The notes under the pieces: model-generated
The model's input: the letters and a program-made list of their open reading frames with translations, nothing else
Told to the model about the DNA's origin: nothing
Databases searched by the model: none
Assembly: GCF_000243155.2 (NCBI RefSeq)
Contig: NC_018017.1
Span: 3,100,001 to 3,164,000 of the forward strand
Source of the DNA: Desulfitobacterium dehalogenans ATCC 51507
GTDB taxonomy: Bacteria; Bacillota; Desulfitobacteriia; Desulfitobacteriales; Desulfitobacteriaceae
Reading direction: 5' to 3'
Length of the DNA: 64,000 nucleotides
Part shown: positions 1-64,000 of the stretch, piece after piece
Layout of the letters: each line of letters begins with the position of its first letter
How positions within the stretch are numbered: position 1 is the stretch's first letter
Translations under genes and position numbers: made by a program

Positions 1-653
1 CCAGATTCAGCCAAGACCATAAATTCATGAGTGCCCCCCGTACCGCCGATGGCTCCGGCATCTGCCTCTACAGGGCGGAAGGTTAAACCGCAACGGGTAA
101 AGACCTGGGTGTAAGCATCATACATTTTCTTATAGCTTTCAGCTAAGCCTGCCTCATCCCGGTCAAAGGAATAAAGATCCTTCATGATAAATTCCCGGCC
201 CCGCATTAAGCCAAAGCGGGGACGCCGCTCATCCCGGTATTTATTTTGAATCTGATACAGAAGCAAGGGCAACTGTTTATAGGAACGGATTTCTCCCCGT
301 ACCAGATCAGTAATGATTTCTTCATGAGTCGGTCCCAGGCAGAATTCCCGATTGTGGCGGTCATTAAGGCGCATCAGCTCCTGTCCGTATAAATCCCAGC
401 GACCGCTCTCACGCCAGAGCTCGGCAGGCTGAATAATCGGGAGCAGGACTTCTTGACCTCCCTTAATATCCATTTCTTCCCGGACAATTTGTTCAATTTT
501 GCGCAATACACGCAAGCCCAGAGGCAAGTAGGTATAGATACCGGCAGCGGATTTACGGATTAATCCTGCTCTAACCAGCAACTGATGACTAACCACTTCC
601 GCCTCAGCAGGAACTTCCCGCAGGGTGGGATTAAGGATTTGGCTTACACGCAT
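1..653 (-). CDS. proS: Prolyl-tRNA synthetase, N-terminal part (cut by window edge)
   Basis: Charges tRNA-Pro with proline in the cytoplasm. About 217 N-terminal residues are visible. They begin [10 protein letters not shown] and include the class II synthetase regions: the motif 1 area with [11 protein letters not shown] near residue 40 and the motif 2 signature GPTHEE at about 107-112, followed by the [12 protein letters not shown] stretch. This is the bacterial-type ProS with an insertion domain, which would lie beyond the window. The start codon overlaps the ispG stop by one base (TAATG), so it is translationally coupled as the distal gene of the ispG operon. The gene order dxr-rseP-(ispG)-proS is typical of Firmicutes. 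Confidence 0.95.
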
Positions 654-1738
654 TAGTGTTGCTCCTTTCCATACTGTTTCACATAATTTTCGATTTCATG
701 GAGTAAGGCGGGCAATAGTTCTTCTTCAGATAAACGGGCGACAATCTCCCCTTTTTTAAAGAGCAAGCCCATTCCTTTGCCGCCGGCAATACCAAAATCC
801 GCTTCCCGGGCTTCTCCGGGTCCATTGACCGCACACCCCATAACTGCAACTTTCAAGGGGCGATCTAGCGGAGGAAGATTGGAGAGCTTGTCCTCAACCT
901 TCTCAGCTAATTCAGCGAGATTCACCTGAGTACGGCCGCAGGTCGGACAGCTGATCAGCTCTACTCCCCGGTTTCTTAACCCAAGAACTTTCAAAATTTC
1001 CAAAGCTACAGGAATCTCTTGAACAGGATCCCCGGTAAGGGATACACGCAGGGTATCTCCTATCCCTTCGGCTAAGAGACTGCCGATACCTACTGCAGAT
1101 TTTACCACTCCGGAACGAACCGTTCCTGCCTCAGTGACTCCTATATGAAGGGGATAATCCACCCTTTCCGCCATTTTGCGGTAAGCTTCAAGCATCAAGG
1201 GGACATGGGAAGCCTTTAAGGAGACTTTGATTTTGTCATAGCCTTCTTCTTCAAGCAAATGTATATGCCCTAAGGCACTTTCCACCATTCCTTCAGGGGT
1301 GACTCCCTGATATTTTTCCAGGATTTCTTTTTCCAGTGAACCGGCATTAACCCCGATCCGAATAGGTATCTCTCTTTCCTTACAGGCCCGGACAACCTCC
1401 TGCACCTTCCAGCGTGCGCCGATATTGCCCGGATTCAGTCTTAACCCGTGAACACCTTGTTCGATAGCCAGCAAAGCCAGCTGATAATCGAAATGGATGT
1501 CGGCGATGACGGGAAGCTCGCTCTTCAAGGCAATGTCTTTGAGAGCATGGCCCGCATCCCGATCCAGCACGGCCAGCCGTACCACCTCACACCCAGCTTT
1601 GGCCAAGGCGTTAATCTGAGCCAGGGTACTGGAGATGTCCCGGGTATCTGTATTGGTCATAGATTGGACGACGATAGGAGCTCCTCCCCCTATGGTTACA
1701 TCTCCAATCCTTACGGTTTTCGTCATCTTGCGCTCCAC
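653..1738 (-). CDS. ispG: 4-hydroxy-3-methylbut-2-enyl diphosphate synthase (IspG/GcpE)
   Basis: Iron-sulfur enzyme of the MEP isoprenoid pathway that reductively opens methylerythritol cyclodiphosphate. The TIM-barrel part has SMTNTDTRD near residue 26. The C-terminal part holds the three cluster-binding cysteines: Cys264 and Cys267 in SCPTCGRTQ, and Cys302 in [10 protein letters not shown]. At 361 residues it is the normal two-domain bacterial length. The start is GTG, seven bases after a clear AGGAGG. It lies 12 bp downstream of rseP and in the same operon as dxr, so two MEP-pathway enzymes are grouped. Isoprenoid supply for undecaprenyl phosphate links it to uppS in the same string. Confidence 0.97.
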
Positions 1739-1750
1739 ATTGAGGCCTCC

Positions 1751-2815
1751 TTATCCTTTGCCTGAAAAGAGTTTTAAAATATCTTGATAAGTGACTGCCA
1801 ACATTAAGCACATTAAGAAAATGAAGCCCAGAAAATGAATAAAGTTTTGTCGTTCGGGGTTCATAGGTTTACCCCTCAGTCCCTCGATCAGCAAAAAGAC
1901 CAGGTGGCTTCCATCAAGGGCTGGAATGGGAAAAAGATTAAGGAGGCCCAGTTGAATACTCAATATCCCGATAAATCCTAAATAATTCTCCCAGCCTGAC
2001 TCAGCACTTTGATCGATGGCTTGAACAATGGCTACCGGTCCTCCCAGTTCAGCCTTCGTCTCACCTGTAATCATCTGAGCTAAGGTGACTAAGATCAAAC
2101 GAGTGAAATTAATGGTCTGTTCCAGCCCATAGCGTGCCGCTTCCAGTAAACTCGTCTTCTGATAGGTAACCTCCGGACTGATCCCCACCAGACCGTTTCC
2201 TGAGGTGGGGTCTTTCTGGGTCGTTATGGTTAGGGCTCTTTGCATTCCTTGATGCTCAACCACAAGAACAACCTCTTGCTCAGGCTTAATATGAATCGCT
2301 TGGGTTAAATCCGTCCAAGTAGAAGTCTCGACTCCATTGACCGAAACAATTTTATCCCCGGGCTCAATCCCGGCGGCCTGAGCAGGCATTCCTTGAATCA
2401 GCGAACCTACGACATTGGTATTGGTTGCTGTGGCGATGCCAAAATAGGCAAAGACAATCATGAATAAAAATATAGCCAAGACTAAATTCATAATGGGTCC
2501 TGCGGCGATAACCGACATGCGCTGCCATACTTTTTTGTTATTGAAGCTGCGCGGATCTGTGGTAGGGGCTAAAACCTGGTTCCCATTTTCGTCTGTCTCA
2601 GCATCCATTCCATAAAGCTTTACAAAGCCACCTAAAGGAACCAGCCTTAGGGAGTAAGCAGTTTCTTTGCCTTTAAAACCGATGATCTTCGGCCCAAATC
2701 CAAAAGCAAACTCCAACACCTTAATGCCATTTAAACGGGCCACAATAAAATGACCGAGTTCATGAATCATAACCAGCAGCCCGAAAGCAAATACCACAGC
2801 TATAGCACTTACCAA
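1751..2815 (-). CDS. rseP: RIP-type site-2 zinc metalloprotease (RseP/RasP)
   Basis: Intramembrane protease that cuts anti-sigma factors and leftover signal peptides within the membrane. The zinc motif HELGH is at residues 18-22 in the first membrane helix. A PDZ domain spans roughly 130-200. The third metal ligand lies in the FPIPALDGSH segment near residue 300, and a final hydrophobic helix follows. Length (354 residues) is normal. It sits between dxr and ispG, the usual Firmicutes position. Confidence 0.96.
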   Translation of the reverse strand: MVSAIAVVFAFGLLVMIHELGHFIVARLNGIKVLEFAFGFGPKIIGFKGKETAYSLRLVPLGGFVKLYGMDAETDENGNQVLAPTTDPRSFNNKKVWQRMSVIAAGPIMNLVLAIFLFMIVFAYFGIATATNTNVVGSLIQGMPAQAAGIEPGDKIVSVNGVETSTWTDLTQAIHIKPEQEVVLVVEHQGMQRALTITTQKDPTSGNGLVGISPEVTYQKTSLLEAARYGLEQTINFTRLILVTLAQMITGETKAELGGPVAIVQAIDQSAESGWENYLGFIGILSIQLGLLNLFPIPALDGSHLVFLLIEGLRGKPMNPERQNFIHFLGFIFLMCLMLAVTYQDILKLFSGKG

Positions 2816-2891
2816 ACTAAACCCTCCTCCATTCTTCCACTATGAATGGTGTCCTTGCTCATGTTTCTCTTAATCTTATACCAATCTATCT

Positions 2892-4055
2892 TCAACTATG
2901 CCTTGTCTTATTCGAAAGGATGAGCTCTTCCGTGCGAACACGCGCCCAATGATCCGCATTAAGTATGGTTTCCAAATCTGTAGCATCTAACACATCATGC
3001 TCCCAGCAAACCTTATCCACCAAGGCGATGATTTCCGGATAGGACACCCTGCGTGATAAAAAGGCATGAACCGCAACTTCATTGGCAGCATTCATAACAG
3101 CCGGCAAAGTCCCTCCCCGTTTTCCACAAGCATAGGCAAGCTTCAAGGCAGGAAAATCATAATCCTCCGGATCAAAAAAGGTTAAGCTCTTTCCCCGCAG
3201 ATCAAGCCGTTCCAATGGATTAGGCCAGCGGGTCGGGTAAGCTAAGGCATACTGGATAGGCAAACGCATATCCGGTCTCCCCAATTGGGCCAGGACACTC
3301 CCGTCACAGTATTGGACCATAGAATGAATCACACTTTGGGGATGAATCAATACCTCGATCTGCTCATACTCCATATTGAAGAGGTGATGAGCCTCGATAA
3401 CTTCTAAACCTTTATTCATCATGGTCGCTGAATCAATGGTTATCTTTGCTCCCATAGCCCAATTAGGGTGCTGGAGAGCTCTTTCCGGAGTGACTTCTTT
3501 CAACTGTTCTTCAGACCATCCCCGGAAAGGACCGCCGGAAGCGGTAAGTATGATCTTCTCCAGGGTACGCGAATCACTTTCCATACATTGGAAGATTGCA
3601 GAATGCTCACTATCCACCGGAAGAATAGCTCTACCCAGCCTTCTGGCTGTCTCCATAACCAACTCGCCGGCGGCAACCAAAGTTTCTTTATTGGCTAAGG
3701 CAATATCTTTTCCCGTCTGCAAAGCTTCCAGGGTCGGTTCTAAACCAATCCGTCCGCTGATAGCAGTTACCACCGTATCCGGCACCTCATCTGTAACCGT
3801 TCGCAGGAGCCCCTCCATCCCATGAACCACTTCGATGTCCAGGTCTGCTATCCTATGCTTTAACTCCAGAGCAGCCTTTTCCTCCATCAGCCCAATGATC
3901 TGGGGCCTGAACTCCCGGGCTTGGAGTTCAATTTCCTTGACATTCTTCCCTGCCGCCAAAGCAAAAACTTCTAATTTCTCCGGATTCTGACGCACAATAT
4001 CCAGGGTTTGTGTTCCAATAGACCCCGTAGAGCCTAGAATTGTCAATCTCTTCAC
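2892..4055 (-). CDS. dxr: 1-deoxy-D-xylulose 5-phosphate reductoisomerase
   Basis: Converts DXP to methylerythritol phosphate with NADPH, the committed step of the MEP pathway. The N-terminal Rossmann motif GSTGSIGTQ is at residues 8-16. NKETLVAAGE, the metal/substrate region DSEHSAIFQ and SASGGPFR-type loop (here TASGGPFRGW) follow, and MNKGLEVIEAHHLF precedes the C-terminal helical domain. At 387 residues it is full length. It lies 15 bp downstream of the AI-2E family gene and about 75 bp upstream of rseP. Confidence 0.97.
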   Translation of the reverse strand: MKRLTILGSTGSIGTQTLDIVRQNPEKLEVFALAAGKNVKEIELQAREFRPQIIGLMEEKAALELKHRIADLDIEVVHGMEGLLRTVTDEVPDTVVTAISGRIGLEPTLEALQTGKDIALANKETLVAAGELVMETARRLGRAILPVDSEHSAIFQCMESDSRTLEKIILTASGGPFRGWSEEQLKEVTPERALQHPNWAMGAKITIDSATMMNKGLEVIEAHHLFNMEYEQIEVLIHPQSVIHSMVQYCDGSVLAQLGRPDMRLPIQYALAYPTRWPNPLERLDLRGKSLTFFDPEDYDFPALKLAYACGKRGGTLPAVMNAANEVAVHAFLSRRVSYPEIIALVDKVCWEHDVLDATDLETILNADHWARVRTEELILSNKTRHS

Positions 4056-4070
4056 GCGCTCACTACCTTC

Positions 4071-5168
4071 TTATTTTCCAAAAAAGCCTGCTTTTCTTAA
4101 AGCTTCATAAATAATCACTAAACCCGGTCCTAAAATCAAACCAAAAGCACCCAATAATTTCAAACCAACATACATGGAAATAATGGTGGCCAAGGGATGA
4201 ATCCCAATATTTTGGGACATGATTTTAGGTTCGATAATTTGCCTTACGACCATGGCTATCAAATATATGATTAAGAGCTTAATGCCCTCAGATACCGAAC
4301 CCAAAATAAACAAACCAACAATCCAAGGGACAAAAATCATCCCTGTTCCGACGATGGGCAATAAATCTAAAAAGACAGAAATAAAACCAATGGTGAAGGC
4401 ATAGGGGTTACCCATCCATACTAATCCTAAAGTCAAAATAAGGCCGGTTACAGAAATAAGTATGGCTTCCGCCCGAACGAATCCAACCACCGCAGCCCCC
4501 AGATCCCGGCTTACGGAATGGGCACTGGGCTTCCACTTTCGAGGGATCAGGTTGCTGAAAAAATTCTTGACTCCCGGGTAACTGGCACTCATAAAGAAGG
4601 TGGCAACGATGGATACGACTAAGACCACAAAAACTCCCGGCAAGGCGGAAATGAAATTCAAAAGAATCTTGCTGCCCGCGAGAGCCCAGCCCTGCAACGA
4701 GTCAATGAGTCCCTGAGTGGCATTATTGATGGAAATTTGGACTTGAGGATTGAGCTGGATAAAGTTGTCGACTGTGTCGAGAATGTTGTTAAAAAAAGTC
4801 ACCAAATACCCGTAGCTAGGGAAAGAATGACCCAGGTCAGACAGCTCTGTATAGAGACGGGCTATAATCAAAAAGACGATACTGCCAATTCCAAAAATAG
4901 CAAGAACTAAGGCCAAAATTGCGGCGATGGGTCTGCTTGCCTTTAATCCGCGCATAAATCGTATGACCAAAGGTTCCAGCAAAAGGGCGATGAAAAAAGC
5001 AATAATGAAAGGTAAAAGCGCAGCAAGGAGTTGACTCATAACCCGGCTGAAAACAGGCATAAACTCCACAAAGAAAAATGTAATAACTTTGAGCAGCACC
5101 AAAATAAAGGTAATAACCGCTAAGCGATTAATATTTTGTTTAAGCTTCGGTTCCTCCTGAAGATTCAC
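4071..5168 (-). CDS. AI-2E/YtvI-family membrane transporter
   Basis: Polytopic membrane protein of the AI-2E exporter / YtvI family (PF01594 type), with about eight predicted helices and the family's typical C-terminal stretch (PIVGTGMIFVPW, then IGIHPLATIISMYVG). The solute is unknown. Members have been linked to sporulation, autoinducer export or sodium/proton exchange, and the sequence does not decide between these. It is inserted between cdsA and dxr with only 4 bp to cdsA, so it is cotranscribed with lipid genes. That might suggest a role in envelope homeostasis, but this is inference. Confidence 0.85.
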   Translation of the reverse strand: MNLQEEPKLKQNINRLAVITFILVLLKVITFFFVEFMPVFSRVMSQLLAALLPFIIAFFIALLLEPLVIRFMRGLKASRPIAAILALVLAIFGIGSIVFLIIARLYTELSDLGHSFPSYGYLVTFFNNILDTVDNFIQLNPQVQISINNATQGLIDSLQGWALAGSKILLNFISALPGVFVVLVVSIVATFFMSASYPGVKNFFSNLIPRKWKPSAHSVSRDLGAAVVGFVRAEAILISVTGLILTLGLVWMGNPYAFTIGFISVFLDLLPIVGTGMIFVPWIVGLFILGSVSEGIKLLIIYLIAMVVRQIIEPKIMSQNIGIHPLATIISMYVGLKLLGAFGLILGPGLVIIYEALRKAGFFGK

Positions 5169-5172
5169 AGAA

Positions 5173-5955
5173 TCACCTCACAAATAATGCCCAATAATAC
5201 ATAATGGGTATCACAAATAAAAGACTATCAAAGCGGTCGAGAATTCCCCCATGTCCTGGAATAACCTTCCCTGAATCTTTAATGTTTGCACTGCGTTTCA
5301 GGGCGGATTCGAACAGGTCACCAATCTGAGCACTGACAGCTACGACAATGCTTAAAACAATGTACGCTATAAAAGGGGCGCCGCCAATAATTTTCCACGC
5401 CAGGATGCCGCTTAGAATACAAAAAACCAGTCCCCCTAAGGAACCCTCTATGGTCTTTTTGGGACTGACGTGAGGGGCAAGTAAGCGCTTCCCCATGACT
5501 CTCCCTATAAGGTATGCAAAAGTGTCCGTAGCCCATACCAAAATAAACGTGAGAATTGCCCAAGCTATTCCTTCAGAGAATCCTCGGATAAGATAGAGAT
5601 GAGAAAACAGCACCACAGTGTAAATCGGAGCAAAACAATTATACCCTGCTTCTCCCAAATTAACCCTGGGATACCCTAAAGCCATTCTTCCCATAGCAAA
5701 CAAAAGCCATGCAATCATTAAAGGAAATTTCCATTGGGTTTCGCCCGCAAACATCAGGTATAGCCATACCATGGAAAAGATACCCGAACTTATAGTCCAT
5801 GCTTTAAATCCTAATTTTTCACCAATGGCCAGAGCTTCCTTAAGCGCTATGAGGGAAACCGTCGTCACAAGTAAAGCAGTATATACCCCTCCCAAATATG
5901 TCAATCCCAATATAATAGGGACAAAAACCAAGGCGCTTAGTGTTCTTGTCAGCAT
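5173..5955 (-). CDS. cdsA: Phosphatidate cytidylyltransferase
   Basis: Makes CDP-diacylglycerol from phosphatidic acid and CTP at the membrane, the branch point to all phospholipids. It has many transmembrane helices and the C-terminal CDS signature: SALKRSANIKDSGKVIPGHG at about residues 218-237, continuing with GILDRFDS. The length of 260 residues is normal. It directly follows uppS (10 bp gap), as in other Firmicutes. Confidence 0.96.
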   Translation of the reverse strand: MLTRTLSALVFVPIILGLTYLGGVYTALLVTTVSLIALKEALAIGEKLGFKAWTISSGIFSMVWLYLMFAGETQWKFPLMIAWLLFAMGRMALGYPRVNLGEAGYNCFAPIYTVVLFSHLYLIRGFSEGIAWAILTFILVWATDTFAYLIGRVMGKRLLAPHVSPKKTIEGSLGGLVFCILSGILAWKIIGGAPFIAYIVLSIVVAVSAQIGDLFESALKRSANIKDSGKVIPGHGGILDRFDSLLFVIPIMYYWALFVR

Positions 5956-5965
5956 ATGATACTCC

Positions 5966-6736
5966 TTACCGCTTGTTCAACCCGCCAAAACGACGCTCCC
6001 GCTTCTGAAACTCCAGAAGCGCTTCAATCAGTTGATCCGGATTAAAATCAGGCCACAAACATTCTGTGACAACAATCTCGGTGTAAGCAATCTGCCATAA
6101 TAAAAAATTACTTACACGCAACTCCCCCGAAGTCCGAATGAGTAAATCCGGATCAGGTAATCCTGATGTAAACAGATGTTGTGAGATAACTTCTCCCGTA
6201 ATTTCTTCAGGTGTCAACTCTTTCTTCATGACTTCTTCACAGAGCCGCCGTACTGCTGAAGTTATTTCTGCACGTCCACCATAATTTAAGGCTAGATTGA
6301 GAATAAGCCCCCTATTGTTCTCTGTTTTTTTAATAGAGCGCTTTAATTCTTTTTGCGCTTCCGAAGGGAGCTGTTCCATATTGCCAATCATTTGTATGCA
6401 CACCTTATTCTGGTGGAGTTCATCCAATTCACGTCGTAAGTAATCGATTAATAGATTCATTAAAATATTGACTTCATCTTTGGGTCTACTCCAGTTTTCG
6501 GTGGAGAAAGCGTAAACCGTTAAGACCTCAATGCCAAGATTTGAACAAGCCTTAACAATATCCCTCAGTGCTTCGACGCCGGCCTTATGACCTACCGCTC
6601 GGGGTAAGCCTCGCTTCTGAGCCCAGCGGCCATTCCCATCCATGATAATAGCTATATGCCGCGGCAAATTATTCTTATCCAGCTGATCGACTAAGGTTTT
6701 GCTTTTCTCTTTTTTGTCCCAAAATCTATGCCACAT
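5966..6736 (-). CDS. uppS: Isoprenyl (undecaprenyl) diphosphate synthase
   Basis: Cis-prenyltransferase that makes the C55 lipid carrier for cell-wall synthesis. The catalytic motif IMDGNGRWAQKRG lies near the N-terminus, followed by the AFSTENWSRP segment and the C-terminal RTSGELRVSNFLLWQ and WPDF motifs. I place the start at the ATG at 6736, because GGAGGT lies six bases ahead of it. The ATG at 6742 is almost inside that ribosome site. It is separated from frr by a terminator-like hairpin, so readthrough or a local promoter is implied. Confidence 0.95.
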   Translation of the reverse strand: MWHRFWDKKEKSKTLVDQLDKNNLPRHIAIIMDGNGRWAQKRGLPRAVGHKAGVEALRDIVKACSNLGIEVLTVYAFSTENWSRPKDEVNILMNLLIDYLRRELDELHQNKVCIQMIGNMEQLPSEAQKELKRSIKKTENNRGLILNLALNYGGRAEITSAVRRLCEEVMKKELTPEEITGEVISQHLFTSGLPDPDLLIRTSGELRVSNFLLWQIAYTEIVVTECLWPDFNPDQLIEALLEFQKRERRFGGLNKR

Positions 6737-6771
6737 TTCCATACCTCCAATGGGCAGACCTTAAAGAGGGT

Positions 6772-6799
6772 AAAGACCCCCTTATGTTTAAAGGGGGTC
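6772..6799 (-). terminator. Rho-independent terminator after frr
   Basis: Reading the minus strand, GACCCCCTT and AAGGGGGTC form a nine-base stem around a seven-base loop, followed by a short T-run (TTTACCC). It sits between frr and uppS, so it probably sets a stoichiometry step between the translation genes and the lipid genes. Confidence 0.75.
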
Positions 6800-6813
6800 A
6801 AATCCACTGGAAA

Positions 6814-7370
6814 TCAAACTTCCATGATTTCCTTTTCCTTTATACCCATAATACGATCAATTTCTTTTACGAATTTATCGGTCATCTTTTGTACATCATC
6901 CTGAGCCCGTTTGACTTCATCTTCTGAAGCCGTATGGTCTTTTTCCAGTTTCTTAAGGTCGTCATTGCAGTCCCGGCGGATGTTGCGTACTGCAACCCGG
7001 GATTCTTCAGCTTTTTTCTTCACAGTCTTTACGATTTCTGTTCTTCGTTCAGCGGTTAACTGAGGAATGATTAGACGAATAACTGCACCATCGCTTGAGG
7101 GATTCAATCCTAAATCAGATTTCAAAATCGCTTTCTCGATCATGGGCAGACTGGATTTATCCCAGGGCTGAATCGCAAGCATGCGAGGCTCCGGAACTGA
7201 AATATTGGCCAGCTGGTTCACTGGAGTTTGGGTCCCGTAGTACTCCACGGTGATCTTATCCAGCATGTTGGGATTGGCCCGCCCTGCACGAATCGTAGAA
7301 TATTCTCTTTTTAGCGCTTCCACTGCTTTGACCATACGGTCTTCTGCTTCTTTTAAAACGTCATTAATCA

Positions 7371-7371
<1 letters not shown>
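6814..7371 (-). CDS. frr: Ribosome recycling factor
   Basis: Splits post-termination ribosomes together with EF-G. The 185-residue length and motifs are those of the family: [17 protein letters not shown] at the N-terminus, [14 protein letters not shown] in the middle, and the helical [17 protein letters not shown] region. GGGAGGG lies eight bases ahead of the ATG. The start overlaps the pyrH stop (TAATG), so the two are translationally coupled. Confidence 0.97.
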
Positions 7372-8117
<746 letters not shown>

Positions 8118-8151
8118 CTACATAACGAAAAATAATCCTCTTCGCTATTCT

Positions 8152-8177
8152 AAAAAGAGAACACCTAAGTGTCCTCT
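8152..8177 (-). terminator. Rho-independent terminator after tsf
   Basis: On the minus strand, AGAGGACAC pairs with GTGTTCTCT (one mismatch) around a short loop, followed by TTTTT. It lies in the 95-bp gap between tsf and pyrH, suggesting that rpsB-tsf forms its own transcript with partial readthrough. Confidence 0.75.
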
Positions 8178-8188
8178 AATTGCTTACC

Positions 8189-8842
8189 TTAGCGGTTCAT
8201 TTCTTTCATAACTTCTGCAGCAAAGTCTTCTTGACGTTTCTCGATCCCTTCGCCCATTTCATAGCGAGTAAAGCGACGAATCACGATACGTTCTCCGATC
8301 TTAGCAGTCTTTTCAAGTACGAGATCATTAATGGTCTTATCCGGATCTTTCACAAATTCTTGCTCAAGCAGACATACTTCTTTATAGTATTTGGAGATCC
8401 TTCCTTCGACCATCTTATCAACGATCTTCTCGGGTTTTCCTTCATTTAGAGCCTGAGCTCTGAGAATATTCTTTTCATGCTCCAGTTCCTCTTCAGGAAC
8501 ATCCGCTTTCGAAAGGTAAAGGGGCTTTGCCGCAGCAATTTGCAACGCGATATCTCTGGCAAATTGTTTGAAATCATCCGTATTGGCCACGAAATCTGTT
8601 TCACAGTTGATTTCGAGCATGACGCCGATTCTTCCGCCGCCATGAATATAGGCTTCAACGATTCCTTCGGCTGCGATGCGTCCTTCTTTCTTGGCTGCAG
8701 CAGCGAGACCTTTTTCACGAAGGAAATCAATCGCTTTATCCATATCGCCACCGACTTCGTTAAGAGCTTTTTTACAATCCATCATTCCGGCTCCGGTACG
8801 TTCACGGAGCTCTTTTACTTGAGCTGCACTAACTTCTGCCAT
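8189..8842 (-). CDS. tsf: Elongation factor Ts
   Basis: Nucleotide exchange factor for EF-Tu. The N-terminal UBA-like region has [19 protein letters not shown], then [20 protein letters not shown] and DFVANTDDF. The 217-residue form is the short type common in Clostridia. I start at the ATG at 8842, preceded by GGAGGG; a TTG at 8857 overlaps that ribosome site and is rejected. Confidence 0.97.
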
Positions 8843-8897
8843 GTTAAAACCCTCCAAACATTTGTATGTATTTCTTTCGACAGGACATTACAGAAAA

Positions 8898-8949
8898 GGA
8901 GCAGGATGAGCATCCGGGAAGCTTAACCAACCCTTCTTCACCCTGCCCC
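8898..8949 (-). terminator. Imperfect hairpin with T-run between rpsB and tsf
   Basis: On the minus strand, GGGGCAGG...TGA pairs imperfectly with TCA..CCTGCTCC and is followed by TTTTC, just before tsf. It may be an attenuator or partial terminator that lowers tsf relative to rpsB. The stem has two mismatches, so this is a moderate call. Confidence 0.45.
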
Positions 8950-8984
8950 TCTACTTAATCCACATTTACCCGTATGGGGGATAA

Positions 8985-9722
8985 TTATTCAGCAACGACT
9001 TCTTCAGCAGCTTCTTCTGCTGCTTCTTCAGCTTCATCGCTTCCTTGTTGTCCCTCAATGATGGCATCCGCTATACGACCTGTTAAGAGCTTCACTGCAC
9101 GAATTGCGTCATCATTCGCTGGAATGACCACGTCGATTTCATCAGGATCACAGTTCGTATCCACAATACCAACGATAGGAATGTTCAAGCGATGGGCTTC
9201 AGCCACAGCGATCCGCTCTTTGCGTGGATCCACAACGAACAAAGCATCCGGAAGTCTTTTCATGTTCTTGATTCCGCCTAAGAATCTCTCCAACTTCTCC
9301 ATTTCATGGCGAAGTGAAGCAACTTCCTTTTTAGGAAGAACCTCGAATACTCCTTCAGCTTCCATCTTTTCCAATTCACGAAGACGGTTAACACGCTTTT
9401 GAATGGTTTGGAAGTTGGTCATCATGCCGCCGAGCCAACGCTCATTGACATAATACATACCGCAGCGTTCAGCTTCTTCTTTCACTGACTCCTGGGCTTG
9501 CTTCTTAGTACCGACAAACAAAACAGTACCGCCATCTGCCGCTAAATTCCGCACGTAATTGTAGGCTTCTTCTACCTTTCTTACGGTTTTTTGCAGGTCA
9601 ATGATATAGATACCATTGCGCTCCGTAAAAATGTAACGAGCCATTTTAGGATTCCAACGACGAGTTTGATGACCGAAGTGAACACCGGCTTCTAGTAATT
9701 GCTTCATAGAAATTACAGCCAT
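8985..9722 (-). CDS. rpsB: 30S ribosomal protein S2
   Basis: Small-subunit ribosomal protein. It begins [20 protein letters not shown] and carries [27 protein letters not shown] and [18 protein letters not shown], all diagnostic for S2. The C-terminus has an acidic, alanine-rich tail ([14 protein letters not shown]). A strong AAGGAGGTG ribosome site precedes it. It opens the rpsB-tsf-pyrH-frr string. Confidence 0.98.
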
Positions 9723-9770
9723 TGTGTTGCACCTCCTTTCTTGTTTTTTTCCTCCGCAGGTTCATCTTTT

Positions 9771-9800
9771 GGCTTACCCTGATCTCAGGGAACTTAAGCC
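9771..9800 (-). promoter_or_regulatory. Two-part hairpin in the rpsB leader
   Basis: On the minus strand, GGCTTA/TAAGCC form an outer stem and CCCTGA/TCAGGG an inner stem, about 50 bases before the rpsB start. Ribosomal protein S2 leaders in Firmicutes are known to be structured and autoregulated, so this hairpin is a candidate S2 binding site. The pairing is visible; the function is inferred. Confidence 0.45.
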
Positions 9801-9876
9801 GCCATCCCTCTGCGTGTGTAGTCATTTCACACTGCGAATAGGATATCATAGTTGGAACTCCAATGCAACAAAAAGC

Positions 9877-10320
9877 TTATGCACAGGAAAAGTTTGTCCG
9901 AATTTCATTCTCTTTGATGTACTGCTCCAACTCTGTCATCAGTTCCGGAAAAGGAAAATAGAGATCGCTGAGATAATAATCTTGTTTTTTGGTTTTGATC
10001 TGAACGATTTCCTTGCCTTGCTTGGTCGTAAAAAGGGCAATTCGGCGAATCTCAGCAGGGGAGAGGCTGTACTCTCCCCTCAGAGAACCAAAGACTAACC
10101 GATTGTCACTGATCCGAAAACTCTTGCTCCGTCCATAAACACATACGGCGACAATCCCCAGAGCGGTAAGACCATAGATAACCCGCAGTATATTCGTTTC
10201 CAAAGCCGAAATCTTTAATCCGTAGTGCAGACCAGCTAAAGCAAGTGGGGCAATGACGAGATATAGTCCCCCGGGAATCAGCAAAGGCTTCACTTGATAG
10301 GAATAAACCTGTTCTTCCAT
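9877..10320 (-). CDS. Membrane protein with PH-like domain, unknown role
   Basis: A 147-residue protein with two membrane helices near the N-terminus (about residues 13-32 and 38-60). A beta-rich tail follows that resembles bacterial PH/YdbT-like domains (SFRISDNRLVFGSLRGEYSL, then a predicted helix ELMTELEQYIKEN). GGAGGG lies six bases ahead of the ATG at 10320. It lies between codY and rpsB, just after codY. I do not recognise a specific function. Confidence 0.65.
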   Translation of the reverse strand: MEEQVYSYQVKPLLIPGGLYLVIAPLALAGLHYGLKISALETNILRVIYGLTALGIVAVCVYGRSKSFRISDNRLVFGSLRGEYSLSPAEIRRIALFTTKQGKEIVQIKTKKQDYYLSDLYFPFPELMTELEQYIKENEIRTNFSCA

Positions 10321-10351
10321 CGAGATCCCTCCACCTTTGTGTTTACAGGGA

Positions 10352-11140
10352 TTATTTATTGTGGCTGATTTTGTCCAGCTCTTCCAGGAGATAATCATTC
10401 AATACGCGGATGTAGGTCCCTTTCATCCCTAAAGATTTGGATTCAATCACACCGGCGGATTCAAATTTTCTTAAGGCGTTGACAATGACGGAACGGGTAA
10501 TTCCCACACGGTCGGCGATCTTGCTGGCAACCAGTAATCCATCCCCGCCTCCCAGTTCGGCAAAGATATGCTCTACAGCTTCCAATTCTGAATAAGACAA
10601 GGTGCCTACAGCGATTTGGACAGCCGCTTTCTTCCGGGCTTCTTCTTCTGCCCGCTCAGCTTTTATCCGCAGGATTTCCATACCAACTACTGTAGCTCCG
10701 TATTCAGCAAGGATTAAATCTGCTTCGCTGAAATCCTGATCGAATTTTGCCAATACTAATGTTCCCACGCGTTCTCCGCCTCCGAGAATCGGGACAATCG
10801 TGGTAATTTTATTGTTGAAATGACAACGCTCTTTTTCGTTAAATACGCATCCGTTGGCTACTTGAGTTGTATTGGACCGAGTTTCTGTTACCTTTAATAA
10901 TCCTTCATTATAGCTTTCAGGAAAACGCTCGGTATGAACAACGATGTCTTCCATGGTGTTGCAGCCAAAATTAGGCATAAAGCTATAGCCCAGAATCTTG
11001 CCACGCCGTCCTACGATATAGCAGTTGGACTGAATGGATTCACTGAGCACATTGGCCATTTCATCGAAGTCTACTGGATGTCCGGCAGCCTTCTGGATTA
11101 ATTTACTGATACCTCTTGTTTTTTCCAATAAGTTTTTCAT
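10352..11140 (-). CDS. codY: GTP-sensing transcriptional pleiotropic repressor CodY
   Basis: Global nutrient regulator that binds GTP and branched-chain amino acids. The N-terminal GAF-type effector domain spans about 1-150 ([24 protein letters not shown]). The C-terminal winged HTH covers about 200-250 ([20 protein letters not shown], then [15 protein letters not shown]). At 262 residues it is full length. It closes the xerC-hslV-hslU-codY string exactly as in B. subtilis. Confidence 0.98.
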
Positions 11141-11185
11141 TGCGAAAATTCCTCCTATTATTTAAACCCTGATTCAAATTCCCTG

Positions 11186-12562
11186 TTAAAGGATATACCT
11201 GGAAAGATCCTGATTCCTTACGATATTTCCAAGCCGGTGTTGAATATATTCCCGATTAATCGTAACCGTATAATCTTCAGGCAGCTCCGAGGCCTCGAAG
11301 GACAATTCCTCCAAGACTCTTTCCACGATGGTATGAAGTCTTCTGGCCCCGATGTTTTCTGTGTTGGAATTCACTTCGTAGGCAACTTTTGCTAATTCAT
11401 CAATAGCATTCTCTGTAAACTCGACCTTTATCCCTTCGGTTTCCAGCAGAGCACTGTACTGCTTAATTAATGAGGATTGGGGCTCAGTCAGAATCCGTTT
11501 AAAATCCTCAATGCTCAGGGATTCCAGTTCAACCCGGATGGGAAAGCGCCCCTGAAGCTCGGGAATAAGGTCCGATGGTTTGGCCACGTGAAATGCACCG
11601 GCTGCTATAAACAGGATGTGATCGGTCTTTACGGGTCCGTACTTTGTGTTAATCGTGGAGCCTTCCACAATAGGCAGTATGTCCCTCTGGACGCCTCCCC
11701 TGGATACATCGGGACCCGAAGCTCCCTCTCTTCCGGCAATCTTATCGATTTCGTCGAGGAAAACCATCCCTTCTTGTTCTGCCCGGCGAATCGCTTCTTG
11801 AACAGCTTCATCATGATCAATGAGCTTCTGTGCCTCTTCAGTGGTTAGGATACGACGAGCCTCTCTGACTGTAACTTTCCGTTTATGCCGCTTTTTGGGA
11901 AGCATTCCTGCCATCATATCCTGAAGATTTGTATTAATTTCCATGCCGGTTCCTAAAAAATCAGGGAGAAGGGGTTGGTTGTCCTCTACCTCAACCTCGA
12001 TGACTTGATCATCAAGTTCTCCACTGCGCAAGCGTTCACGTATAAACGACCGATCTCTTTCAATCTCGGGAGTTACCGTCTCATCTTTTTCTTGTCCTTG
12101 GTTAAACAAAAATTGGAAAGGGTTTGACGAATTATTTTCCTGGCGTTTCCCTGGAACGAGTAGGGCTTCAAGGCGCTTTTCCGCAGCTTGTGCAGCCTGA
12201 ATCTCCACCTCTTCCATCTTCTCCGTCTTAACCATGCGCAAAGAAATTTCCACTAAATCACGGATGATGGATTCAACATCTCTGCCCACATAGCCCACTT
12301 CCGTAAACTTTGTGGCTTCCACTTTAAGAAAAGGAGCTCGTACCAGTTTGGCCAGGCGTCTGGCAATCTCAGTTTTCCCAACCCCTGTGGGGCCTATCAT
12401 GAGAATATTCTTAGGGAGAACTTCTTCTTGCATCCCTTCGGGAAGCAAGCTCCTTCTGAAGCGATTACGGAGAGCTATTGCTACTGACCGTTTAGCTTGG
12501 TTTTGACCTACGATATATCGATCCAGTTCCCGGACAGTTTCCCGTGGTGTAAGTTGTTCCAT
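11186..12562 (-). CDS. hslU: HslU (ClpY) AAA+ unfoldase subunit
   Basis: ATPase of the HslUV protease that unfolds substrates and threads them into HslV. The Walker A motif GPTGVGKTE lies near residue 54. An intermediate domain spans roughly 110-240. Walker B is [12 protein letters not shown], and a sensor region [12 protein letters not shown] follows. The C-terminal tail LSRYIL is the end that docks into HslV. It lies 12 bp downstream of hslV. Confidence 0.98.
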
Positions 12563-12574
12563 TGGCTCCCCTCC

Positions 12575-13105
12575 TTACAGTTCTTCAACAATAATTTGGT
12601 CATTGGTATATACGCAAATAGACGAAGCAACCTCCATAGCCTCTTGAACAAGCTGTGCAGGTTGGAGATCTGTATTTTTAACCAATGCCCGGGCTGCTGC
12701 TAAAGCATAGTTACCACCGGAGCCAATCGCCGCTATTCCATCGTCAGGTTCGATGACCTCACCAGAGCCTGAAATTAAGAGCATGCTTTGTTTATCTGCT
12801 ACAATGAGCAGAGCTTCAAGATTGCGAAGTGCCTTATCCATCCGCCAGTCTTTGGCAAGCTCTACAGCAGCTCGTTGGAGATTTCCTTGGTATTCCTCAA
12901 GCTTATTTTCAAATTTCTCGAAGAGTGTAAAAGCATCGGCAACGGAACCAGCGAACCCGGCAAGAACTTTGCCGTGGAACAGTCGGCGCACTTTTCTTGC
13001 TTTATGCTTCATAACAGTTGCCTGGCCCATAGTAACCTGGCCATCACCAGCCATTGCTACCTGGTTATCCTTTTTTACGGCAACGATGGTCGTTGCATGG
13101 AACAT
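12575..13105 (-). CDS. hslV: HslV (ClpQ) peptidase subunit
   Basis: Threonine protease of the HslUV complex. The N-terminus [10 protein letters not shown] shows a four-residue propeptide before the catalytic Thr5, as in many Firmicutes enzymes. [10 protein letters not shown] and [17 protein letters not shown] are proteasome beta-type signatures, and [15 protein letters not shown] follows. Length is 176 residues. It is cotranscribed with hslU and probably xerC. Confidence 0.98.
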
Positions 13106-13204
13106 AGGAATACCTCCTTATATCGGCAGTTTACAGAATTATTGGGTAAGTGTCAAGGGAAGTTGTGTACAATTGTTGTCTTTTTGTGAAAATTTACAAG
13201 CCCC

Positions 13205-14101
13205 TTACATTTTCTTTGCCCGGGGATGACTTTGCTCATAGATTTCCCGTAATCGTTCCTTCGTTAAATGAGTATAGATCTGGGTAGAGGAGAGCTTGGC
13301 ATGCCCCAATAGCTCCTGGACGCTGCGAAGATCAGCTCCGCCATCAAGTAAATGGGTGGCAAAGGAGTGACGAAGCATATGGGGATGAAGGTGTTGTGAT
13401 AACCCAGCCTCCAGCGCCAATCCATCGAGAATCCGGCGTATGGAACGAACGGATAACCGCGATCCCTGGTAATTCAAGAGTAACGCCTCTTGTTCATCCT
13501 CTCTCATGTTCAGATACTTCCGGGCGGCTTCCAGGGCGTAATGGGTTAAGGGAACGATTCTCTCTTTATTTCCTTTTCCGCGAACCCGAAGAAGGGAAGT
13601 CCCCTCATCGATATCCTGACGATTAAGATCGGCCAGCTCGCTGACCCGTAAGCCGGATCCGTAGAGCAATTCCAGGATCACCTGATCCCGCGCCCCCAGC
13701 AGTGTGGTGCAGTCAGGAGTGTGAATCAGTTTATCCAGTTCTTCTATCGAGAGAAAGTGGGGCAGCTTCCTTCCTAACTTAGGGGTGGCTATGCGCTGAA
13801 TAGGATTTTTCTGCAGGATTCCTTCCCGGCATAGGAATTTAAAAAAGGCTCTCAAGGCAGAAAGTTTGCGGGCCATGCTTTTTCTCTCCAGGCCCCGGTC
13901 CGTCATTTCCCCAAGGAAACTGCGAACGATGTATATATCCACCTGATCGACGGTTATTTTTTCCGGTTCTTCGCCTAACTCCCGGGCGGCGAAATCAAAG
14001 AATTGGATGAGGTCATTATGGTAAGCTATGAGCGTATGCTCAGATCGGTTTTGGGTTTTAAGGTGGCCGTCGAATAAGCTGAGGGCATGATCGGCTTGCA
14101 T
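13205..14101 (-). CDS. xerC: Tyrosine recombinase XerC (CodV)
   Basis: Resolves chromosome dimers at dif. The SAM-like N-terminal domain spans about 1-90 and the catalytic domain follows, with Arg in GSGLRVSELADL, HMLRHSFATHLL, LGHAKLSSTQ and the nucleophile in IYTHLT. At 298 residues it is typical. Its place ahead of hslV-hslU-codY is the B. subtilis codV position, so it is the housekeeping enzyme and not a phage integrase. Confidence 0.95.
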   Translation of the reverse strand: MQADHALSLFDGHLKTQNRSEHTLIAYHNDLIQFFDFAARELGEEPEKITVDQVDIYIVRSFLGEMTDRGLERKSMARKLSALRAFFKFLCREGILQKNPIQRIATPKLGRKLPHFLSIEELDKLIHTPDCTTLLGARDQVILELLYGSGLRVSELADLNRQDIDEGTSLLRVRGKGNKERIVPLTHYALEAARKYLNMREDEQEALLLNYQGSRLSVRSIRRILDGLALEAGLSQHLHPHMLRHSFATHLLDGGADLRSVQELLGHAKLSSTQIYTHLTKERLREIYEQSHPRAKKM

Positions 14102-14144
14102 GGTGCATTCTCACCTCTTCGTTTTTAGAATGAAAACTTTGGCC

Positions 14145-14340
14145 GGGTCGTGTAGCTTTGCGCACAACGCTCTCTCCGTAGCTCCAGGGCTGGTCAACTC
14201 GCTTTCTTAACAGCTACGCCAAACCCCGCTGCTTTCTGCATGCGAACCGTGGCTGCGCTATGTTAAGAAAGCCTCGTTGACCCGACCGCCCCTCCACTAA
14301 ATCCGTTCGCTTTTGTGCGCAAAGCTACGCTTGCGGGTCC
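14145..14340. repeat. Long imperfect palindrome between trmFO and xerC
   Basis: This holds most of the 424-bp gap between trmFO and xerC. The left arm (14,145-14,212) contains GGGTC, GTAGCTTTGCGCACAA, GGTCAAC and GCTTTCTTAAC. The right arm (14,258-14,340) contains the same blocks in reverse complement and reverse order. The whole could fold into one hairpin of about 195 nt. There is no ORF. It resembles a MITE-like or REP-like element. The rest of the gap (14,341-14,525) shows no gene I can support. Confidence 0.7.
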
Positions 14341-14525
14341 TTTTCACGTCCTCATAAGATACTCGAACAAATGCTTGAAAACCCACCCAAGGATTATGCT
14401 TTCCGAAAGAGAACAGCTTTAGGCGAGCGGATACCGAACTTCGCGAAGAGCCTGAGCGATTAGTTCGGTCCGCGCAGACTATAGAGTGAACGTGGAAAAT
14501 ATAATCCTGGAGAGTTTGCTTTCAC

Positions 14526-15839
14526 TTAATTAAGCCCCTCCGCTGCTTTGAACTCCTCCAGCTTCGCCAAAGCCCGTTCGGAGATTTTTGCGTTTTTCTC
14601 CTTTTTAGCTTTGATACGGACCTCTAGAGGTGGGAGAAGACCGTAGTTGATGCTCATGGGTTGGAAGTCCACGCTGGGGGATCCTTCTAAATGGCGAGCC
14701 AGAGAGCCAAGGGCTGTTTCCTGTGGGAAAATAAGGGTGGGCAGGTTCTTGAGGCGGCGAACGGCGTTGAGACCTGCCACTAAGCCGCTGGCTGTAGATT
14801 CTACATAGCCTTCTACTCCGGTGATTTGACCGGCAAAAAAGAGATTGGGCGATTTTTGGAGGCTGTAGTCGGCCTTTAATACTTTGGGGGCATTTAAGAA
14901 GGTATTGCGATGCATGACTCCGAAACGGACGAATTCGGCATTTTCTAAGCCGGGGATAAGACGGAAAACCCGTTGCTGCTCTCCCCATTTGAGATGGGTT
15001 TGGAAACCCACCAAATTAAAAAGGGTCCCTGCGCGGTTTTCTTTGCGGAGCTGTACAACAGCATAGGATCGTTTGCCAGTGCGTGCATCGATAAGGCCTA
15101 CGGGTTTAAGAGGGCCAAAGGTCAGGGTTTGCTCTCCCCGGGCTGCCATGACCTCGACGGGCATACAGCCTTCAAAGATTTTACCTTTTTCAAAGCCTTT
15201 GACTTCAGCCGTCTCGGCCTTGATGAGTTCGTTGTAAAAAATTTTGTATTCTTCTTCAGTCATGGGACAATTCAAATAATCTGGGTCCCCTTTATCATAA
15301 CGAGAGGCCCAGAAGGCTTTTTCCATATTAATCGACTCTAAGGTAACGATGGGAGCTGCAGCATCGTAAAAGGAAAGGGCATCCTCACCTGTCACCTTCT
15401 GGATGTCCAGCGCTAAATCCTCCGAGGTCAATGGCCCTGAGGCAATCACAGCAATACCCGATGGGGGAAGTGACTTGACCTCTTCCCGGTGAACTTGGAT
15501 CAGGGGATGCTCTTCGAGAATTTTCGTTATTTCTTGAGAAAATTTCTCACGGTCAACGGCTAGAGCGCCTCCCGCAGGTACAGCGTACCGGTCTGCTGCT
15601 CTCATGAGTAACGAATCCAGCCGGCGCATCTCTTCTTTTAACAGTCCGGCTGCGTTATCCAATCCTGCCCCTTTAAGAGAATTACTGCAGACCAATTCGG
15701 CAAAATGCTCTGTATGATGGGCCGGTGTCATTTTCACCGGCCTCATTTCATAAAGCTCAACTTCTATTCCTTGTCGGGCAATCTGCCAGGCGGCTTCCGC
15801 TCCGGCCAGACCTGCCCCGATCACTGTAATGGCTGACAT
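14526..15839 (-). CDS. trmFO: Methylenetetrahydrofolate-tRNA-(uracil-5-)-methyltransferase
   Basis: Flavoenzyme that makes m5U54 in tRNA using methylene-THF. The N-terminal FAD-binding Rossmann motif is [15 protein letters not shown] (about residues 6-20). [20 protein letters not shown] follows near 50, and the C-terminal half has [19 protein letters not shown]. Length is 437 residues. It lies one base from topA, matching the topA-trmFO (gid) pair of B. subtilis. Confidence 0.97.
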
Positions 15840-15840
15840 A

Positions 15841-17931
15841 TTATTCTGCTTGCTCCTCTACTTGCTTGTCAAAACGGCATTCGGAATTCGTACAGACATA
15901 TTTTTTCCCTTGCTTCGAGGTTTTAACCACCATTAATCCTCCGCATTTTGGACAGGGTTCCGGTGCCGGCAACTCCCAGGATACGAATTCACATTCCGGA
16001 TAAGTGCTGCAGCCATAGAATTTTCTGCCCTTTTTGCTGCGCCGGATAACAAGCGGGTTCCCGCAATCGGGGCATGACCTTCCGACCTCTTCCAACAAAG
16101 GCTTTGTATTGCGGCATTCGGGGAAGCCTGGGCAAGCCAGAAATTTGCCATAACGTCCCATTTTGATCACCATGTTACGTCCGCAGTTTTCACAGATTTC
16201 CTCCGATACCTTATCTTCGATTTGTACTTTACCCATAAGCTGATCGGCTTCCTCTAAGGATTCCGCAAAGGGGCCATAGAATTCCCGAATGACGGCTTTC
16301 CAGGGTAAAGCCCCTTCTTCAATATCATCCAGCCTTTTCTCCATATTTGCGGTAAATTCCAAATCCACAATTTCCGGAAAATACTCTGTCAGAATGGAGA
16401 TGACGATTTCTCCCAATTCTGTAGGAGAAAGCTGTTTTCCTTCTTTAGCCACATAGCCCCGTGATTGGATCGTTTCGATAGTAGGGGCATAGGTACTGGG
16501 CCGGCCAATTCCCTCCTCCTCCATTTTTCGCACCAAGGAAGCTTCCGTATACTTAGGAGGCGGTTCTGTAAAATGCTGCTTCTCTTGGAGATGAACGGCA
16601 CTAAGACTCTCATGGGGCTGAATATTGGCCGCGAGGGTCCCTTCTTGTTGGTCCTCATTCTCATCCTGTCCATCTTCGTAAACGGCAAGATATCCAGGAA
16701 AACGCACCGTGGAAGCGTTAGCACGAAACAGGTACTCACCGGCTTCTACTTCAACGGTTAACGTATCAAGGATAGCCGCGCTCATTTGGCTTGCTAAGAA
16801 ACGGTCCCAGATTAATCGGTAAAGACGAAGTTGATCCCGGGACAAGAATTCCTTCATGGAGTCCGGGGTTCTCAATATGGAAGTAGGGCGAACGGCCTCA
16901 TGAGCCTCTTGGGCCCGGCCTTTGCTTTTAAATTGACGTGGTTCCGGCGGGTAATAATCCTCCCCATAGTGATCCACAATAAAATCCTTGGCTTCCTCCT
17001 GAGCAATTTCCGAAATCCTCACGGAGTCGGTACGCATATAGGTAATTAAACCTATACCTCCTGCTTTACCCAGCTCTATCCCTTCGTAGAGCTGTTGGGC
17101 CAGCATCATGGTCCTTTTGGGTGACATATTCAGCTTGCGATGAGCTTCCTGTTGCAGGCTGCTGGTGGTAAAGGGAGGGGATGGTTGTTTCTTTTTCTCC
17201 CTGGTACGAACATCTTTAACCCGGTATGACTGGTCGGCCAGTTCTTGGAGAACCTTCTTCATCTCTTCTTCCGAAGCAATGGTGATCTTGTGATCCCCTT
17301 TCCTGGCAAGCTTAGCAGAAAATACCCCTCCCTCACTTTTCAAGGAAGCGGTCAATGTCCAGTACTCTTCCGGAATAAACTCCCGTATCTCTTCTTCCCG
17401 ATCACAGATTAAACGGACGGCAACCGATTGAACCCGCCCGGCACTTAAGCCCTTTTTCACTTTTCTCCAAAGGAACGGACTCAACTGGTACCCCACCAAA
17501 CGATCTAAGACACGACGGGCTTGTTGGGCATCTACTTTGCTGGAATCAATCTGACGGGGATGTTTAATCGCTGCCGTGATGGCTGGTTTTGTAATCTCAT
17601 GGAATTCAATACGGCACTTCTCTGATAGATCCAACCCAAGCAGGTGGCCTAAATGCCAAGCAATAGCTTCCCCTTCGCGGTCAGGGTCAGAGGCCAGAAG
17701 AACTTTATTGGCAGACTTGGCGGCAGCGCGAAGCTCTTTAATTAAATCTCCTCGTCCACGGATAGCTATATATTTGGGTTCAAAATCTTTGTCTACGTCA
17801 ACTCCCATTTGGCTTTTAGGCAAATCCCGCAAATGTCCCATGGACGCTTTGACTGTATAATTATTGCTCAAAAATTTGCTTATGGATTTAGCCTTAGCCG
17901 GAGATTCAACGATCACTAGTGTTTTAGCCAT
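15841..17931 (-). CDS. topA: DNA topoisomerase I
   Basis: Type IA topoisomerase that relaxes negative supercoils. The Toprim domain starts at [16 protein letters not shown] and has the acidic [15 protein letters not shown] segment. The active-site tyrosine is in [12 protein letters not shown] near residue 300. Three C-terminal four-cysteine zinc ribbons follow (CENCGRN, CPDCGNP and CPKCGGL). At 696 residues it is full length. Confidence 0.98.
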
Positions 17932-18072
17932 ACATCACCTCAAGAAATCTTAACGTCTTATTTTGCTTTCACAATGTATATTACAAGCCCGAATTTTCAA
18001 AATCTTGAATCACTTTAGCTTGAGTGGTTATAAGTAAACTAGCCTAATATTATCTTCTTTTCCATAGTATGT

Positions 18073-19242
18073 CTAGCACTTATAAGCTAATACATAAAAT
18101 TGACCCGGTAGTTGTTCGATGCGGCCGGCAAGTTGGAGTTCAAGCAAGGCTAAGGGAATTTGCTCAGGGGGAACCTCTGAATTCATCGTAATCTGATCAA
18201 TATGAGTGGGGATATCACTTAATTGGTTCAGAATCTGTTGCTGCTCGCAGCTTATTCCCCGTTGATCTTCCTGCTTCCCGATGTCCGCTGACACCGTATC
18301 TCTATCTGCAGAGGGATTGGTCATATGACCTGCTCCGGCAAAGGAAGGAATCTCTGTACATACATCTTCAAAACCTTCCACCAGCTTGGCACCTTGCCGA
18401 ATAAGATGGTTAGGCCCTTTGCTCATCTGACTGAAAATAGGTCCAGGTACTGCAAAAACTTCACGGCCTTGCTCCAGAGCGAAGTCCACAGTGATTAAGG
18501 CTCCACTTTTCAGGGCGGCTTCCACAACCACGACCCCTCTGGACATTCCGCTGATCAAGCGATTGCGTGCTGGAAATAATTGAGGTTCAGGAGGCATCCC
18601 CGGGGCAAATTCACTCCATAAAGCACCACCCTTTGCCATTATTTCTTCAGCGAGCTTTTGATTTTCCGGAGGATACATATGCTTCAATCCACAGCCCATG
18701 ACCGCCCAGGTTATTCCCCTTCCGGCCAGTGCTCCCCGATGAGCAGCGGTATCGATGCCCCTGGCTAACCCGCTAACCACAATAATCCCCTGTCCGGCGA
18801 CTTCTTTGGCCAGTGATTCAGCTGCAGCTCTCCCATAAGGAGTAGCTTTACGAGCCCCGACAATGGCCAGAGCTTCCTGCCCGACGGGTAAGGTCCCTTT
18901 GTAATAGAGCAGCGGCGGAACATCCGTCAATTGACGCAGCAAATCCGGATAACCCTCTTCTTCAGGAATGACCAACTTTATTCCATGATCATGTAAGGAC
19001 TCCAGAATATCCGCAGGATGGATCTCTTTACTCTTTTGCACAATCTGCTGCAGCCAGTGCTCATCTTGTAGCTCTTGGCTCCCTTCGATTTGCTGCAAAG
19101 CGTTTAAGGCGCTCCCGAAGCGGGCAATCAGCTGGCGCAGTCTGCCGCTTCCTACGCCCTGTATGGTATGTAGCATAGCTCGGATAAGTTTTTCTTCTAA
19201 TAATATATCCTTTATTGTTTCCTTTAAACTCTCTTTCCCCAT
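18073..19242 (-). CDS. dprA: DNA-processing protein DprA (Smf)
   Basis: Loads RecA onto incoming single-stranded DNA. An N-terminal helical SAM-like part (GVGSGRLRQLIARFG) is followed by the Rossmann-like DprA core with LAIVGARKATPYGR, VVSGLARGIDTAAHRGAL, FPARNRLISGMSRGVVVVEA and QGREVFAVPGP. A C-terminal winged-helix follows a variable linker. It is 389 residues and precedes topA as in B. subtilis. A 141-bp gap separates the two. Confidence 0.96.
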   Translation of the reverse strand: MGKESLKETIKDILLEEKLIRAMLHTIQGVGSGRLRQLIARFGSALNALQQIEGSQELQDEHWLQQIVQKSKEIHPADILESLHDHGIKLVIPEEEGYPDLLRQLTDVPPLLYYKGTLPVGQEALAIVGARKATPYGRAAAESLAKEVAGQGIIVVSGLARGIDTAAHRGALAGRGITWAVMGCGLKHMYPPENQKLAEEIMAKGGALWSEFAPGMPPEPQLFPARNRLISGMSRGVVVVEAALKSGALITVDFALEQGREVFAVPGPIFSQMSKGPNHLIRQGAKLVEGFEDVCTEIPSFAGAGHMTNPSADRDTVSADIGKQEDQRGISCEQQQILNQLSDIPTHIDQITMNSEVPPEQIPLALLELQLAGRIEQLPGQFYVLAYKC

Positions 19243-19432
19243 AGGCCAACCCTCCCCCGTCCATCAATTCGCGACTTTGGGGATTTTTTCCTGCGTCGAG
19301 CTATGTCGAATTTTATACTATTATTGAAAATAATGAAGTATTCTCGCAAAATCATTTTTTTCCTGCCTGACTTTGCTCAAATCCCCAACTGTTTCTAATC
19401 TTTTCCGAAAACCTCCCCAGGTAAACTCTTAA

Positions 19433-20395
19433 TTATGCTCCCCTTTCCTTGCGCCGCCCCCGGGGGGTTAATGTGGATTTAGCTGGTTTTTCTTCTTCTG
19501 CCTGAACTGCCGGCCCCGGTTCCTCGGTTCCGTCCAAAGGCTTCTTTGTGGTCTCTTTACTTTTAGTCTTGGACTTCTTTTGATCAGGGGAACCCTCTGC
19601 TTCTTTATTTTTCTTCTCAGGGTTTCCTTTTTTCTGATCGGTCATGGCAATGCTTGCCCGTAGAGCCTCCATTAAATCGATGACCTTTCCTGGTTCCGGC
19701 GCAGCGCTAACCTGATAAGTTTCTCCGGACACTTTTTTCTCGATGAGCTCTTTCACTTGCTCCCGCAATTCATCCCGGTATTTCTCGGGTTCAAAAGGAG
19801 CCGCTAAATTCTCAATGAGCTGACGAGCCATGGCAATCTCCGTGTCCGTAGGAGATACATTATCCCAACTTGACTCCAAATGTCTAATTTCCGCCGGATA
19901 GTACATTGTTTCTAAGACCATAACATTTTGATCAATCACCCTGAGACAAGCGAGATGTTGTTTGGAGCGCATAGTCAATTTAGCTATTGCCACTTTCCCA
20001 GTGTCGGACATAGCTTGACAAAGTAATTTATAGGCTTTATGAGCCGTCTCTTCCGGGCTTAAGTAATAGGATTTTTGATAGTAGACCGGGTCAATATCAC
20101 TAAGATCGATAAAATCCAGTATATCAATGGAGCGGCTCATGGGGGCTTCCAGGGTCGCTAAGTCTTCCTCCTCCATAATGACATAATGATCCTTCTCATA
20201 TTCATAACCTTTAACTATATTTTCGGCAGCTACTTCTACTTCACAATGGGGGCATTTCTTGATATAGCGAAGTCGATTATGACAGTCTTTATGTAAATAG
20301 TTAAAGTGAAATTCATGAGTTTCTGTGGCGGCATGCATTTTGACCGGAACATTGACTAAGCCGAAACTAATTGAACCTTTCCATACGGTATGCAT
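19433..20395 (-). CDS. ku: Ku-type DNA end-binding protein
   Basis: Bacterial Ku homodimer that binds double-strand ends for non-homologous end joining. The core begins MHTVWKGSISFGLVNVPVKM, with the family motif RLRYIKKCPHCEVEV and LSPEETAHKAYKLL. The C-terminus has an unusually long Lys/Glu-rich tail (about 80 residues), the kind that promotes DNA binding or LigD contact. The start at 20,395 is set by GAGGAGGTG. No ligD is in the window; the partner ligase must be elsewhere or a house ligase must be used. Confidence 0.95.
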   Translation of the reverse strand: MHTVWKGSISFGLVNVPVKMHAATETHEFHFNYLHKDCHNRLRYIKKCPHCEVEVAAENIVKGYEYEKDHYVIMEEEDLATLEAPMSRSIDILDFIDLSDIDPVYYQKSYYLSPEETAHKAYKLLCQAMSDTGKVAIAKLTMRSKQHLACLRVIDQNVMVLETMYYPAEIRHLESSWDNVSPTDTEIAMARQLIENLAAPFEPEKYRDELREQVKELIEKKVSGETYQVSAAPEPGKVIDLMEALRASIAMTDQKKGNPEKKNKEAEGSPDQKKSKTKSKETTKKPLDGTEEPGPAVQAEEEKPAKSTLTPRGRRKERGA

Positions 20396-20625
20396 GAAAT
20401 ACACCTCCTCAAGCTTTATTGTAAGCCGGAGATTAAAGTTCATTCGATGTTAATGACTTAGATTATTGGCATTCCATCCATCAAAAGGCAACAAACCCTT
20501 ATCAAGGAATTATGCAAAAACTCTAAAGAAAACTTGGCTGGCGCCAAGCCTCTGGCAAAGGCGGCTGCCTAGTTGCTCTTATGCTTAGAAAGTATATAAC
20601 GTAAGTTTATACTTTCTGACAGTGC

Positions 20626-20672
20626 AAAAAAAGAGTGCCCCACTCTACCTTTTCAGGTTACGGGCACTCTTT
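20626..20672 (-). terminator. Terminator of the FMN-type lipoprotein gene
   Basis: On the minus strand, GAGTGCCC pairs with GGGCACTC around a 21-base loop and is followed by seven Ts. It lies 30 bp after the lipoprotein stop. A second weak hairpin (GAAAGTATA/TATACTTTC) sits at about 20,588-20,616. The rest of the 306-bp gap to ku holds no gene I can see. Confidence 0.85.
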
Positions 20673-20701
20673 ACTACTTAAATATTCTAATATAAGTTAA
20701 A

Positions 20702-21253
20702 TTACTTTGCAGCTTTCGCAGCATCTACAATCGCTTTGATATAGCCGGCAGTGTCAGCTAAAGTAGAACCGGATACAGTATCAACAGGCATCTTTTCTGC
20801 AGGAGTAGACGAAAGGGTTCCTTCTAATTCGGAGATGGTTTTTCCTTCGCAGAATTCTACGATAGCGTTGAAGTTGTCAGCATAGGCAACGGTAGATCCG
20901 GCTTTTTCCTTCATGTTAGCGCTGTAGTACTCATTGTTGTCAATTTTGGAAGCAAGAACTTGAGCAGGATCCTTATAGTTCTTTGCAGCCAGGCCTTCAG
21001 AATTAGCAAGACCTTTAGCCTTATCAGCAGGCATGAATTGATACTCATCAAGTGATACACCAACAATCTTGTCCCCTTGAACTGCAACAACAGCAATGGC
21101 TACCGCATTGGTACCATGAGCTGCTGCATCAACGCGGCCCATTTTGATGGGCTCCGGAGTTGAAGCAGGAGCGGCTGCAGGAGCTTGGCTTGAACAACCA
21201 GCAAGTCCAATAACTAAACCCAAAGAAAGTACAACACCCAAAATCTTTTTCAT
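20702..21253 (-). CDS. Lipoprotein with FMN-binding-type motif
   Basis: A 183-residue secreted lipoprotein. A lipobox (GLAGC) gives Cys20 as the anchor, then comes an Ala/Pro linker. The body has VDTVSGSTLADT near residue 157, which resembles the S-G-A-T flavinylation motif of FMN_bind domains, where ApbE couples FMN to the threonine. This suggests an extracytoplasmic flavoprotein in electron transfer. The motif has Ser in place of the usual Ala, so covalent FMN is likely but not certain. It is transcribed alone, with a strong terminator. Confidence 0.7.
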   Translation of the reverse strand: MKKILGVVLSLGLVIGLAGCSSQAPAAAPASTPEPIKMGRVDAAAHGTNAVAIAVVAVQGDKIVGVSLDEYQFMPADKAKGLANSEGLAAKNYKDPAQVLASKIDNNEYYSANMKEKAGSTVAYADNFNAIVEFCEGKTISELEGTLSSTPAEKMPVDTVSGSTLADTAGYIKAIVDAAKAAK

Positions 21254-21759
21254 CTCTTTTTTTCCTCCCTAATCTCGAGAACGTACAATTTTTTTCATTT
21301 CAGCTTATTAAGCTAAAGACTAACAATAAAAAGAAACTCCTCCTGTGAAGAAATATCTCTTCTACTCTATGACCCATAAATGAGTCTCTCTGTGAAAGAA
21401 TGTATTTTAGCATAAAACACGGTGATGTGAACCTACAGTGATATGAACTCGATTGCCATCATAGATTATTGGATTAGTGCAAAGCTAGTTGCATAGGCTA
21501 ACTATTGTCACTCCAATATTTGCATCTACTACATTTGTCACAACAAGTATCTGGCCAAAAAAAACACTTGTTTAGACAAAAATCTGCAACAAGTTCGATA
21601 AATTTTCATAATCCGGATTACATTTGCAATTATATAAGCATGTTAAAACTATGTCAAGGCATTAATTTAATATTTTTAATAAAACCAATTATCATTTAAC
21701 CCATGGATTTACTCATGTTTTCCTAGCCTTGCTGTCCTTAATCTTCTGCCACACTCGAT
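21254..21759. other. Intergenic stretch with no recognisable gene
   Basis: About 500 bp between the lipoprotein and the DUF3786 gene. It is AT-rich, with scattered homopolymer tracts and a short plus-strand ORF (21,505-21,699) that lacks a ribosome site and family features. I see no RNA gene or clear repeat. The promoter of the lipoprotein must be here, but no convincing -35/-10 pair stands out. Confidence 0.5.
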
Positions 21760-22362
21760 TTATTTAGATGCTAACTTCCGCAGAGTAAACACTACCTGGC
21801 TTGCTAAGACTGCATAATCCTCTGTCGGGAGAATCGTGCCGGCTGAGTTGTCAAAAAGAATATTTCCTGAGGCAGGAAACTCATCATCAGCCTCCCAGAC
21901 AACCAAGGTTATGGGGACTTTTGGAAATACATTGAGGACCACGGCAGCGTCCCCCAGGGAAACTTCTTCTCCTCCCAAAGTGCCGGCCACCTTAATAAGA
22001 TCTGACCGTTGGGAGCCAAAGGTCTTAACCAAAGGATTAATGGCGCGATTCGTAAAGGGTTGTATATAGATACTTCCCCCCGGTAATTCTTTATAAGATA
22101 TTAATTGCCCGGTCTGAATAGCAGGTGAGCGGTTTACTAAATAATGAAGAATTAATATCTGAGTGGGAACAGAAATCTCCTCATTCAGTGTTGCCTCAGC
22201 ATAAAATTGACCGGATGGGTATTCAACATCAAATCTTTGACCTAGGAATATTATCTTTATCCTATTCCCATCTATGGGGTAACCGGAGTACTCTGATATT
22301 TCCTCAAGGGTCGCTTTGCGGAATTTCTCTAAAGCAACATCATAAGCGGCTGAATAATTCAT
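21760..22362 (-). CDS. DUF3786 family protein
   Basis: A 200-residue cytoplasmic protein that resembles the DUF3786 family of anaerobes: an N-terminal helix (AYDVALEKFRKATLEEISEY), then a beta-rich body ending in NILFDNSAGTILPTEDYAVL. Family members are often found near corrinoid or metal-enzyme genes in acetogens and dehalogenating Clostridia. Its function is not established. No signal peptide or membrane helix is seen. It is transcribed away from the neighbouring ABC transporter. Confidence 0.7.
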   Translation of the reverse strand: MNYSAAYDVALEKFRKATLEEISEYSGYPIDGNRIKIIFLGQRFDVEYPSGQFYAEATLNEEISVPTQILILHYLVNRSPAIQTGQLISYKELPGGSIYIQPFTNRAINPLVKTFGSQRSDLIKVAGTLGGEEVSLGDAAVVLNVFPKVPITLVVWEADDEFPASGNILFDNSAGTILPTEDYAVLASQVVFTLRKLASK

Positions 22363-22528
22363 TCCTCATCCTCCCTAAAGTCAACTTGCTCTTCCCTGTG
22401 ATATTCTTTTCAGACCTTTGTTTTTCCTCCTTACCTGTAAAGAAACTTAGCCCGTCTCTGCATTAAAAACATAAGTAAAAGAGAAAATACCCATGAGACC
22501 CATTATGTATACTCTTGAGGAGGCTATC

Positions 22529-24868
22529 ATGCTTGAGCTTAAAGAAATCAAAAAAATCTATCGGGTAGGAGATATCGAAACAAAGGCTCTCGATGGCATA
22601 AACGTTTCCTTTAGAGATAAAGAGTTTGTGGCTATATTGGGTACCAGCGGCTCCGGAAAAACCACCTGCTTAAACATTATTGGCGGACTGGATCATTACG
22701 ATTCAGGGGACTTAATTATAAAAGGCAAAAGCACCAAAGCCTTTAAAGAATACGAATGGGATGCCTATCGCAATAATTCAGTGGGCTTTGTCTTCCAAAG
22801 CTATAATCTGATTTCACATATCAGTATCGTGGCCAATGTGGAAATGGGCATGACTTTAAGCGGCGTTTCCAAGCAGGCAAAGCATAAAAAGGCTCTGGAA
22901 ATCCTAGAAAAAGTAGGACTAAAGGAGCATCTGCATAAAAAGCCTAACCAGCTCTCCGGCGGACAGATGCAAAGGGTAGCTATAGCACGAGCCCTTGCCA
23001 ATGATCCGGAAATTCTTTTGTGCGATGAACCCACAGGGGCTTTGGATAGTACTACCAGTGTTCAGATTATGGATTTGATCAAAGAGGTGTCCAAGGATCG
23101 GTTGGTGATTATGGTCACCCACAATCCCCAGCTGGCCAAAACTTACGCGGATCGCATCATCCGGTTTTCCGACGGCAAGATTATTGACGATACCAATCCT
23201 TATGGAATCCCCGCCCACCCCGAGGATTTTCACCTCAAGAAAACTGGAATGGGCTTCTTGACCGCTCTTAACCTATCCTTCCGGAATTTATGGACCAAAA
23301 AAGGGCGCACTTTTCTCACCGCCCTTGCTTCCAGTATCGGTATTATCGGGATTGCCATTATCTTAAGCTTATCCACGGGCTTTCGTTCAGAAATTGACGA
23401 ATTCCAATTCGATGCCATGGCTGAGTTTCCTATTATTATTTCCCAGGAAACTCAACAGATGAATGCCAACGATCTGAATAATATGACCCTAGAAATTCGG
23501 GATCGGATCTATGGTACCAATGCCAATTCCAATACTAACGAAATTATTGTCATAGATTCCAGCAAAAATATCATTACTCATAAAAACGATCTTTCCCCGG
23601 AATTTATCAACTACTTGGAAAATGTCTCACCGGATATTGTTGGCAGTATTGGTTATACCCGAGTGGTCCAAATGAACCTTTTACGGAAGATGGAGGATAA
23701 GTACCTTCCTATCACCTTGAGCAATGGGCCACCCTCAGGTAATATGACCTCCTCAAGTTCAGTCGGCCTGTCTTCCTTTCCCAGTGCCGTTTCAGGAAAT
23801 AATAGTTACCTGGTAGATAATTATGAGTTACTGGCAGGAGAATATCCTAAAAACTTCACCGATGTGGTATTGGTACTCAATAGCCAAAATCAAATCGAAA
23901 AGGGCACCCTGGGGGATTTAGGGTTTGATGGGGAAGGAAATGACCGCCTGGCCTTCTCCGATGTTGTAGGAACAGAGTATAGAGTGATCCATAATAACGA
24001 CTTCTACGCGAAAACCCCCTTCGGAACTTATCTCCCTGCCAATGCTTATGAAAAAAACTATACCTCTGCAAATGGTTTTACCATTAAAATTTCCGGTGTA
24101 GTTCGTCCCAAAGCCGGAACCAGTATGTCTATGTTGGCATCCGGGATCGCTTATGATGATCAGCTATCCCAAAAAGTTATCGATAACGCTATGGATTCCG
24201 ACATTGTGATAGCCCAAAGAGATGCTGATTATAATGTCTTATCCCGAGAGAAGATCGATGAAAATACTAAGGAACTCCTGCTTGCTTATTTAGGGGGCGA
24301 CCCCTCTCCCTATATGATCATGGTCTTTCCTAAAAACTTTGACGCCAAGGATGAGGTCATCAAATATATTGAGCACTATAATGTAGGAAAAGATGAAGCG
24401 GATGTCATTACTTATACCGATTTGGCTGGGACCCTTTCAGATTTGACTAAAGGGATTATGGATGGTATCACCCTGGTCCTTATTGCCTTCGCCGCTATTT
24501 CTTTGGTGGTCAGTATGATTATGATCAGTATCATTACCTATACCAGTGTTTTGGAGCGGACTAAAGAAATCGGTATTTTGAAAGCACTGGGCGCAAGAAA
24601 GAAGGATATTACAAGAGTATTTGATGCTGAAACTTTTATTCTCGGAGTTTTTTCCGGTGTCCTCGGCATTGTGGTAGCCTGGTCATGTACATTCCCTATC
24701 AATCAAGCTATCCATAAATCTACCGGCCTTACCAATGCATCCCAGTTAAGGCTGGACCATGCTGTCCTCTTAATCATCCTCAGTACCGTAATTACTGTAT
24801 TAGGCGGTCATATTCCCGCTCGGCTGGCCTCTCGAAAGGATGCCGTAGAAGCGTTGCGTACAGAATAA
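22529..24868 (+). CDS. ABC transporter, fused ATPase-permease (MacB/FtsX type)
   Basis: A 779-residue fusion of an ATP-binding domain (about 1-220) and an FtsX-like permease. The ATPase has Walker [10 protein letters not shown], signature [15 protein letters not shown] and Walker [13 protein letters not shown]. The permease has one helix near 265, a large extracytoplasmic domain (about 290-635), then three C-terminal helices around the FtsX core ([17 protein letters not shown]). Such proteins export peptides or antimicrobials, or act as mechanotransducers. The substrate is unknown. The start at 22,529 follows GAGGAGG. It is monocistronic and convergent with the next gene, 19 bp apart. Confidence 0.9.
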
Positions 24869-24887
24869 GGAAGCCTGGGGATCCTAC

Positions 24888-25718
24888 TCATCCCATCTCG
24901 TGATAAGTAGCTTGCAATAGAAGAGCATCCTCTTCGAGATTGGGGCTTTCACAAATCACCAATCCTTCCATACCAAAGGTATGAAATGCCTTTAATAGCT
25001 CGGGATAGCGCAAATCGGATTGATCAAGGATAAGGTGCTTTTTCTCTCCCTTGGCACCATATTCAATCCCGGAAACATGAAAATGAGCATTTTTAACCCA
25101 GCGGTCCCCTAAGGTTTCTGCCGCAGCCTCCAGGACTTGACAAAATTCATCATAGGTATTGATCCCCCTATTGCTGCGGGCATGAAGGTGACTTATATCA
25201 ATACAGGGTAAAACCCCAGGCACTACTTGTGCTAAGGTCAAAACCTCCTGAAGCGTGCCCAGCTGCGAGGGCTTTCCCGTTGTCTCCGGTCGCAGTATGA
25301 CATCATTATCTTCTGTGTCCAGAATCTCTCGAACAATCATAAGTTCCCCAGCTGTCCTTTCCAAGACCACTTGAGGATCATCTTGATGATAAAAAGCGGG
25401 ATGAAATATCACACTTCTTACACCTAAGATTTTGCTTATTCGTGCACTATGCAAAAGACGGTCCCGGCTGGCTGCTACTTTTTCAGGTTCCTGAGAATTA
25501 AAATTAATCCAATAAGGGCCATGACAGCTTAGGGCAACCTTCTCTTCCACAGCTATTTTGGCAATCTTTTGGGCCTTCTCTTCCCTCATGCGGACCCCTT
25601 GGACAAACTCTACTTCCATGGCATCCAGTTGAAGCTCCCTAACCCGTTTGACCCCTGCTTCTGTGGACCGTTCCTTGGCTGATAAGGGAACCCCAGCAGT
25701 CCCGAATAAAAGTGGCAA
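24888..25718 (-). CDS. Endonuclease IV/sugar isomerase-like TIM-barrel protein
   Basis: A 276-residue xylose-isomerase-like TIM barrel. Metal-ligand-like residues appear in LSCHGPYWINF, VIFHPAFYH, LRPETTGK, PCIDISHLHAR and AHFHVSGIEYG, the layout of Nfo-type AP endonucleases. It could be a DNA repair endonuclease or a sugar isomerase, and the sequence does not settle which. I choose the TTG at 25,718 because AGGAGG lies seven bases ahead; the ATG at 25,739 overlaps that ribosome site. Confidence 0.75.
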   Translation of the reverse strand: MPLLFGTAGVPLSAKERSTEAGVKRVRELQLDAMEVEFVQGVRMREEKAQKIAKIAVEEKVALSCHGPYWINFNSQEPEKVAASRDRLLHSARISKILGVRSVIFHPAFYHQDDPQVVLERTAGELMIVREILDTEDNDVILRPETTGKPSQLGTLQEVLTLAQVVPGVLPCIDISHLHARSNRGINTYDEFCQVLEAAAETLGDRWVKNAHFHVSGIEYGAKGEKKHLILDQSDLRYPELLKAFHTFGMEGLVICESPNLEEDALLLQATYHEMG

Positions 25719-25921
25719 ATCTATTCCTCCTTTTCTCATTACCTTGTAGGTGTTGGGTATATCATAACAGTTTTTCTGACTTTATCTAACTATTTATTCC
25801 TTTTCCGGCATAACAATAGCTCCTTCGTCACACATAAAGTTAAGGGAAGCGATGCAAACTAGTGTTACTTGCTTAAATAGCAAGGAGATTGAATTTCCCT
25901 AAGGTGAAAGGAGGAATCCAA

Positions 25922-26101
25922 ATGTCCAGACGTCGTAGTACTATGTCAGATAACCTTAAGCAACAGATAGCTCAAGAGCTTGGATTTTCGGATACCTTAA
26001 AGCAGGAAGGGTTCAGTGGGGTTTCATCTCGGGATTGTGGCAACATGGTCAAAAAAGCAATTGAAATTGCCGAACGCAATATGTCTGGTCGTTTGTCCTA
26101 A
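25922..26101 (+). CDS. Small acid-soluble spore protein, alpha/beta type
   Basis: A 59-residue protein that coats and protects spore DNA. It keeps the alpha/beta SASP signature VSSRDCGNMVKKAIEIAE near the C-terminus and the ELGFSDTLKQEGF segment in the middle. The usual GPR protease site (T/EFASE type) is not clearly present at the N-terminus, which instead is Arg/Ser-rich (MSRRRSTMS). Start at 25,922 after GGAGGAATCC. It shows the organism forms endospores. A strong terminator follows. Confidence 0.85.
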   Translation: MSRRRSTMSDNLKQQIAQELGFSDTLKQEGFSGVSSRDCGNMVKKAIEIAERNMSGRLS

Positions 26102-26114
26102 GACAAGGGACGGT

Positions 26115-26147
26115 AAAGGGATTAACTCTTTGGAGTTAATCCCTTTC
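26115..26147 (+). terminator. Terminator of the spore protein gene
   Basis: AAAGGGATTAACTC pairs with GAGTTAATCCCTTT around a four-base loop, 14 bp after the stop. The stem is perfect. It may also serve the convergent hsp20. Confidence 0.85.
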
Positions 26148-26159
26148 TAAATATCAAGC

Positions 26160-26591
26160 TTAATGAAAATCTACTTCTATAGTGCGGGCTGCCGGGTGAC
26201 GATCCTTGAGAAAAGACAATTCCAAAATCCCATTTTTATAGCTGGCATGAGAGCCATCCGCTTTTACCACCGCGGGAAGGGTGAGGGTTCTGCTGAACTT
26301 TCCGTAATATCTCTCTGTGCGGTGAGAAGCTCTCTCAACTGCCGTGGCAGCCCGTTTGACCTCACCGCTGATGGTCAGAAGATTTTCGTTAATCTCAATA
26401 TGAAGATCCTCTTTCTTCTCAAGGCCTGGAATCTCTGCCGTCACATACACCTGGTCCGATGTTTCTTCCACATCGACCCGATAGAGAAACTGTGAAAGCT
26501 CCTCTTTGCCACGGCCTCTAAGATAATTACGCTCCATTTCATCCCAATAGTGATTGAGCATCCGGAAGGGATCATTAGGAATTAATGCCAT
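26160..26591 (-). CDS. Hsp20/alpha-crystallin small heat shock protein
   Basis: A 143-residue ATP-independent holdase. The alpha-crystallin domain runs from about residue 36 to 130, with VYVTAEIPGLEKKEDLHIEI and NGILELSF; the latter gives the conserved A/S-x-x-NGVL-like motif. The short C-terminal IEV is close to the I-x-I/V dimer-tail motif. The start at 26,591 follows GAGGTGAG. It lies 89 bp downstream of copZ and might be read through with the copper operon. No CIRCE element is visible. Confidence 0.92.
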   Translation of the reverse strand: MALIPNDPFRMLNHYWDEMERNYLRGRGKEELSQFLYRVDVEETSDQVYVTAEIPGLEKKEDLHIEINENLLTISGEVKRAATAVERASHRTERYYGKFSRTLTLPAVVKADGSHASYKNGILELSFLKDRHPAARTIEVDFH

Positions 26592-26680
26592 AATTCTCAC
26601 CTCATTAAGATTCGTATTCTTCAATCTTAGTATGGCAAATCCCGTTTCAAAACATGCATTATCACTGAAAGAAGTCTCGT

Positions 26681-26875
26681 TCAATCAGCGCTGTAACCGG
26701 CGTCTTCCACAGCCTTGATCAGGTCTTCACGGCCGGCTGATCCGGCAACAACTGCCTCTCCTTTTTCTAAATTCACCTCCACTTGTTGGACTCCGCCAAC
26801 TTTCAGCAACGCTTTTTCCACATGAGCTTTGCAATGATTGCAGGTCATTCCGGTAACTTTTAATGTTTGATTCAT
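26681..26875 (-). CDS. copZ: Copper chaperone CopZ
   Basis: A 64-residue single HMA-domain protein that carries Cu(I) to CopA. The metal site is GMTCNHCKAHVEKAL (Cys11 and Cys14), and the beta-alpha-beta-beta-alpha-beta pattern is complete. It lies 59 bp downstream of copA and is probably cotranscribed from the CsoR-controlled promoter. Confidence 0.95.
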   Translation of the reverse strand: MNQTLKVTGMTCNHCKAHVEKALLKVGGVQQVEVNLEKGEAVVAGSAGREDLIKAVEDAGYSAD

Positions 26876-26934
26876 GGTTCTTACCTCCCTTTATCTATTC
26901 CTCCAACTCGTAGAAGGAGAAAAACAACAAATTT

Positions 26935-29826
26935 TTAATTGGCCAATACCTTACTATACCTTGAGAGCAACAGGGAACTGGTCACTACAGACACCGAGGA
27001 AAAGGCCATCGCCAGACCGGCCCATTCAGGGGGTAAGAGCTCTCCGGTGATAGGGAAAAGCACTCCGGCAGCAATAGGGATTCCCAGTGTATTGTAGATG
27101 AGAGCCCAGAATAAATTCTGCTTGATTTTGGTAAGGGTTTTGCGGCCAAGACGAATAGCACGCTCCACGTCCAGGAGATCATTGCGCACCAGAACCACAT
27201 CCCCGGTTTCTTTGGCCACATCCGTGCCTGAGCCGATAGCGATACCGATGTCGGCTTGAGCTAAGGCGGGGGCATCATTAATCCCATCCCCGACCATGGC
27301 TACTTTTAGTCCATCGTTTTGATATCTCTTGATAATCTCAATTTTATCCTGGGGAAGGATCTCCGCAATCACTTCGTCAATGCCCACCTCATTGCCAATG
27401 ACGGTGGCGACTTTCTTATTATCCCCGGTAATCATGAAGGTCTTAATTCCTAAACCATGCAAGCGTTTAATCGCTTCTTTCGTACTCTCTTTTAAGACAT
27501 CCGCCAAGGCGATGATCCCAATGATTTTTCCATCATAGGCTACAAAGCTGGTAGTTTTTCCTTCGTTGGCCAATTCCTGAAAATCGTTCTCTACCCCTTC
27601 GGTGGGAACATTCTCTTTCATCATTAACTTTCTATTGCCGATGAGCAATTTTTTACCTTGGTAAGAGCAGATCGTCCCATGACCGCTTTCTTCATGGTAA
27701 TCCTGAACGTCTGCCACTTCGATCCCTTCATCTTTGGCTCTTTGGACGATGGCTTGAGCTAAGGGATGGATGGAAGGGTTCTCTCCTGCCGCAGCGATCC
27801 TGAGCAGGTCCTTTTGTGAATATCCTTCATAGGAAATGAGATGAGTTACTTCAGGTTTCCCTTTGGTTAAAGTGCCTGTTTTGTCAAAGCCAATGGCCCC
27901 CACTTTGGCTATTCCTTCAAGTACGGCTGCTGATTTGAAAAGTATACCCCGGTTTAAACCGACGCCGCTTCCCACCATAATGGCCGTGGGGGTTGCCAAA
28001 CCTAAAGCACAGGGGCAGGCTATGACCAAGACTGCAATGGCCGCAGTAAAAGCGAAGACAAAGGTGCTGTCCAGGAATACATACCAGATGATGAAGGTCA
28101 GGATCGAAATAGCTACTACCACGGGCACAAAGACATTGGATATCTTATCAGCCAAACGCTGAATAGCAGGCTTAACCCCTTGCGCATCCTCCACCATTTT
28201 GATAATTCCAGAAAGGACACTGTCTTTACCTGTCTTTGTGGTGGAGACCTTAATGCTTCCCGAACGGTTGATGGTTGCACCGACTACATTTTCACCGATA
28301 CCCTTATCAACCGGTATGGATTCTCCCGTAATCATGGACTCATCAATACTGGCTTGCCCTTCGAGGATCACCCCGTCCACAGGAATCTTTTCCCCGGGCT
28401 TCACCAGGACCACATCCCCGATCCTGACACTGGAAGCAGGGACCTCTTTTTCTTCTCCATCAATAAATAAGCGGGCTCTATCCGCCTGGAGCTCAAGGAG
28501 GCGTTTTAAGGCCTGTCCGGCACGTCCCTTGGCTTTTGCTTCTAAATATTTACCAAAACGTACAAAGGTGATTAAGAGAGCTGATGTATCAAAGAATGTG
28601 GGCCCCTCAAAGAAAATATGGGGGAAGGTTGTCATCACACTATAAGCATAAGCAGCCGTAATCCCCATCGCGACCAAAACGTCCATATTTGTGGAGCGAT
28701 TTTTCAGGGCATGATAAGCTCCCCGATAAAATGTCCAGCCTGCCGTAAATTGAACGACAGTTGCCAGGAAGAACATGGTATACATCATGCCAGGAGTCAT
28801 GGGCATGAACATCATAGGCATTAAGGGAGCGGATAACAACGCACTAAAGATGACCCAGTTCCGCTGGGATTTCACATGGTTATCTTCATGAAACTCTTCC
28901 TTATTCTCGATCGGGGTATAGCCTGCATCCCTGATCTGCTCATAAATCGTCTCCAGGTTAGTCACGGCGGGATCATAGTCTGTGGTGACACTTTCTGTAG
29001 CAAAATTAACGGCTACGGTCTGAACACCCGGAGTGTTGCGCAATTTCTTTTCAATGGTCAGAGCACAATTAGCACAGGTCATACCGCTCACTTTAAATTG
29101 GGCTTTCCCTTCATTGCTTTCCATGTATGCCCCATAACCCAAATCTTTGACCTTCTCAAGAATAGTTTTTTCATCAAGAAGTGAGGGATCATAGTCTAAG
29201 GAAAGTTTCTCTGAGGCAAAATTGACCGTAGCGGATTTGACCCCCGGCAGCTTTGCCATTCCTTTTTCAATAGTCAGAGCACAATTAGCACAGGTCATAC
29301 CTGTTATCTTGAGTTGTTTTGTCCCGTTGATGGACCGTTGTGCAGTGCTTTTCGATTTTTGGGTGTCCGGCACGGGGGCTTCAGTGGATTCTGTGGACTC
29401 TGTAGTGTATCCCGCCTCCTGGATAGCCTCCTTAATGTGTGCATCTGTGGTTATAGCCGGATTATAACGAAAGCTGGCTTGAGACTCCCCTAATGAGACT
29501 TCGACATCGGTCACTTCCGGGAGACTCTCCAGAGCTTTTTTGACTCTTCGGACGCAATGCTCACAGGTCATACCATGAACCTTGAGTTCCTTTTGCCGCG
29601 TTTCCTCTTCGGCCTCTATCACCGCATAGCCCGCTTCTTCAATGACCTCTTTCGCCTTTTCCATGTTTAGGATTTCCCCTGCCCAGTCAAAGCTGGCCGA
29701 TTCTTTCTCCAGAGAGACCTCTACATTTTCCAGCTCAGGTAAACTCTCAAGGGCTTTCTTCACCCGACGAACGCAATGCTCACAGGTCATGCCGGTCACT
29801 TTAATTATTTTGCTCTTTTTACTCAT
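26935..29826 (-). CDS. copA: Cu(I) P1B-type ATPase with four HMA domains
   Basis: A 963-residue copper exporter. Four N-terminal metal-binding domains are visible: two with [10 protein letters not shown] (about residues 12 and 88) and two with [10 protein letters not shown] (about 176 and 245). The core has the transmembrane copper motif ACPCALGL, the phosphorylation site [12 protein letters not shown], the SxHP motif SIHPLA, and the hinge [10 protein letters not shown]. The usual bacterial CopA has one or two HMA domains. Domains 1 and 2 are much alike and so are 3 and 4, suggesting two rounds of duplication. It is the second gene of csoR-copA-copZ. Confidence 0.97.
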
Positions 29827-29874
29827 TGTAACGCCTCCTCGGCTTCTATCCCGCTCTTAAGTCCTTGATACCCC

Positions 29875-30210
29875 TTATTTCATCATTCTGTAAATGGTTT
29901 TGACCAACTCATCAAGGACCTGATCGTTACCCTCTTGGATCTGCTCGAGAACACAGGATTTCATATGTTTTTCTAAAAGAAGTTTGGATACACCATTTAA
30001 CGCAGCCTGAGCTGAAGCAATCTGATTTAATACATCATCACAATAGGCGTGATTCTCAATCATTCCTTTGATGCCGCGAATCTGACCTTCGATCCGATTC
30101 ATCCGATTGATCAACTCACGAATGGTTCTTTCACTATGATGGCTTAGTCTTTCACTTTCCTGATCATTTGAGTCATGACAAGCTGGACAATGCTTTATTT
30201 TTTCCTCCAT
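29875..30210 (-). CDS. csoR: Copper-sensing repressor CsoR
   Basis: An all-helical tetrameric repressor of 111 residues that releases DNA when Cu(I) binds. The CsoR/RcnR core begins at RTIRELINRMNRIEGQIRGI. The Cys-His-Cys ligand set of CsoR is present: Cys in HAYCDDVL, then His and Cys in EKHMKSCV. An N-terminal extension carries an extra CPACH motif. It opens the copper operon and would control its own promoter. Confidence 0.93.
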   Translation of the reverse strand: MEEKIKHCPACHDSNDQESERLSHHSERTIRELINRMNRIEGQIRGIKGMIENHAYCDDVLNQIASAQAALNGVSKLLLEKHMKSCVLEQIQEGNDQVLDELVKTIYRMMK

Positions 30211-30231
30211 TGGTGTCCACCTCCTGAAGAT

Positions 30232-30261
30232 ATAGTATACCCCCCTATCCTATTTTGTCAA
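30232..30261 (-). promoter_or_regulatory. csoR promoter with CsoR-type operator in the spacer
   Basis: On the minus strand, TTGACA (30,261-30,256) and TATACT (30,239-30,234) are spaced by 16 bp. The spacer contains a run of six Gs flanked by AT-rich half-sites (ATAGGATAGGGGGGTATAC), the form of known CsoR boxes. Repressor binding here would block RNA polymerase directly. Confidence 0.8.
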
Positions 30262-30294
30262 TTGCTATTTTTCTTGCGAAATGCTACCGTTTCC

Positions 30295-30425
30295 CTTTAC
30301 AGTCTGAAGCTCGTCTTATATGTTCAACTGAAACCGTTTATCTTAAGCGGATAACGTAAAAAAATAATGCTCCCCCAACGTAGTCCGATTCGTAAAACAA
30401 CTACAGATGGAGGAGCATATTTCTT
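30295..30425. pseudogene. Ghost copy of the coiled-coil repeat locus
   Basis: The segment 30,295-30,322 matches the region upstream of the coiled-coil gene (33,182-33,211: CTTTACA, AAGCT, GTCTTATATG). The segment from about 30,327 to 30,425 matches the end of that gene plus its terminator (33,880-33,978). The middle, including the whole repeat region, is missing. It is best read as a paralogous copy that lost its body by deletion. The retained hairpin (30,358-30,418: ATGCTCC/GGAGCAT, inner GTAGT/ACTAC) acts on the minus strand as terminator of the SMR operon, with a seven-T run. Confidence 0.75.
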
Positions 30426-30440
30426 TTCTTAAGCCTCTTT

Positions 30441-30797
30441 TTAACTCCTTGAAATGAAAAAGACACCGACAATGACCAGCGCAGTTCCCAGCACTCGATA
30501 AAAGGAAATATTCTCTTTAAAGACGATCACTGAAAACGCCATGATAAAAATATAGCCAAGACTGACGAAAGGGTATGCATAGCTTAACTCCGTCTTACTC
30601 AACACTTTAATCCACAATAAGAAGCTTATTCCGTAAAGAAACAACCCTGACATGACCGGGAAGTTCTGGATAATCATGCCGAGGCTTCTAAGTAAATTCT
30701 CGGGTGAAAAGTCCAGTTCAAGATTCTTAGCTCCGATTTTTACGAGGATTTGGCCGAGCGCCCCAAGCATAACCGAGATGATAATCTGCCCTAACAT
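30441..30797 (-). CDS. SMR/EamA-like small four-helix membrane protein
   Basis: A 118-residue protein with four predicted helices that resembles EmrE/ArnE-type subunits. In glycan operons such proteins can move lipid-linked sugars across the membrane. Start at 30,797, behind GGAGGAATAAT. It lies directly after the glycosyltransferase (one base gap) and ends the three-gene operon. Context suggests flipping of a polyprenyl-phosphate sugar and not drug export; this is inference. Confidence 0.75.
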   Translation of the reverse strand: MLGQIIISVMLGALGQILVKIGAKNLELDFSPENLLRSLGMIIQNFPVMSGLFLYGISFLLWIKVLSKTELSYAYPFVSLGYIFIMAFSVIVFKENISFYRVLGTALVIVGVFFISRS

Positions 30798-30798
30798 A

Positions 30799-32061
30799 TT
30801 ATTCCTCCATCTTATCTTTCCATTGATACACTCGCCAAAGGGCAAAATAGATTAGAATAATCACCGTTGGATAGGCGTAACGGCTCTGCCCCTCTGTGAC
30901 AAAATACACGCCGGCAAACATAAAGAATGTAATCAAGAGGGTCAGCTTTTCTTTATTAATTCTTCTTTGTTCCGGCCTACCCGAGAAGAGAGCCCCTCTC
31001 AAAACTCGCCAGGAATAACTTAGTATTCCGATACAGCCCAGGAAGAAAACAGGAGCCCGCACCAGCTCGGAGGCCAGGAAGATGAAAAACGGTACCCAAC
31101 TGCTCCCCGGAGCAGCAAGAAACATCTGAATACTTGGCAATGCGAGTGCCGTTCCATGAAAGGCATAATTGATATCCCCGACGAGTAAAAAGGTACGGGC
31201 AAGCCGCTTCATTCCCAAGATAAGAAATTCTAAGGGATGTCCTACGATCCACTCTTTAGCCGCCGCACTAAGCATTTTATTCCTTTCAAGGGGATTTGCC
31301 TCTTGATAGGCGGGGGTTTTGACCACAGAATTTTCTACATCCTCGGCGGGCATCCAACCGCCCACTTTATTCTGGGAGTTGTTATTAATATAGAGAACTA
31401 TGCCGCTATTATTTGAAATATAGCAAAACTCACCGAACATCTTAGAATTTCGATAGAGCCAGGGCGATAGCACGATGAGGGCCACCAGAAGCACGATTCC
31501 GGACCGTTTTAGACTCTGCCGGAAATTCCTTTTGCTCAAAATCTCAACCAAGAAGATGGCCAGGACAAAGGCAGGAAAGAACGGCTTGATCATTGCATTG
31601 AGTCCCGTCAATACTCCAATCCAAAAATACTTCCAACGGAGATTGGAAAAATAGAGTAATAGAACAGAGAGCAGTCCTGTGGTAAAGAGAATTTCTGAAG
31701 CCACTAAACTGTTATAATAAACATTCATCGGGAACAAGACAAAGAGCAAAAGGCATTTATTTCGCACCTCTGCAGGGACGGACATTTTTTTAAGCAGAAA
31801 ATAGGCAAGGATATTATTTACTGTACTCAGGGCAATATTTAAAAATTTGGCAACCCAGATCGAACTCCCGAACAGCTTATAAAAGAGCCCCAGAAAAATT
31901 GGATAACCCACAGAGGTATAGGTATCGCCCCATGGGCCGCCATTGGCAATTTGCGTTGCCAAGCGGTGATAATATGAGAAATCTGAAAAAGGTACCGTTT
32001 GTACCAGAATGACCCAGAGCACATCAACGAACAAACCAACAAGTAGAATCCGATACATCAA
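30799..32061 (-). CDS. Polytopic membrane glycosyltransferase (GT-C, GT39/ArnT-like)
   Basis: A 420-residue protein with about 10-11 helices. The first periplasmic loop contains SDFSYYHRLATQI and GDTYTSVGYPIFLGLFY, the acidic-residue region typical of GT-C enzymes that use polyprenyl-phosphate sugars. The acceptor and sugar are unknown. ATGA overlap with the upstream prenyltransferase gene shows translational coupling. Confidence 0.8.
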   Translation of the reverse strand: MMYRILLVGLFVDVLWVILVQTVPFSDFSYYHRLATQIANGGPWGDTYTSVGYPIFLGLFYKLFGSSIWVAKFLNIALSTVNNILAYFLLKKMSVPAEVRNKCLLLFVLFPMNVYYNSLVASEILFTTGLLSVLLLYFSNLRWKYFWIGVLTGLNAMIKPFFPAFVLAIFLVEILSKRNFRQSLKRSGIVLLVALIVLSPWLYRNSKMFGEFCYISNNSGIVLYINNNSQNKVGGWMPAEDVENSVVKTPAYQEANPLERNKMLSAAAKEWIVGHPLEFLILGMKRLARTFLLVGDINYAFHGTALALPSIQMFLAAPGSSWVPFFIFLASELVRAPVFFLGCIGILSYSWRVLRGALFSGRPEQRRINKEKLTLLITFFMFAGVYFVTEGQSRYAYPTVIILIYFALWRVYQWKDKMEE

Positions 32062-33008
32062 AACACCCCTAATACTAGATCATGAAGCTTTAGGATCCAC
32101 AATACACACAGAACCCAAAGAATAACGACCGCAATCAGATGTCCATCCTTTGTAACAAGCTTCGACGGATCTCCCGCTTCCCCCTCATGAATCAGATAGA
32201 GATAGCGAAAAATGCCATAGATAACAAAGGGCACTGTATAAATGAGATCTGAGGTATGATGAAGTGCCACAGTTGCAGAATCCAGGGTATATAAGCTATA
32301 GGTAAAAATAACCCCACCGGCCGTAATACCAAGCAATTGATTTAAGAACCCGGAGCTGTATCGTTCCAGAACAGGCCGATGCAGTCCGGCATCTGCGTTC
32401 AATTCGTTCAACTCAGAACACCGTTTCCCAAAGCCCATAAAAAGAGCCACCATAAAGCCACACAATAAGAGCCACTCAGAAGGGGGAATTCCCACTCCCC
32501 AAGTTCCCATGAGAATCCTCATCATAAACCCCAGAGCAATAATAAACACATCGATGAGAACCACTCGCTTGAGCCCTTTCGTATAAGCTATATTCTGGGC
32601 AACATACAAAACAAGAATTCCTACGGCGATTTTAGATACATGCAAACCTAAGAGAAATCCCCCCAAAAGAAACAGAGCGCAAATCAAGCCTGCTACAGGA
32701 AGAGTAACCCGATTTGATGCGAGAGGGCGCTTACACTTAATCGGATGATTCCGATCATATCTTCGATCCACAAAGTCATTCATCACATAGACTGCGCTGG
32801 AGACAAGACAAAAGGCCACCGCGGCAATGATGACCTTAATAATCAAATGTTGGCTAAGGTTTTGCGTGAACAACAAGCCAATGAAGACAAAGGAATTCTT
32901 AACCCATTGCCGAGGACGGACTAATTGTGCAATTGCTTTTATCGTATTCTTCTTTTGCGGCTCTGGACCAGGATTTTTATCCCTTAGAGTTTCTAACTGG
33001 ACCACCAA
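32058..33008 (-). CDS. UbiA-family prenyltransferase, decaprenyl-phosphate phosphoribosyltransferase-like
   Basis: A 316-residue membrane protein with the UbiA aspartate motif NDFVDRRYDRNHP (near residue 80) followed by KCKRPLAS. This resembles DPPR synthase, which joins PRPP to polyprenyl phosphate at the start of arabinofuranosyl-donor synthesis. A second Asp-rich region lies in YTLDSAT. Together with the GT-C enzyme and the SMR-type protein it suggests pentose decoration of a surface polymer. The epimerase genes of that pathway are not in the window. Confidence 0.8.
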   Translation of the reverse strand: MVVQLETLRDKNPGPEPQKKNTIKAIAQLVRPRQWVKNSFVFIGLLFTQNLSQHLIIKVIIAAVAFCLVSSAVYVMNDFVDRRYDRNHPIKCKRPLASNRVTLPVAGLICALFLLGGFLLGLHVSKIAVGILVLYVAQNIAYTKGLKRVVLIDVFIIALGFMMRILMGTWGVGIPPSEWLLLCGFMVALFMGFGKRCSELNELNADAGLHRPVLERYSSGFLNQLLGITAGGVIFTYSLYTLDSATVALHHTSDLIYTVPFVIYGIFRYLYLIHEGEAGDPSKLVTKDGHLIAVVILWVLCVLWILKLHDLVLGVF

Positions 33009-33264
33009 TGTTCATACACACCCTATCTATTTAGTCTCAAGCTAATTAATAATAGCCTAAGAGCATAACTCCACTATTAATAACTATTCGACTCATCCAT
33101 CTCACTTCCTGCCCCTAAAAAATACCGCATGCTACCAAATTATTACTTCCTAATATCGTTCCAGGAATTGTTTTTTTTGCACTTTACAACCCAAAGCTTG
33201 TCTTATATGATTATCAAGAAGAGTAAATTAAAGAGATACCCAGTTGATAAGGAGGATTGATTTA

Positions 33265-33909
33265 TTGGATAATAGTCAATTTCAGGAATTAGTAATCCAG
33301 CAGCTGAGTACACTCACTAAAAGTATAGACACTTTAGCTATCAACCAAGAGGTAATGCAGGCTGACATCAACACTATGAAGCTTGACATCTCCACTATGA
33401 AGGTAGATATCGATGCCATGAAGGCAGATATCGACCTTATGAAAGTGGACATCTCCAATATGAAAGGGGATATCTCCGGTCTTAAACAATCACAAGCCCG
33501 TATGGACCAAGATATCTCTTCCATGAAAATGGATATTTCCTCTATGAAAGAGGATATCTCCAACCTTAAGCAATCACAAGCTCGTATGGACCAAGATATC
33601 TCTTCCATGAAAATAGATATTTCCTCTATGAAAGAGGACATCTCCGGTCTTAAGCAATCACAAGCTCGTATGGACCAAGATATCTCTTCCATGAAAATAG
33701 ATATTTCCTCTATGAAAGAGGACATCTCCAGCCTCAAACAATCACAAACTCGCATGGAAGAAGGTTTAACGAAGAAAATTGCGGCTTTATTTGACGCCAG
33801 AGAAGTACAAAAAGATATCAATCAAAATGTTTCTCGCTCGCTGGAGCGAATCGAAGCCAAGATTGACATCCTGCAAATGGAAACCGCCTATCTTAAACGG
33901 ATAAAATAA
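33265..33909 (+). CDS. Coiled-coil protein with 28-residue tandem repeats
   Basis: A 214-residue, highly helical cytoplasmic protein. Residues about 65-165 hold near-perfect repeats built on DISSMKEDIS and LKQSQARMDQ, about 28 residues (84 bp) each, and the DNA copies are almost identical, so the number can change by recombination. The N- and C-termini are non-repeated (ending METAYLKRIK). I choose the TTG at 33,265, nine bases after AGGAGG. No domain that would name a function is seen. It resembles Desulfitobacterium/Clostridia hypothetical coiled-coil proteins. Confidence 0.7.
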   Translation: MDNSQFQELVIQQLSTLTKSIDTLAINQEVMQADINTMKLDISTMKVDIDAMKADIDLMKVDISNMKGDISGLKQSQARMDQDISSMKMDISSMKEDISNLKQSQARMDQDISSMKIDISSMKEDISGLKQSQARMDQDISSMKIDISSMKEDISSLKQSQTRMEEGLTKKIAALFDAREVQKDINQNVSRSLERIEAKIDILQMETAYLKRIK

Positions 33910-33917
33910 AAAAATCA

Positions 33918-33978
33918 ATGCTCCCCAATGTAGTCCGGTTAGTAAAAACCACTACAGATGGAGGAGCATATTTCTTTT
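33918..33978 (+). terminator. Long-loop terminator after the coiled-coil gene
   Basis: ATGCTCC pairs with GGAGCAT, with an inner GTAGT/ACTAC stem, followed by ATTTCTTTT. The same structure is duplicated at 30,358-30,418. Confidence 0.7.
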
Positions 33979-34080
33979 CCACCCGGGGCTGCCTCCCCCT
34001 CCATAGACAAAAATTTGCAAGCGATTCTGGAAGGAAAATATAGGTATTTGTCGAATTCTTCCTTCTATGGGAGGGATTTG

Positions 34081-35161
34081 ATGTTTGCTTCTGTTCATGG
34101 CATGGCCGTATCTGGAATTCAGGCTCATTTAATTCGGGTGGAAGTGGATGTCTCCAACGGCTTGCCTGATTTTGCTATCGTCGGGCTTCCCAACATTGCC
34201 GTACGGGAATCTCGGGAACGTGTTCGCTCAGCCATCAAAAATTCGGGGTTTAATTTCCCTTTGCAGCGTATTACGGTTAATTTAGCCCCTGCCGATATAA
34301 AAAAGGATGGATCAGGGTTGGATTTACCTATTGCCGTCGGTATACTGGCCGCTACAGGACAATGTCCTCTGGAAAAACTCACCGGGATGGTATTCGTCGG
34401 AGAGCTTTCTTTAGAAGGACAACTACGGCCGGTATCCGGAGTTCTTGCAATGGCCGTTTCCTTAGCCCAACTCTCCTCCTACGCCTTGATTGTTCCTCAT
34501 GAGAACTTCCTCGAGGCCAATCTTATTGAAGAAATCAAAAGCGGCTCAGCAGAAAACCTTGTTCAATTGGTGAGTGCACTCCATACCGAGGAGCTCTTTT
34601 CTTCCCCCTTCACAGCATCGTTTCCTTTAACCGATTCTTCCCCCATTGAGCAGCCTTCTGAGGAAACCCTGGATTTATGCTCCATCCGAGGTCAGCAGCA
34701 AGCGAAAAGAGCTTTGGAAATTGCCGCTGCCGGGGGACATAATATCCTGCTTATGGGTTCCCCCGGCTCAGGCAAAACCATGCTCGCCAAAGCCTATGCG
34801 GGAATCCTCCCTTCTTTGACGCGAACTGAGAGCCTTGAAGTTACTAAAATCTACAGCATCGCCGGTTTATTGGGCCATAACGGGCAGCTTATTCAATCAA
34901 GACCCTTTCGCCAGCCCCACCATTCGGCAACTGCAGCAGGGATTCTCGGTGGCGGCCGTGACCTTAAACCCGGCGAACTCATTCTGGCTAATCATGGCGT
35001 ACTCTTCCTGGATGAATTGCCGGAGTTTTCCCGGGAAGTCCTCGAATCTCTGCGTCAACCTTTAGAGGACCGGGAATTGACCTTGACCCGGCAGCGGGGC
35101 AGTGTCAAATACCCTGCCCGGCTAAGTATTGTCGCCAGCATGAATCCCTGTCCGTGTAGTT
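34081..35161 (+). pseudogene. comM: comM (YifB) magnesium-chelatase-like ATPase, 5' part, interrupted
   Basis: ComM is a AAA+ helicase that aids branch migration in natural transformation. About 360 residues are intact: [14 protein letters not shown], the N-terminal S5-like domain, Walker [16 protein letters not shown], Walker [12 protein letters not shown], and up to SMNPCPC. The normal protein continues with a GYYGD-type zinc/loop region and about 140 more residues. Here the frame runs at about 35,157 into unrelated sequence. The 3' part is nowhere in the window, so an element has inserted at this codon. GGGAGGG precedes the ATG at 34,081. Confidence 0.92.
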
Positions 35162-35637
35162 TACAATATTGGGCGTTATATAATAAGAAGGAAACTTTGC
35201 CACCACGGCAAGCTGGAACAGTTATTCTCGGGAATACAACGGGGTCTCGTGTTCGGAAAGCAAGACTTGCTAAGAAAATGACAATAGCAAATTTAGTAAG
35301 AGCAAGTGGACTAAGCGAAGTGACAATTCTAGGTATAGAGCACAATAAGGTCAATCCTTTGCTATCAACTCTGAAAACCCTAGGGGCTGTTTTAGAGGTC
35401 CCTTTTTATAAGTTGGCTGCTTTTGACTGCCTCCCTGAAAGAACACTTCCGGAACAAATAAAAAAAGCACGTCTAATGCGTGGGATGACCCTATCGGAGT
35501 ATGCAAAATTTCTTGGAGTTAATGTAAGAACCCTTAGAGCTTGGGAGTGTGGAGAGCGGATGCCTAAATATAAGCTTGATAGACTGAATTTTGAATTTGC
35601 GTCTATAGCGAATGATGATGTTTCTCTCAAGCTTTAA
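35158..35637 (+). CDS. Double-HTH protein fused in frame to truncated comM
   Basis: About 159 codons continuing the comM frame. Two XRE-like helix-turn-helix units are visible: [20 protein letters not shown] with [12 protein letters not shown], and [20 protein letters not shown] with [17 protein letters not shown]. It is probably an element-borne regulator at the left end. Its own start may be a TTG near 35,194-35,200 behind AAGGA, or it may be made as a ComM-HTH fusion from the comM promoter. Such HTH genes at an element end often control excision, but this is inference. Confidence 0.7.
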
Positions 35638-35669
35638 TTTACTCACCTTTTCAAAGGAGGTGACCAACC

Positions 35670-35867
35670 ATCGGCACAAGTTTATTACTTGCAAACCTGA
35701 CCTTAATCTTTATAGTCTGGGGCGTGGGTGTCTTAATCCTTTACTACATAATAAAATTAGCCGTCGAGAACGGGATGAAAAGAGCGAACGAATCTATAGA
35801 AGACCGTCTTGATAATGTGACGCTTTTACTACAGGCGATAGTTAAGGAAAAGTATGAGGAGCAATAA
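35670..35867 (+). CDS. Small membrane protein with apparent ATC start
   Basis: A 65-residue protein: a short N-terminus, one helix (LTLIFIVWGVGVLILYYIIK) and an amphipathic C-terminal helix ending KEKYEEQ. A perfect AAAGGAGG lies nine bases ahead of an ATC codon, and no ATG, GTG or TTG exists in frame before the membrane helix. The overlapping frame that starts GTG inside the ribosome site is not protein-like. So an AUC start is likely. A strong terminator follows two bases after the stop. Confidence 0.65.
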   Translation: MGTSLLLANLTLIFIVWGVGVLILYYIIKLAVENGMKRANESIEDRLDNVTLLLQAIVKEKYEEQ

Positions 35868-35868
35868 A

Positions 35869-35917
35869 AGTCCCCAGGGGCATACCAATATGTGCTCCTG
35901 GGGACTTTAAGTTTTTT
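35869..35917 (+). terminator. Terminator after small membrane protein
   Basis: AGTCCCCAGGGGCA pairs with TGTGCTCCTGGGGACT around a short loop, followed by TTTAAGTTTTTT. Strong rho-independent signal. Confidence 0.9.
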
Positions 35918-35927
35918 CATTATACAA

Positions 35928-36062
35928 TTATTGCTTCTTTAATTTTTTAGTCGCATCCTTTAATATTCGTTTTAGAGTCTCCCTATTTCTACGTTGTCGT
36001 TCTAGATGCCTCTCGGCATCTTTACCTTTGACTACAGGAAAAGGTCTAAAATTTACGGGCAT
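35928..36062 (-). CDS. 44-residue Lys/Arg-rich ORF B, paralogue of ORF A
   Basis: A short basic helical protein that begins MPVNFRPFPVVKGKDAERHL. The motif VKGKDAxRxLxRQ and the length of 44 residues are shared with ORF A at 36,653-36,787 on the other side of the GNAT gene. It lies 52 bp after the GNAT stop in the same direction. It does not look like ribbon-helix-helix. A partner or antitoxin of the GNAT protein is a reasonable guess. Confidence 0.6.
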   Translation of the reverse strand: MPVNFRPFPVVKGKDAERHLERQRRNRETLKRILKDATKKLKKQ

Positions 36063-36114
36063 GATAAATCACCTCAATAAGATATATGCCCATAAAATAT
36101 AACTAGAATACTGT

Positions 36115-36660
36115 CTAATATGGATCAATAAATTCCACTATCAGCTTTCCGTCTAAAAGCTCTAAAGCCATGAAAACCACTTCACTTGGATTCTCTTCAT
36201 CGATTTCGTCCTCAATTAATGGTACAAATCCAATTTCATTATACCACTTCCATTTTTCATAAAGAGCGTCAGTAATAATGTGTATTTCATTATGAATATA
36301 AGCATTTCTAATAATAATTTCCTTAAGTATATGAGTCCCTAGACCTTTCCCTTGGTATTTTCTTGAGACTGCCAATCTCGCTAAAGCTAAAGCATCCTGA
36401 GTTACTTTTTCATCTTCATTTTCTCCCAATTGAAACTTAAGTGGAGCTCGATGTAATGTAAAATAGGCCGCTAGCTCCTCCTCATAAAAGACAAGAGTAG
36501 TGCTAGCATGCCTATAAATGTGTTCCTCATAAGCTTCCATGTATAGGAAGTTATCCATAGATCCATTTCCACAACGAAACTCTTTTGATTCAGCCCAATC
36601 TTCAGCCTTAATACCACGAATATATAATTTTGATATCTCAAGTTCAAGTTCTTTAGGCAT
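36115..36660 (-). CDS. GNAT acetyltransferase, toxin-like
   Basis: A 181-residue GNAT-fold protein. The acetyl-CoA loop is ARLAVSRKYQGKGLGTHIL (about residues 88-106; R/Q-x-x-G-x-G). The N-terminal part EFRCGNGSMDNFLYMEAYEE followed by TTLVFYEEEL resembles the TacT/AtaT family, which acetylates aminoacyl-tRNA. Its ATG overlaps the end of ORF A (shared bases at 36,655-36,660), as in toxin-antitoxin operons. It could also be an ordinary acetyltransferase. Confidence 0.7.
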   Translation of the reverse strand: MPKELELEISKLYIRGIKAEDWAESKEFRCGNGSMDNFLYMEAYEEHIYRHASTTLVFYEEELAAYFTLHRAPLKFQLGENEDEKVTQDALALARLAVSRKYQGKGLGTHILKEIIIRNAYIHNEIHIITDALYEKWKWYNEIGFVPLIEDEIDEENPSEVVFMALELLDGKLIVEFIDPY

Positions 36661-36787
36661 TTTTCCTACTAGCTAATTTTTTATCTGCCCTTTTTTGTAG
36701 ATTTAATTTTTGCTGCTCTTGCCTTTTTAAAAACCTTGTAGCATCTTTACCCTTAACAGTTGGGTATTCGCGTAAAGTAACAGCCAT
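36653..36787 (-). CDS. 44-residue Lys/Arg-rich ORF A, candidate antitoxin
   Basis: Begins MAVTLREYPTVKGKDATRFL and ends in a very basic helix. Its stop lies inside the start region of the GNAT gene, so the two are translationally coupled. The position just ahead of a GNAT gene is that of an antitoxin, but no known antitoxin fold (RHH, HTH) is recognisable. Paralogue of ORF B. Confidence 0.65.
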   Translation of the reverse strand: MAVTLREYPTVKGKDATRFLKRQEQQKLNLQKRADKKLASRKNA

Positions 36788-36808
36788 TACGCATCATCCC
36801 TCTCATTA

Positions 36809-36822
36809 TGCCTATATAGGCA
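36809..36822. promoter_or_regulatory. Perfect 14-bp palindrome ahead of the ORF A-GNAT operon
   Basis: TGCCTATATAGGCA is self-complementary and lies 22 bp upstream of the ORF A start codon, next to an AT-rich tract (36,825-36,890) that could hold the promoter. It is a candidate operator for autoregulation. Confidence 0.5.
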
Positions 36823-37021
36823 TCTTTATTTATATATATATTTATTTATATATTTATTTAAACATTATCATTAAATGACATTTAAAACAAGACTTATATG
36901 CAACAAAAAACTTAAAAAAAATGGCTTGTGAGTTTAGTGCTCTTTTCATATAGAAGGAATTCGCCAATTTTTGCGGAACTATTTTCCTTATACTTAATTG
37001 GACAAGAAAGGAGTTATAATC

Positions 37022-37237
37022 ATGGGAGTAAAGAATCGGTTAAAAGAAATTAGACATCAGATGTTTTTTGATAAGAAGAAAGATATTGCAGAATTCCTTG
37101 GACTGGCTCCAGCTAATTACAGTAGGTATGAACACCAACACGTTCAACCCTCTCTGGAAATGGCTCTTAAAATGGCTAGAAAACTTAATATGAAAGTAGA
37201 GGATATAGTCTACTTAGAAGAATCCCCAGACGAATAA
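37022..37237 (+). CDS. XRE-family HTH regulator
   Basis: A 71-residue Cro/C1-type protein: RLKEIRHQMFFDKKKDIAEF then APANYSRYEHQHVQPSLEMA, the classic helix-turn-helix of small element regulators. The ATG at 37,022 is eight bases behind AAAGGAG; the upstream TTG at 36,998 lacks a site. It faces the plus-strand transfer module and may control it or divergent genes. Confidence 0.85.
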   Translation: MGVKNRLKEIRHQMFFDKKKDIAEFLGLAPANYSRYEHQHVQPSLEMALKMARKLNMKVEDIVYLEESPDE

Positions 37238-37252
37238 GTCTGGGGATTTTCC
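37220..37252 (+). terminator. Terminator after the XRE gene
   Basis: AATCCCCAGAC pairs with GTCTGGGGATT, followed by TTCC. It overlaps the last codons of the gene. Confidence 0.8.
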
Positions 37253-37348
37253 TATATTTACATATATGCGGACAAACAAGAAACATATCACTCTTGAATA
37301 GTTTAGTATCACCAGAGGAACACACAGTACCCCCAAGGAGGTGATACT

Positions 37349-37567
37349 ATGGGTAAAAAAAAGCGCCATTTCTGGGATGATGAAGATCTGCGCCCAATAC
37401 TTGACGATTTACCGGATAATGAACTATCTTTTCATGTCCGGAACTCGCTCCGGGAATACATCGTCAATCATCCCTACCTTGCCCGAAAACGCTGGCGTGA
37501 AGTCGTCTATGGAGAAGGCCCACTAAATGAACCGGAAACTGAAAAAGAAAATAACAAAAAACAATAG
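37349..37567 (+). CDS. Small hydrophilic protein, unknown
   Basis: A 72-residue charged protein beginning MGKKKRHFWDDEDLRPILDD, with a good AAGGAGGTG ahead. It lies 22 bp before the FtsK-like gene and is probably cotranscribed. Acidic helical content and a Lys/Glu tail; no family recognised. It may be an accessory of the translocase. Confidence 0.6.
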   Translation: MGKKKRHFWDDEDLRPILDDLPDNELSFHVRNSLREYIVNHPYLARKRWREVVYGEGPLNEPETEKENNKKQ

Positions 37568-37589
37568 AAAATAACCAAGGAGGTTAGCT

Positions 37590-38774
37590 ATGCTTCGTAA
37601 TGATGCTCCCTTGGTTGACCGGCTCAGATACATTTACATTCGCAGAAAAGGACCAGTGTACGCTGCCATCAGCGACGTAATAGACGATCAATATCCAAAG
37701 GAGCCAAGGCCGCTAATTATCAAACAGATCAAACTTGCTGACAAAGCTCACAGATTTCTAATCCACCTCCCGCCCGGGAAAGGGTTTGATGAATTCAAGA
37801 AAAAGGAACGGCTTTTTGCCGATGCAACCGGCGGCTCTCTCCTTATCGAAAAGCGAGGAACCACAATCATCATGGAAGTCTTAACCGAGGAGTTAAAAAA
37901 GAGTTACCCTTATTCCCTCTATGATCACACTAAATACAACAGCATGCACTTACCCTTCCCAATCGGAATGAGTGCTAAAGGATTACTGGTCCGCGATCTG
38001 GCAGAATATCCACACTTCTTCACCGGAGGAGAAACAAACTTTGGCAAATCGAATGCACTTCATGTCATAGCTAATTCAATTCTCCTCTCCCGGCCGGATA
38101 CCTACTTGGTCATAGTAGACCCCAAAAGCACAGAATTCGCATACCTGGAAGATTACGCCTTAGTCGTTGACGAAATGCAGCATGCCAAAATCCTGTTCCA
38201 GAAGTTGAACCATGAAATGGATAAACGGAAAAAGATCCTCAAAAAAGCCAATTGTGTTAAAGTCCAAAAGTATCTAACCCAAGGCGGCGACATGCCCTTT
38301 ATTATCGTCATAATCGACGAAATGGCCGAACTGCAGGATAAAGAAACAATCGACCACTTATGGCGATTGCTCCGGATGGGAAGATTCACCGGAATCCACA
38401 TCATAGCCGCCACCCAAAGACCCTCCTCAAAAGTCTTTGATAACTTTGGAGATGTCAAAGCAATGTTCCTTGGCCGGCTGGCGTTCATCTGTGCCGACTC
38501 TATTAATAGCCATATGATCCTTGATAACGACCGGGCAGCACACCTTGAAGCCATCCAAGGCAGAGCAATTTATAAATGCGGCTTAGAAATGATTGAAGTA
38601 CAAACCCTGTTTCTCGATCCTGAAGATGCCGCTATGCTTCTGAAGGATTCAAAAGACAGGAGGTTGAAAAAAGTTGACTTCTTTATTAACCAACCATCAG
38701 AAAGGCTACCTCCGCGACAAAACCTTGCTCTCCCTCCTGGAGGAATGCCAGGTTCTCGACACCGACCAAATTAA
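37590..38774 (+). CDS. FtsK/SpoIIIE-type DNA translocase (TcpA-like)
   Basis: A 394-residue ATPase. Walker A is in TGGETNFGKSNALHV (about residues 145-159), Walker B in FIIVIIDEMAELQ, and an FtsK-typical sensor in IIAATQRPSSKVFDNFGDVK. It lacks N-terminal membrane helices and the gamma domain. Translocases of this size pair with replication-relaxation proteins in Firmicutes plasmids and ICEs, where they move DNA to the transfer or replication machinery. It overlaps the next gene by about 100 bp. Confidence 0.88.
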   Translation: MLRNDAPLVDRLRYIYIRRKGPVYAAISDVIDDQYPKEPRPLIIKQIKLADKAHRFLIHLPPGKGFDEFKKKERLFADATGGSLLIEKRGTTIIMEVLTEELKKSYPYSLYDHTKYNSMHLPFPIGMSAKGLLVRDLAEYPHFFTGGETNFGKSNALHVIANSILLSRPDTYLVIVDPKSTEFAYLEDYALVVDEMQHAKILFQKLNHEMDKRKKILKKANCVKVQKYLTQGGDMPFIIVIIDEMAELQDKETIDHLWRLLRMGRFTGIHIIAATQRPSSKVFDNFGDVKAMFLGRLAFICADSINSHMILDNDRAAHLEAIQGRAIYKCGLEMIEVQTLFLDPEDAAMLLKDSKDRRLKKVDFFINQPSERLPPRQNLALPPGGMPGSRHRPN

Positions 38775-39354
38775 ACTTCTTTTCTTTGATACCGTCAGCC
38801 TACGCATGGCCCAACAAAGGTTAAGGAAATTAGTCAAAGATAAAAAGCTCATCAAACGTGACCGGCTTAGTTTCGATAGACCCTACTTCTACTATCTGGA
38901 TAAACGCCCGGGTCAGCTCGAACATAAGCTTGCCGTCAATTGGGTTTATGTGTGGTTCAACAAAAGAATAAAGAAAGGCTGGGAGAAATTCCACAGCTTC
39001 GAATGGGAAGTCCCTTATGGAAAAATACTTCGGCCGGACGGATTCGCAGCAATAAAAAATTTAGCCTATAACAAGCTCACTTTCTATTTCGTTGAATTGG
39101 ATATTGCCGAATCCAAAAATGAATTCGATAAAGTTACCAAATACAATCGCTTATACTCCAGTCAAGAATACATGAATTATTGGTGGGGACCTTTAGCTGT
39201 AGGTTTTCCCTCAATAGTCATCGTCACTACAACAAACCGCAGGAAAAACTCAATCCTTGAAAAAATCACAAAGGACAACGAATATGGATTGGACTTTCAA
39301 GTCTTCACATTGGACCAGATAAAGGAGGAATGTATGCATGGCAGAAATCGCTAA
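38674..39354 (+). CDS. Replication-relaxation family protein
   Basis: A 226-residue protein of the Replic_Relax type. An N-terminal winged HTH (VSLRMAQQRLRKLVKDKKLI) is followed by a nuclease-like core with RPDGFAA and YFVELDIAES, which resembles the P-D...E-x-D arrangement of PD-(D/E)XK nucleases. Family members support replication and relaxation of plasmids. The TTG at 38,674 lies 10 bases behind AGGAGG, inside the 3' end of the ftsK-like gene. It is the best relaxase-like candidate in the window. Confidence 0.75.
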   Translation: MTSLLTNHQKGYLRDKTLLSLLEECQVLDTDQIKLLFFDTVSLRMAQQRLRKLVKDKKLIKRDRLSFDRPYFYYLDKRPGQLEHKLAVNWVYVWFNKRIKKGWEKFHSFEWEVPYGKILRPDGFAAIKNLAYNKLTFYFVELDIAESKNEFDKVTKYNRLYSSQEYMNYWWGPLAVGFPSIVIVTTTNRRKNSILEKITKDNEYGLDFQVFTLDQIKEECMHGRNR

Positions 39355-39577
39355 ATCATTCTTCGGCCCGGGCACTCCAGGAATGATCATGCTCGGAGTA
39401 TTGCTGGCCGGACTCATTACCTTCCTGGGTGAACGATTCCTGGTTTCTATAGGTAAAGGAACCTGGTCCATCTATTACAAAACCGGAATGGAAATCGCCG
39501 CGATTCTTTCTGTCGTCGGCGTTGCCCTCACCCTTTTAGGTAAAATATTCGGGTTATCCCAAGGAAATGGTTTCTAA
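39338..39577 (+). CDS. Small two-helix membrane protein
   Basis: A 79-residue protein with two membrane segments (GMIMLGVLLAGLITFLGE and MEIAAILSVVGVALTLLG). GGAGGAATGT lies ahead. It overlaps the end of the preceding gene and abuts the M23 gene, so it belongs to the module. Possibly a membrane anchor or holin-like partner. No family recognised. Confidence 0.65.
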   Translation: MAEIAKSFFGPGTPGMIMLGVLLAGLITFLGERFLVSIGKGTWSIYYKTGMEIAAILSVVGVALTLLGKIFGLSQGNGF

Positions 39578-40125
39578 TGATCCTATGGATTGCCCACATT
39601 ACCATCATCGGCTTCTTTACCTTCATCATCTGGGTAACACTAGGCGCTTTTAAACTCAAACCCTTTCAGCAGCTTATCCTCTCTCTTGGTATTTTGCTTT
39701 TAGTCAACACTACCCTCGAAGATATTTCCCCATTATTAAATACCATAACGGATTTTGCTGCAGGAGGGAAAAAGTTTGAAATGCCCGTCCAAGGAGAAAT
39801 TACGAAAACCTATGACCCACCTCATCATCACGGAATAGACATCGCCATACCAGAAGGAACACCGATAAGAGCTCAAGCTGATGGGAAAGTCATAAAAGCA
39901 CAATGGGATAATATCTATGGGCAAGTCGTTATAGTAGAATACCAAAATGGGCTCCAAGCCTTATATGCACATAACAGAGATATCCTGGTTAAGGAAGGAT
40001 ATCCTGTTGTCAAAGGTACAAAGATAGCATACAGCGGAAATACTGGTCGCTCCACCGGACCTCATCTACACTATGAGATCAGAATAAAAGGCAAAGCAGT
40101 AAACCCCTTTTTACACATAAAATAA
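39577..40125 (+). CDS. Membrane-anchored M23 (LytM) peptidase
   Basis: A 182-residue protein with two N-terminal helices and an extracellular LytM domain. Metal motifs HHGIDIAIPEG (H-x-x-x-D) and GPHLHYEIRIKG (H-x-H) are intact, so it should be an active peptidoglycan endopeptidase that opens the wall for DNA transfer. The element has a second such enzyme at 50,353. Confidence 0.88.
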   Translation: MILWIAHITIIGFFTFIIWVTLGAFKLKPFQQLILSLGILLLVNTTLEDISPLLNTITDFAAGGKKFEMPVQGEITKTYDPPHHHGIDIAIPEGTPIRAQADGKVIKAQWDNIYGQVVIVEYQNGLQALYAHNRDILVKEGYPVVKGTKIAYSGNTGRSTGPHLHYEIRIKGKAVNPFLHIK

Positions 40126-40701
40126 ATCCCTCTCCTCTCCCCCAACTCCCCCACTCTTCTCCCTGCACCCTCTTCTTTATATTGAACATATAAGTATTCA
40201 TGCGGATTTAGACAATCTTTTTCTTCGTTATAACGAATAGGTAAACGATTAATCTAACGAATGATTTAACGAACAAATAAAAGTAAGTTGGACATAATCC
40301 GGTAATCGCTTTCCCCTGTTCTCCAGGTTATTCGATAATGACTGGCGTTCCTATGGATCTAGGGGAAAAAATTAACCAGGTGATAAACACCTGGTTAATC
40401 ATGAAATATTTCAACACTTGAAGGTAATCTTAGCAATCCGGATTTTGTGAGATTTCTATACTTAATCTTACAGCGTGGAAACTTATCCTTAAATTATAAA
40501 TGCAGGGGTAAGTAATTTTAAGTTTTTTAGTTCATATTTTCAATATATTGCTTATTCACGCCTTGCCTTACCATTTCATTTATAAATTTTTCAATTTCCC
40601 CCACGCAGATCCTCCTAACCCCGAGATTTAGATCGCCCCATAATACTCCCCGGGAATCTTACATTTACAGCTAGAAAAATAATTATTTCCTTCATGTACT
40701 C
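40126..40701. other. Module boundary: terminator and excisionase-like remnant
   Basis: This gap separates the plus-strand module from the minus-strand YHYH gene. It holds the terminator at 40,365-40,399. On the minus strand at about 40,532-40,640 there is an open stretch reading LNLGVRRICVGEIEKFINEM and ending at a stop, resembling the C-terminal end of an excisionase/MerR-type HTH without a usable start. This is probably a decayed fragment. No other gene is seen. Confidence 0.45.
40365..40399 (-). terminator. Terminator between the convergent modules
   Basis: On the minus strand, ATTAACCAGGTG pairs with CACCTGGTTAAT around a five-base loop and is followed by TTTTTT. A perfect 12-bp stem. 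It would end transcripts from the YHYH side. Confidence 0.85.
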
Positions 40702-41601
40702 CTACTTCCTACCACTCCTAACCTTTCTAACCGCAATAGCCACGGCTCCTAAAATGCCTATACCAACGATACTCTCGAAGCCATTATTGTCCGAAGCTGT
40801 TTTCTCTTCAGTTTTGGCTAAATCCGTTTTGGTCACAGGTGAAGAACTCGCAGGAATGGCTTCCTCCAACTTAGATACCTCAATTTCTATACTATCAGTT
40901 ACCCCATTAAGTGTTTCGGCAGTGATAGTAGCAATACCGACACTCTTTGCAGATACCTCACCGGTATTACTAACCTCAACAATACTCGGATCAGTTGATG
41001 ACCAAGAAATAGACGTTTCTGTTGCATCTCTTGGAGCTATACTAGCTGTCAATACCTTACTCTCACCAACTAATAATGAAAACTCTTTCTCTTCTATAGA
41101 GATCTCTTCTACCGGCTTAATAACGGATATTGAGGTATTATCCTTCATCCCATTATTAGCTTGCACACTAATTACAGCAGTTCCAGCTCCGACAGCAGTG
41201 ATCACTCCGCTACTATTTACAGTAACAACATTTGTATCACTAGATGTCCAAGAAACAGACTTATTCGTTGCATTTGCTGGATTCGTCTCAGCTTTAAGCT
41301 CTATACTTTCTCCAATGTTTAAAGTATCTTTGTTAGAAGTTATTGAAACCGAAGAAACCGGTATCTCGGCCGGAGCTTCATAGGGACATATGCCATTAGG
41401 GTGTAAGTGTGCACTATAACCATGATGATAATGATAACTTCCTAAACCACTTGCATTTTTATTATCTCTATGGCCACCGCTTGAATCCGTCCTCCCAGAA
41501 TGAGCTATAGCCTTCTCAGGAGTTAATGAAATAAAACAATTACTTATCAAAACAGTCACTAATAGCCCAAGCATCACCCGTGTTTTTCTGATATCTCTCA
41601 T
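40702..41601 (-). CDS. YHYH-domain surface protein with two Big2 domains
   Basis: A 299-residue exported protein. A signal peptide (about 1-33) is followed by the YHYH-type motif GLGSYHYHHGYSAHLHPNG, a short His-rich domain of unknown chemistry. Then come two bacterial Ig-like Big2 domains (NIGESIELKAETNPANATNK; LLVGESKVLTASIAPRDATE), a Thr/Ser/Lys linker and a C-terminal helix with a basic tail (VRKVRSGRK) that anchors it. It would sit at the cell surface. Carried on the element as cargo. Confidence 0.85.
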   Translation of the reverse strand: MRDIRKTRVMLGLLVTVLISNCFISLTPEKAIAHSGRTDSSGGHRDNKNASGLGSYHYHHGYSAHLHPNGICPYEAPAEIPVSSVSITSNKDTLNIGESIELKAETNPANATNKSVSWTSSDTNVVTVNSSGVITAVGAGTAVISVQANNGMKDNTSISVIKPVEEISIEEKEFSLLVGESKVLTASIAPRDATETSISWSSTDPSIVEVSNTGEVSAKSVGIATITAETLNGVTDSIEIEVSKLEEAIPASSSPVTKTDLAKTEEKTASDNNGFESIVGIGILGAVAIAVRKVRSGRK

Positions 41602-42020
41602 TTCTCATGCACTCCTTTAGTTCCAAGAACAATCTTATTCTAAATTAAGCTATATTCATGTAATTATCGCACAATTCGTTTGACGAATTCCCGCGAATTT
41701 TGACCAACGAGAAAATAAGACAGTAAAACGAGGTGTGCTATTTCAGGTGAACTCTATTCCACTCTTCTGGAAAAAGGGTGAGTAGGTAAGTAAATACGTT
41801 GAGACTTTCACCCTGCCAAGACTACCCGACTTCATAGCAAAGATGAGCTCTCTTTCCCCATTTACGCGTGAAAGTTACCGTCAATAGTGCGCAAGCAATA
41901 TGGGTGGTATTTGCAAAGCAGTTTATGAAGAAACTCAAGTAATTTGGCAGAAATATTAGCAGTAGACGAACAGTGGCACTAGAAAAGGCTAGTAAGGCAA
42001 AGCTATAAAAAAGAAGGCAA
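41602..42020. other. Intergenic, leading into the repeat array
   Basis: About 420 bp before the tandem array. It holds the YHYH promoter region and short inverted stretches (AATTCG/CGAATT near 41,680-41,700). A minus-strand ORF at 41,822-42,112 runs into the first repeat and has no family features. I call no gene here. Confidence 0.45.
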
Positions 42021-43311
42021 AAAAAAGCAGAAGCCCCGGCCAACAATGTGAACCGGGGTTCTTGCTCCAGCACCGCCCTAACAGGGGTCAAGGACATCAA
42101 GGTCATTGACACTATACTCTATGCCCCTGCCAGGGGATGTGTGCAAACACTCCCGGGAATAAAAAAGCAGAAACCCCGGCTCACCACACCAGGGTTTCTG
42201 CTCCAAAGAAAGGAACTATGACTATATCTACCAATAAAGCTCTCGGCTCACTATACTATATGTCCATAACGAGTAAAGCGTGACAACCATTCCTGGGAGT
42301 AAAAAAGCAGAAGCCCAGCGCCTTATATTTGTACCGGGTTTCTACTTAGAAGAATATAAATTAGCCATTTAGAGGTAACTTTATGACTATCATCCCCACC
42401 CCACTATATGTCCCTGGCCGGGGATGTGTGACAAGTTTAAAAAGCAGAAACCCCGGCCGACCACACCAGGGTTTCTGCTCCAAAGAAAGGATACTATGAC
42501 TATATCTACCAATAAAGCTCTCGGCTCACTATACTATATGTCCATAACGAGTAAAGCGTGACAACCATTCCTGGGAGTAAAAAAGCAGAAGCCCAGCGCC
42601 TTATATTTGTACCGGGTTTCTGCTTAGAAGAATATAAATTAGCCGTTTAGAGGTAACTTTATGACTATCATCCCCACCCCACTATATGTCCCTGGCCGGG
42701 GATGTGTGACAAGTTTAAAAAGCAGAAACCCCGGCCGACCACACCAGGGTTTCTGCTCCAAAGAAAGGAACTATGACTATATCTACCAATAAAGCTCTCG
42801 GCTCACTATACTATATGTCCATAACGAGTAAAGCGTGACAACCATTCCTGGGAGTAAAAAAGCAGAAGCCCAGCGCCTTATATTTGTACCGGGTTTCTGC
42901 TTAGAAGAATATAAATTAGCCATTTAGAGGTAACTTTATGACTATCATCCCCACCCCACTATATGTCCCTGGCCGGGGATGTGTGACAAGTTTAAAAAGC
43001 AGAAACCCCGGCCGACCACACCAGGGTTTCTGCTCCAAAGAAAGGAACTATGACTATATCTACCAATAAAGCTCTCGGCTCACTATACTATATGTCCATA
43101 ACGAGTAAAGCGTGACAACCATTCCTGGGAGTAAAAAAGCAGAAGCCCAGCGCCTTATATTTGTACCGGGTTTCTGCTTAGAAGAATATAAATTAGCCAT
43201 TTAGAGGTAACTTTATGACTATCATCCCCACCCCACTATATGTCCCTGGCCGGGGATGTGTGACAAGTTTAAAAAGCAGAAACCCCGGCCGACCACACCA
43301 GGGTAACAAAT
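42021..43311. repeat. Tandem array of about 139-bp units in alternating A/B types
   Basis: Ten copies start with GCAGAA at 42,027, 42,167, 42,307, 42,444, 42,585, 42,722, 42,862, 42,999, 43,139 and 43,276, so steps are 137-141 bp and the A+B pair repeats every 277-278 bp. The first unit is diverged and the last truncated. Each unit has a hairpin that on the minus strand is a terminator (stem AGCAGAAACCC/GGGTTTCTGCT, then five or six Ts). Each also has a minus-strand TTGTCA-N20-TATAGT element; the same element recurs beyond the array at about 43,320-43,356 with a different spacer. No protein-coding pattern is conserved between A and B types. Confidence 0.9.
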
Positions 43312-43356
43312 AACATCCCTACTACACTATACGCACATACTCCCATAAACGTGACA
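42040..43356 (-). ncRNA. Candidate tandem small-RNA genes inside the array
   Basis: Each unit, read on the minus strand, has a promoter-like element, about 85-95 transcribed bases and a terminator, which is the make-up of an sRNA gene. A and B transcripts share a block of the form AUAGUCAUA-(A)GUU-CCU. Its complement AGG-N-AACU-UAUGACUAU looks like a ribosome site plus start codon, so the RNAs could be antisense regulators of translation. This is a prediction from layout; the 20-bp promoter spacing is not ideal for the main sigma factor. Confidence 0.45.
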
Positions 43357-43382
43357 AGCATCGATAATCTCGGTGCTTTTTT
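43357..43382 (+). terminator. Plus-strand terminator at the array edge
   Basis: AGCATCGA pairs with TCTCGGTGCT-type bases (AGCA/TGCT and CGA/TCG), followed by six Ts. It insulates the glycan cluster from upstream plus-strand transcription. Confidence 0.65.
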
Positions 43383-43588
43383 CATAAAAACTTCCGCAAA
43401 ATCTATTGACATCAGACACCGTTGCTCTTGACTAATGGTTGGCAACTACAAGCCCCCATAGTGGACTTTCACTACCTAGTAATCGACATTCGTGGAGCAT
43501 ACACAAGAGCTTATTTTTGCACCAGAACCCTATTCACTTAACACTGTCAATATGCATAGAATACACAAAATATAAAAGGAGAATGAAT

Positions 43589-44563
43589 ATGAAAGTCCTC
43601 GTGACTGGAGGAGCTGGCTTCATTGGCTCCCATCTTGTAGAATCTCTTGTTTGCCAAGGTATTGAAGTCTCCATAATAGACAATTTGGTATCTGGACAGT
43701 CATGTATGTCTCACCCGCTTGTGGCATTCCACCATATGGATATATGTAGTAGAGATGCCAAAGCCGTTATTATACGTGAAAAACCCGATGTCGTTTTTCA
43801 CTTAGCTGCTCAGACAGATGTTCGGAAATCTCTTCAGGATCCGCAATATGATGCCAAGGTGAATATTTGCGGAACAATCAACCTTCTTGAGGCTTGCCGG
43901 GAAGCCAAGGTTAGAAAACTGATCTTCACTTCTACTTCAGCTGTGTATGGAGATCTGCATAAGGAACCGATTTCAGAAGAAGATCCAGTGGCACCAATCT
44001 CCTATTATGGCTTATCTAAATGGGCCGCCGAGTCATATATTCTTCTTTTCCATCAACTTTATGGAATTTCCTACACCATCCTGCGTTTCAGCAATGTCTA
44101 TGGCCCAGGGCAAATAGCCAAAGGGGAAGGTGGAGTAGTAGCTGTTTTTTTGGATCATATCCATGCAAAAAAAACACTTAACATTCACGGTGATGGCGCA
44201 CAAACACGTGATTTTGTATATGTGAAAGATGTGGTCCGGGCAATTCAGGCTGCAGTTGAGCGGGGAGATCAGGAAATCATCCAGGTCAGTTCATCCGGAA
44301 AGACTTCAGTAAACCAATTAGTCTCTATGTTGTCCCGTATTCATGGATCGGCGTTCGAAATCATTCACACTCCAGCCAATCAAGGAGATGTAAAACACAG
44401 TTGCCTAGATAACAGAAAAGCATATGAACTGTTGCAGTGGCAGCCACTGATAGACTTACCAGACGGTTTAGCCACCACCTATGCCTATTCAAAAAATAAA
44501 ATAAAAGGAGATAGTGATATTGCGACTACAAGATTTGAAAGGAACGTACGATGCCGTTTATAG
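43589..44563 (+). CDS. NAD-dependent epimerase/dehydratase (GalE-like SDR)
   Basis: A 324-residue extended SDR. The N-terminus MKVLVTGGAGFIGSHLV is the NAD-binding motif. The catalytic residues lie in FTSTSAVYGD and ISYYGLSKWAAE (Y-x-x-x-K), and RFSNVYGPGQ is typical of UDP-sugar 4-epimerases. Start at the ATG 43,589, about eight bases behind AAAGGAG. It heads the cargo glycan cluster and probably supplies a UDP-sugar. Confidence 0.88.
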   Translation: MKVLVTGGAGFIGSHLVESLVCQGIEVSIIDNLVSGQSCMSHPLVAFHHMDICSRDAKAVIIREKPDVVFHLAAQTDVRKSLQDPQYDAKVNICGTINLLEACREAKVRKLIFTSTSAVYGDLHKEPISEEDPVAPISYYGLSKWAAESYILLFHQLYGISYTILRFSNVYGPGQIAKGEGGVVAVFLDHIHAKKTLNIHGDGAQTRDFVYVKDVVRAIQAAVERGDQEIIQVSSSGKTSVNQLVSMLSRIHGSAFEIIHTPANQGDVKHSCLDNRKAYELLQWQPLIDLPDGLATTYAYSKNKIKGDSDIATTRFERNVRCRL

Positions 44564-45152
44564 TCTAGGGGATCTTTGCCTCGGCTCTATACAACTGGAA
44601 AAGAATAACCTCAGACCTTACTCAGGGGTTTTGGATTGGATGGCTTCTCCCGCGTTGTCCGATGTTAATCGTCTTTTAAAGAACCGTTTTATTGGGTTTA
44701 TGGACCTTCCCAATTTACGGATTATCGGCTATGCCGGAGAAAAAAATATATGTGTATCAGACGACGCCTACCATATGGTGTCCAATCACGATTTCGAAAT
44801 AGGGAAAAATTCATTATCTCACTTAGGCAGTTATGCGGAAGTAAAAGAAAAATTTGATCGTCGCATTCATCGTTTTCTGGAGAAAGCAGCCACTTGTCAA
44901 CGTATGCTTTTTGTTCGGACTGAAGGTGATCTGGGAGAAGCTAAAGAGCTTGTAAAGGTGCTGTCGGCTTTAGTCAGGAATGATTTTCGAGTGCTTCTTG
45001 TTAATCATACGAATGTTCAAGGGTTGGTTGAAGACGATTGGCCTTTGGATAAAGTGTGCGCAATTCAACTTCCTGCCGAAAATAAGTTTACCGCGAATGA
45101 TCACTTCTGGACAAAAATGCTTAAAGACATTGATATTAGCAATAAGGAGTGA
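44520..45152 (+). CDS. DUF1796 putative papain-like cysteine peptidase family protein
   Basis: A 210-residue protein starting LRLQDLKGTYDAVYSLGDLC, matching the DUF1796 pattern (YDAVYSLGDLCLGSI with FDWL/LDWM and a later NHDF). The family is described as putative cysteine peptidases but is often found with glycosyltransferases. TTG start at 44,520, nine bases behind GGAG, overlapping the epimerase end by about 44 bp. Role in the cluster unknown. Confidence 0.75.
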   Translation: MRLQDLKGTYDAVYSLGDLCLGSIQLEKNNLRPYSGVLDWMASPALSDVNRLLKNRFIGFMDLPNLRIIGYAGEKNICVSDDAYHMVSNHDFEIGKNSLSHLGSYAEVKEKFDRRIHRFLEKAATCQRMLFVRTEGDLGEAKELVKVLSALVRNDFRVLLVNHTNVQGLVEDDWPLDKVCAIQLPAENKFTANDHFWTKMLKDIDISNKE

Positions 45153-45157
45153 ATAAT

Positions 45158-46153
45158 ATGTTCACAAACTCAATCATTTTGGTTACCGGGGGAAGTGGCT
45201 CATGGGGACAAGAGTTGGTAAAGGAATTATTACTTCATAATCCACAAAGAATTATCATTTTTTCCCGTAACGAAGCCAGCCAAGTAAAAATGAATCGGGA
45301 AATCAATGACCCAAGATTGATTTTTTCTATAGGTGACGTCCGAGATCTTAATGCCTTGACTAAAGCGTGTGAAGGGGTAAATTACATTTTTCATCTTGCC
45401 GCGCTGAAGCACGTACCCGTCTGCGAAGAACAGCCGTTAGAGGCTTGGAAAACAAACGTAATTGGAACACAAAATGTGATCGAAGCTGCGATTGCAAATC
45501 GTGTAAAAAAGGTTATAAACATCTCAACTGACAAGGCAGCAGATCCGGTCAACTTTTATGGAATGACTAAAGCGATTGGCGAAAAGCTTATCGTATACGC
45601 GAATCTACAAAACGAAGAGACGAAGTTCATTAACGTACGAGGAGGTAATATTCTCGGTTCCAACGGCAGTGTCCTTAATATATTTATTGAGCAGTTAAAA
45701 GAAAAACGTAAAATCGGTATTACTGACAAAAAGATGATCCGGTTCTTTATGACCCCGAAATCGGCAACCGAACTTTTACTAACTGCAGCCAAGGAAGGAA
45801 AGGGTGGAGAAACTTTCATTTTGATGATGTCGCAGTGGAAGATATTGGATTTGGCTGAGGTATTAATAGAAACTTATGGTACGGCAGATACAGAAATTGT
45901 CGAAACCGGAATTAGACCGGGAGAAAAACTCGACGAGGTTTTTCTCTCATCAATAGAACGTGACAATTCGGTGGTTTTGAACAATCAGTACTTGGTGGTA
46001 CTCCCGTCGACTAATATACCGACGTTAAAGCAGGCTTATGCTTCTTGTCCGTCCGTAAAAATGGAATCCTATTTTTCTAAGAATCTCCTCAAGAGCAAAG
46101 CAGAAATTAAACAAATACTGACTGACGAGGGTTTTTTGTCTCAAAAATTTTAA
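45158..46153 (+). CDS. UDP-GlcNAc 4,6-dehydratase-like SDR (PseB/CapE type)
   Basis: A 331-residue extended SDR: IILVTGGSGSWGQELVKELL, AALKHVPVCEEQPLEAWKTN, ISTDKAADPVNFYGMTKAIG (T-D-K and Y-x-x-x-K). This signature is of inverting 4,6-dehydratases that start nonulosonate or QuiNAc/FucNAc synthesis. The ATG at 45,158 is eight bases behind AAGGAG. It would make a deoxy-keto sugar for the neighbouring glycosyltransferase. Confidence 0.88.
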   Translation: MFTNSIILVTGGSGSWGQELVKELLLHNPQRIIIFSRNEASQVKMNREINDPRLIFSIGDVRDLNALTKACEGVNYIFHLAALKHVPVCEEQPLEAWKTNVIGTQNVIEAAIANRVKKVINISTDKAADPVNFYGMTKAIGEKLIVYANLQNEETKFINVRGGNILGSNGSVLNIFIEQLKEKRKIGITDKKMIRFFMTPKSATELLLTAAKEGKGGETFILMMSQWKILDLAEVLIETYGTADTEIVETGIRPGEKLDEVFLSSIERDNSVVLNNQYLVVLPSTNIPTLKQAYASCPSVKMESYFSKNLLKSKAEIKQILTDEGFLSQKF

Positions 46154-46217
46154 TAAAGGAGTAATTTGATTGCAGATGCCCCCTAGGCATCTGTCTACAT
46201 AAAAAGGAGATGAACCA

Positions 46218-47450
46218 ATGAAAATTCTGCTTGCAACCTACTGGCATGTCCCTCATTTGGGAGGCGTTTGGCCGTATATGTTACAACTGAAAAAAAAGCT
46301 GGAATCATTAAATCATGAGGTGGATTTACTTGGCTACGGTGATGAAGCCGGAAGTTTTGTGCACTTAGTTAATAAACAGCAACTTAATACTGATAAGTTA
46401 CTTCCAGTTCTTAAATCAATGCTAAATGAATCTGATTACCCTACAATCTATATGAATAAGCTTATAGAGTATACCGAATTCCGTCGTTATCTTTTTGAAT
46501 TGTCAACCGCCTATTTCGGTCTGGAATCCTATGACGTCATTCATACGCAAGATGTTATTTCCACCGTAAGCATCAACCGAATTAGGCCACCAAAAGCAGC
46601 CCTTGTCGCCTCCCTTCATGGATCTGTTGCACACGAGATTAGGCTTCAGTTAGAGACCATTCACAAGTCTCCGACCTCTTATATGGCTAGAAGATATTTT
46701 GACCAACTGGAGTATGACGGTGCATCATCAGCAGAATACACCGTTCTTAATAATCAATGGATGAAAAAAATACTAACCGACGAATTCCGTGTTCCCAACG
46801 AGAAAATCGAAGTGTTTCATTATGGCTACGATATTGAGAAATTTTTCCTGCTAATGAAGAAAACATCCGAGATTAAACGTCCCGTTAATAAGAAAGTGAT
46901 CATGTATTCAGGCCGGTTGGTTCAACTAAAAGGCGTGGAGCATCTTCTTGATGCACTCGGGCGACTAAAGGAAGAACGTCAAGATTGGATTTGCTGGATT
47001 GCCGGAGAGGGAGATAAGCTAGCAGAACTTCGCCTCCAGTGTAAGGTCCTGGGACTGGAAGAAGATGTTATGTTCTTAGGAAATCGAGATGATATCCCAA
47101 GTTTATTGGCACAAGCTGACATCTTCGTACTTCCGAGCATTATTGAGAACCAGCCTTTATCAATTATTGAAGCTCAACTCGCCGGAAAAGCGATTATCGC
47201 CAGTAACGCAGGAGGATTGCCTGAAATGATCCAACACAATGTTACAGGTTTATTGACGCCTGTAGGAAATATAGAGTGTTTATGTGCCAATTTAAATAAG
47301 TTGCTGAAAAGCCAATCTCTTCGAATTACACTTGGTTCTGCAGCTAAGGATTGGGGGTTGTCTCATTGGTCACTAGACAACATGGTAAACCATACCGTAG
47401 AAGTTTATCAAAAAGCTATTACGGAAAGGAGGCGAAGTCTTAATGATTAG
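46218..47450 (+). CDS. Glycosyltransferase family 4 protein
   Basis: A 410-residue GT-B enzyme. The N-terminal domain has YWHVPHLGGVWPYMLQL; the C-terminal nucleotide-sugar domain has MYSGRLVQLKGVEHLLDAL and the GT4 motif EAQLAGKAIIASNAGGLPEM (E-x7-E region). AAAAGGAG lies before the ATG. It overlaps the next gene by 8 bp. Acceptor unknown; probably modifies a surface protein or polymer. Confidence 0.9.
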   Translation: MKILLATYWHVPHLGGVWPYMLQLKKKLESLNHEVDLLGYGDEAGSFVHLVNKQQLNTDKLLPVLKSMLNESDYPTIYMNKLIEYTEFRRYLFELSTAYFGLESYDVIHTQDVISTVSINRIRPPKAALVASLHGSVAHEIRLQLETIHKSPTSYMARRYFDQLEYDGASSAEYTVLNNQWMKKILTDEFRVPNEKIEVFHYGYDIEKFFLLMKKTSEIKRPVNKKVIMYSGRLVQLKGVEHLLDALGRLKEERQDWICWIAGEGDKLAELRLQCKVLGLEEDVMFLGNRDDIPSLLAQADIFVLPSIIENQPLSIIEAQLAGKAIIASNAGGLPEMIQHNVTGLLTPVGNIECLCANLNKLLKSQSLRITLGSAAKDWGLSHWSLDNMVNHTVEVYQKAITERRRSLND

Positions 47451-47985
47451 CCTTAGAATCATCTGGACCAGGTTTATAAAAATGTTAACACGGGTATTTA
47501 TATATTTCTGGTGTTGTATAAAAAAGGTGATTCATATAGACGACAGCAAAGAACCATTAATGGTTAGCGTAGAACCAAAGGTCAATGCTGAACCGGAGGT
47601 CAATGCTGAACCAGAGGTCAATGCTGAACCGGAGGTCAATGCTGAACCGGAGGTCAATGCTGAACCAGAGGTTAATACTGAATTGGAAGTAGCTATAGAA
47701 TTAAATGAAAGTCCTGACGGCTACCAATATATTATGTTAGACACTCAATTCAATAACTTTCATATCTGGCGCAAAATTTTTACATGCCTTCCTAATGAAT
47801 ACGTTATTCCTAATCCTCAGTCTATCGATGTTCTTCTGCCGATGACAGCCGATTTCTACTGCAACCTGTTTCCTTCAGCGTCTAGGCATCCCAGTCTCTT
47901 GGTTGATGATCAGGTTTGGAAGCGAATCAAAGCCACTTTGCCTAAGGATTATCAACTTCCTGGTGCTATTCTCCAATTGGGATAG
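47443..47985 (+). CDS. Membrane-anchored protein with EPEVNA repeats
   Basis: A 180-residue protein with an N-terminal helix (VFIYFWCCIKKVI), a linker of five to six EPEVNA hexapeptides coded by a perfect 18-bp repeat, and a C-terminal domain of about 100 residues (YQYIMLDTQFNNFHIWRKIF). The repeat number can vary without frameshift. Translationally coupled to the glycosyltransferase, so it may be its membrane partner or a glycosylated target. No family recognised. Confidence 0.65.
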   Translation: MISLRIIWTRFIKMLTRVFIYFWCCIKKVIHIDDSKEPLMVSVEPKVNAEPEVNAEPEVNAEPEVNAEPEVNAEPEVNTELEVAIELNESPDGYQYIMLDTQFNNFHIWRKIFTCLPNEYVIPNPQSIDVLLPMTADFYCNLFPSASRHPSLLVDDQVWKRIKATLPKDYQLPGAILQLG

Positions 47986-48548
47986 TTTACAATTAAGTCC
48001 CCACAACAGATCACTTCTTAAATACATGCAATTTTGATGATAACCTTTGCCCACTATATAGATGAAAGTCCTAATGATACCAGTTCCAATGGTTGTCAAA
48101 TAGGCCCCCTTCAGCTGGAGCCGAGAATAGTCCCTTTGGCCTATGTGTATATTTTTTTCAATATCCTATTAAGTCTTTCCAAGTCATGGGTTTTAGACAA
48201 GACTCTTGTATCTTGAAGTGCTTCAAAAGCATAACTCTGAATTCCTCTTCAAAGGCTTCTGCTTCAAGGCATCTTTCGGGCCTAAAGCTGCGCTCATAAT
48301 CATGCTTAAAAACAACCCCAAAGATCCGATCCATGACCCAAAGGAAAGCCTGGAAGGTCACGGCCCAAAGACCGGAGTCCAATGGACCGAGCGAATAGCG
48401 AACCTGGAAGGGCTTCCACATGCTCACTCAAAACAACAAAAACCCTTTCAAACCCTTAAGAAAAACACTAATAAAAAGCTACACAGATACTGAAAAAAAT
48501 CAGCTCACTTTACATCAAGACAGTGGAACCTCACCATTCCCTTAAAGG
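47986..48548. other. Gap after glycan cluster with a doubtful minus-strand ORF
   Basis: About 560 bp between convergent genes. A minus-strand frame at 48,158-48,427 (89 residues, with SFRPERCLEAEAFEEEFRVM) could be a small gene or a fragment read after rep, but it has no clear ribosome site. An overlapping plus frame at 48,206-48,493 is no better. No repeat or strong terminator stands out. Confidence 0.35.
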
Positions 48549-49892
48549 TCAACCACCCCTACACCCTCCTTCCGGAAGAATATTCCCCCTCTGCATCCTT
48601 AATCTAGTACCACACCTAGGCATATCCCCACCAGAAGAAGACAAAGTACCCTTAAGGGGTGATATGGCAGTATGCCCTTTTAAAATCCCGTTCGAAAATA
48701 GAGTTTCCGCGCCGGCAGCGGCCGGAAGTTCTGCAGAAGACATCGAATTTAAATATCCCTCAGAGAGATTGTAGAAACTCTGGGCGTACTTCCCCCTTGA
48801 AGTATAAGCCTCGATAACACCCTCATTGCGAAGTTGTGCCAACGCCTCCTTAAGCGTTCTATAAGCCACACCAAGCCGTTCAGCCCAGGCTTTTTGAGTT
48901 TCCCGTACTATCTTATTTATCCAAAGATCCTGGATAATATCTTCCTTAACTTCCGATATATGATCCCTTCTTCTGTCCCTGGGTTTAGCCCACTTATACC
49001 AGCCCTTTATCTGTGCAGAAAGGCCGGTTATGGACGAAAGGACACGAGGGGAGGCGTGATGCCGTCCAGTAATTACCGACCGATAAATCTTCTCAATCTC
49101 GGCCATGGCCAACGGTTCTTTAAGACCTTTATTCCATTCATGCAGCTTAGTATGTATCTCCGGAACAGGAATCCCAGCATCCCACAAACAAAGGCCAAGG
49201 CCATAAGCCCAGCGATTCCTTTCCCCATTTTCCGCGACCGGCTCCTGGATGCGCCTCCCGGCCGGAGTGGCCAGAAGTGAACCGATATAAACAACCTTCT
49301 GCGCTTTAACTTTTACCGTCTTGATTGGCTTCTGGACATCATACCAATCACATAACTCATCCCAGGATGTTCTACTATACCAATCACAGTACACACTATT
49401 TTCCACTGTCGGCCGACGAACCCAACGCTCCACACCAACAGCACACGGATCGGCCCCCAATGCCACAACCATCATTTCATGAATTTTAGACACCTTAGCC
49501 AAAAGAATATCATGACGGATGCGTAACGGCTGATCAAGAATATTCCACGCCTGATAATGTCCAGGAGTAGCCGTTGCAACTATCAGCTCCGGAATAGGAA
49601 GACGAGCCGCACGATAACAATCCAGGATGTCATCTGGAGTAGTCCCTTGAGGCGTATCAAAATCACAGACAAAAGCTAAAACATGCCGAACATAACGACG
49701 TTGCCGGCGACGGGCAAAAAAAGTTGAAGCAGTAATATAAGTATAATCTTTACCAAGATCAGGTAAGGTCCAGAGAATACGAGCATCAGATTTTATATTT
49801 GAGCCAAAAACCAGACCATTATCTTTCTTCATTTGATTCGTTTTATATGGGCTGGTTTCAGGCAACACGTCGCAAAAGATATCAGAAAGCAT
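48549..49892 (-). CDS. AEP primase-type replication initiator
   Basis: A 447-residue replication protein. The archaeo-eukaryotic primase core has the D-x-D motif FVCDFDTPQG (about residue 75), the histidine motif ATPGHYQAWN, and the RWVRRPTVENS segment. A PriCT-like helical domain follows (RWAYGLGLCLWDAGIPVPEI), then a winged HTH (WAERLGVAYRTLKEALAQLR). Such proteins initiate plasmid or ICE replication. GAAAGG is eight bases ahead of the ATG but lies immediately behind the T-run of a terminator (see the leader feature). Confidence 0.8.
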   Translation of the reverse strand: MLSDIFCDVLPETSPYKTNQMKKDNGLVFGSNIKSDARILWTLPDLGKDYTYITASTFFARRRQRRYVRHVLAFVCDFDTPQGTTPDDILDCYRAARLPIPELIVATATPGHYQAWNILDQPLRIRHDILLAKVSKIHEMMVVALGADPCAVGVERWVRRPTVENSVYCDWYSRTSWDELCDWYDVQKPIKTVKVKAQKVVYIGSLLATPAGRRIQEPVAENGERNRWAYGLGLCLWDAGIPVPEIHTKLHEWNKGLKEPLAMAEIEKIYRSVITGRHHASPRVLSSITGLSAQIKGWYKWAKPRDRRRDHISEVKEDIIQDLWINKIVRETQKAWAERLGVAYRTLKEALAQLRNEGVIEAYTSRGKYAQSFYNLSEGYLNSMSSAELPAAAGAETLFSNGILKGHTAISPLKGTLSSSGGDMPRCGTRLRMQRGNILPEGGCRGG

Positions 49893-49906
49893 TGAACCAA
49901 CCTTTC

Positions 49907-49940
49907 AAAAAAGAACTCAAGCCAAAACAAGCTTGAGTTC
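49907..49940 (-). promoter_or_regulatory. Terminator hairpin in the rep leader (attenuator candidate)
   Basis: On the minus strand, GAACTCAAGC pairs perfectly with GCTTGAGTTC around eight bases, followed by six Ts. The GAAAGG ribosome site for rep starts on the very next base, so there is no room for a promoter after it. Any rep mRNA must read through this terminator, as in attenuated rep genes of some Gram-positive plasmids. A likely minus-strand promoter (TTGATT-N16-CATAAT) lies at 49,995-49,968. Confidence 0.7.
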
Positions 49941-49971
49941 TCTCTGCGCTATTTATTTTGATGGATTATTA

Positions 49972-50039
49972 TGGTATAATGAGATGTAAAATCAATTTAT
50001 CCACTTAAATTCTTCCCGGTCAAAAAGCCGGGAATTTTT
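49972..50039 (+). ncRNA. Candidate short plus-strand RNA upstream of rep
   Basis: An extended -10 TGGTATAAT (49,972-49,980) faces right, with a weak -35. It is followed about 33 bases later by a terminator (TTCCCGG/CCGGGAA at 50,013-50,034, then TTTTT). This would give an RNA of about 55 nt. It is antisense to any readthrough mRNA from the transfer operon into rep but not to mRNA from the proximal rep promoter. Confidence 0.4.
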
Positions 50040-50043
50040 CTAT

Positions 50044-50202
50044 TTATACATGATCTTTCTCAACCCTAAGCCAAACAATCATTACAAAGGACATAAGAGC
50101 TGCTAAATCCACGCAGTGTAACCATACAGTAATCGTTAAGATAATATAGATCAAGCTTCCAATAAAAAAAGCCGATGGCCTACTCGTTAGGAACAATAGC
50201 AT
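50044..50202 (-). CDS. Small membrane protein at the end of the transfer operon
   Basis: A 52-residue protein starting MLLFLTSRPSAFFIGSLIYI with two hydrophobic segments and ending VEKDHV. The ATG at 50,202 lies 23 bp inside the preceding small gene. GAGGAAAAG is a plausible ribosome site. No family recognised. Confidence 0.55.
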   Translation of the reverse strand: MLLFLTSRPSAFFIGSLIYIILTITVWLHCVDLAALMSFVMIVWLRVEKDHV

Positions 50203-50356
50203 CACTTTGCTTTTCCTCTTGTAATGTAAAATCCGGCTTGATATTAACAGACATCGGTTCGTGCTTATCCTGAATAAGTAAAATAATTGAGATGACCAGG
50301 ATAAAAGAATATATAAATAATTCAATAATCGTCTTACGACTAACATTGCGGCTCAT
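50180..50356 (-). CDS. Small single-helix membrane protein of the transfer operon
   Basis: A 58-residue protein: MSRNVSRKTIIELFIYSFIL continuing into one membrane helix, then a hydrophilic tail (EEKQSDAIVPNE). Its ATG overlaps the M23 stop as ATGA. Too short for most gene finders but well placed for translation coupling. Confidence 0.65.
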   Translation of the reverse strand: MSRNVSRKTIIELFIYSFILVISIILLIQDKHEPMSVNIKPDFTLQEEKQSDAIVPNE

Positions 50357-51081
50357 GATTCCCCTCCTTCCTCTGCGGCTGGTGGTGGCGGTGGATAAAG
50401 GTATGGGATAGGGTCAGTATGACTCCACGCAAACTTATTGGTTCTAATCTCAAAATGCAAGTGGTGACCCGTACTAGAACCAGGGTTAGGATCATTCTCC
50501 GGATCTCCCCCCTCAAGCGCGATAACATCACCTGTAAATATCTCTTGATCAGGCAGAGCAATAACCTTCGATAAGTGAGCATAGAAAGAGTAAAACGTTT
50601 CATCCGGGTAATCGTGTTTGATGAGCAGATAATTCCCGTAAATCTTATCTATACCAACCTTGACCACTTGTCCATCCGCAATACTTGTAATCTCGCTATG
50701 CCATTCCGGAGCAATATCAATCCCAGAATGAAAACCAAATTTCCCCGTAACAGGATGAATGCGCGAACCATAAGGCGAAGTAATCACACCATTTGAGGGC
50801 ATTGGGTATTTGCCATTCAAAATGATCATGCCCGTCTGCAGACGAATCTTATCGCCATGTTCAGCCCGAAAACTTTGCAGAGCAGCCATCTCTTTGGGAT
50901 TAGAAAAGAAGCCCGCTAAAAACGATAGCGGGCTTGCTAAAATATAAGCAAACATCATTAAAAGTAGAAGAACCAGGGCTATAGGTATTGAAAAAAGAAG
51001 GATAAGCTTCCTTCTCCCCTCTTCGCTGGTCGCCATTGTGGCCAAGTGAAGAAGAGCTTTTGTCGCGACGGGGCCGGCCAT
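50353..51081 (-). CDS. M23 peptidase of the T4SS (VirB1/TcpG-like role)
   Basis: A 242-residue protein with one membrane helix (about 26-55) and an extracellular LytM domain: HSGIDIAPEW (H-x-x-x-D), YAHLSKV and HHLHFEIRT (H-x-H). Active residues are intact. It would cut the wall for the mating channel. A Pro/Glu-rich tail follows. Lies 15 bp after the virB4 stop. Confidence 0.9.
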   Translation of the reverse strand: MAGPVATKALLHLATMATSEEGRRKLILLFSIPIALVLLLLMMFAYILASPLSFLAGFFSNPKEMAALQSFRAEHGDKIRLQTGMIILNGKYPMPSNGVITSPYGSRIHPVTGKFGFHSGIDIAPEWHSEITSIADGQVVKVGIDKIYGNYLLIKHDYPDETFYSFYAHLSKVIALPDQEIFTGDVIALEGGDPENDPNPGSSTGHHLHFEIRTNKFAWSHTDPIPYLYPPPPPAAEEGGES

Positions 51082-51096
51082 GGACGCTCACCTCAC

Positions 51097-52932
51097 TTAC
51101 CTTCCACCAGCTGTACCCATGTAATCAAATTTATATTCAGGAATTTCCTCGTTAAAATTTGCCTTCATCCTTTTTGACCCTATCATCAGAAGCGCCTGGC
51201 CGCGCTGCTTGCTGGCCAGCAGCTCCTCTTCGGCATCAGTAAGGCCGTATAAATCCTTCGTATCTTTCAAGTTCGGCCCATCCGTCCCCATAAGAATCTT
51301 GAAGCACGGCGTATCGAGAATCGCTTGACCATACATTTTCACTTTTGGATCGAGAAAATCTACAACACTATGCGAAGCAACTACAACCGCCGCCTCGTAC
51401 TTTCGGGCCCTCTTCTCTTGATTTCGCACGACCACCAATGATTGGGGAACATTCGGGTCAACGATTAAATACCCTTCATCGTAAATTACCATAACCGGCT
51501 GCGTTCTATCTTCGCTCATTTTTTCCCACGCCCAATTGAGGATGTTAAAATATTGGGTCCGCTTGATACGCTCACTGGAGTTTTGTAAGTTATAAGTATC
51601 GAGGCAAACACATTGATTGTCGGATTGAATCGTGGTGTGTCCATTCCAGAGGAAGGAATCGCTGCCCATTGCAATATCTTTTAAGAGCAGAGCCAATTTG
51701 GCATAAGGATTTTGTTCCAAGTCCTTCTTTATCGCTTTCCCTTTTTTATCAATAAGTTCATACAGATCTTTCATAACTGGAAAATCCGTATTGCTTAGAA
51801 GATCTATATCCGTGTCCCAAAAGATATTGAACGCATTGTATAACTCAATTAGACAATCCTTCAGGATAGCTTTCTGGATATCGGTCAAAGAGGGACTATA
51901 AAGACCGAAAAAGATCTCCAAATTTTGCATATACAAAGCCATGTCTCCCATACCATGACCTTCATCTTTATATAGCTTCTCCACTTCGTCGTTTTCGTCT
52001 CTTGCTACCGGCCGTATTTGCAGTGGATTAATTCTCCCCCCTGCTCCACCACCAGCATCGATCCAATCTCCATTCAGCCTTAAACAAAGATCTTTATATT
52101 CTCTCTCAGGATCTACAAAGATAATTTTTGTCCCTCGCATGTACTCACAAAGAGCAAGATGCTTGATGATCGTAGATTTCCCCACTCCAGGGACCCCCAT
52201 GATCACCACATTAGAATTCGTCCTGTCCCCTCCGCGCAACCAGGGATCAATGATAATAAGCCCTCCCGCCGCATCTTTGGCGAAGTAATAGCCTCTCCCA
52301 TCGTTATAACCAGACGAAGCAAAAGGAAACCCACCCACAAAACTTGAAAGGGGCACCGGACGCTGAGTGATGTTTTCCACCTTACTATCTGTCGTATAGA
52401 AAGGAGAAATCATCTTGAAGCCTTCTTTTTGTAGATCAGCTAATGTTCGCACCTTGCATTTAAGCCCTTTGATTGTACTTTCTACCTTCCGACAAACCTT
52501 AGTAAACATAGCGTCGTCTCGAGCAATAGGCATAACCACAACACTCATTAACCCAACAGATTCTTCATTCTGATCAATCTGAGCCATGGTCTTTTCAGCA
52601 TTATCTGCAGTTCTTGTCGCTCTCTGCTTTGTTAGAGGATCGTTCGTTGTATCCGCTGTACCACGATTAAGTTTAATTGTATTTGACAGCGTGTCCACGA
52701 AGGCACCATTGTCTGTTGGCGTGAATGTAATTGATACAATAGTGCTTGGTATATTCGTTATTTTAGATAACCAACCATAGTCCGGATCTTGTGGATACTG
52801 AATAATCCCGTAAATCTTGCCTTTATTCTCACCTATCGTCAAGTTATTTCGAGTAAATCTGAGCCCTATCGGAGTGATAACATTGAGTAAGGCACTATTG
52901 ACCGGCATTTCTTCTGTCCTTTTTTTTGCCAT
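51097..52932 (-). CDS. VirB4/TraE-type T4SS ATPase
   Basis: A 611-residue motor ATPase. Walker A is GVPGVGKSTIIKHL (about 245-258), Walker B is VMVIYDEGYLIVD, with sensor VVVASHSVVDFLD. The region PFASSGYNDGRGYYFAKDAAGG before Walker A is typical of Firmicutes VirB4. Central power unit of the mating channel. Confidence 0.93.
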   Translation of the reverse strand: MAKKRTEEMPVNSALLNVITPIGLRFTRNNLTIGENKGKIYGIIQYPQDPDYGWLSKITNIPSTIVSITFTPTDNGAFVDTLSNTIKLNRGTADTTNDPLTKQRATRTADNAEKTMAQIDQNEESVGLMSVVVMPIARDDAMFTKVCRKVESTIKGLKCKVRTLADLQKEGFKMISPFYTTDSKVENITQRPVPLSSFVGGFPFASSGYNDGRGYYFAKDAAGGLIIIDPWLRGGDRTNSNVVIMGVPGVGKSTIIKHLALCEYMRGTKIIFVDPEREYKDLCLRLNGDWIDAGGGAGGRINPLQIRPVARDENDEVEKLYKDEGHGMGDMALYMQNLEIFFGLYSPSLTDIQKAILKDCLIELYNAFNIFWDTDIDLLSNTDFPVMKDLYELIDKKGKAIKKDLEQNPYAKLALLLKDIAMGSDSFLWNGHTTIQSDNQCVCLDTYNLQNSSERIKRTQYFNILNWAWEKMSEDRTQPVMVIYDEGYLIVDPNVPQSLVVVRNQEKRARKYEAAVVVASHSVVDFLDPKVKMYGQAILDTPCFKILMGTDGPNLKDTKDLYGLTDAEEELLASKQRGQALLMIGSKRMKANFNEEIPEYKFDYMGTAGGR

Positions 52933-52972
52933 AGCAGTCTCTTCTCCTCCCTATATAAAAACAATAAAAACA

Positions 52973-53671
52973 TCAAGAAGAAAGATTTTCTCCCTGATCC
53001 CGGAGTATCGGAAAAGTAGTATCATAGCTCATATCCTCAAGGTGAGCATAAGCCGGATTATTAATCAGGTTGCATAATCGCACAATTTCCTTCTCTTTTA
53101 AGATTTCTACGGGGACTTTAGAGTTTTCAAAACATCCTGCAATATCTTGCATACGACGAAAAATACTTCGTTCCGATCCTTCTTCAAATCGCTCCCATAT
53201 CATCAAATAAAACTGACGCTCAATCACTTCTCCGGATAAAGCATAGTTAGATAGCACTGAAATCTCCTTGCGTAATATTTCTTTTTGCTTTTGATTCGTC
53301 GTTGATATTAAACGCTCCGTGTACTCATTGATCAATGGACTGATATCGACCGGCCGCGATGCGGCGATAAATTTAAATGTTTGTTGATCTCCGGAAAGAT
53401 CAGCCGTGAGCTGCCGGGTCAATAACGCCTTTTCTCTTTTGCTAAAAAGATCAATACTAAAATGCTCCATCTTAAGCGCCATAAAAATGTATCCATCCCG
53501 TGCATAAAGATATTTCACAAGAATATCTTTGACATTCGTGAATTTTTGAGCAGTGACTTGGTCTTGAGTTTCAGCCTTAGCTTGTTTCTTCTGTTTGTTT
53601 ATAAAAAAGAAAACCCCTGCTGCTAAGAGCACGGTTATAAACAAGACAGATATTGAAATAATAGGATTCAT
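52973..53671 (-). CDS. Conserved T4SS-operon protein, possibly VirB4 accessory
   Basis: A 232-residue protein with one N-terminal helix (ISVLFITVLLAAGVFFFIN). The body, RDGYIFMALKMEHFSIDLFS, resembles the N-terminal part of VirB4/TraC-like proteins. It lies between the VirB3-like and VirB4 genes, so it probably assembles with VirB4. The exact role is unknown. Confidence 0.6.
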   Translation of the reverse strand: MNPIISISVLFITVLLAAGVFFFINKQKKQAKAETQDQVTAQKFTNVKDILVKYLYARDGYIFMALKMEHFSIDLFSKREKALLTRQLTADLSGDQQTFKFIAASRPVDISPLINEYTERLISTTNQKQKEILRKEISVLSNYALSGEVIERQFYLMIWERFEEGSERSIFRRMQDIAGCFENSKVPVEILKEKEIVRLCNLINNPAYAHLEDMSYDTTFPILRDQGENLSS

Positions 53672-53690
53672 CTAATTATCACCCTCTTCA

Positions 53691-54023
53691 TCATTTGAAT
53701 TTCCACTCATTCAGCGCCACATAGGGATATTCTTTTTGTGATTTTGCGAAATGCAGCATATTCTTCACCTGATCAATTGCCGATAGATTTGTCCTATCTT
53801 TGATCGTCATCATCACGCTCCCTGCACCAATCACCATCATGGATACGATACTTACCGAAACATTCCACGTTACCAGCAAAAATATGATATCCATCACTCC
53901 CCCTACCAGGCAGATAAGGCCAGCCTGTCTCAGCTCATCTTTCCCAAAACCATCAAAGAATTCAGGCTTACTTTTAATCCCAACAGGGATATAGAGTGTA
54001 TTACCACTATTTTCCTTTTCCAT
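53691..54023 (-). CDS. VirB3/PrgI-like inner-membrane protein
   Basis: A 110-residue protein with PVGIKSKPEFFDGFGKDELR followed by two adjacent membrane helices and a hydrophilic C-terminus, the PrgI/VirB3 layout. It docks VirB4 to the membrane. Confidence 0.85.
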   Translation of the reverse strand: MEKENSGNTLYIPVGIKSKPEFFDGFGKDELRQAGLICLVGGVMDIIFLLVTWNVSVSIVSMMVIGAGSVMMTIKDRTNLSAIDQVKNMLHFAKSQKEYPYVALNEWKFK

Positions 54024-54034
54024 GTGAGCACCTC

Positions 54035-54241
54035 CTATTTAAAGTAGAAAAAGACAATATCTCGAAATTGCCAAACTGACTCTGCCATGATATAAAAAAG
54101 GACCGCATTGAAAGCTCTTTTTTTGTACATAGAAGCCTCTTCTGCATTGCCGATCATACGAATAAGACAAAAGACAATCCTCAAAGCCACTCCGGCTCGG
54201 ATAAGGATTATAACAGCCACTGCCAGGTCATCAATCTCCAA
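54035..54241 (-). CDS. Small T4SS membrane protein
   Basis: A 68-residue protein starting MEIDDLAVAVIILIRAGVAL with two helices separated by an acidic/basic loop (GNAEEASMYKKR). Similar small proteins are often found between VirB6 and VirB3 genes in Firmicutes ICEs. Possibly a second pilin-like or scaffold subunit. Confidence 0.7.
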   Translation of the reverse strand: MEIDDLAVAVIILIRAGVALRIVFCLIRMIGNAEEASMYKKRAFNAVLFYIMAESVWQFRDIVFFYFK

Positions 54242-54257
54242 ATTTAGTGCCCCCTCC

Positions 54258-55079
54258 TTATCTCTTGAAAATTCGTACTAACTGTGTAGCATAAAAAGCC
54301 TTGCCCATCACATTTCCCCCCGGCCCCGCGGGAATAATGAACTCTTGTAAAAATCTTGGTGTACCTAGAGCCATCTGGATAGCTACTATAGCCCATATGA
54401 GATGCCCTTTCATGAATAGAGCCAAACTGAGCTTAAGAAAAACTATCTGGAGCATCACCGTAATCATAGCTTGAAAGAATTTCTGCATGTATGTTTTGAA
54501 CACGCCTTGGTCGGAATCGACTAATCCCACACAGGCTATAGGAACACCTAGTCTCAGCGTTAATATTTCTAACCCTATTTTCAAGAACTTGATATAAAAA
54601 TAAAGGAGGCTGCCTAAGTAAAACAGACCAAAAATAGCTGTCAGAAGCCCTGCCGACATAATGGATTCCACTACCAGTTTGAAATCGACAAGAAGACCCC
54701 GAGTTAAGGCGGCTAAAAGCTTATCTGTCAGACCTTGTACAATCGTAGCCATCCAGTGATACAATGTTGGAAAAGAAATCGCTACCACTAACGCTTTAAG
54801 AAAATAGGTAAGAAATACAATCGGATCAGTATCTGCGTCACCATCAATCCATAAAATATACGTGTTAAATCCCTTTTGCACAAACTTCAGAATGATGAGA
54901 GATATCCCAAACATGAATAGAATTTCATAGATTTCCGACAGCAAATTGAAACCTAGGATTTCATTTAAAGCATTTTCTGCATAGAAAGCGATTGGTACTA
55001 GATTCATTAGTAATAAATCCATATAATTTAAAAGGCCTGTTAATAAAGCCTCAATCAAAACCATTAAAAGATCAACCAA
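54258..55079 (-). CDS. TrbL/VirB6-like polytopic protein
   Basis: A 273-residue protein with about six helices and a conserved loop GVPIACVGLVDSDQGVFKTY, matching the TrbL/VirB6 family of Firmicutes conjugation systems. It would form the inner-membrane part of the channel. Confidence 0.85.
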   Translation of the reverse strand: MVDLLMVLIEALLTGLLNYMDLLLMNLVPIAFYAENALNEILGFNLLSEIYEILFMFGISLIILKFVQKGFNTYILWIDGDADTDPIVFLTYFLKALVVAISFPTLYHWMATIVQGLTDKLLAALTRGLLVDFKLVVESIMSAGLLTAIFGLFYLGSLLYFYIKFLKIGLEILTLRLGVPIACVGLVDSDQGVFKTYMQKFFQAMITVMLQIVFLKLSLALFMKGHLIWAIVAIQMALGTPRFLQEFIIPAGPGGNVMGKAFYATQLVRIFKR

Positions 55080-55158
55080 AGCATTCCCTCCCTCCCTTAG
55101 GCTTATAAGGAGAATTCCTTATAAGCCTAAGAAATTGAATCTCAAGAATCCAAACGGT

Positions 55159-55491
55159 TTAAACATAATAAGATGTAACGACGTTAATGATAACACTTAC
55201 AAGCTCCACGCCGACAACAGATACCAGCGCCACAAAAACACGTTTATTCCACTGCTTCTGGTCCATTTCGTCTGCAGCGCTACGCCGAATCAAAAAGTAT
55301 GCTATTACCAGTGCACCAATTATCGGGGCAGCGATCATGAGCGCTGTCGTACCATCGTTTAACATCTTAATCGTGCCGGTAAAAATTTTGCTCTCCTGGA
55401 TTGTCTCAGCAAAAACCATATCCGGAACCAACAAAAAAACAGCCATTAGAATGGCTGCTAACAATAACGACTTTCTATATTCTTTTATCAT
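55159..55491 (-). CDS. VirB2-like pilin/TrbC-type subunit
   Basis: A 110-residue protein: signal peptide (LLLAAILMAVFLLVPDMVFA), then two hydrophobic segments separated by a basic loop (RRSAADEMDQKQWNKR). This is the VirB2 pilin layout. The ATG at 55,491 is nine bases behind AGGTGG. Confidence 0.75.
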   Translation of the reverse strand: MIKEYRKSLLLAAILMAVFLLVPDMVFAETIQESKIFTGTIKMLNDGTTALMIAAPIIGALVIAYFLIRRSAADEMDQKQWNKRVFVALVSVVGVELVSVIINVVTSYYV

Positions 55492-55513
55492 CTTACATAT
55501 CCACCTCTCAAAA

Positions 55514-57037
55514 TCATTTCTCATTGAGAAATTCTTTCATTTCTTGTGCAACAGAAGGAGCACATAAATATTGGTATTGCTTCCAAATGCCCCAAAGTTC
55601 AATGTCATTCATTTTCGTAATACGCTGTGGCCTTAGATTTTCACGCCTTTCTCTTAATAACCTGTTATGCTCTTTGTCCCCCATGCCAAACATTTTATTG
55701 AAAATAGTCTGTGATATGTCCGGAGCAAACATAATGGCCGGATAGCCACGGGATGTAACCAAACTGTACGGACGATTTATCCGCCTAACTTCGTCCGGAG
55801 TCAATAGAGGTCGGCTCATCAAACTCATACTTTCCGATGTAGAGGGAGATGAGTAACGCCCACTAGAAGAACTGATTGAGTACGAAGATACCGTGTACGG
55901 TCCAAGTTTTTCTGATATTTCTTTAAGGGTTTCAGGATTATCTGCCTGAAGATAGATCCATTTTTCGCAGTTGTCCCGTAGAATTTTTGCGACTTCTTTG
56001 CCATATTTCTCGTCAAGCTGAGCAAAAGATTGTACAAACAAAGAATACCGGATTCCACGTCCCCCACCGGCTGTAAGTGAACTATCTAAAGCCGGCATTT
56101 TGACGAAGTTCCCGAATTCTTCAAGAATAAAGTTGACCCGCCTTTCCAGCCTCCCTCCTCTTGCATCCGCAGTCCTTACCAATTCCTCATAGATTTGTGA
56201 AGCCATCAAACTAGCCAAGGAATAATAGGTTTTCTTTTCATCCGGAAGGATGATAAATACTGCGGTTTTTTTACGCCCTATTTCGGCCGGATCAAAATCC
56301 TGTCCAGAGGTCAAAGAATAAATCATAGGGTTAGTAAAAAGTTTAAGTGTCGCCAAAGCAGCCGTATAGAAACTTCCACGAGTTCTTGTAGGAGCTACTT
56401 CAGAAATTGCTAACAACCCTTTTGAAGGATGATTATCCGGCAATCTCTTAACATACTCAACGATTGGCATCTTGCTGTTGATTGTTTTACACATTTCAGC
56501 GATAAAATAATAGACATTCGTCATGTTTCGGTATTTATGCCGTTCCGGATCGCGGTTGTCATAGACTACCGCCATAATTGCGCTAGCAATCGTTGAGGCT
56601 TCCCCATCATTCCAGATGCGCTCTCCTTTCGCTTCACCAACAAGATTGGCTGTCATATCCCATGTTGCATCAATCGCTGCAGCAAGATCATCATTATCTA
56701 CCCCATCACAAATCCTCTTCAAAAAACTATAATGATGACTCTTAAGAGGATTCTTAAAGTCTACCGCATAAACTTCATACCCCAGACTTCGTAAATACGG
56801 AGCTGTATAGCTATAGAGTTCACCTTTGGGATCACTTAAGATCATACTTTCACCGGATAGCCCTATAAACCCAATAGATATCAAGATAACTGTGCGTGAT
56901 TTGCCTGATCTCGTAGCACCAATACAGAGAGTGTGGATATCTTCTTTAACATAAGTGATAGACAGTGTGTTTCCCTTCCTCTGTACACTGAGGACAATTC
57001 CACCTTCGGAAATATTAAGTGCTAAAGCTGTGCTCAA
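55514..57037 (-). CDS. VirD4/TraG coupling protein, ATPase part
   Basis: A 507-residue cytoplasmic motor that feeds DNA into the channel. Walker A is IGATRSGKSRTVI (near residue 39), followed by MILSDPKGELY; Walker B is NFILEEFGNF, and the sensor is SLFVQSFAQLDEKYG. It lacks the N-terminal membrane helices normally fused to this family; these are coded by the preceding gene (ATGA overlap). Confidence 0.93.
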   Translation of the reverse strand: MSTALALNISEGGIVLSVQRKGNTLSITYVKEDIHTLCIGATRSGKSRTVILISIGFIGLSGESMILSDPKGELYSYTAPYLRSLGYEVYAVDFKNPLKSHHYSFLKRICDGVDNDDLAAAIDATWDMTANLVGEAKGERIWNDGEASTIASAIMAVVYDNRDPERHKYRNMTNVYYFIAEMCKTINSKMPIVEYVKRLPDNHPSKGLLAISEVAPTRTRGSFYTAALATLKLFTNPMIYSLTSGQDFDPAEIGRKKTAVFIILPDEKKTYYSLASLMASQIYEELVRTADARGGRLERRVNFILEEFGNFVKMPALDSSLTAGGGRGIRYSLFVQSFAQLDEKYGKEVAKILRDNCEKWIYLQADNPETLKEISEKLGPYTVSSYSISSSSGRYSSPSTSESMSLMSRPLLTPDEVRRINRPYSLVTSRGYPAIMFAPDISQTIFNKMFGMGDKEHNRLLRERRENLRPQRITKMNDIELWGIWKQYQYLCAPSVAQEMKEFLNEK

Positions 57038-57480
57038 ATGATTTTATCCTCCTTTCCTCTCTTAATAAGCTCACTAATAATGGGGTCTTTCAGCGGTATG
57101 GATGCTACTCCAAACGTTTCCGTTTTTTCCTTTTCCGTCATCCACCGGGCAGAACCATGTTGTTTTTGTCCTGCAGCCACAGGCGTTTCTATTGCTGGTG
57201 TTACCTGCATCATACGGCTCTGGTACGGTTTATTGGTACTGACAATTAGGAATACCGCAAAAAGCAAAATAAACCCTTCGAAGCATAAAAAAAGCATCAG
57301 ATGAGATTTCACCGATGCTATGCTTTCTATGCAACTCATAAACGATGGGAAACCAGAATCCATGAACCGCAAAGACTTCGTTTTCAAAAGCAAATGCAGT
57401 AACGTCGATAAATAGACACTGATTCCAGTCTGCAAAACGGTGGCTATTCCTGCTACCAACAATCTTCGCTTAATGCTCAA
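57034..57480 (-). CDS. N-terminal membrane part of a split VirD4 coupling protein
   Basis: A 148-residue protein with two membrane helices (about 5-27 and 55-80) and the motif KQHGSARWMTEKEKTETF, which in one-piece VirD4/TraG proteins comes just before the ATPase domain. TTG start at 57,480, seven bases behind AGGAGG. The coupling protein is therefore made as two coupled polypeptides. Confidence 0.75.
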   Translation of the reverse strand: MSIKRRLLVAGIATVLQTGISVYLSTLLHLLLKTKSLRFMDSGFPSFMSCIESIASVKSHLMLFLCFEGFILLFAVFLIVSTNKPYQSRMMQVTPAIETPVAAGQKQHGSARWMTEKEKTETFGVASIPLKDPIISELIKRGKEDKII

Positions 57481-57496
57481 GAAAGCACCTCCTTCA

Positions 57497-58153
57497 CTAT
57501 AATTCCAATTCTTCAAGTTCTCTCGTCTGCACCCGAGGTACAAGAATGAAACTTATTTTATTGAGGACATTTCCAATATCTTTTAACTCTTCAAACGTTA
57601 CTTGAGGAGGAGAAATTGTAATAAGTCGGGTTAAGCCTGAGCGAATCACTTTTAGTTCTGATTCATTGAATAGCTTTTCATGATCGATTAGCCTAGCCCT
57701 CAATGCAAAATCCTCACAAGCCTTTGAATAGTCACTAAATCTTTTATCCAAGACGTAATAGTTAAGCGTTAATGAACGATATCCTGTAGCAAATTGATAC
57801 CCCTCCCCAGGGGTTAATCTCGCCGCTAAAACTTGATCATTATAAGCCAAGAGTTTTCTGTACCCCCTCAATTGCTTACCGGAATTACTGCTTTTTATAG
57901 GTGGCGACATTTTATACATAAGTACATACTCCGCTGTCTCTTCAGCAATTATCTTGACAGCTTTACTACTCCAATCACCCTTCAGATCGTTATTATTATC
58001 AATCTGACAAACCAGGGCATCTTCCCAATAAATATTTGCGTAAGTATAGTTATCATTAATAATCCTGATATCGTAACCTACACATCTGAGCCGTCGAAAC
58101 AATTCTTCGTACCATGTTTGAGTAAAGTCGGTGACAATTTTATCATAGTTCAC
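57497..58153 (-). CDS. Unknown protein of the transfer operon
   Basis: A 218-residue soluble protein beginning MNYDKIVTDFTQTWYEELFR with an alpha/beta N-terminus and helical C-terminus. No signal peptide or membrane helix. No family recognised. Position next to the coupling protein suggests a substrate-processing or adaptor role. Confidence 0.55.
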   Translation of the reverse strand: MNYDKIVTDFTQTWYEELFRRLRCVGYDIRIINDNYTYANIYWEDALVCQIDNNNDLKGDWSSKAVKIIAEETAEYVLMYKMSPPIKSSNSGKQLRGYRKLLAYNDQVLAARLTPGEGYQFATGYRSLTLNYYVLDKRFSDYSKACEDFALRARLIDHEKLFNESELKVIRSGLTRLITISPPQVTFEELKDIGNVLNKISFILVPRVQTRELEELEL

Positions 58154-58197
58154 GCATTAACTCCCTCCTTCTTCCTTTCATTAACTACTCAATACAA

Positions 58198-58857
58198 TTA
58201 TTTAGGGCTTGTCATATCCCCTTCCTGTGAAATCGGATCATCCCCTGAAGGAGTTTTTATTTCGGGCTCAATAACAGGCAAACTTAAAGCATTACTTAGG
58301 CTTTCAATAATCTTGTTTTGTTCAGTTATTATGTGAGTACCCTCATTGTCTGTAAAAACAAAAGACGGGCTTTGCTGAACAAATTCTGTTGGAGGTCCGA
58401 CTTGAACGGTCATAGGCAGGGATATATTATTTTCCTGCTGGAATCCTTTAGCCATTTCTTTTGCCTCATTTTGGTCTGTAGTTTTAGCAAATGTACTAAC
58501 CAATACCAAAGGTTTATGAGGAGTGCTTCCCATCTGATTTATCACATTTTGTATTTCTATAATTACTTGAGCTGAGGACTCATCCCAAGTCGCAAAGAAA
58601 AGAGCTGGTATCGCTTCCGTGTCGATATAAACTCTTGCTGCTTTATCTGCTGCGGCATCCAAAACAGGTACTAGACGATAATTTGCATCAGCAATAACAC
58701 CTTGCGCCGGTACATCTTTTAAGTTGAACTCCTGCTGTGAACCTTCTTTTCCTTTGCCTTGAACGAGCGTCATAGCAGCTAAAGCTATAACGAAGACTAC
58801 AAGCACTCCGAGAATAACGAGTTTACCTTGCCGAGTTAAATTAAACTTTTTTTCCAT
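58198..58857 (-). CDS. Membrane-anchored thioredoxin-like protein without cysteines
   Basis: A 219-residue protein with one N-terminal helix (LVILGVLVVFVIALAAMTLV) and an extracytoplasmic domain shaped like TlpA/thioredoxins: ALFFATWDESSAQVIIEIQN replaces the usual FFATWCPPC. Both catalytic cysteines are absent (D and S at those places), so it cannot do redox chemistry. It may be a structural or peptide-binding subunit, in a VirB8-like position. Confidence 0.6.
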   Translation of the reverse strand: MEKKFNLTRQGKLVILGVLVVFVIALAAMTLVQGKGKEGSQQEFNLKDVPAQGVIADANYRLVPVLDAAADKAARVYIDTEAIPALFFATWDESSAQVIIEIQNVINQMGSTPHKPLVLVSTFAKTTDQNEAKEMAKGFQQENNISLPMTVQVGPPTEFVQQSPSFVFTDNEGTHIITEQNKIIESLSNALSLPVIEPEIKTPSGDDPISQEGDMTSPK

Positions 58858-58871
58858 GATTATTAACCTCC

Positions 58872-59846
58872 TTAATTATTACCTACGGGATTATAAATTG
58901 GTGGATTGTATGTTCCAGATGTCCCTGGTCCTGTACTAGGTGGCTGAATAGGAATTGTATTTGAATCCGGATTAGGTTGTCTTTGTGGCGGGGATTGAAT
59001 GTTTTCCGGGTTCATGGTTGAAGGATCTAAATCAGTTTGCTCAGTATTCGTATTTGGTGGAGTTTGTATTACCTGATTTGCCTGAGGTTCGACCACAGCA
59101 GGAGGGACCATTGTGTTTGGAGGGCTTTGTATACTGCCTAAATGTGTTTTCGGTGTTGCAAACGGATCAAACATAAGGGATACTTTGCCGGTAGCAAGCT
59201 GACTAAATGCTCCCGCGCTTTCCTCAGGGATTGCCAGTTGAACCGCAACAGGCACACTAGCATTAACGCTGCCACTTGTGTTATTGAGATTCGGTTGTAT
59301 GGGCTGCCCCGCATTGTTAATTACCGAAACAACTCTAACCCCTTTGAGTGAGTTAACCATTTCAGATTGGATTACCTGCCCCCAATTAGATCCATTTCTA
59401 TCCGGGGTCAAATAGACACTTACGATATCGCCTGGTTTAACAAGACCAGATGTCGTTAGGGAAACCGGGACCCATACGCCAACTTCGCCGGGATAGAGGC
59501 CGTTTCGCATAGGTGTCTCTGCAACAAGCCCTTTAACAATTGGCTGTCCAGCTTTAACTGGATATGATAGTGATTGTCCTACCACCTCATCCTTTGAAAC
59601 GATAACATCTGCTGGAAGTATTCCGGACACTTTTCCATCATCTTTAAGATCTGCTGCGGTGATTACTTTTCCTGGTTCAAGATCGTTGGCCGCAACAACC
59701 ATACTTGTGACGTCTCCCATGGCTAAACGTCCTCCGAACGTTGCCAGGGCAAAGGTGCTTATACCGACTAACAGAGATAGAGTTAAAGCTCTTGACCTAG
59801 CTTTGCGTGTAGAAGAGATTCGAGGGAGTGAAAATGGAAGTTTCAT
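58872..59846 (-). CDS. SAF-domain (CpaB/RcpC-like) pilus-assembly protein
   Basis: A 324-residue protein with one N-terminal helix (LTLSLLVGISTFALATFGGR), a SAF domain (VVAANDLEPGKVITAADLKD), an RcpC-like beta domain (PGDIVSVYLTPDRN), and a long Pro/Asn/Gln-rich tail. CpaB/RcpC proteins belong to Flp-type pili. Start at 59,846 behind GAAAGGTGA. First gene of the transfer operon. Confidence 0.8.
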   Translation of the reverse strand: MKLPFSLPRISSTRKARSRALTLSLLVGISTFALATFGGRLAMGDVTSMVVAANDLEPGKVITAADLKDDGKVSGILPADVIVSKDEVVGQSLSYPVKAGQPIVKGLVAETPMRNGLYPGEVGVWVPVSLTTSGLVKPGDIVSVYLTPDRNGSNWGQVIQSEMVNSLKGVRVVSVINNAGQPIQPNLNNTSGSVNASVPVAVQLAIPEESAGAFSQLATGKVSLMFDPFATPKTHLGSIQSPPNTMVPPAVVEPQANQVIQTPPNTNTEQTDLDPSTMNPENIQSPPQRQPNPDSNTIPIQPPSTGPGTSGTYNPPIYNPVGNN

Positions 59847-59984
59847 AAATGAGTCACCTTTCTTTCCTTTCTTTGTTCTAAATTCATAAATTAAGAGGAC
59901 AAACAAATTCTTATCAAAGAATCGCCTGTCCTCTTAAAAACACAGCAGTTTATTGCTTATGTATACCTTGGAAGTTTTATGTGA

Positions 59985-60914
59985 TCATATTTCTTCATCT
60001 CCTTTATTTTGTCCAGCGCGCTTTTGCCTCCAGCGCGCCATTTTTCGTACGGCCTTTGCTAGTTCATATTGATTGGACATTACATATCGAGCTGTTGTGG
60101 CTATATTTGGCATACCATTCTTCTTCAGGTGACCAGCAACTATGGCCACATCAGTGATTTTCATGCCACTGTTTAATAAATCAGCACAATATGTATGTCT
60201 CAAAGTATGATAGGTAAAATAAAATCCTAATTTGTCTCTGAGGTTTTCGACCATCTTTTGCACGGCACGAGTAGACATTTTATGATCAGTATTTTGAGCC
60301 AAAAAAACATATCCATCTTTGTCCGTTCTACCGTGAAGGTATTCCTGCAAGAGCTCCACCAAATCAGGAGCCATCGGAACAGTTCTATATTTAAACCCTT
60401 TTCCTACTCTTACACGAATCTCACCACCTCTCTTTTTTAGCTTTAAATCTGAAATCCTTAAGTTAGTAACTTCTGATACACGTAATCCGGCACCAAGTCC
60501 AATTTCAATCAACACACGTTTTTTAAGGCTTTCAGACTTCATCGCATCTCTAAGCACATCCACATAGTCTTCAGGTAAACTTTTGGGTGCCAACAAAGGT
60601 TCTTCAATGTACTGAACCCGTAACGCTGTATTGGTTTTGATAGCGCCTTCTTCCACCCCCCACCTAGAGTAAATTCTAATCACCTGAAGAGCTTTATTTA
60701 TCGTGGCAGGTTCTTTTTTTGAAATGATTGCCAAGTACGTTCGATAATCGCGAATAAGTCCTGCTGTAATGGTTTCGGGTCCGGTAAAATCAATTTCCCT
60801 TTCTTCTTCCACCCATTTGATAAATTGCTTAATTGTTCGTAAGTATGCAAGTATCGTTTTTACGTCATAACCTTGCCTTTCATCCATCCATCTCTCAAAT
60901 GTGTCTAGATCCAT
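59985..60914 (-). CDS. Tyrosine recombinase next to the cassette array
   Basis: A 309-residue integrase. SAM-like N-terminal domain, then the catalytic domain with GAGLRVSEVTNLRISDL (Arg), YHTLRHTYCADLL (H-x-x-R), AIVAGHLKK (His) and the nucleophile in TTARYVMSN. ATG at 60,914, nine bases behind AGAGGG. It could be the ICE integrase, the cassette recombinase, or both. Its nearest DNA neighbour is the first 23-bp cassette site, about 105 bp from the start codon. Confidence 0.9.
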   Translation of the reverse strand: MDLDTFERWMDERQGYDVKTILAYLRTIKQFIKWVEEEREIDFTGPETITAGLIRDYRTYLAIISKKEPATINKALQVIRIYSRWGVEEGAIKTNTALRVQYIEEPLLAPKSLPEDYVDVLRDAMKSESLKKRVLIEIGLGAGLRVSEVTNLRISDLKLKKRGGEIRVRVGKGFKYRTVPMAPDLVELLQEYLHGRTDKDGYVFLAQNTDHKMSTRAVQKMVENLRDKLGFYFTYHTLRHTYCADLLNSGMKITDVAIVAGHLKKNGMPNIATTARYVMSNQYELAKAVRKMARWRQKRAGQNKGDEEI

Positions 60915-61018
60915 TCTGCTTTTCCCTCTTTCTTCAAATCGTGTCCTTTCAGGCAATAAGCATATTTAACCACAAATTATCCTGTTTTGGACCTGAATTG
61001 AGAAAAGAGATCTTATTC

Positions 61019-61041
61019 CGATTCGTACGCGAACCCTATTT
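61019..61041. repeat. Cassette recombination site, copy 1
   Basis: A 23-bp sequence with core GATTCGTACGCGAACCC. TTCG and CGAA form inverted arms around TACG. It is identical in all three copies. It lies in an open reading frame that reads DSYANPI. Confidence 0.8.
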
Positions 61042-62303
61042 TGGGTGCTACGATTACCGTCTCTGGAGGCTTTGGAGCATCAGTAAGTGGGGCCACAAAT
61101 GAGAACGGTTACTTCAATTTTGAGGTAACTCCAACCATCGTAGGCGGACCATACACGCTCCATTATTCTGTAACCAGCTCCTCAGGGACTTACACCGTTA
61201 GCCAAAATACACTGACTGTTACCCTTGTTCCAGTACAACATGTCCTGGAAGGTGTAACGATCTTGGGTAAAACCGGAACCATGCCTAATATGGCAATTCG
61301 TAATCCAAATGGTGTAGGAACCGGGAGAAGCCAAGCATTGGAGTATTGGACCGGCGGAGGCTCCACGGTCTTTCTCAAACCGCAGAAAGGGTTCTATGAT
61401 GGAGATGACACATGGACTTACTATAATGATTCGAACTTAAACTCCGGTAATATTAGAGCAGGGACAAGCATCTTTGGAGTAAATGGTAACCCTAATGTTG
61501 TTAACACATCCGGGGGAAATCTAGTGCCGGGAGGCATATTATCAGGCTATAAAGGGTATTCAAATGGATCTCTAGTTACAGGCACTATTCCTTCGAAGAG
61601 TGCAGCGACGATTACTCCATCGAGCGTTAATCAAACAATAACGGCAGGTCAATATCTTTCTGGAACACAGACGATACAGGGAGATCCAGATTTAATTTCG
61701 AGCAATATTCGAGCAGGGGTTAACATCTTTGGAGTTAATGGAGATACAAATGTCGTTAATACATCTACAGGAAATTTAGTGCCGGGAGCTATGCTATCCG
61801 GTTATAAAGGATTTTCAAATGGATATCTAGTTACAGGCACAATTCCTTCAAAGAGTGCAGCAACGATTACCCCATCAACAGTTAACCAAACGATAGCTTC
61901 AGGTCAATATCTTTCTGGAACACAAACAATACTGGGAGATCCGAACTTGATCCCGTCAAACATAATAAGTGGGAAGAGCATATTTGGGGTTGTGGGGACA
62001 GCAAAAACTAACACTGGGGTGAAGTATGCAAGTGGTAGTAAAATGTCAGAATTGGATAATGGCTATCAGCGATTAAATATTTCCGGCCTAAGTTTCCGAC
62101 CATCTTTTGTGTTAGTACAAGTTAATAACTATGGATATCTATTGGGCATGTCCAACTATACTATATATCATGGTCCATATAACACAGGTTACTCTAATAC
62201 TGGAGTATCAACGGGTTATTCTGCGACATCAGACGGCTTTTCCATCATAGTTAGTCCTGGGATATCTTCACCTCAAACTTGTAGTTGGCGAGCTTGGGAG
62301 TAA
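61019..62303 (+). CDS. Cassette 1: start-less tail-fibre/adhesin C-terminal ORF
   Basis: From the site to the stop there are about 428 open codons in frame, with a TGA just upstream (about 61,000) and no ATG/ribosome site. The N-terminal 160 residues (Ig-like ITVSGGFGASVSG, then GGSTVFLKPQKGFYDG) are shared with cassettes 2 and 3. Then two repeats of about 87 residues (LSGYKGYSNG, TIPSKSAATITPS, LSGTQTI, IFGVNG) resemble Firmicutes phage tail-fibre domains. The C-terminal domain ends SPQTCSWRAWE. It can be expressed only if joined to a head gene. Confidence 0.8.
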
Positions 62304-62326
62304 TTTTATTCATTAAATTTCAGATT

Positions 62327-62360
62327 AAGAAAATGGGGGAATCTTCCCCATTTTCTTTAC
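62327..62360 (+). terminator. Terminator at the end of cassette 1
   Basis: GAAAATGGGG pairs with CCCCATTTTC, followed by TTTACC. Each module thus carries its own 3' end. Confidence 0.7.
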
Positions 62361-62366
62361 CTATTT

Positions 62367-62389
62367 CGATTCGTACGCGAACCCTATTT
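62367..62389. repeat. Cassette recombination site, copy 2
   Basis: Identical to copy 1 over 23 bp (core GATTCGTACGCGAACCC), direct orientation, 1,348 bp downstream. Open in frame from 62,329. Confidence 0.8.
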
Positions 62390-63432
62390 CAGGGGCTAAT
62401 TTGACCGTCTCTGGAGGGTTTGGAGTTAGCGTATCGAGAACCACAAATACCAATGGATACTTCAATTTTGGGATTACTCCTAGTGTTATTGGGGGGCCGT
62501 ATACGCTCCATTATTCAGTAACCAGTTCCTCCGGGAATTACGCTGTTAGTCATAATACCTTAACTGTTACGGCTCCCCTTGTTATACCTACAGATAAGAT
62601 TCTCGAAGGCGTTTCAATAGCAGGTCAAATCGGCACAATGCCAAATATGGCCACAGCTAATCCCAATGGCATAGGAGTAGGCCGAAGCCTTGCTAAGGAA
62701 TACTGGACAGGCGGTGGGTCTACGGTTTTTCTAAAGCCACAAAGGGGCTATTTTGATGGAGCCGATACATGGACATACGTCAATGCCCCCAATCTATTAC
62801 CGTCAAATATAAAACAAGGAGTTAATTTATTTGGTGTAACGGGTACCTACTTGGGAACCGTACCTACACATGGATCAAAAGAATGGACTACTCCAGGAAC
62901 CTATTCATTTACCGTCCCTGAAGGCGTGAATTCGATTTTTGCGCTAATTCAAGCAGGTGGTGGTGGCGGTGGTGGTAATACCCCCGGTCAGGTCGGAGGA
63001 GGAGGCGGCGGTGGTGGTGGTTATGGTGTTTTTTCAATACCTGTAACGCCAGGCCAGATTTTACCTATTGTTGTAGGATCAGGGGGATTAGGCGGCACTA
63101 TAAATTATTATGATGGTAGTAAATGGACTGGTGCCACAGCAGGACAAGACGGGGGAAACTCATCAGTGGGTTCCTACAGCTGCACGGGTGGTAAAGGGGG
63201 ATCTCCTGGCGGTAGTTATCCATACGGAGGTCTTGGTGGTATCGGAAATTCTTATGGTAGGAACGGCACACCAGGGACACAAGGCGAATATTATTCGCCA
63301 TCTAATGGGTTAGGCGGTGCTGGTGGAATGAATAATTATGGAACCGGAGGAATGGGATCTGGTACATATTCGACAAAGGAAAATGGTGACGGTAATGATG
63401 GCAGCTGCGGAAGAGTTGTGGTGTTTTGGTGA
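62367..63432 (+). CDS. Cassette 2: start-less ORF with glycine-rich adhesin tip
   Basis: About 355 open codons from the site; an upstream in-frame TAA lies at 62,326. The shared Ig-like region (LTVSGGFGVSVSRTT; YWTGGGSTVFLKPQ) is followed by a different C-terminus: KEWTTPGTYSFTVPEGVNSI and a glycine-rich lattice (GGGGGGGYGVFSIPV) ending CGRVVVFW. This is the style of phage tail-fibre tips and glycine-rich adhesins. No start codon or ribosome site. Confidence 0.8.
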
Positions 63433-63506
63433 AGTAGTTTTGGCTCAATCCCATCCTTGAATGGGGTGTTAAATGACCAAAAATAACGACAATGCGTTAC
63501 CCATTT

Positions 63507-63529
63507 CGATTCGTACGCGAACCCTATTT
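63507..63529. repeat. Cassette recombination site, copy 3
   Basis: Identical 23 bp, direct orientation, 1,140 bp after copy 2. Confidence 0.8.
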
Positions 63530-64000
63530 TAGGGGCTGCAATTACGGTTTCTGGGGGCTTCGGAGCCAACCATTCAGGGATTACCAATGCCAATGGCTAC
63601 TTTAATTTTTTGATTACTCCAACCGTTATTGGAGGGCCCTATACACTTCAGTATTCGGTAAATAGCCCCCAAGGAAACTACTCTACAAACCAAAATTCCT
63701 TAATCGTTACAGCCCCACTTATTATCCCAGTCGATAAGATCCTGCAGGGCGTTACTATAGCCGGTCGAGTCGGGACCATGCCCAACATGGCAACATCTAA
63801 TCCAAATGGCATAGGAGTAGGCCGAAGCCAGGCGAAAGAATACTGGACAGGTGGAGGCTCTACGCTCTTTCTAAAGCCGCAAAGGGGCTATTTTGATGGC
63901 GTTGACACCTGGACTTATTGGAATGAGCCTAATCTGTTACCATCAAATATTAAAAGTGGTACAAGTATCTTTGGAGTCGAGGGAAATATGCCTCCTGGAA
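63507..64000 (+). CDS. Cassette 3: start-less ORF, cut by window edge
   Basis: Open from the site to the window end (164 codons): DSYANPILGAAITVSGGFG, NYSTNQNSLIVTAP, KILQGVTIAGRVGTMPNMAT and YWTGGGSTLFLKPQRGYFDG. The variable tip has just begun (IFGVEGNMPPG). The array continues beyond the window. Confidence 0.75.

Follow-up and report, generated by a model that had tools for sequence, protein, structure and literature searches.

A probable shufflon-type inversion system in the Tad-like pilus operon of an integrative and conjugative element in Desulfitobacterium dehalogenans

The C-terminal variants of PilV set the recipients in liquid mating (PMC8213034, PMC9045228, PMC3414803), and TP114 is an IncI plasmid with a PilV/Rci shufflon (PMC9045228). 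An extra C-terminal domain is present in the Rci homologues that were assessed for use in synthetic biology (PMC11852207). To our knowledge, no conjugative-pilus shufflons are known outside Gram-negative plasmids and islands. For Myxococcus (Kil), Tad pili have been described whose tip complexes can be exchanged (PMC12075869). We did not find a Gram-positive Tad shufflon in the literature searched; coverage was partial and absence is not proven. For D. dehalogenans ATCC 51507, a short-read screen from 2018 detected an inversion that involves a different gene and lies next to an HD-domain gene (PMC5903667). Reportedly, a systematic survey of gene-altering inversions was carried out in 2023 and may list the array described here.

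We analyzed a 64,000-nucleotide stretch of the D. dehalogenans ATCC 51507 genome (the window, G000:C1:3100001-3164000, where G000 is the genome under study). Features beyond its right edge are given as window-equivalent positions, the genome coordinate minus 3100000. The array found here very likely follows the same principle as the IncI shufflon with different parts, its activity and role in mating being inferred. Like the R64 PilV/Rci shufflon, it lies on a conjugative element in a pilus operon ending in the gene for a (here predicted) tip protein, and alternative 3' parts are found between inverted and direct sites, with seven sites (four and three) in both systems. The recombinase gene is beside the array on the strand of the head gene, matching the R64 order of rci, seven sfx and pilV. 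Unlike the IncI shufflon, the host belongs to the Bacillota, the pilus is Tad-like rather than type IVb, the site is unrelated to sfx (GTGCCAATCCGGT...), and the recombinase is a XerC/D-like protein of 323 aa whereas Rci has 384 aa with an extra C-terminal domain. The tails, at 276-533 aa from the site, also differ from the PilV tails. Similar to Myxococcus Kil, a Tad pilus would be customized through variable tip domains, but DNA inversion would exchange the tip encoded by a single gene, in place of the four different minor-pilin complexes.

The 23-bp site, CGATTCGTAYGCGAACCCYATTT, is present in seven copies in the whole 4,321,753-bp single-contig genome, four on the plus and three on the minus strand. 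Scanning the genome with the 17-bp core and up to two mismatches gave seven matches, all inside 8 kb, with none elsewhere in the 4.32 Mb and none for a reversed-pattern control. In the window, a 25-mer with up to three mismatches matched three times versus zero in 100 shuffles. Alignment confirmed the length of 23 bp, as the columns that are invariant except for two C/T positions are exactly this site. A sequence-only reading of the window had claimed an integrase gene and 23-bp copies in direct orientation. The integrase and the copies held (PF00589; window and genome scans) while the direct orientation held for the window copies only. Sites 1 (61019-61041), 2 (62367-62389) and 3 (63507-63529), heading tails c1, c2 and c3, are on the plus strand with a TAC spacer. 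All sites in the window are direct because the window ends at 64000. Just beyond its right edge is a fourth plus-strand copy at the start of c4 (window-equivalent 64389), followed by three inverted copies on the minus strand with cores at window-equivalent 67188-67204 (c5), 68069-68085 (c6) and 68950-68966 (c7).

The site of c7 is in frame within the head gene (minus strand, ATG at about window-equivalent 71048), which encodes a surface protein, ends the Tad-like operon and continues into c7. One option in the earlier reading had placed a head gene to the right on the other strand, and this option held. The head ORF begins MMRLKNLIRRLAYQLKRENGVSNYVSFIIVLPVLL, a membrane-anchored pilin-like start, followed by Ig-like repeats (Big_1, 56.3 bits against a cut-off of 34.9), and reads DSYANP at the site before running on into the tail. 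A CarboxypepD_reg domain spans the join of head and tail, with profile positions 2-56 at fusion residues 690-746 and the site at residue 696; in c3, c4 and c5 the domain is matched from profile position 11, below its cut-off. Because the site is near the beginning of this CarboxypepD_reg-type domain, the domain is divided between head and tail.

All six sites outside the head gene start a 3' tail that has no start of its own. The plus-strand tails are c1 (61020..62303, 427 aa from the site, with repeats and a distinct C-terminal tip), c2 (62368..63432, 354 aa, with a glycine-rich tip, PF21722), c3 (63508..64000 in the window and on to window-equivalent 64338, 276 aa) and c4 (window-equivalent 64389-65498, beginning with its own site). 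On the minus strand are c5 (window-equivalent 65603-67204, beginning at the site core), c6 (67255-68085) and c7 (68136-68966, joined in frame to the head gene). The tips of c3, c6 and c7 are the same. From GAT to stop, c1-c7 measure 1284, 1065, 831, 1110, 1602, 831 and 831 nt. From the site, all seven are open in the frame of the head with the other two frames closed within 55 codons, and the frame of every free tail passes through the site from the preceding stop codon. We term the tails start-less at the join only, not promoterless.

An integron-like array, in which tails excise as circles through direct sites and reinsert behind the head, is very unlikely. Four consecutive direct copies of the site and the tandem, site-bounded duplication of c6 and c7 speak for it. 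Against it, three of the seven sites are inverted, the head is on the other strand, the tails are not whole genes, and the integron integrase models score only 78.1 and 34.8 bits versus cut-offs of 265 and 435. This option of the earlier reading therefore failed on the inverted sites and the integrase model scores. We also rejected membership among the integrons proper, as neither an IntI-type integrase over cut-off nor same-orientation whole-gene cassettes were found. Inverted sites, an in-frame head on the opposite strand and start-less tails in one frame make the array shufflon-type rather than integron.

Over about their first 150-160 residues c1-c7 are alike, and they diverge after. The glycine-rich end domain PF21722 is found in c2 (29.0 bits) and c4 (31.4 bits; cut-off 24.3), and c2 also matches PHROG 863, tail fiber assembly (2.5e-13). 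A stretch similar to c2 is present in 23 phage contigs, most of the matches beginning near c2 residue 169. No Pfam tip domain was found in c1 or c5. The phage-type resemblances are compatible with a possible receptor-binding role for the tips but do not prove one. The AlphaFold model of the c2 tail was poor (pLDDT 49.7) and was not used.

The proposed shufflon invertase is a tyrosine recombinase of 323 aa (59985..60956, minus strand; PF00589, 100.1 bits). Its distance of 105 bp to the first site, given in the earlier reading, held when counted to the site core from the first ATG; from the TTG start it is 63 bp. The reading frame is intact, and R159, H250, R253, H276 and Y291, which we take to be the catalytic-type residues, are invariant in a three-row recombinase alignment. 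The best profile matches are XerC (135.9 bits), XerA (131.5) and XerD (108.8), yet all are far under the curated cut-offs of 335, 220 and 330, respectively. The best PDB match is 4a8e. Identity to R64 Rci is 23% over 224 aligned positions (31.6 bits), compared with 27% (77 bits) to the XerD-like protein of the same genome (window 13205-14101). With 323 versus 384 aa, it is too short for an Rci-type C-terminal extension. The recombinase is XerC/D-like and not Rci-like, its activity being inferred. As it is not Rci-like and the site is not sfx, the array does not belong to the Rci/PilV family. An AlphaFold model of the recombinase was poor (pLDDT 62) and was not used.

The array is carried on a 78-kb element inserted in comM. 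The N-terminal part of comM (33958..35157, plus strand, end approximate) is cut at MNPCPC, at about window position 35140, and the two breaks are 78.1 kb apart. At the right junction, the C-terminal part reads on in frame into a large serine recombinase, an ORF of 697 aa carrying Resolvase, Recombinase and zinc-ribbon domains, which lies at 3211.6-3213.7 kb and ends at genome position 3213706. Between the comM halves are a MobA/VirD2-type relaxase, a VirD4-type coupling protein (55514..57037, minus strand; NF045973, 301 bits, cut-off 250), a TrbL-like conjugation protein (54258..55079, minus strand; PF19597) and a VirB4-like ATPase (51097..52932, minus strand; profile matches). Relaxase, coupling protein, VirB4, integrase and split target gene meet the criteria for an integrative and conjugative element (ICE), with transfer inferred. 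The Tad-like operon, the type IV secretion system (T4SS), the relaxase and the serine integrase are all on this one element.

That the tyrosine recombinase is instead the ICE integrase acting at comM is all but excluded. In favor is only its location on the ICE. Against it, the right junction has comM fused to the large serine recombinase, and in a relative (G008) the tyrosine recombinase is at a Tad locus whose surrounding 69 kb contain nothing matching VirD4, TrbL or VirB4 of G000 at 1e-5. The genome has 10 PF00589 matches, of which only this recombinase is between the comM halves. The possibility that it acts only at comM, which would have refuted the earlier reading, is answered against by this anatomy. 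With the comM junction occupied by the serine recombinase, the tyrosine recombinase is available for a different function.

The recombinase gene adjoins a gene for a CpaB/RcpC-like Tad protein with a SAF domain (58872..59906, minus strand), as in the relatives G008 and G011. This protein scores 32.8 for SAF (cut-off 21) and 27.2 for RcpC, just below 28.8. Its neighbor (58198..58857, minus strand) has no Pfam match but is conserved, the copies beside cpaB in G008 and another relative (G027) being 42-49% identical. Upstream of the head gene on the same strand are tadC, tadB, cpaF, two tadZ, a TadE-like protein and a large secreted protein, names that were assigned by gene order with partial profile support. 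A prepilin peptidase (PF01478) is encoded at 3181495, upstream of the tad genes. The TadA/CpaF-type ATPase scores 63.7 for T2SSE (cut-off 24.9), while the NCBIfam TadA and CpaB models stay below their cut-offs. Both TadB/TadC candidates were placed by gene order, with T2SSF at 19.6 (cut-off 25.2) for one and no match for the other. The criteria for a Tad pilus are met for the TadA/CpaF-type ATPase, the prepilin peptidase and CpaB. A motif scan of G000 stretches for the Flp major pilin gave none. There is a small hydrophobic ORF between cpaF and tadZ that is a candidate for this pilin.

To determine how widespread these parts are, we surveyed related genomes. The recombinase was found in three of 45 family genomes at 1e-40, three of 73 order genomes at 1e-45 and two of 398 sampled phylum genomes at 1e-60. 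The N-terminal part of the head (701 aa) was found in six of the 45 family genomes at seven loci (1e-10), and its N-terminal 169 positions in six of 82 class genomes (1e-8), all within this family. The site, with at most one mismatch, is in four of the 45 family genomes with 14 copies (control 0). A collection of genome contigs gave no recombinase locus with a single-sequence query and one with an alignment query, in the family relative Desulfosporosinus sp. SbF1. Viral contigs had no match to the site pattern, the recombinase or the head N-part. Among plasmids, only recombinases of 34-35% identity were found and the array was not.

Full tail arrays, in G000 (seven sites) and G008, accompany the recombinase while an intact site alone does not. 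The G008 Tad locus encodes a recombinase 74% identical to that of G000 with three sites (two plus, one minus), three tails and an operon like that of G000. The second Tad locus of this genome (G008b) has a head, one tail and an intact site without an adjacent recombinase. G021 likewise has one tail and an intact site, with cpaB directly beyond and no recombinase. Judging by these two single-tail loci, an adjacent recombinase is not needed for the site to be kept. G018 has two sites in inverted orientation along with a head and a single tail; its contig stops 137 bp past the second site, so the presence of a recombinase there cannot be judged. A recombinase-like match in G018 (34%) was not counted; it is a frame of 183 residues that lies upstream of the pilus genes. 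In G027 there is one tail and no adjacent recombinase, and the site is lost with the protein position kept (DAYGNP). A head-like match in G002 is weak (33%), without a site within one mismatch. Against the shufflon reading, G011 has a recombinase (45%) beside cpaB on a 3.8-kb contig with no site (at most one mismatch) and no head gene (1e-10).

The site is constrained far beyond what the protein requires. We compared five heads (G000, G008, G021, G018 and G008b), without G027, which has lost its site, and without G002, which was not part of the alignment. Codons for the site residues D, S, Y, A and N are identical in 46 of 50 pairs versus 1586 of 4195 pairs (38%) elsewhere. One codon is used in all heads for four of the five site residues versus 12 of 178 other fully conserved residues, and the codon identity of the site was not reached once when five conserved residues were drawn 20000 times. 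As the five heads are related, the test indicates unusual constraint and not independent events.

Several traces suggest that tails have moved. The c6 and c7 units are identical over their whole 881 bp. Their 26 differences from c3 all fall 22-95 nt past the site start, and in this region they match c2 exactly up to nt 102, making them c2/c3 chimeras joined about 96-102 nt past the site start. The position of this join indicates homologous exchange as well. The identical ends of c3, c6 and c7 meet three different sequences at the site, those of c4, c5 and c6. This pattern is compatible with movement bounded by the site together with homologous exchange in the first 100 nt. Before GATTCG, the left flank is TTACC at the head copy, TATTCC at the recombinase-side copy and ATTTC at the five others, and each left flank is the trailer end of the preceding tail. 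G008 repeats these classes, with TTACC at the head and TATTCC on the recombinase side; its second plus-strand copy is also of the head type. Such classes would be expected if left halves stay put while right halves move, which is one possible explanation. Tips do travel in G008, but the joins are not always at the site. A 437-bp stretch beginning 12 bp ahead of the site is common to its t2 and head tail (98.4%); over 564 bp, the tip of t2 has 92% identity with that of the second Tad locus.

Alternatively, the tails may be a reservoir of silent cassettes that homologous recombination or gene conversion exchanges, in which case the sites would be conserved coding sequence and the recombinase incidental or dead. 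The c2/c3 chimerism of c6 and c7, the sequences shared between G008 tails and, in G021 and G008b, intact sites that lack a recombinase beside them are consistent with this. We consider it unlikely given the codon constraint, the presence of both site orientations with tails beginning at the sites, the presence of the recombinase beside both full arrays (G000 and G008), and the intact recombinase frame with its catalytic-type residues.

The shufflon reading remains our preferred one. A head with an in-frame site, six start-less tails in the same frame and an adjacent tyrosine recombinase gene are shown. A constant 5' part with alternative 3' parts, a site at each junction with both orientations represented, a shared frame in seven of seven tails and the adjacent recombinase gene meet the criteria for a shufflon, with activity inferred. 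We conclude that this Bacillota ICE very likely carries a multiple inversion system of the shufflon type; recombination is inferred as no inversion was observed directly. A shufflon-like switch on an ICE, as the earlier reading had proposed, is supported by the inverted sites, the opposite-strand head, the in-frame tails, the dedicated recombinase and the Tad-like and T4SS genes. The recombinase would invert DNA between oppositely oriented sites, so that one tail at a time would be joined to the head and put on display, probably at a pilus tip. The outcome would be a donor population mixed in tip type. More tentatively, the tips may choose or stabilize mating partners, like PilV in IncI plasmids; the claim that swappable tips change mating partners remains an inference by analogy.

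Modeling inversions between opposite sites, with sites and tails ordered, gave 1440 reachable arrangements in which every tail can join the head, after one step for c1-c4 and two for c5 and c6. The spacers differ among sites (TAC, TAT), and requiring them to match left 96 arrangements in which c4 and c5 never reach the head. Both rules were modeled and neither was chosen. In a bolder reading, which could as readily prove wrong as right, the ICE made its own shufflon independently, combining a Xer-like recombinase with a site that arose within an Ig-like domain of a Tad pilus protein, and thereby varies the recipients that are gripped. The C/T spacer classes may then divide the array into a pair of sub-switches, c4 and c5 being kept back for as long as the head lacks a T-type site.

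If the shufflon reading is true, the same problem would have been solved convergently in a Gram-positive bacterium, by a Tad-based shufflon with unrelated parts (recombinase and site). This would suggest that partner-gripping pili matter for ICE transfer in Bacillota. The array offers a new pair of recombinase and site along with a testable hypothesis on how an ICE may choose its hosts.

The seven sites of the array differ in their spacers, with TAC in five against TAT at the sites of tails c4 (L008, our D. dehalogenans array and Tad stretch, 4489-4505, + strand; starting at window-equivalent 64389) and c5 (L008 7288-7304, - strand; starting at window-equivalent 67188). These two form a separate inverted pair, one on each side of the array middle, and might act as a sub-switch, provided that spacers must match. 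The divergent recombinase of Desulfosporosinus sp. SbF1 (45%; L014 1662-2585) adjoins cpaB, and no copy of the 23-bp site was found in that genome at up to 1 mismatch. It perhaps serves a related switch using another site, a possibility that the contig is too short to decide.

Between cpaF and tadZ lies a small hydrophobic ORF beginning MDNWATLIIIVVVVIGIG (L008 14411-14690, - strand), and a similar small ORF occupies the same place in the relative G021. A motif scan for pilin gave no match to the D. dehalogenans ORF, which remains a candidate for the major pilin. At the right end of the ICE, a large serine recombinase (L019 11713-13806) forms one continuous reading frame with comM's C-terminal half, and the integrated element therefore has a recombinase-ComM fusion frame. 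Its relaxase (L018 7453-10587) carries a long run of Sel1 repeats at the C-terminal end.

Tails c6 and c7 are a tandem duplicate of 881 bp with perfect identity (L008 7304-9066), their sequence being a chimera of c2 and c3. One tip, common to c3 (L008 3608-4488), c6 and c7, thus occupies three of the seven slots. In G008, the second genome with the recombinase and sites, tail t2 (L012 14075-14511) includes 12 bp from the head's own left flank. The t2 tip shares 92% identity with the one at the second Tad locus, 2.7 Mb distant (G008:C3:1498247). We infer, from sequence alone, that tips have been transferred between the G008 Tad loci without a clear site-specific join.

Follow-up and report, generated by a model that had tools for sequence, protein, structure and literature searches.

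A probable shufflon in a Tad-type pilus operon on a conjugative-type island of Desulfitobacterium dehalogenans

The array, its operon and its island

The stretch of DNA analysed here (the window, 64,000 nucleotides) corresponds to chromosome positions 3100001-3164000 of Desulfitobacterium dehalogenans, a soil anaerobe, in a genome that consists of one contig of 4,321,753 bp (G000). Its right edge cuts through an array of gene ends that lies inside a Tad-type operon and a conjugative-type island. The features of the window that concern this array are the following.

35153..64000 (no strand): left part of a 78-kb island in comM, which continues outside the window to genome position 3213232
51097..52932 (-): VirB4-like ATPase of the conjugation module (PF12846/PF19044)
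54258..55079 (-): TrbL conjugal transfer protein (PF19597, E=1e-91)
55514..57037 (-): VirD4/TraG coupling protein (PF02534, E=5e-58)
58872..59906 (-): cpaB-like Tad gene adjoining the recombinase (TIGR03177, E=4e-13, below cut-off); it directly follows the head gene in the array-free genome G033
59985..60956 (-): XerC/D-like tyrosine recombinase, the proposed shufflon invertase, reading away from the array (PF00589, E=1.5e-28; XerC-like solved structures)
61019..61041 (+): recombination site copy 1 (outer terminal), an exact 23-bp match whose left flank, TCTTATTCC, is also found at the outer site of genome G016
61020..62303 (+): silent cassette A, 427 aa, with two internal 255-bp repeats and a tip related to phage tail fibre
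62304..62367 (+): tail of cassette A with a terminator-like hairpin (fold z=-3.3; terminator scan 12336-12349 of L008)
62367..62389 (+): recombination site copy 2
62368..63432 (+): silent cassette B, 354 aa, with a glycine-rich tip (PF21722, E=1.5e-6; phrog_863 tail fibre assembly, E=2.5e-13)
63507..63529 (+): recombination site copy 3
63508..64000 (+): silent cassette C, 276 aa, which crosses the window end to genome position 3164338

The comM gene is intact in two relatives (G002 and G003), and its halves match the host at window position ~35,153 and genome position 3213233, so 78 kb have been inserted in this gene. At the right end of the island, the ORF of a large serine recombinase (L083:7613-9706) continues in frame into the 3′ half of comM; the 5′ half is joined to an HTH domain. 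Island genes encode a MOBP-type relaxase (PF03432), NikA/MobC, the coupling protein, TrbL, the VirB4-like ATPase and ParAB, and the combination of relaxase, coupling protein, VirB4, integrase and defined insertion site indicates that the island is, by anatomy, an ICE. It also carries a ~277-bp unit repeated four times in tandem, the copies being mostly 99% identical and containing terminator-like hairpins (window 42162-43293), and a NACHT/STAND-type NTPase that is possibly a defence gene (L009:17911-19938); seven 18-bp repeats at window 47554-47715 code for a Glu-Pro-Glu-Val-Asn-Ala repeat.

Seven copies of a 22-bp site, GATTCGTAYGCGAACCCYATTT, occur at chromosome positions 3161020-3168966, four of them facing right (3161020, 3162368, 3163508 and 3164389) and three facing left (3167204, 3168085 and 3168966). 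The three exact copies within the window, all on the + strand at 61020, 62368 and 63508, have the spacings of 1,348 and 1,140 bp that the initial annotation had described. The number of copies expected in shuffled sequence was 0.00, even with three mismatches tolerated, and a whole-genome scan with the 18-bp core and at most one mismatch returned seven matches, which are the array copies alone, against 0 for the reversed-pattern control. Along the chromosome, the leftward recombinase gene is followed by cassettes A, B, C and D, each behind a right-facing site, by E, C1 and C2, each reading leftward from its site, and by the leftward head gene. Every site opens a cassette frame that is closed by the cassette's own stop, after 427 (A), 354 (B), 276 (C, C1 and C2), 369 (D) or 533 (E) residues.

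The silent cassettes have the features of gene ends. The three modules of the window read DSYANPI in frame through the site and onward to their own stops, and an in-frame stop, initially claimed for the first two, was found a few codons upstream of all three, as it was directly upstream of each silent cassette. Start codons with a Shine-Dalgarno match of 5/6 are absent from the first 200 codons of A, B, C and E, in agreement with the reported lack of start and ribosome sites in the modules, and cassette D has a single internal TTG with such a match at +327. A reading of each module as an independent gene was ruled out by the missing start and ribosome sites and by the upstream stops. The cassettes have ~160-165 residues in common, close to the ~160 first estimated, and then diverge. 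For tips A, B and D, searches gave matches to phage tail-fibre families or glycine-rich tail domains; those with tips E and C matched nothing named. The tip of C recurs in the left-facing C1 and C2 (785 bp identical after position 96), C2 being the expressed copy, and the AlphaFold model of the expressed cassette is poor (mean pLDDT 42). Cassettes D and E are convergent and share a strong hairpin between them (z=-4.5). The tail of A and that of C (z=-4.3) fold far better than shuffles, and that of B does not (z=-1.3); counts of promoters and terminators across the array showed no excess over shuffles.

The initial annotation predicted that a full-length gene with DSYANPI at the site would lie to the right of position 64,000. 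This gene is the head gene (L009:4136-7075, - strand, 979 aa), which contains the rightmost site in frame (GAT TCG TAC GCG AAC CCT ATT, at residue 704) and whose ATG has a 5/6 Shine-Dalgarno match, so that the head alone has a ribosome site at its start. No module proved to have its own start further upstream. The earlier idea of a store of silent C-termini rather than independent genes is thus supported, but not that of a purely direct array, because three of the seven sites are inverted. A bidirectional array with a tyrosine recombinase at its edge makes shufflon-type inversion a likelier mechanism than an unspecified store.

The head protein consists of an N-terminal hydrophobic segment (membrane anchor), Big_1 Ig domains (PF02369) and a CarboxypepD_reg-like domain (residues 698-754), inside which the site falls. 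Its hydrophobic N-terminal segment and its position fit a TadE/TadG-type pseudopilin, although it gave no TadE/TadG Pfam match. The head gene is flanked on the right by tadC-, tadB-, tadA- and cpaE-like genes and the gene of a prepilin peptidase; on the left, past the array, is the cpaB-like gene. One locus thus contains counterparts of the TadA ATPase, TadB/C, CpaB, CpaE and prepilin peptidase, the set that marks a Tad pilus locus. The TadA-family, CpaB and CpaE profile matches are below cut-off, Peptidase_A24 is above it and T2SSF is weak; because most of the Tad matches fall below curated cut-offs, "Tad-type" is the safe wording.

A DNA site and conserved silent frames

Since the site is translated, its conservation might reflect only a conserved peptide. 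Codon usage argues otherwise. Among residues that never change across the five distinct cassettes, codons are identical in 58 of 70 pairwise comparisons in the site (83%) and in 233 of 620 (38%) elsewhere in the shared region, a difference that none of 20,000 permutations reached. In addition, where the heads carry the related motif in their other Ig domains, the codons differ (GAT AGC TAT GGG AAT CCA and similar), and 14 sites from four genomes keep GATTC.TAYGCGAACCC. The high codon identity in the site and the different codons in other Ig domains together indicate a DNA site, not merely a conserved peptide. The TAC/TAT and CCT/CCC variants of the site are linked with the downstream cassette and not with the upstream tail, which suggests that exchange would occur at or to the left of site position 8.

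The silent cassettes are under purifying selection. In the shared region, dN between cassettes is 0.19-0.30, and dN/dS is 0.07-0.16 in the seven of ten cassette pairs for which dS could be computed, dS being saturated in the other three; such low ratios show that the silent cassettes are maintained as functional protein. A pseudogene array was ruled out by the open frames and the low dN/dS.

Recombinase, related genomes and mosaic copies

The tyrosine recombinase is encoded at the end of the array opposite the head. Alignment places the catalytic R, H, R, H and Y positions in the protein, which stops shortly after the catalytic domain and has no counterpart of the C-terminal extension of Rci, to which it is 23% identical over 224 aa. 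In Rci, that extension has been linked to inversion-only behaviour (PMC11852207). A scan of the named genomes with the recombinase protein gave no match.

Among the related genomes, G016, from the genus that contains the Desulfosporosinus assemblies SRJS8 and I2, has a second complete and independent array, in which a recombinase 74% identical to that of D. dehalogenans occupies the same place. Its layout is recombinase, array and head, with an outer and an inner site on the + strand and the head site on the - strand; it adjoins cpaB and is near FtsK/TraG-type ATPase genes. At a second Tad-type locus of G016 (L043:8246), the head gene has one perfect site and no adjacent array or recombinase; this solitary site is perhaps acted on in trans, or perhaps a deletion remnant. 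In Desulfosporosinus sp. SRJS8 (G026), the head site is followed by one inverted silent cassette and a contig break, the contig ending, just past the cassette (L044:8438-8575), in a ~55-bp repeat common to other contig ends. A search for the recombinase in this genome gave nothing better than a fragment interrupted by two stops, located on the same contig, and we read the locus as a damaged array. The head of Desulfosporosinus sp. I2 (G029) has a single site. Finally, G033 encodes a 60% identical head in the same operon, with cpaB directly next to it and the motif DAYGNPI, and beside this head no site, array or related recombinase was found. Comparison of these four genomes indicates that site, array and recombinase come and go together. 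The site scan of named genomes returned only Desulfosporosinus sp. SRJS8 and I2, and the viral contigs scanned contained no copy of the site.

The recombinase might instead be the integrase or a resolvase of the island, and a mere neighbour of inert duplicated gene ends. The distant homologues of the recombinase, which are plasmid Xer-like enzymes, have no array or pilus genes among their listed neighbours, as this explanation would predict. However, the comM junction itself is occupied by a large serine recombinase; this ruled out the tyrosine enzyme as the island integrase and leaves it free for the array. Moreover, the tyrosine enzyme is encoded inside the Tad-type operon, at a position shared by two genera, and the operon of G033 does not contain it; inert gene ends do not account for silent cassettes with open frames and low dN/dS. 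We consider this explanation very improbable.

Two of the array copies are mosaic. C1 and C2 (L009:3149-4966, genome 3167149-3168966) are in tandem at the head and identical over 881 bp. They are chimeras of B (the first ~100 nt) and C, differing from C only within the first 96 nt and equalling B up to nt 102, a structure that site-specific inversion does not explain. The chimera suggested a crossover point at nt ~97-102, which was set aside, as conservation is limited to the 22-bp site. In G016, cassettes b and c share an identical stretch of 353 bp that starts 11 bp upstream of the site and ends at +341. Therefore, either homologous exchange, gene conversion or unequal recombination also shapes these arrays, or assembly has mixed their repeats.

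These mosaics, in which C1 and C2 follow B for 100 nt and then C for 785 nt, along with the 353 identical bp of the G016 pair, are what could be expected if the silent store were used through RecA-dependent gene conversion in the style of pilS/pilE or vlsE, the 22-bp identity then being a by-product of protein conservation or repeated conversion. Yet the tips lack the 3′-end homology needed for a second crossover, and the codons of the site are far more conserved than those of other invariant residues. Nor would conversion predict that the motif is differently encoded in other Ig domains, that the array-free G033 lacks the site, or that both complete arrays come with a dedicated recombinase that disappears when they do. 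As the main use of the store, gene conversion therefore seems unlikely.

A movement of cassettes like that in integrons, with excision as circles and reinsertion at sites in place of inversion, would account for the presence of C three times as an exact site-to-site unit, including two identical tandem copies at the head, and for a change in copy number that inversion alone does not explain. However, excision and insertion in direct orientation could not express most silent cassettes, which point away from the head (A-D here, the two of G016 and the one of G026). In addition, the cassettes are gene fragments joined in frame, and the recombinase scores 78 bits against the integron-integrase model, far below the cut-off of 265, and so is not of the IntI type. 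This explanation seems to us slightly less probable still than gene conversion. Because most silent cassettes face the wrong way for excision, inversion is the economical reading.

Proposed inversion and comparison with known systems

We propose, with a probability of roughly 0.84, that the locus is a shufflon in a Tad-type operon on a Gram-positive ICE. It combines an N-terminal gene fused in frame at the site, start-less ORFs in both directions and an adjacent recombinase; from these features we infer inversion as the route of recombination and the tyrosine recombinase as its agent. The constant head, with its N-terminal membrane segment and Ig-like domains, is fused in frame, at the site within an Ig-like domain, to one of 5-6 distinct C-terminal segments, and the six further sites each open a silent cassette with its own stop; most of the cassette tails contain hairpins. 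If the head site recombined with an oppositely oriented site, the DNA between them would be inverted and the tip swapped, a reaction very probably carried out by the adjacent XerC/D-like enzyme. In simulated inversions, 1440 arrangements were reachable, A, B, C and D coming to the head in one inversion and E in two. The main text of a study that mapped inversions from reads in D. dehalogenans names another locus only (PMC5903667).

The PilV tips of R64 and TP114 select mating partners (PMC9045228), a precedent that makes a role in partner or surface recognition likely here. As the locus sits in a conjugative-type island, the varied tip is likely to act as a surface-recognition adhesin, probably one for mating partners. 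On a more speculative and tentative level, the ICE may use its Tad-type pilus as a mating adhesin, with a shufflon of Rci-independent origin changing partner specificity, an Xer-like enzyme allowing both inversion and cassette duplication, and new tips gained from phage tail-fibre genes.

Closest in organization is the pilV shufflon with Rci of R64, ColIb-P9 and TP114 (IncI1, IncI2). There, too, a constant head is fused in frame to exchangeable C-termini, silent tips lie in both directions between short asymmetric sites, the order is recombinase (-), array and head (-) (rci/shufflon/pilV) with a tyrosine recombinase at the far end of the array, and the whole resides on a conjugative element with a MOBP relaxase, a NikA-like protein and a type IV-family pilus locus. 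In contrast, the R64-type pilus is a type IVb thin pilus whose head is the minor pilin PilV, and here the operon is Tad-type and the head is built of Big_1 Ig domains. Rci has a C-terminal extension of ~70-90 aa that the recombinase here is without; the R64 sfx site, GTGCCAATCCGGTNNNTGG, is unlike the site here, which does not have the 7-bp core and 12-bp right arm of sfx-type sites (GTGCCAATCCGG); and the present array has a Gram-positive host and mostly one cassette per site-to-site unit.

The Rin shufflon of bifidobacterial prophages (PMC6109161) likewise has a XerD-like tyrosine recombinase without extra domains in a Gram-positive setting, a constant/variable fusion and variable segments that each begin with a short asymmetric repeat. 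Its variable tips are tail receptor-binding ends (PMC6109161), and here three tips (A, B and D) have matches in phage tail fibre families. However, Rin acts on a phage tail protein at an 11-bp site, TTCCCTAACCC, and has no conjugation genes, whereas here the target is a pilus-operon protein and the array is surrounded by Tad and conjugation genes instead of a prophage. How deletion is avoided without the Rci extension is a question raised for Rin too (PMC6109161). The Min (p15B), Cin and Gin tail-fibre systems also pick a C-terminal tip by single or multiple inversion, but with serine recombinases, at different sites and in a phage or prophage context. XerC, XerD and XerA belong to the same protein family as the present recombinase, for which multi-site inversion is proposed in place of a dif/dimer-resolution context.

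In the literature searched, in which coverage of subscription papers is thin and priority is not proven, we found no report of a shufflon in a Tad-type or Gram-positive pilus locus. The system would extend phase variation by tip switching to Tad-type loci and offers a test of whether Tad-type pili serve in conjugation. Because its site is unrelated and its recombinase lacks the special domain of Rci, it also provides a natural test of what makes an invertase favour inversion over deletion. It works like a shufflon and stands outside the Rci family; the arrangement of a conjugative element carrying a pilus-locus protein whose tips are shuffled has apparently arisen independently in proteobacterial IncI plasmids and in a Gram-positive ICE.
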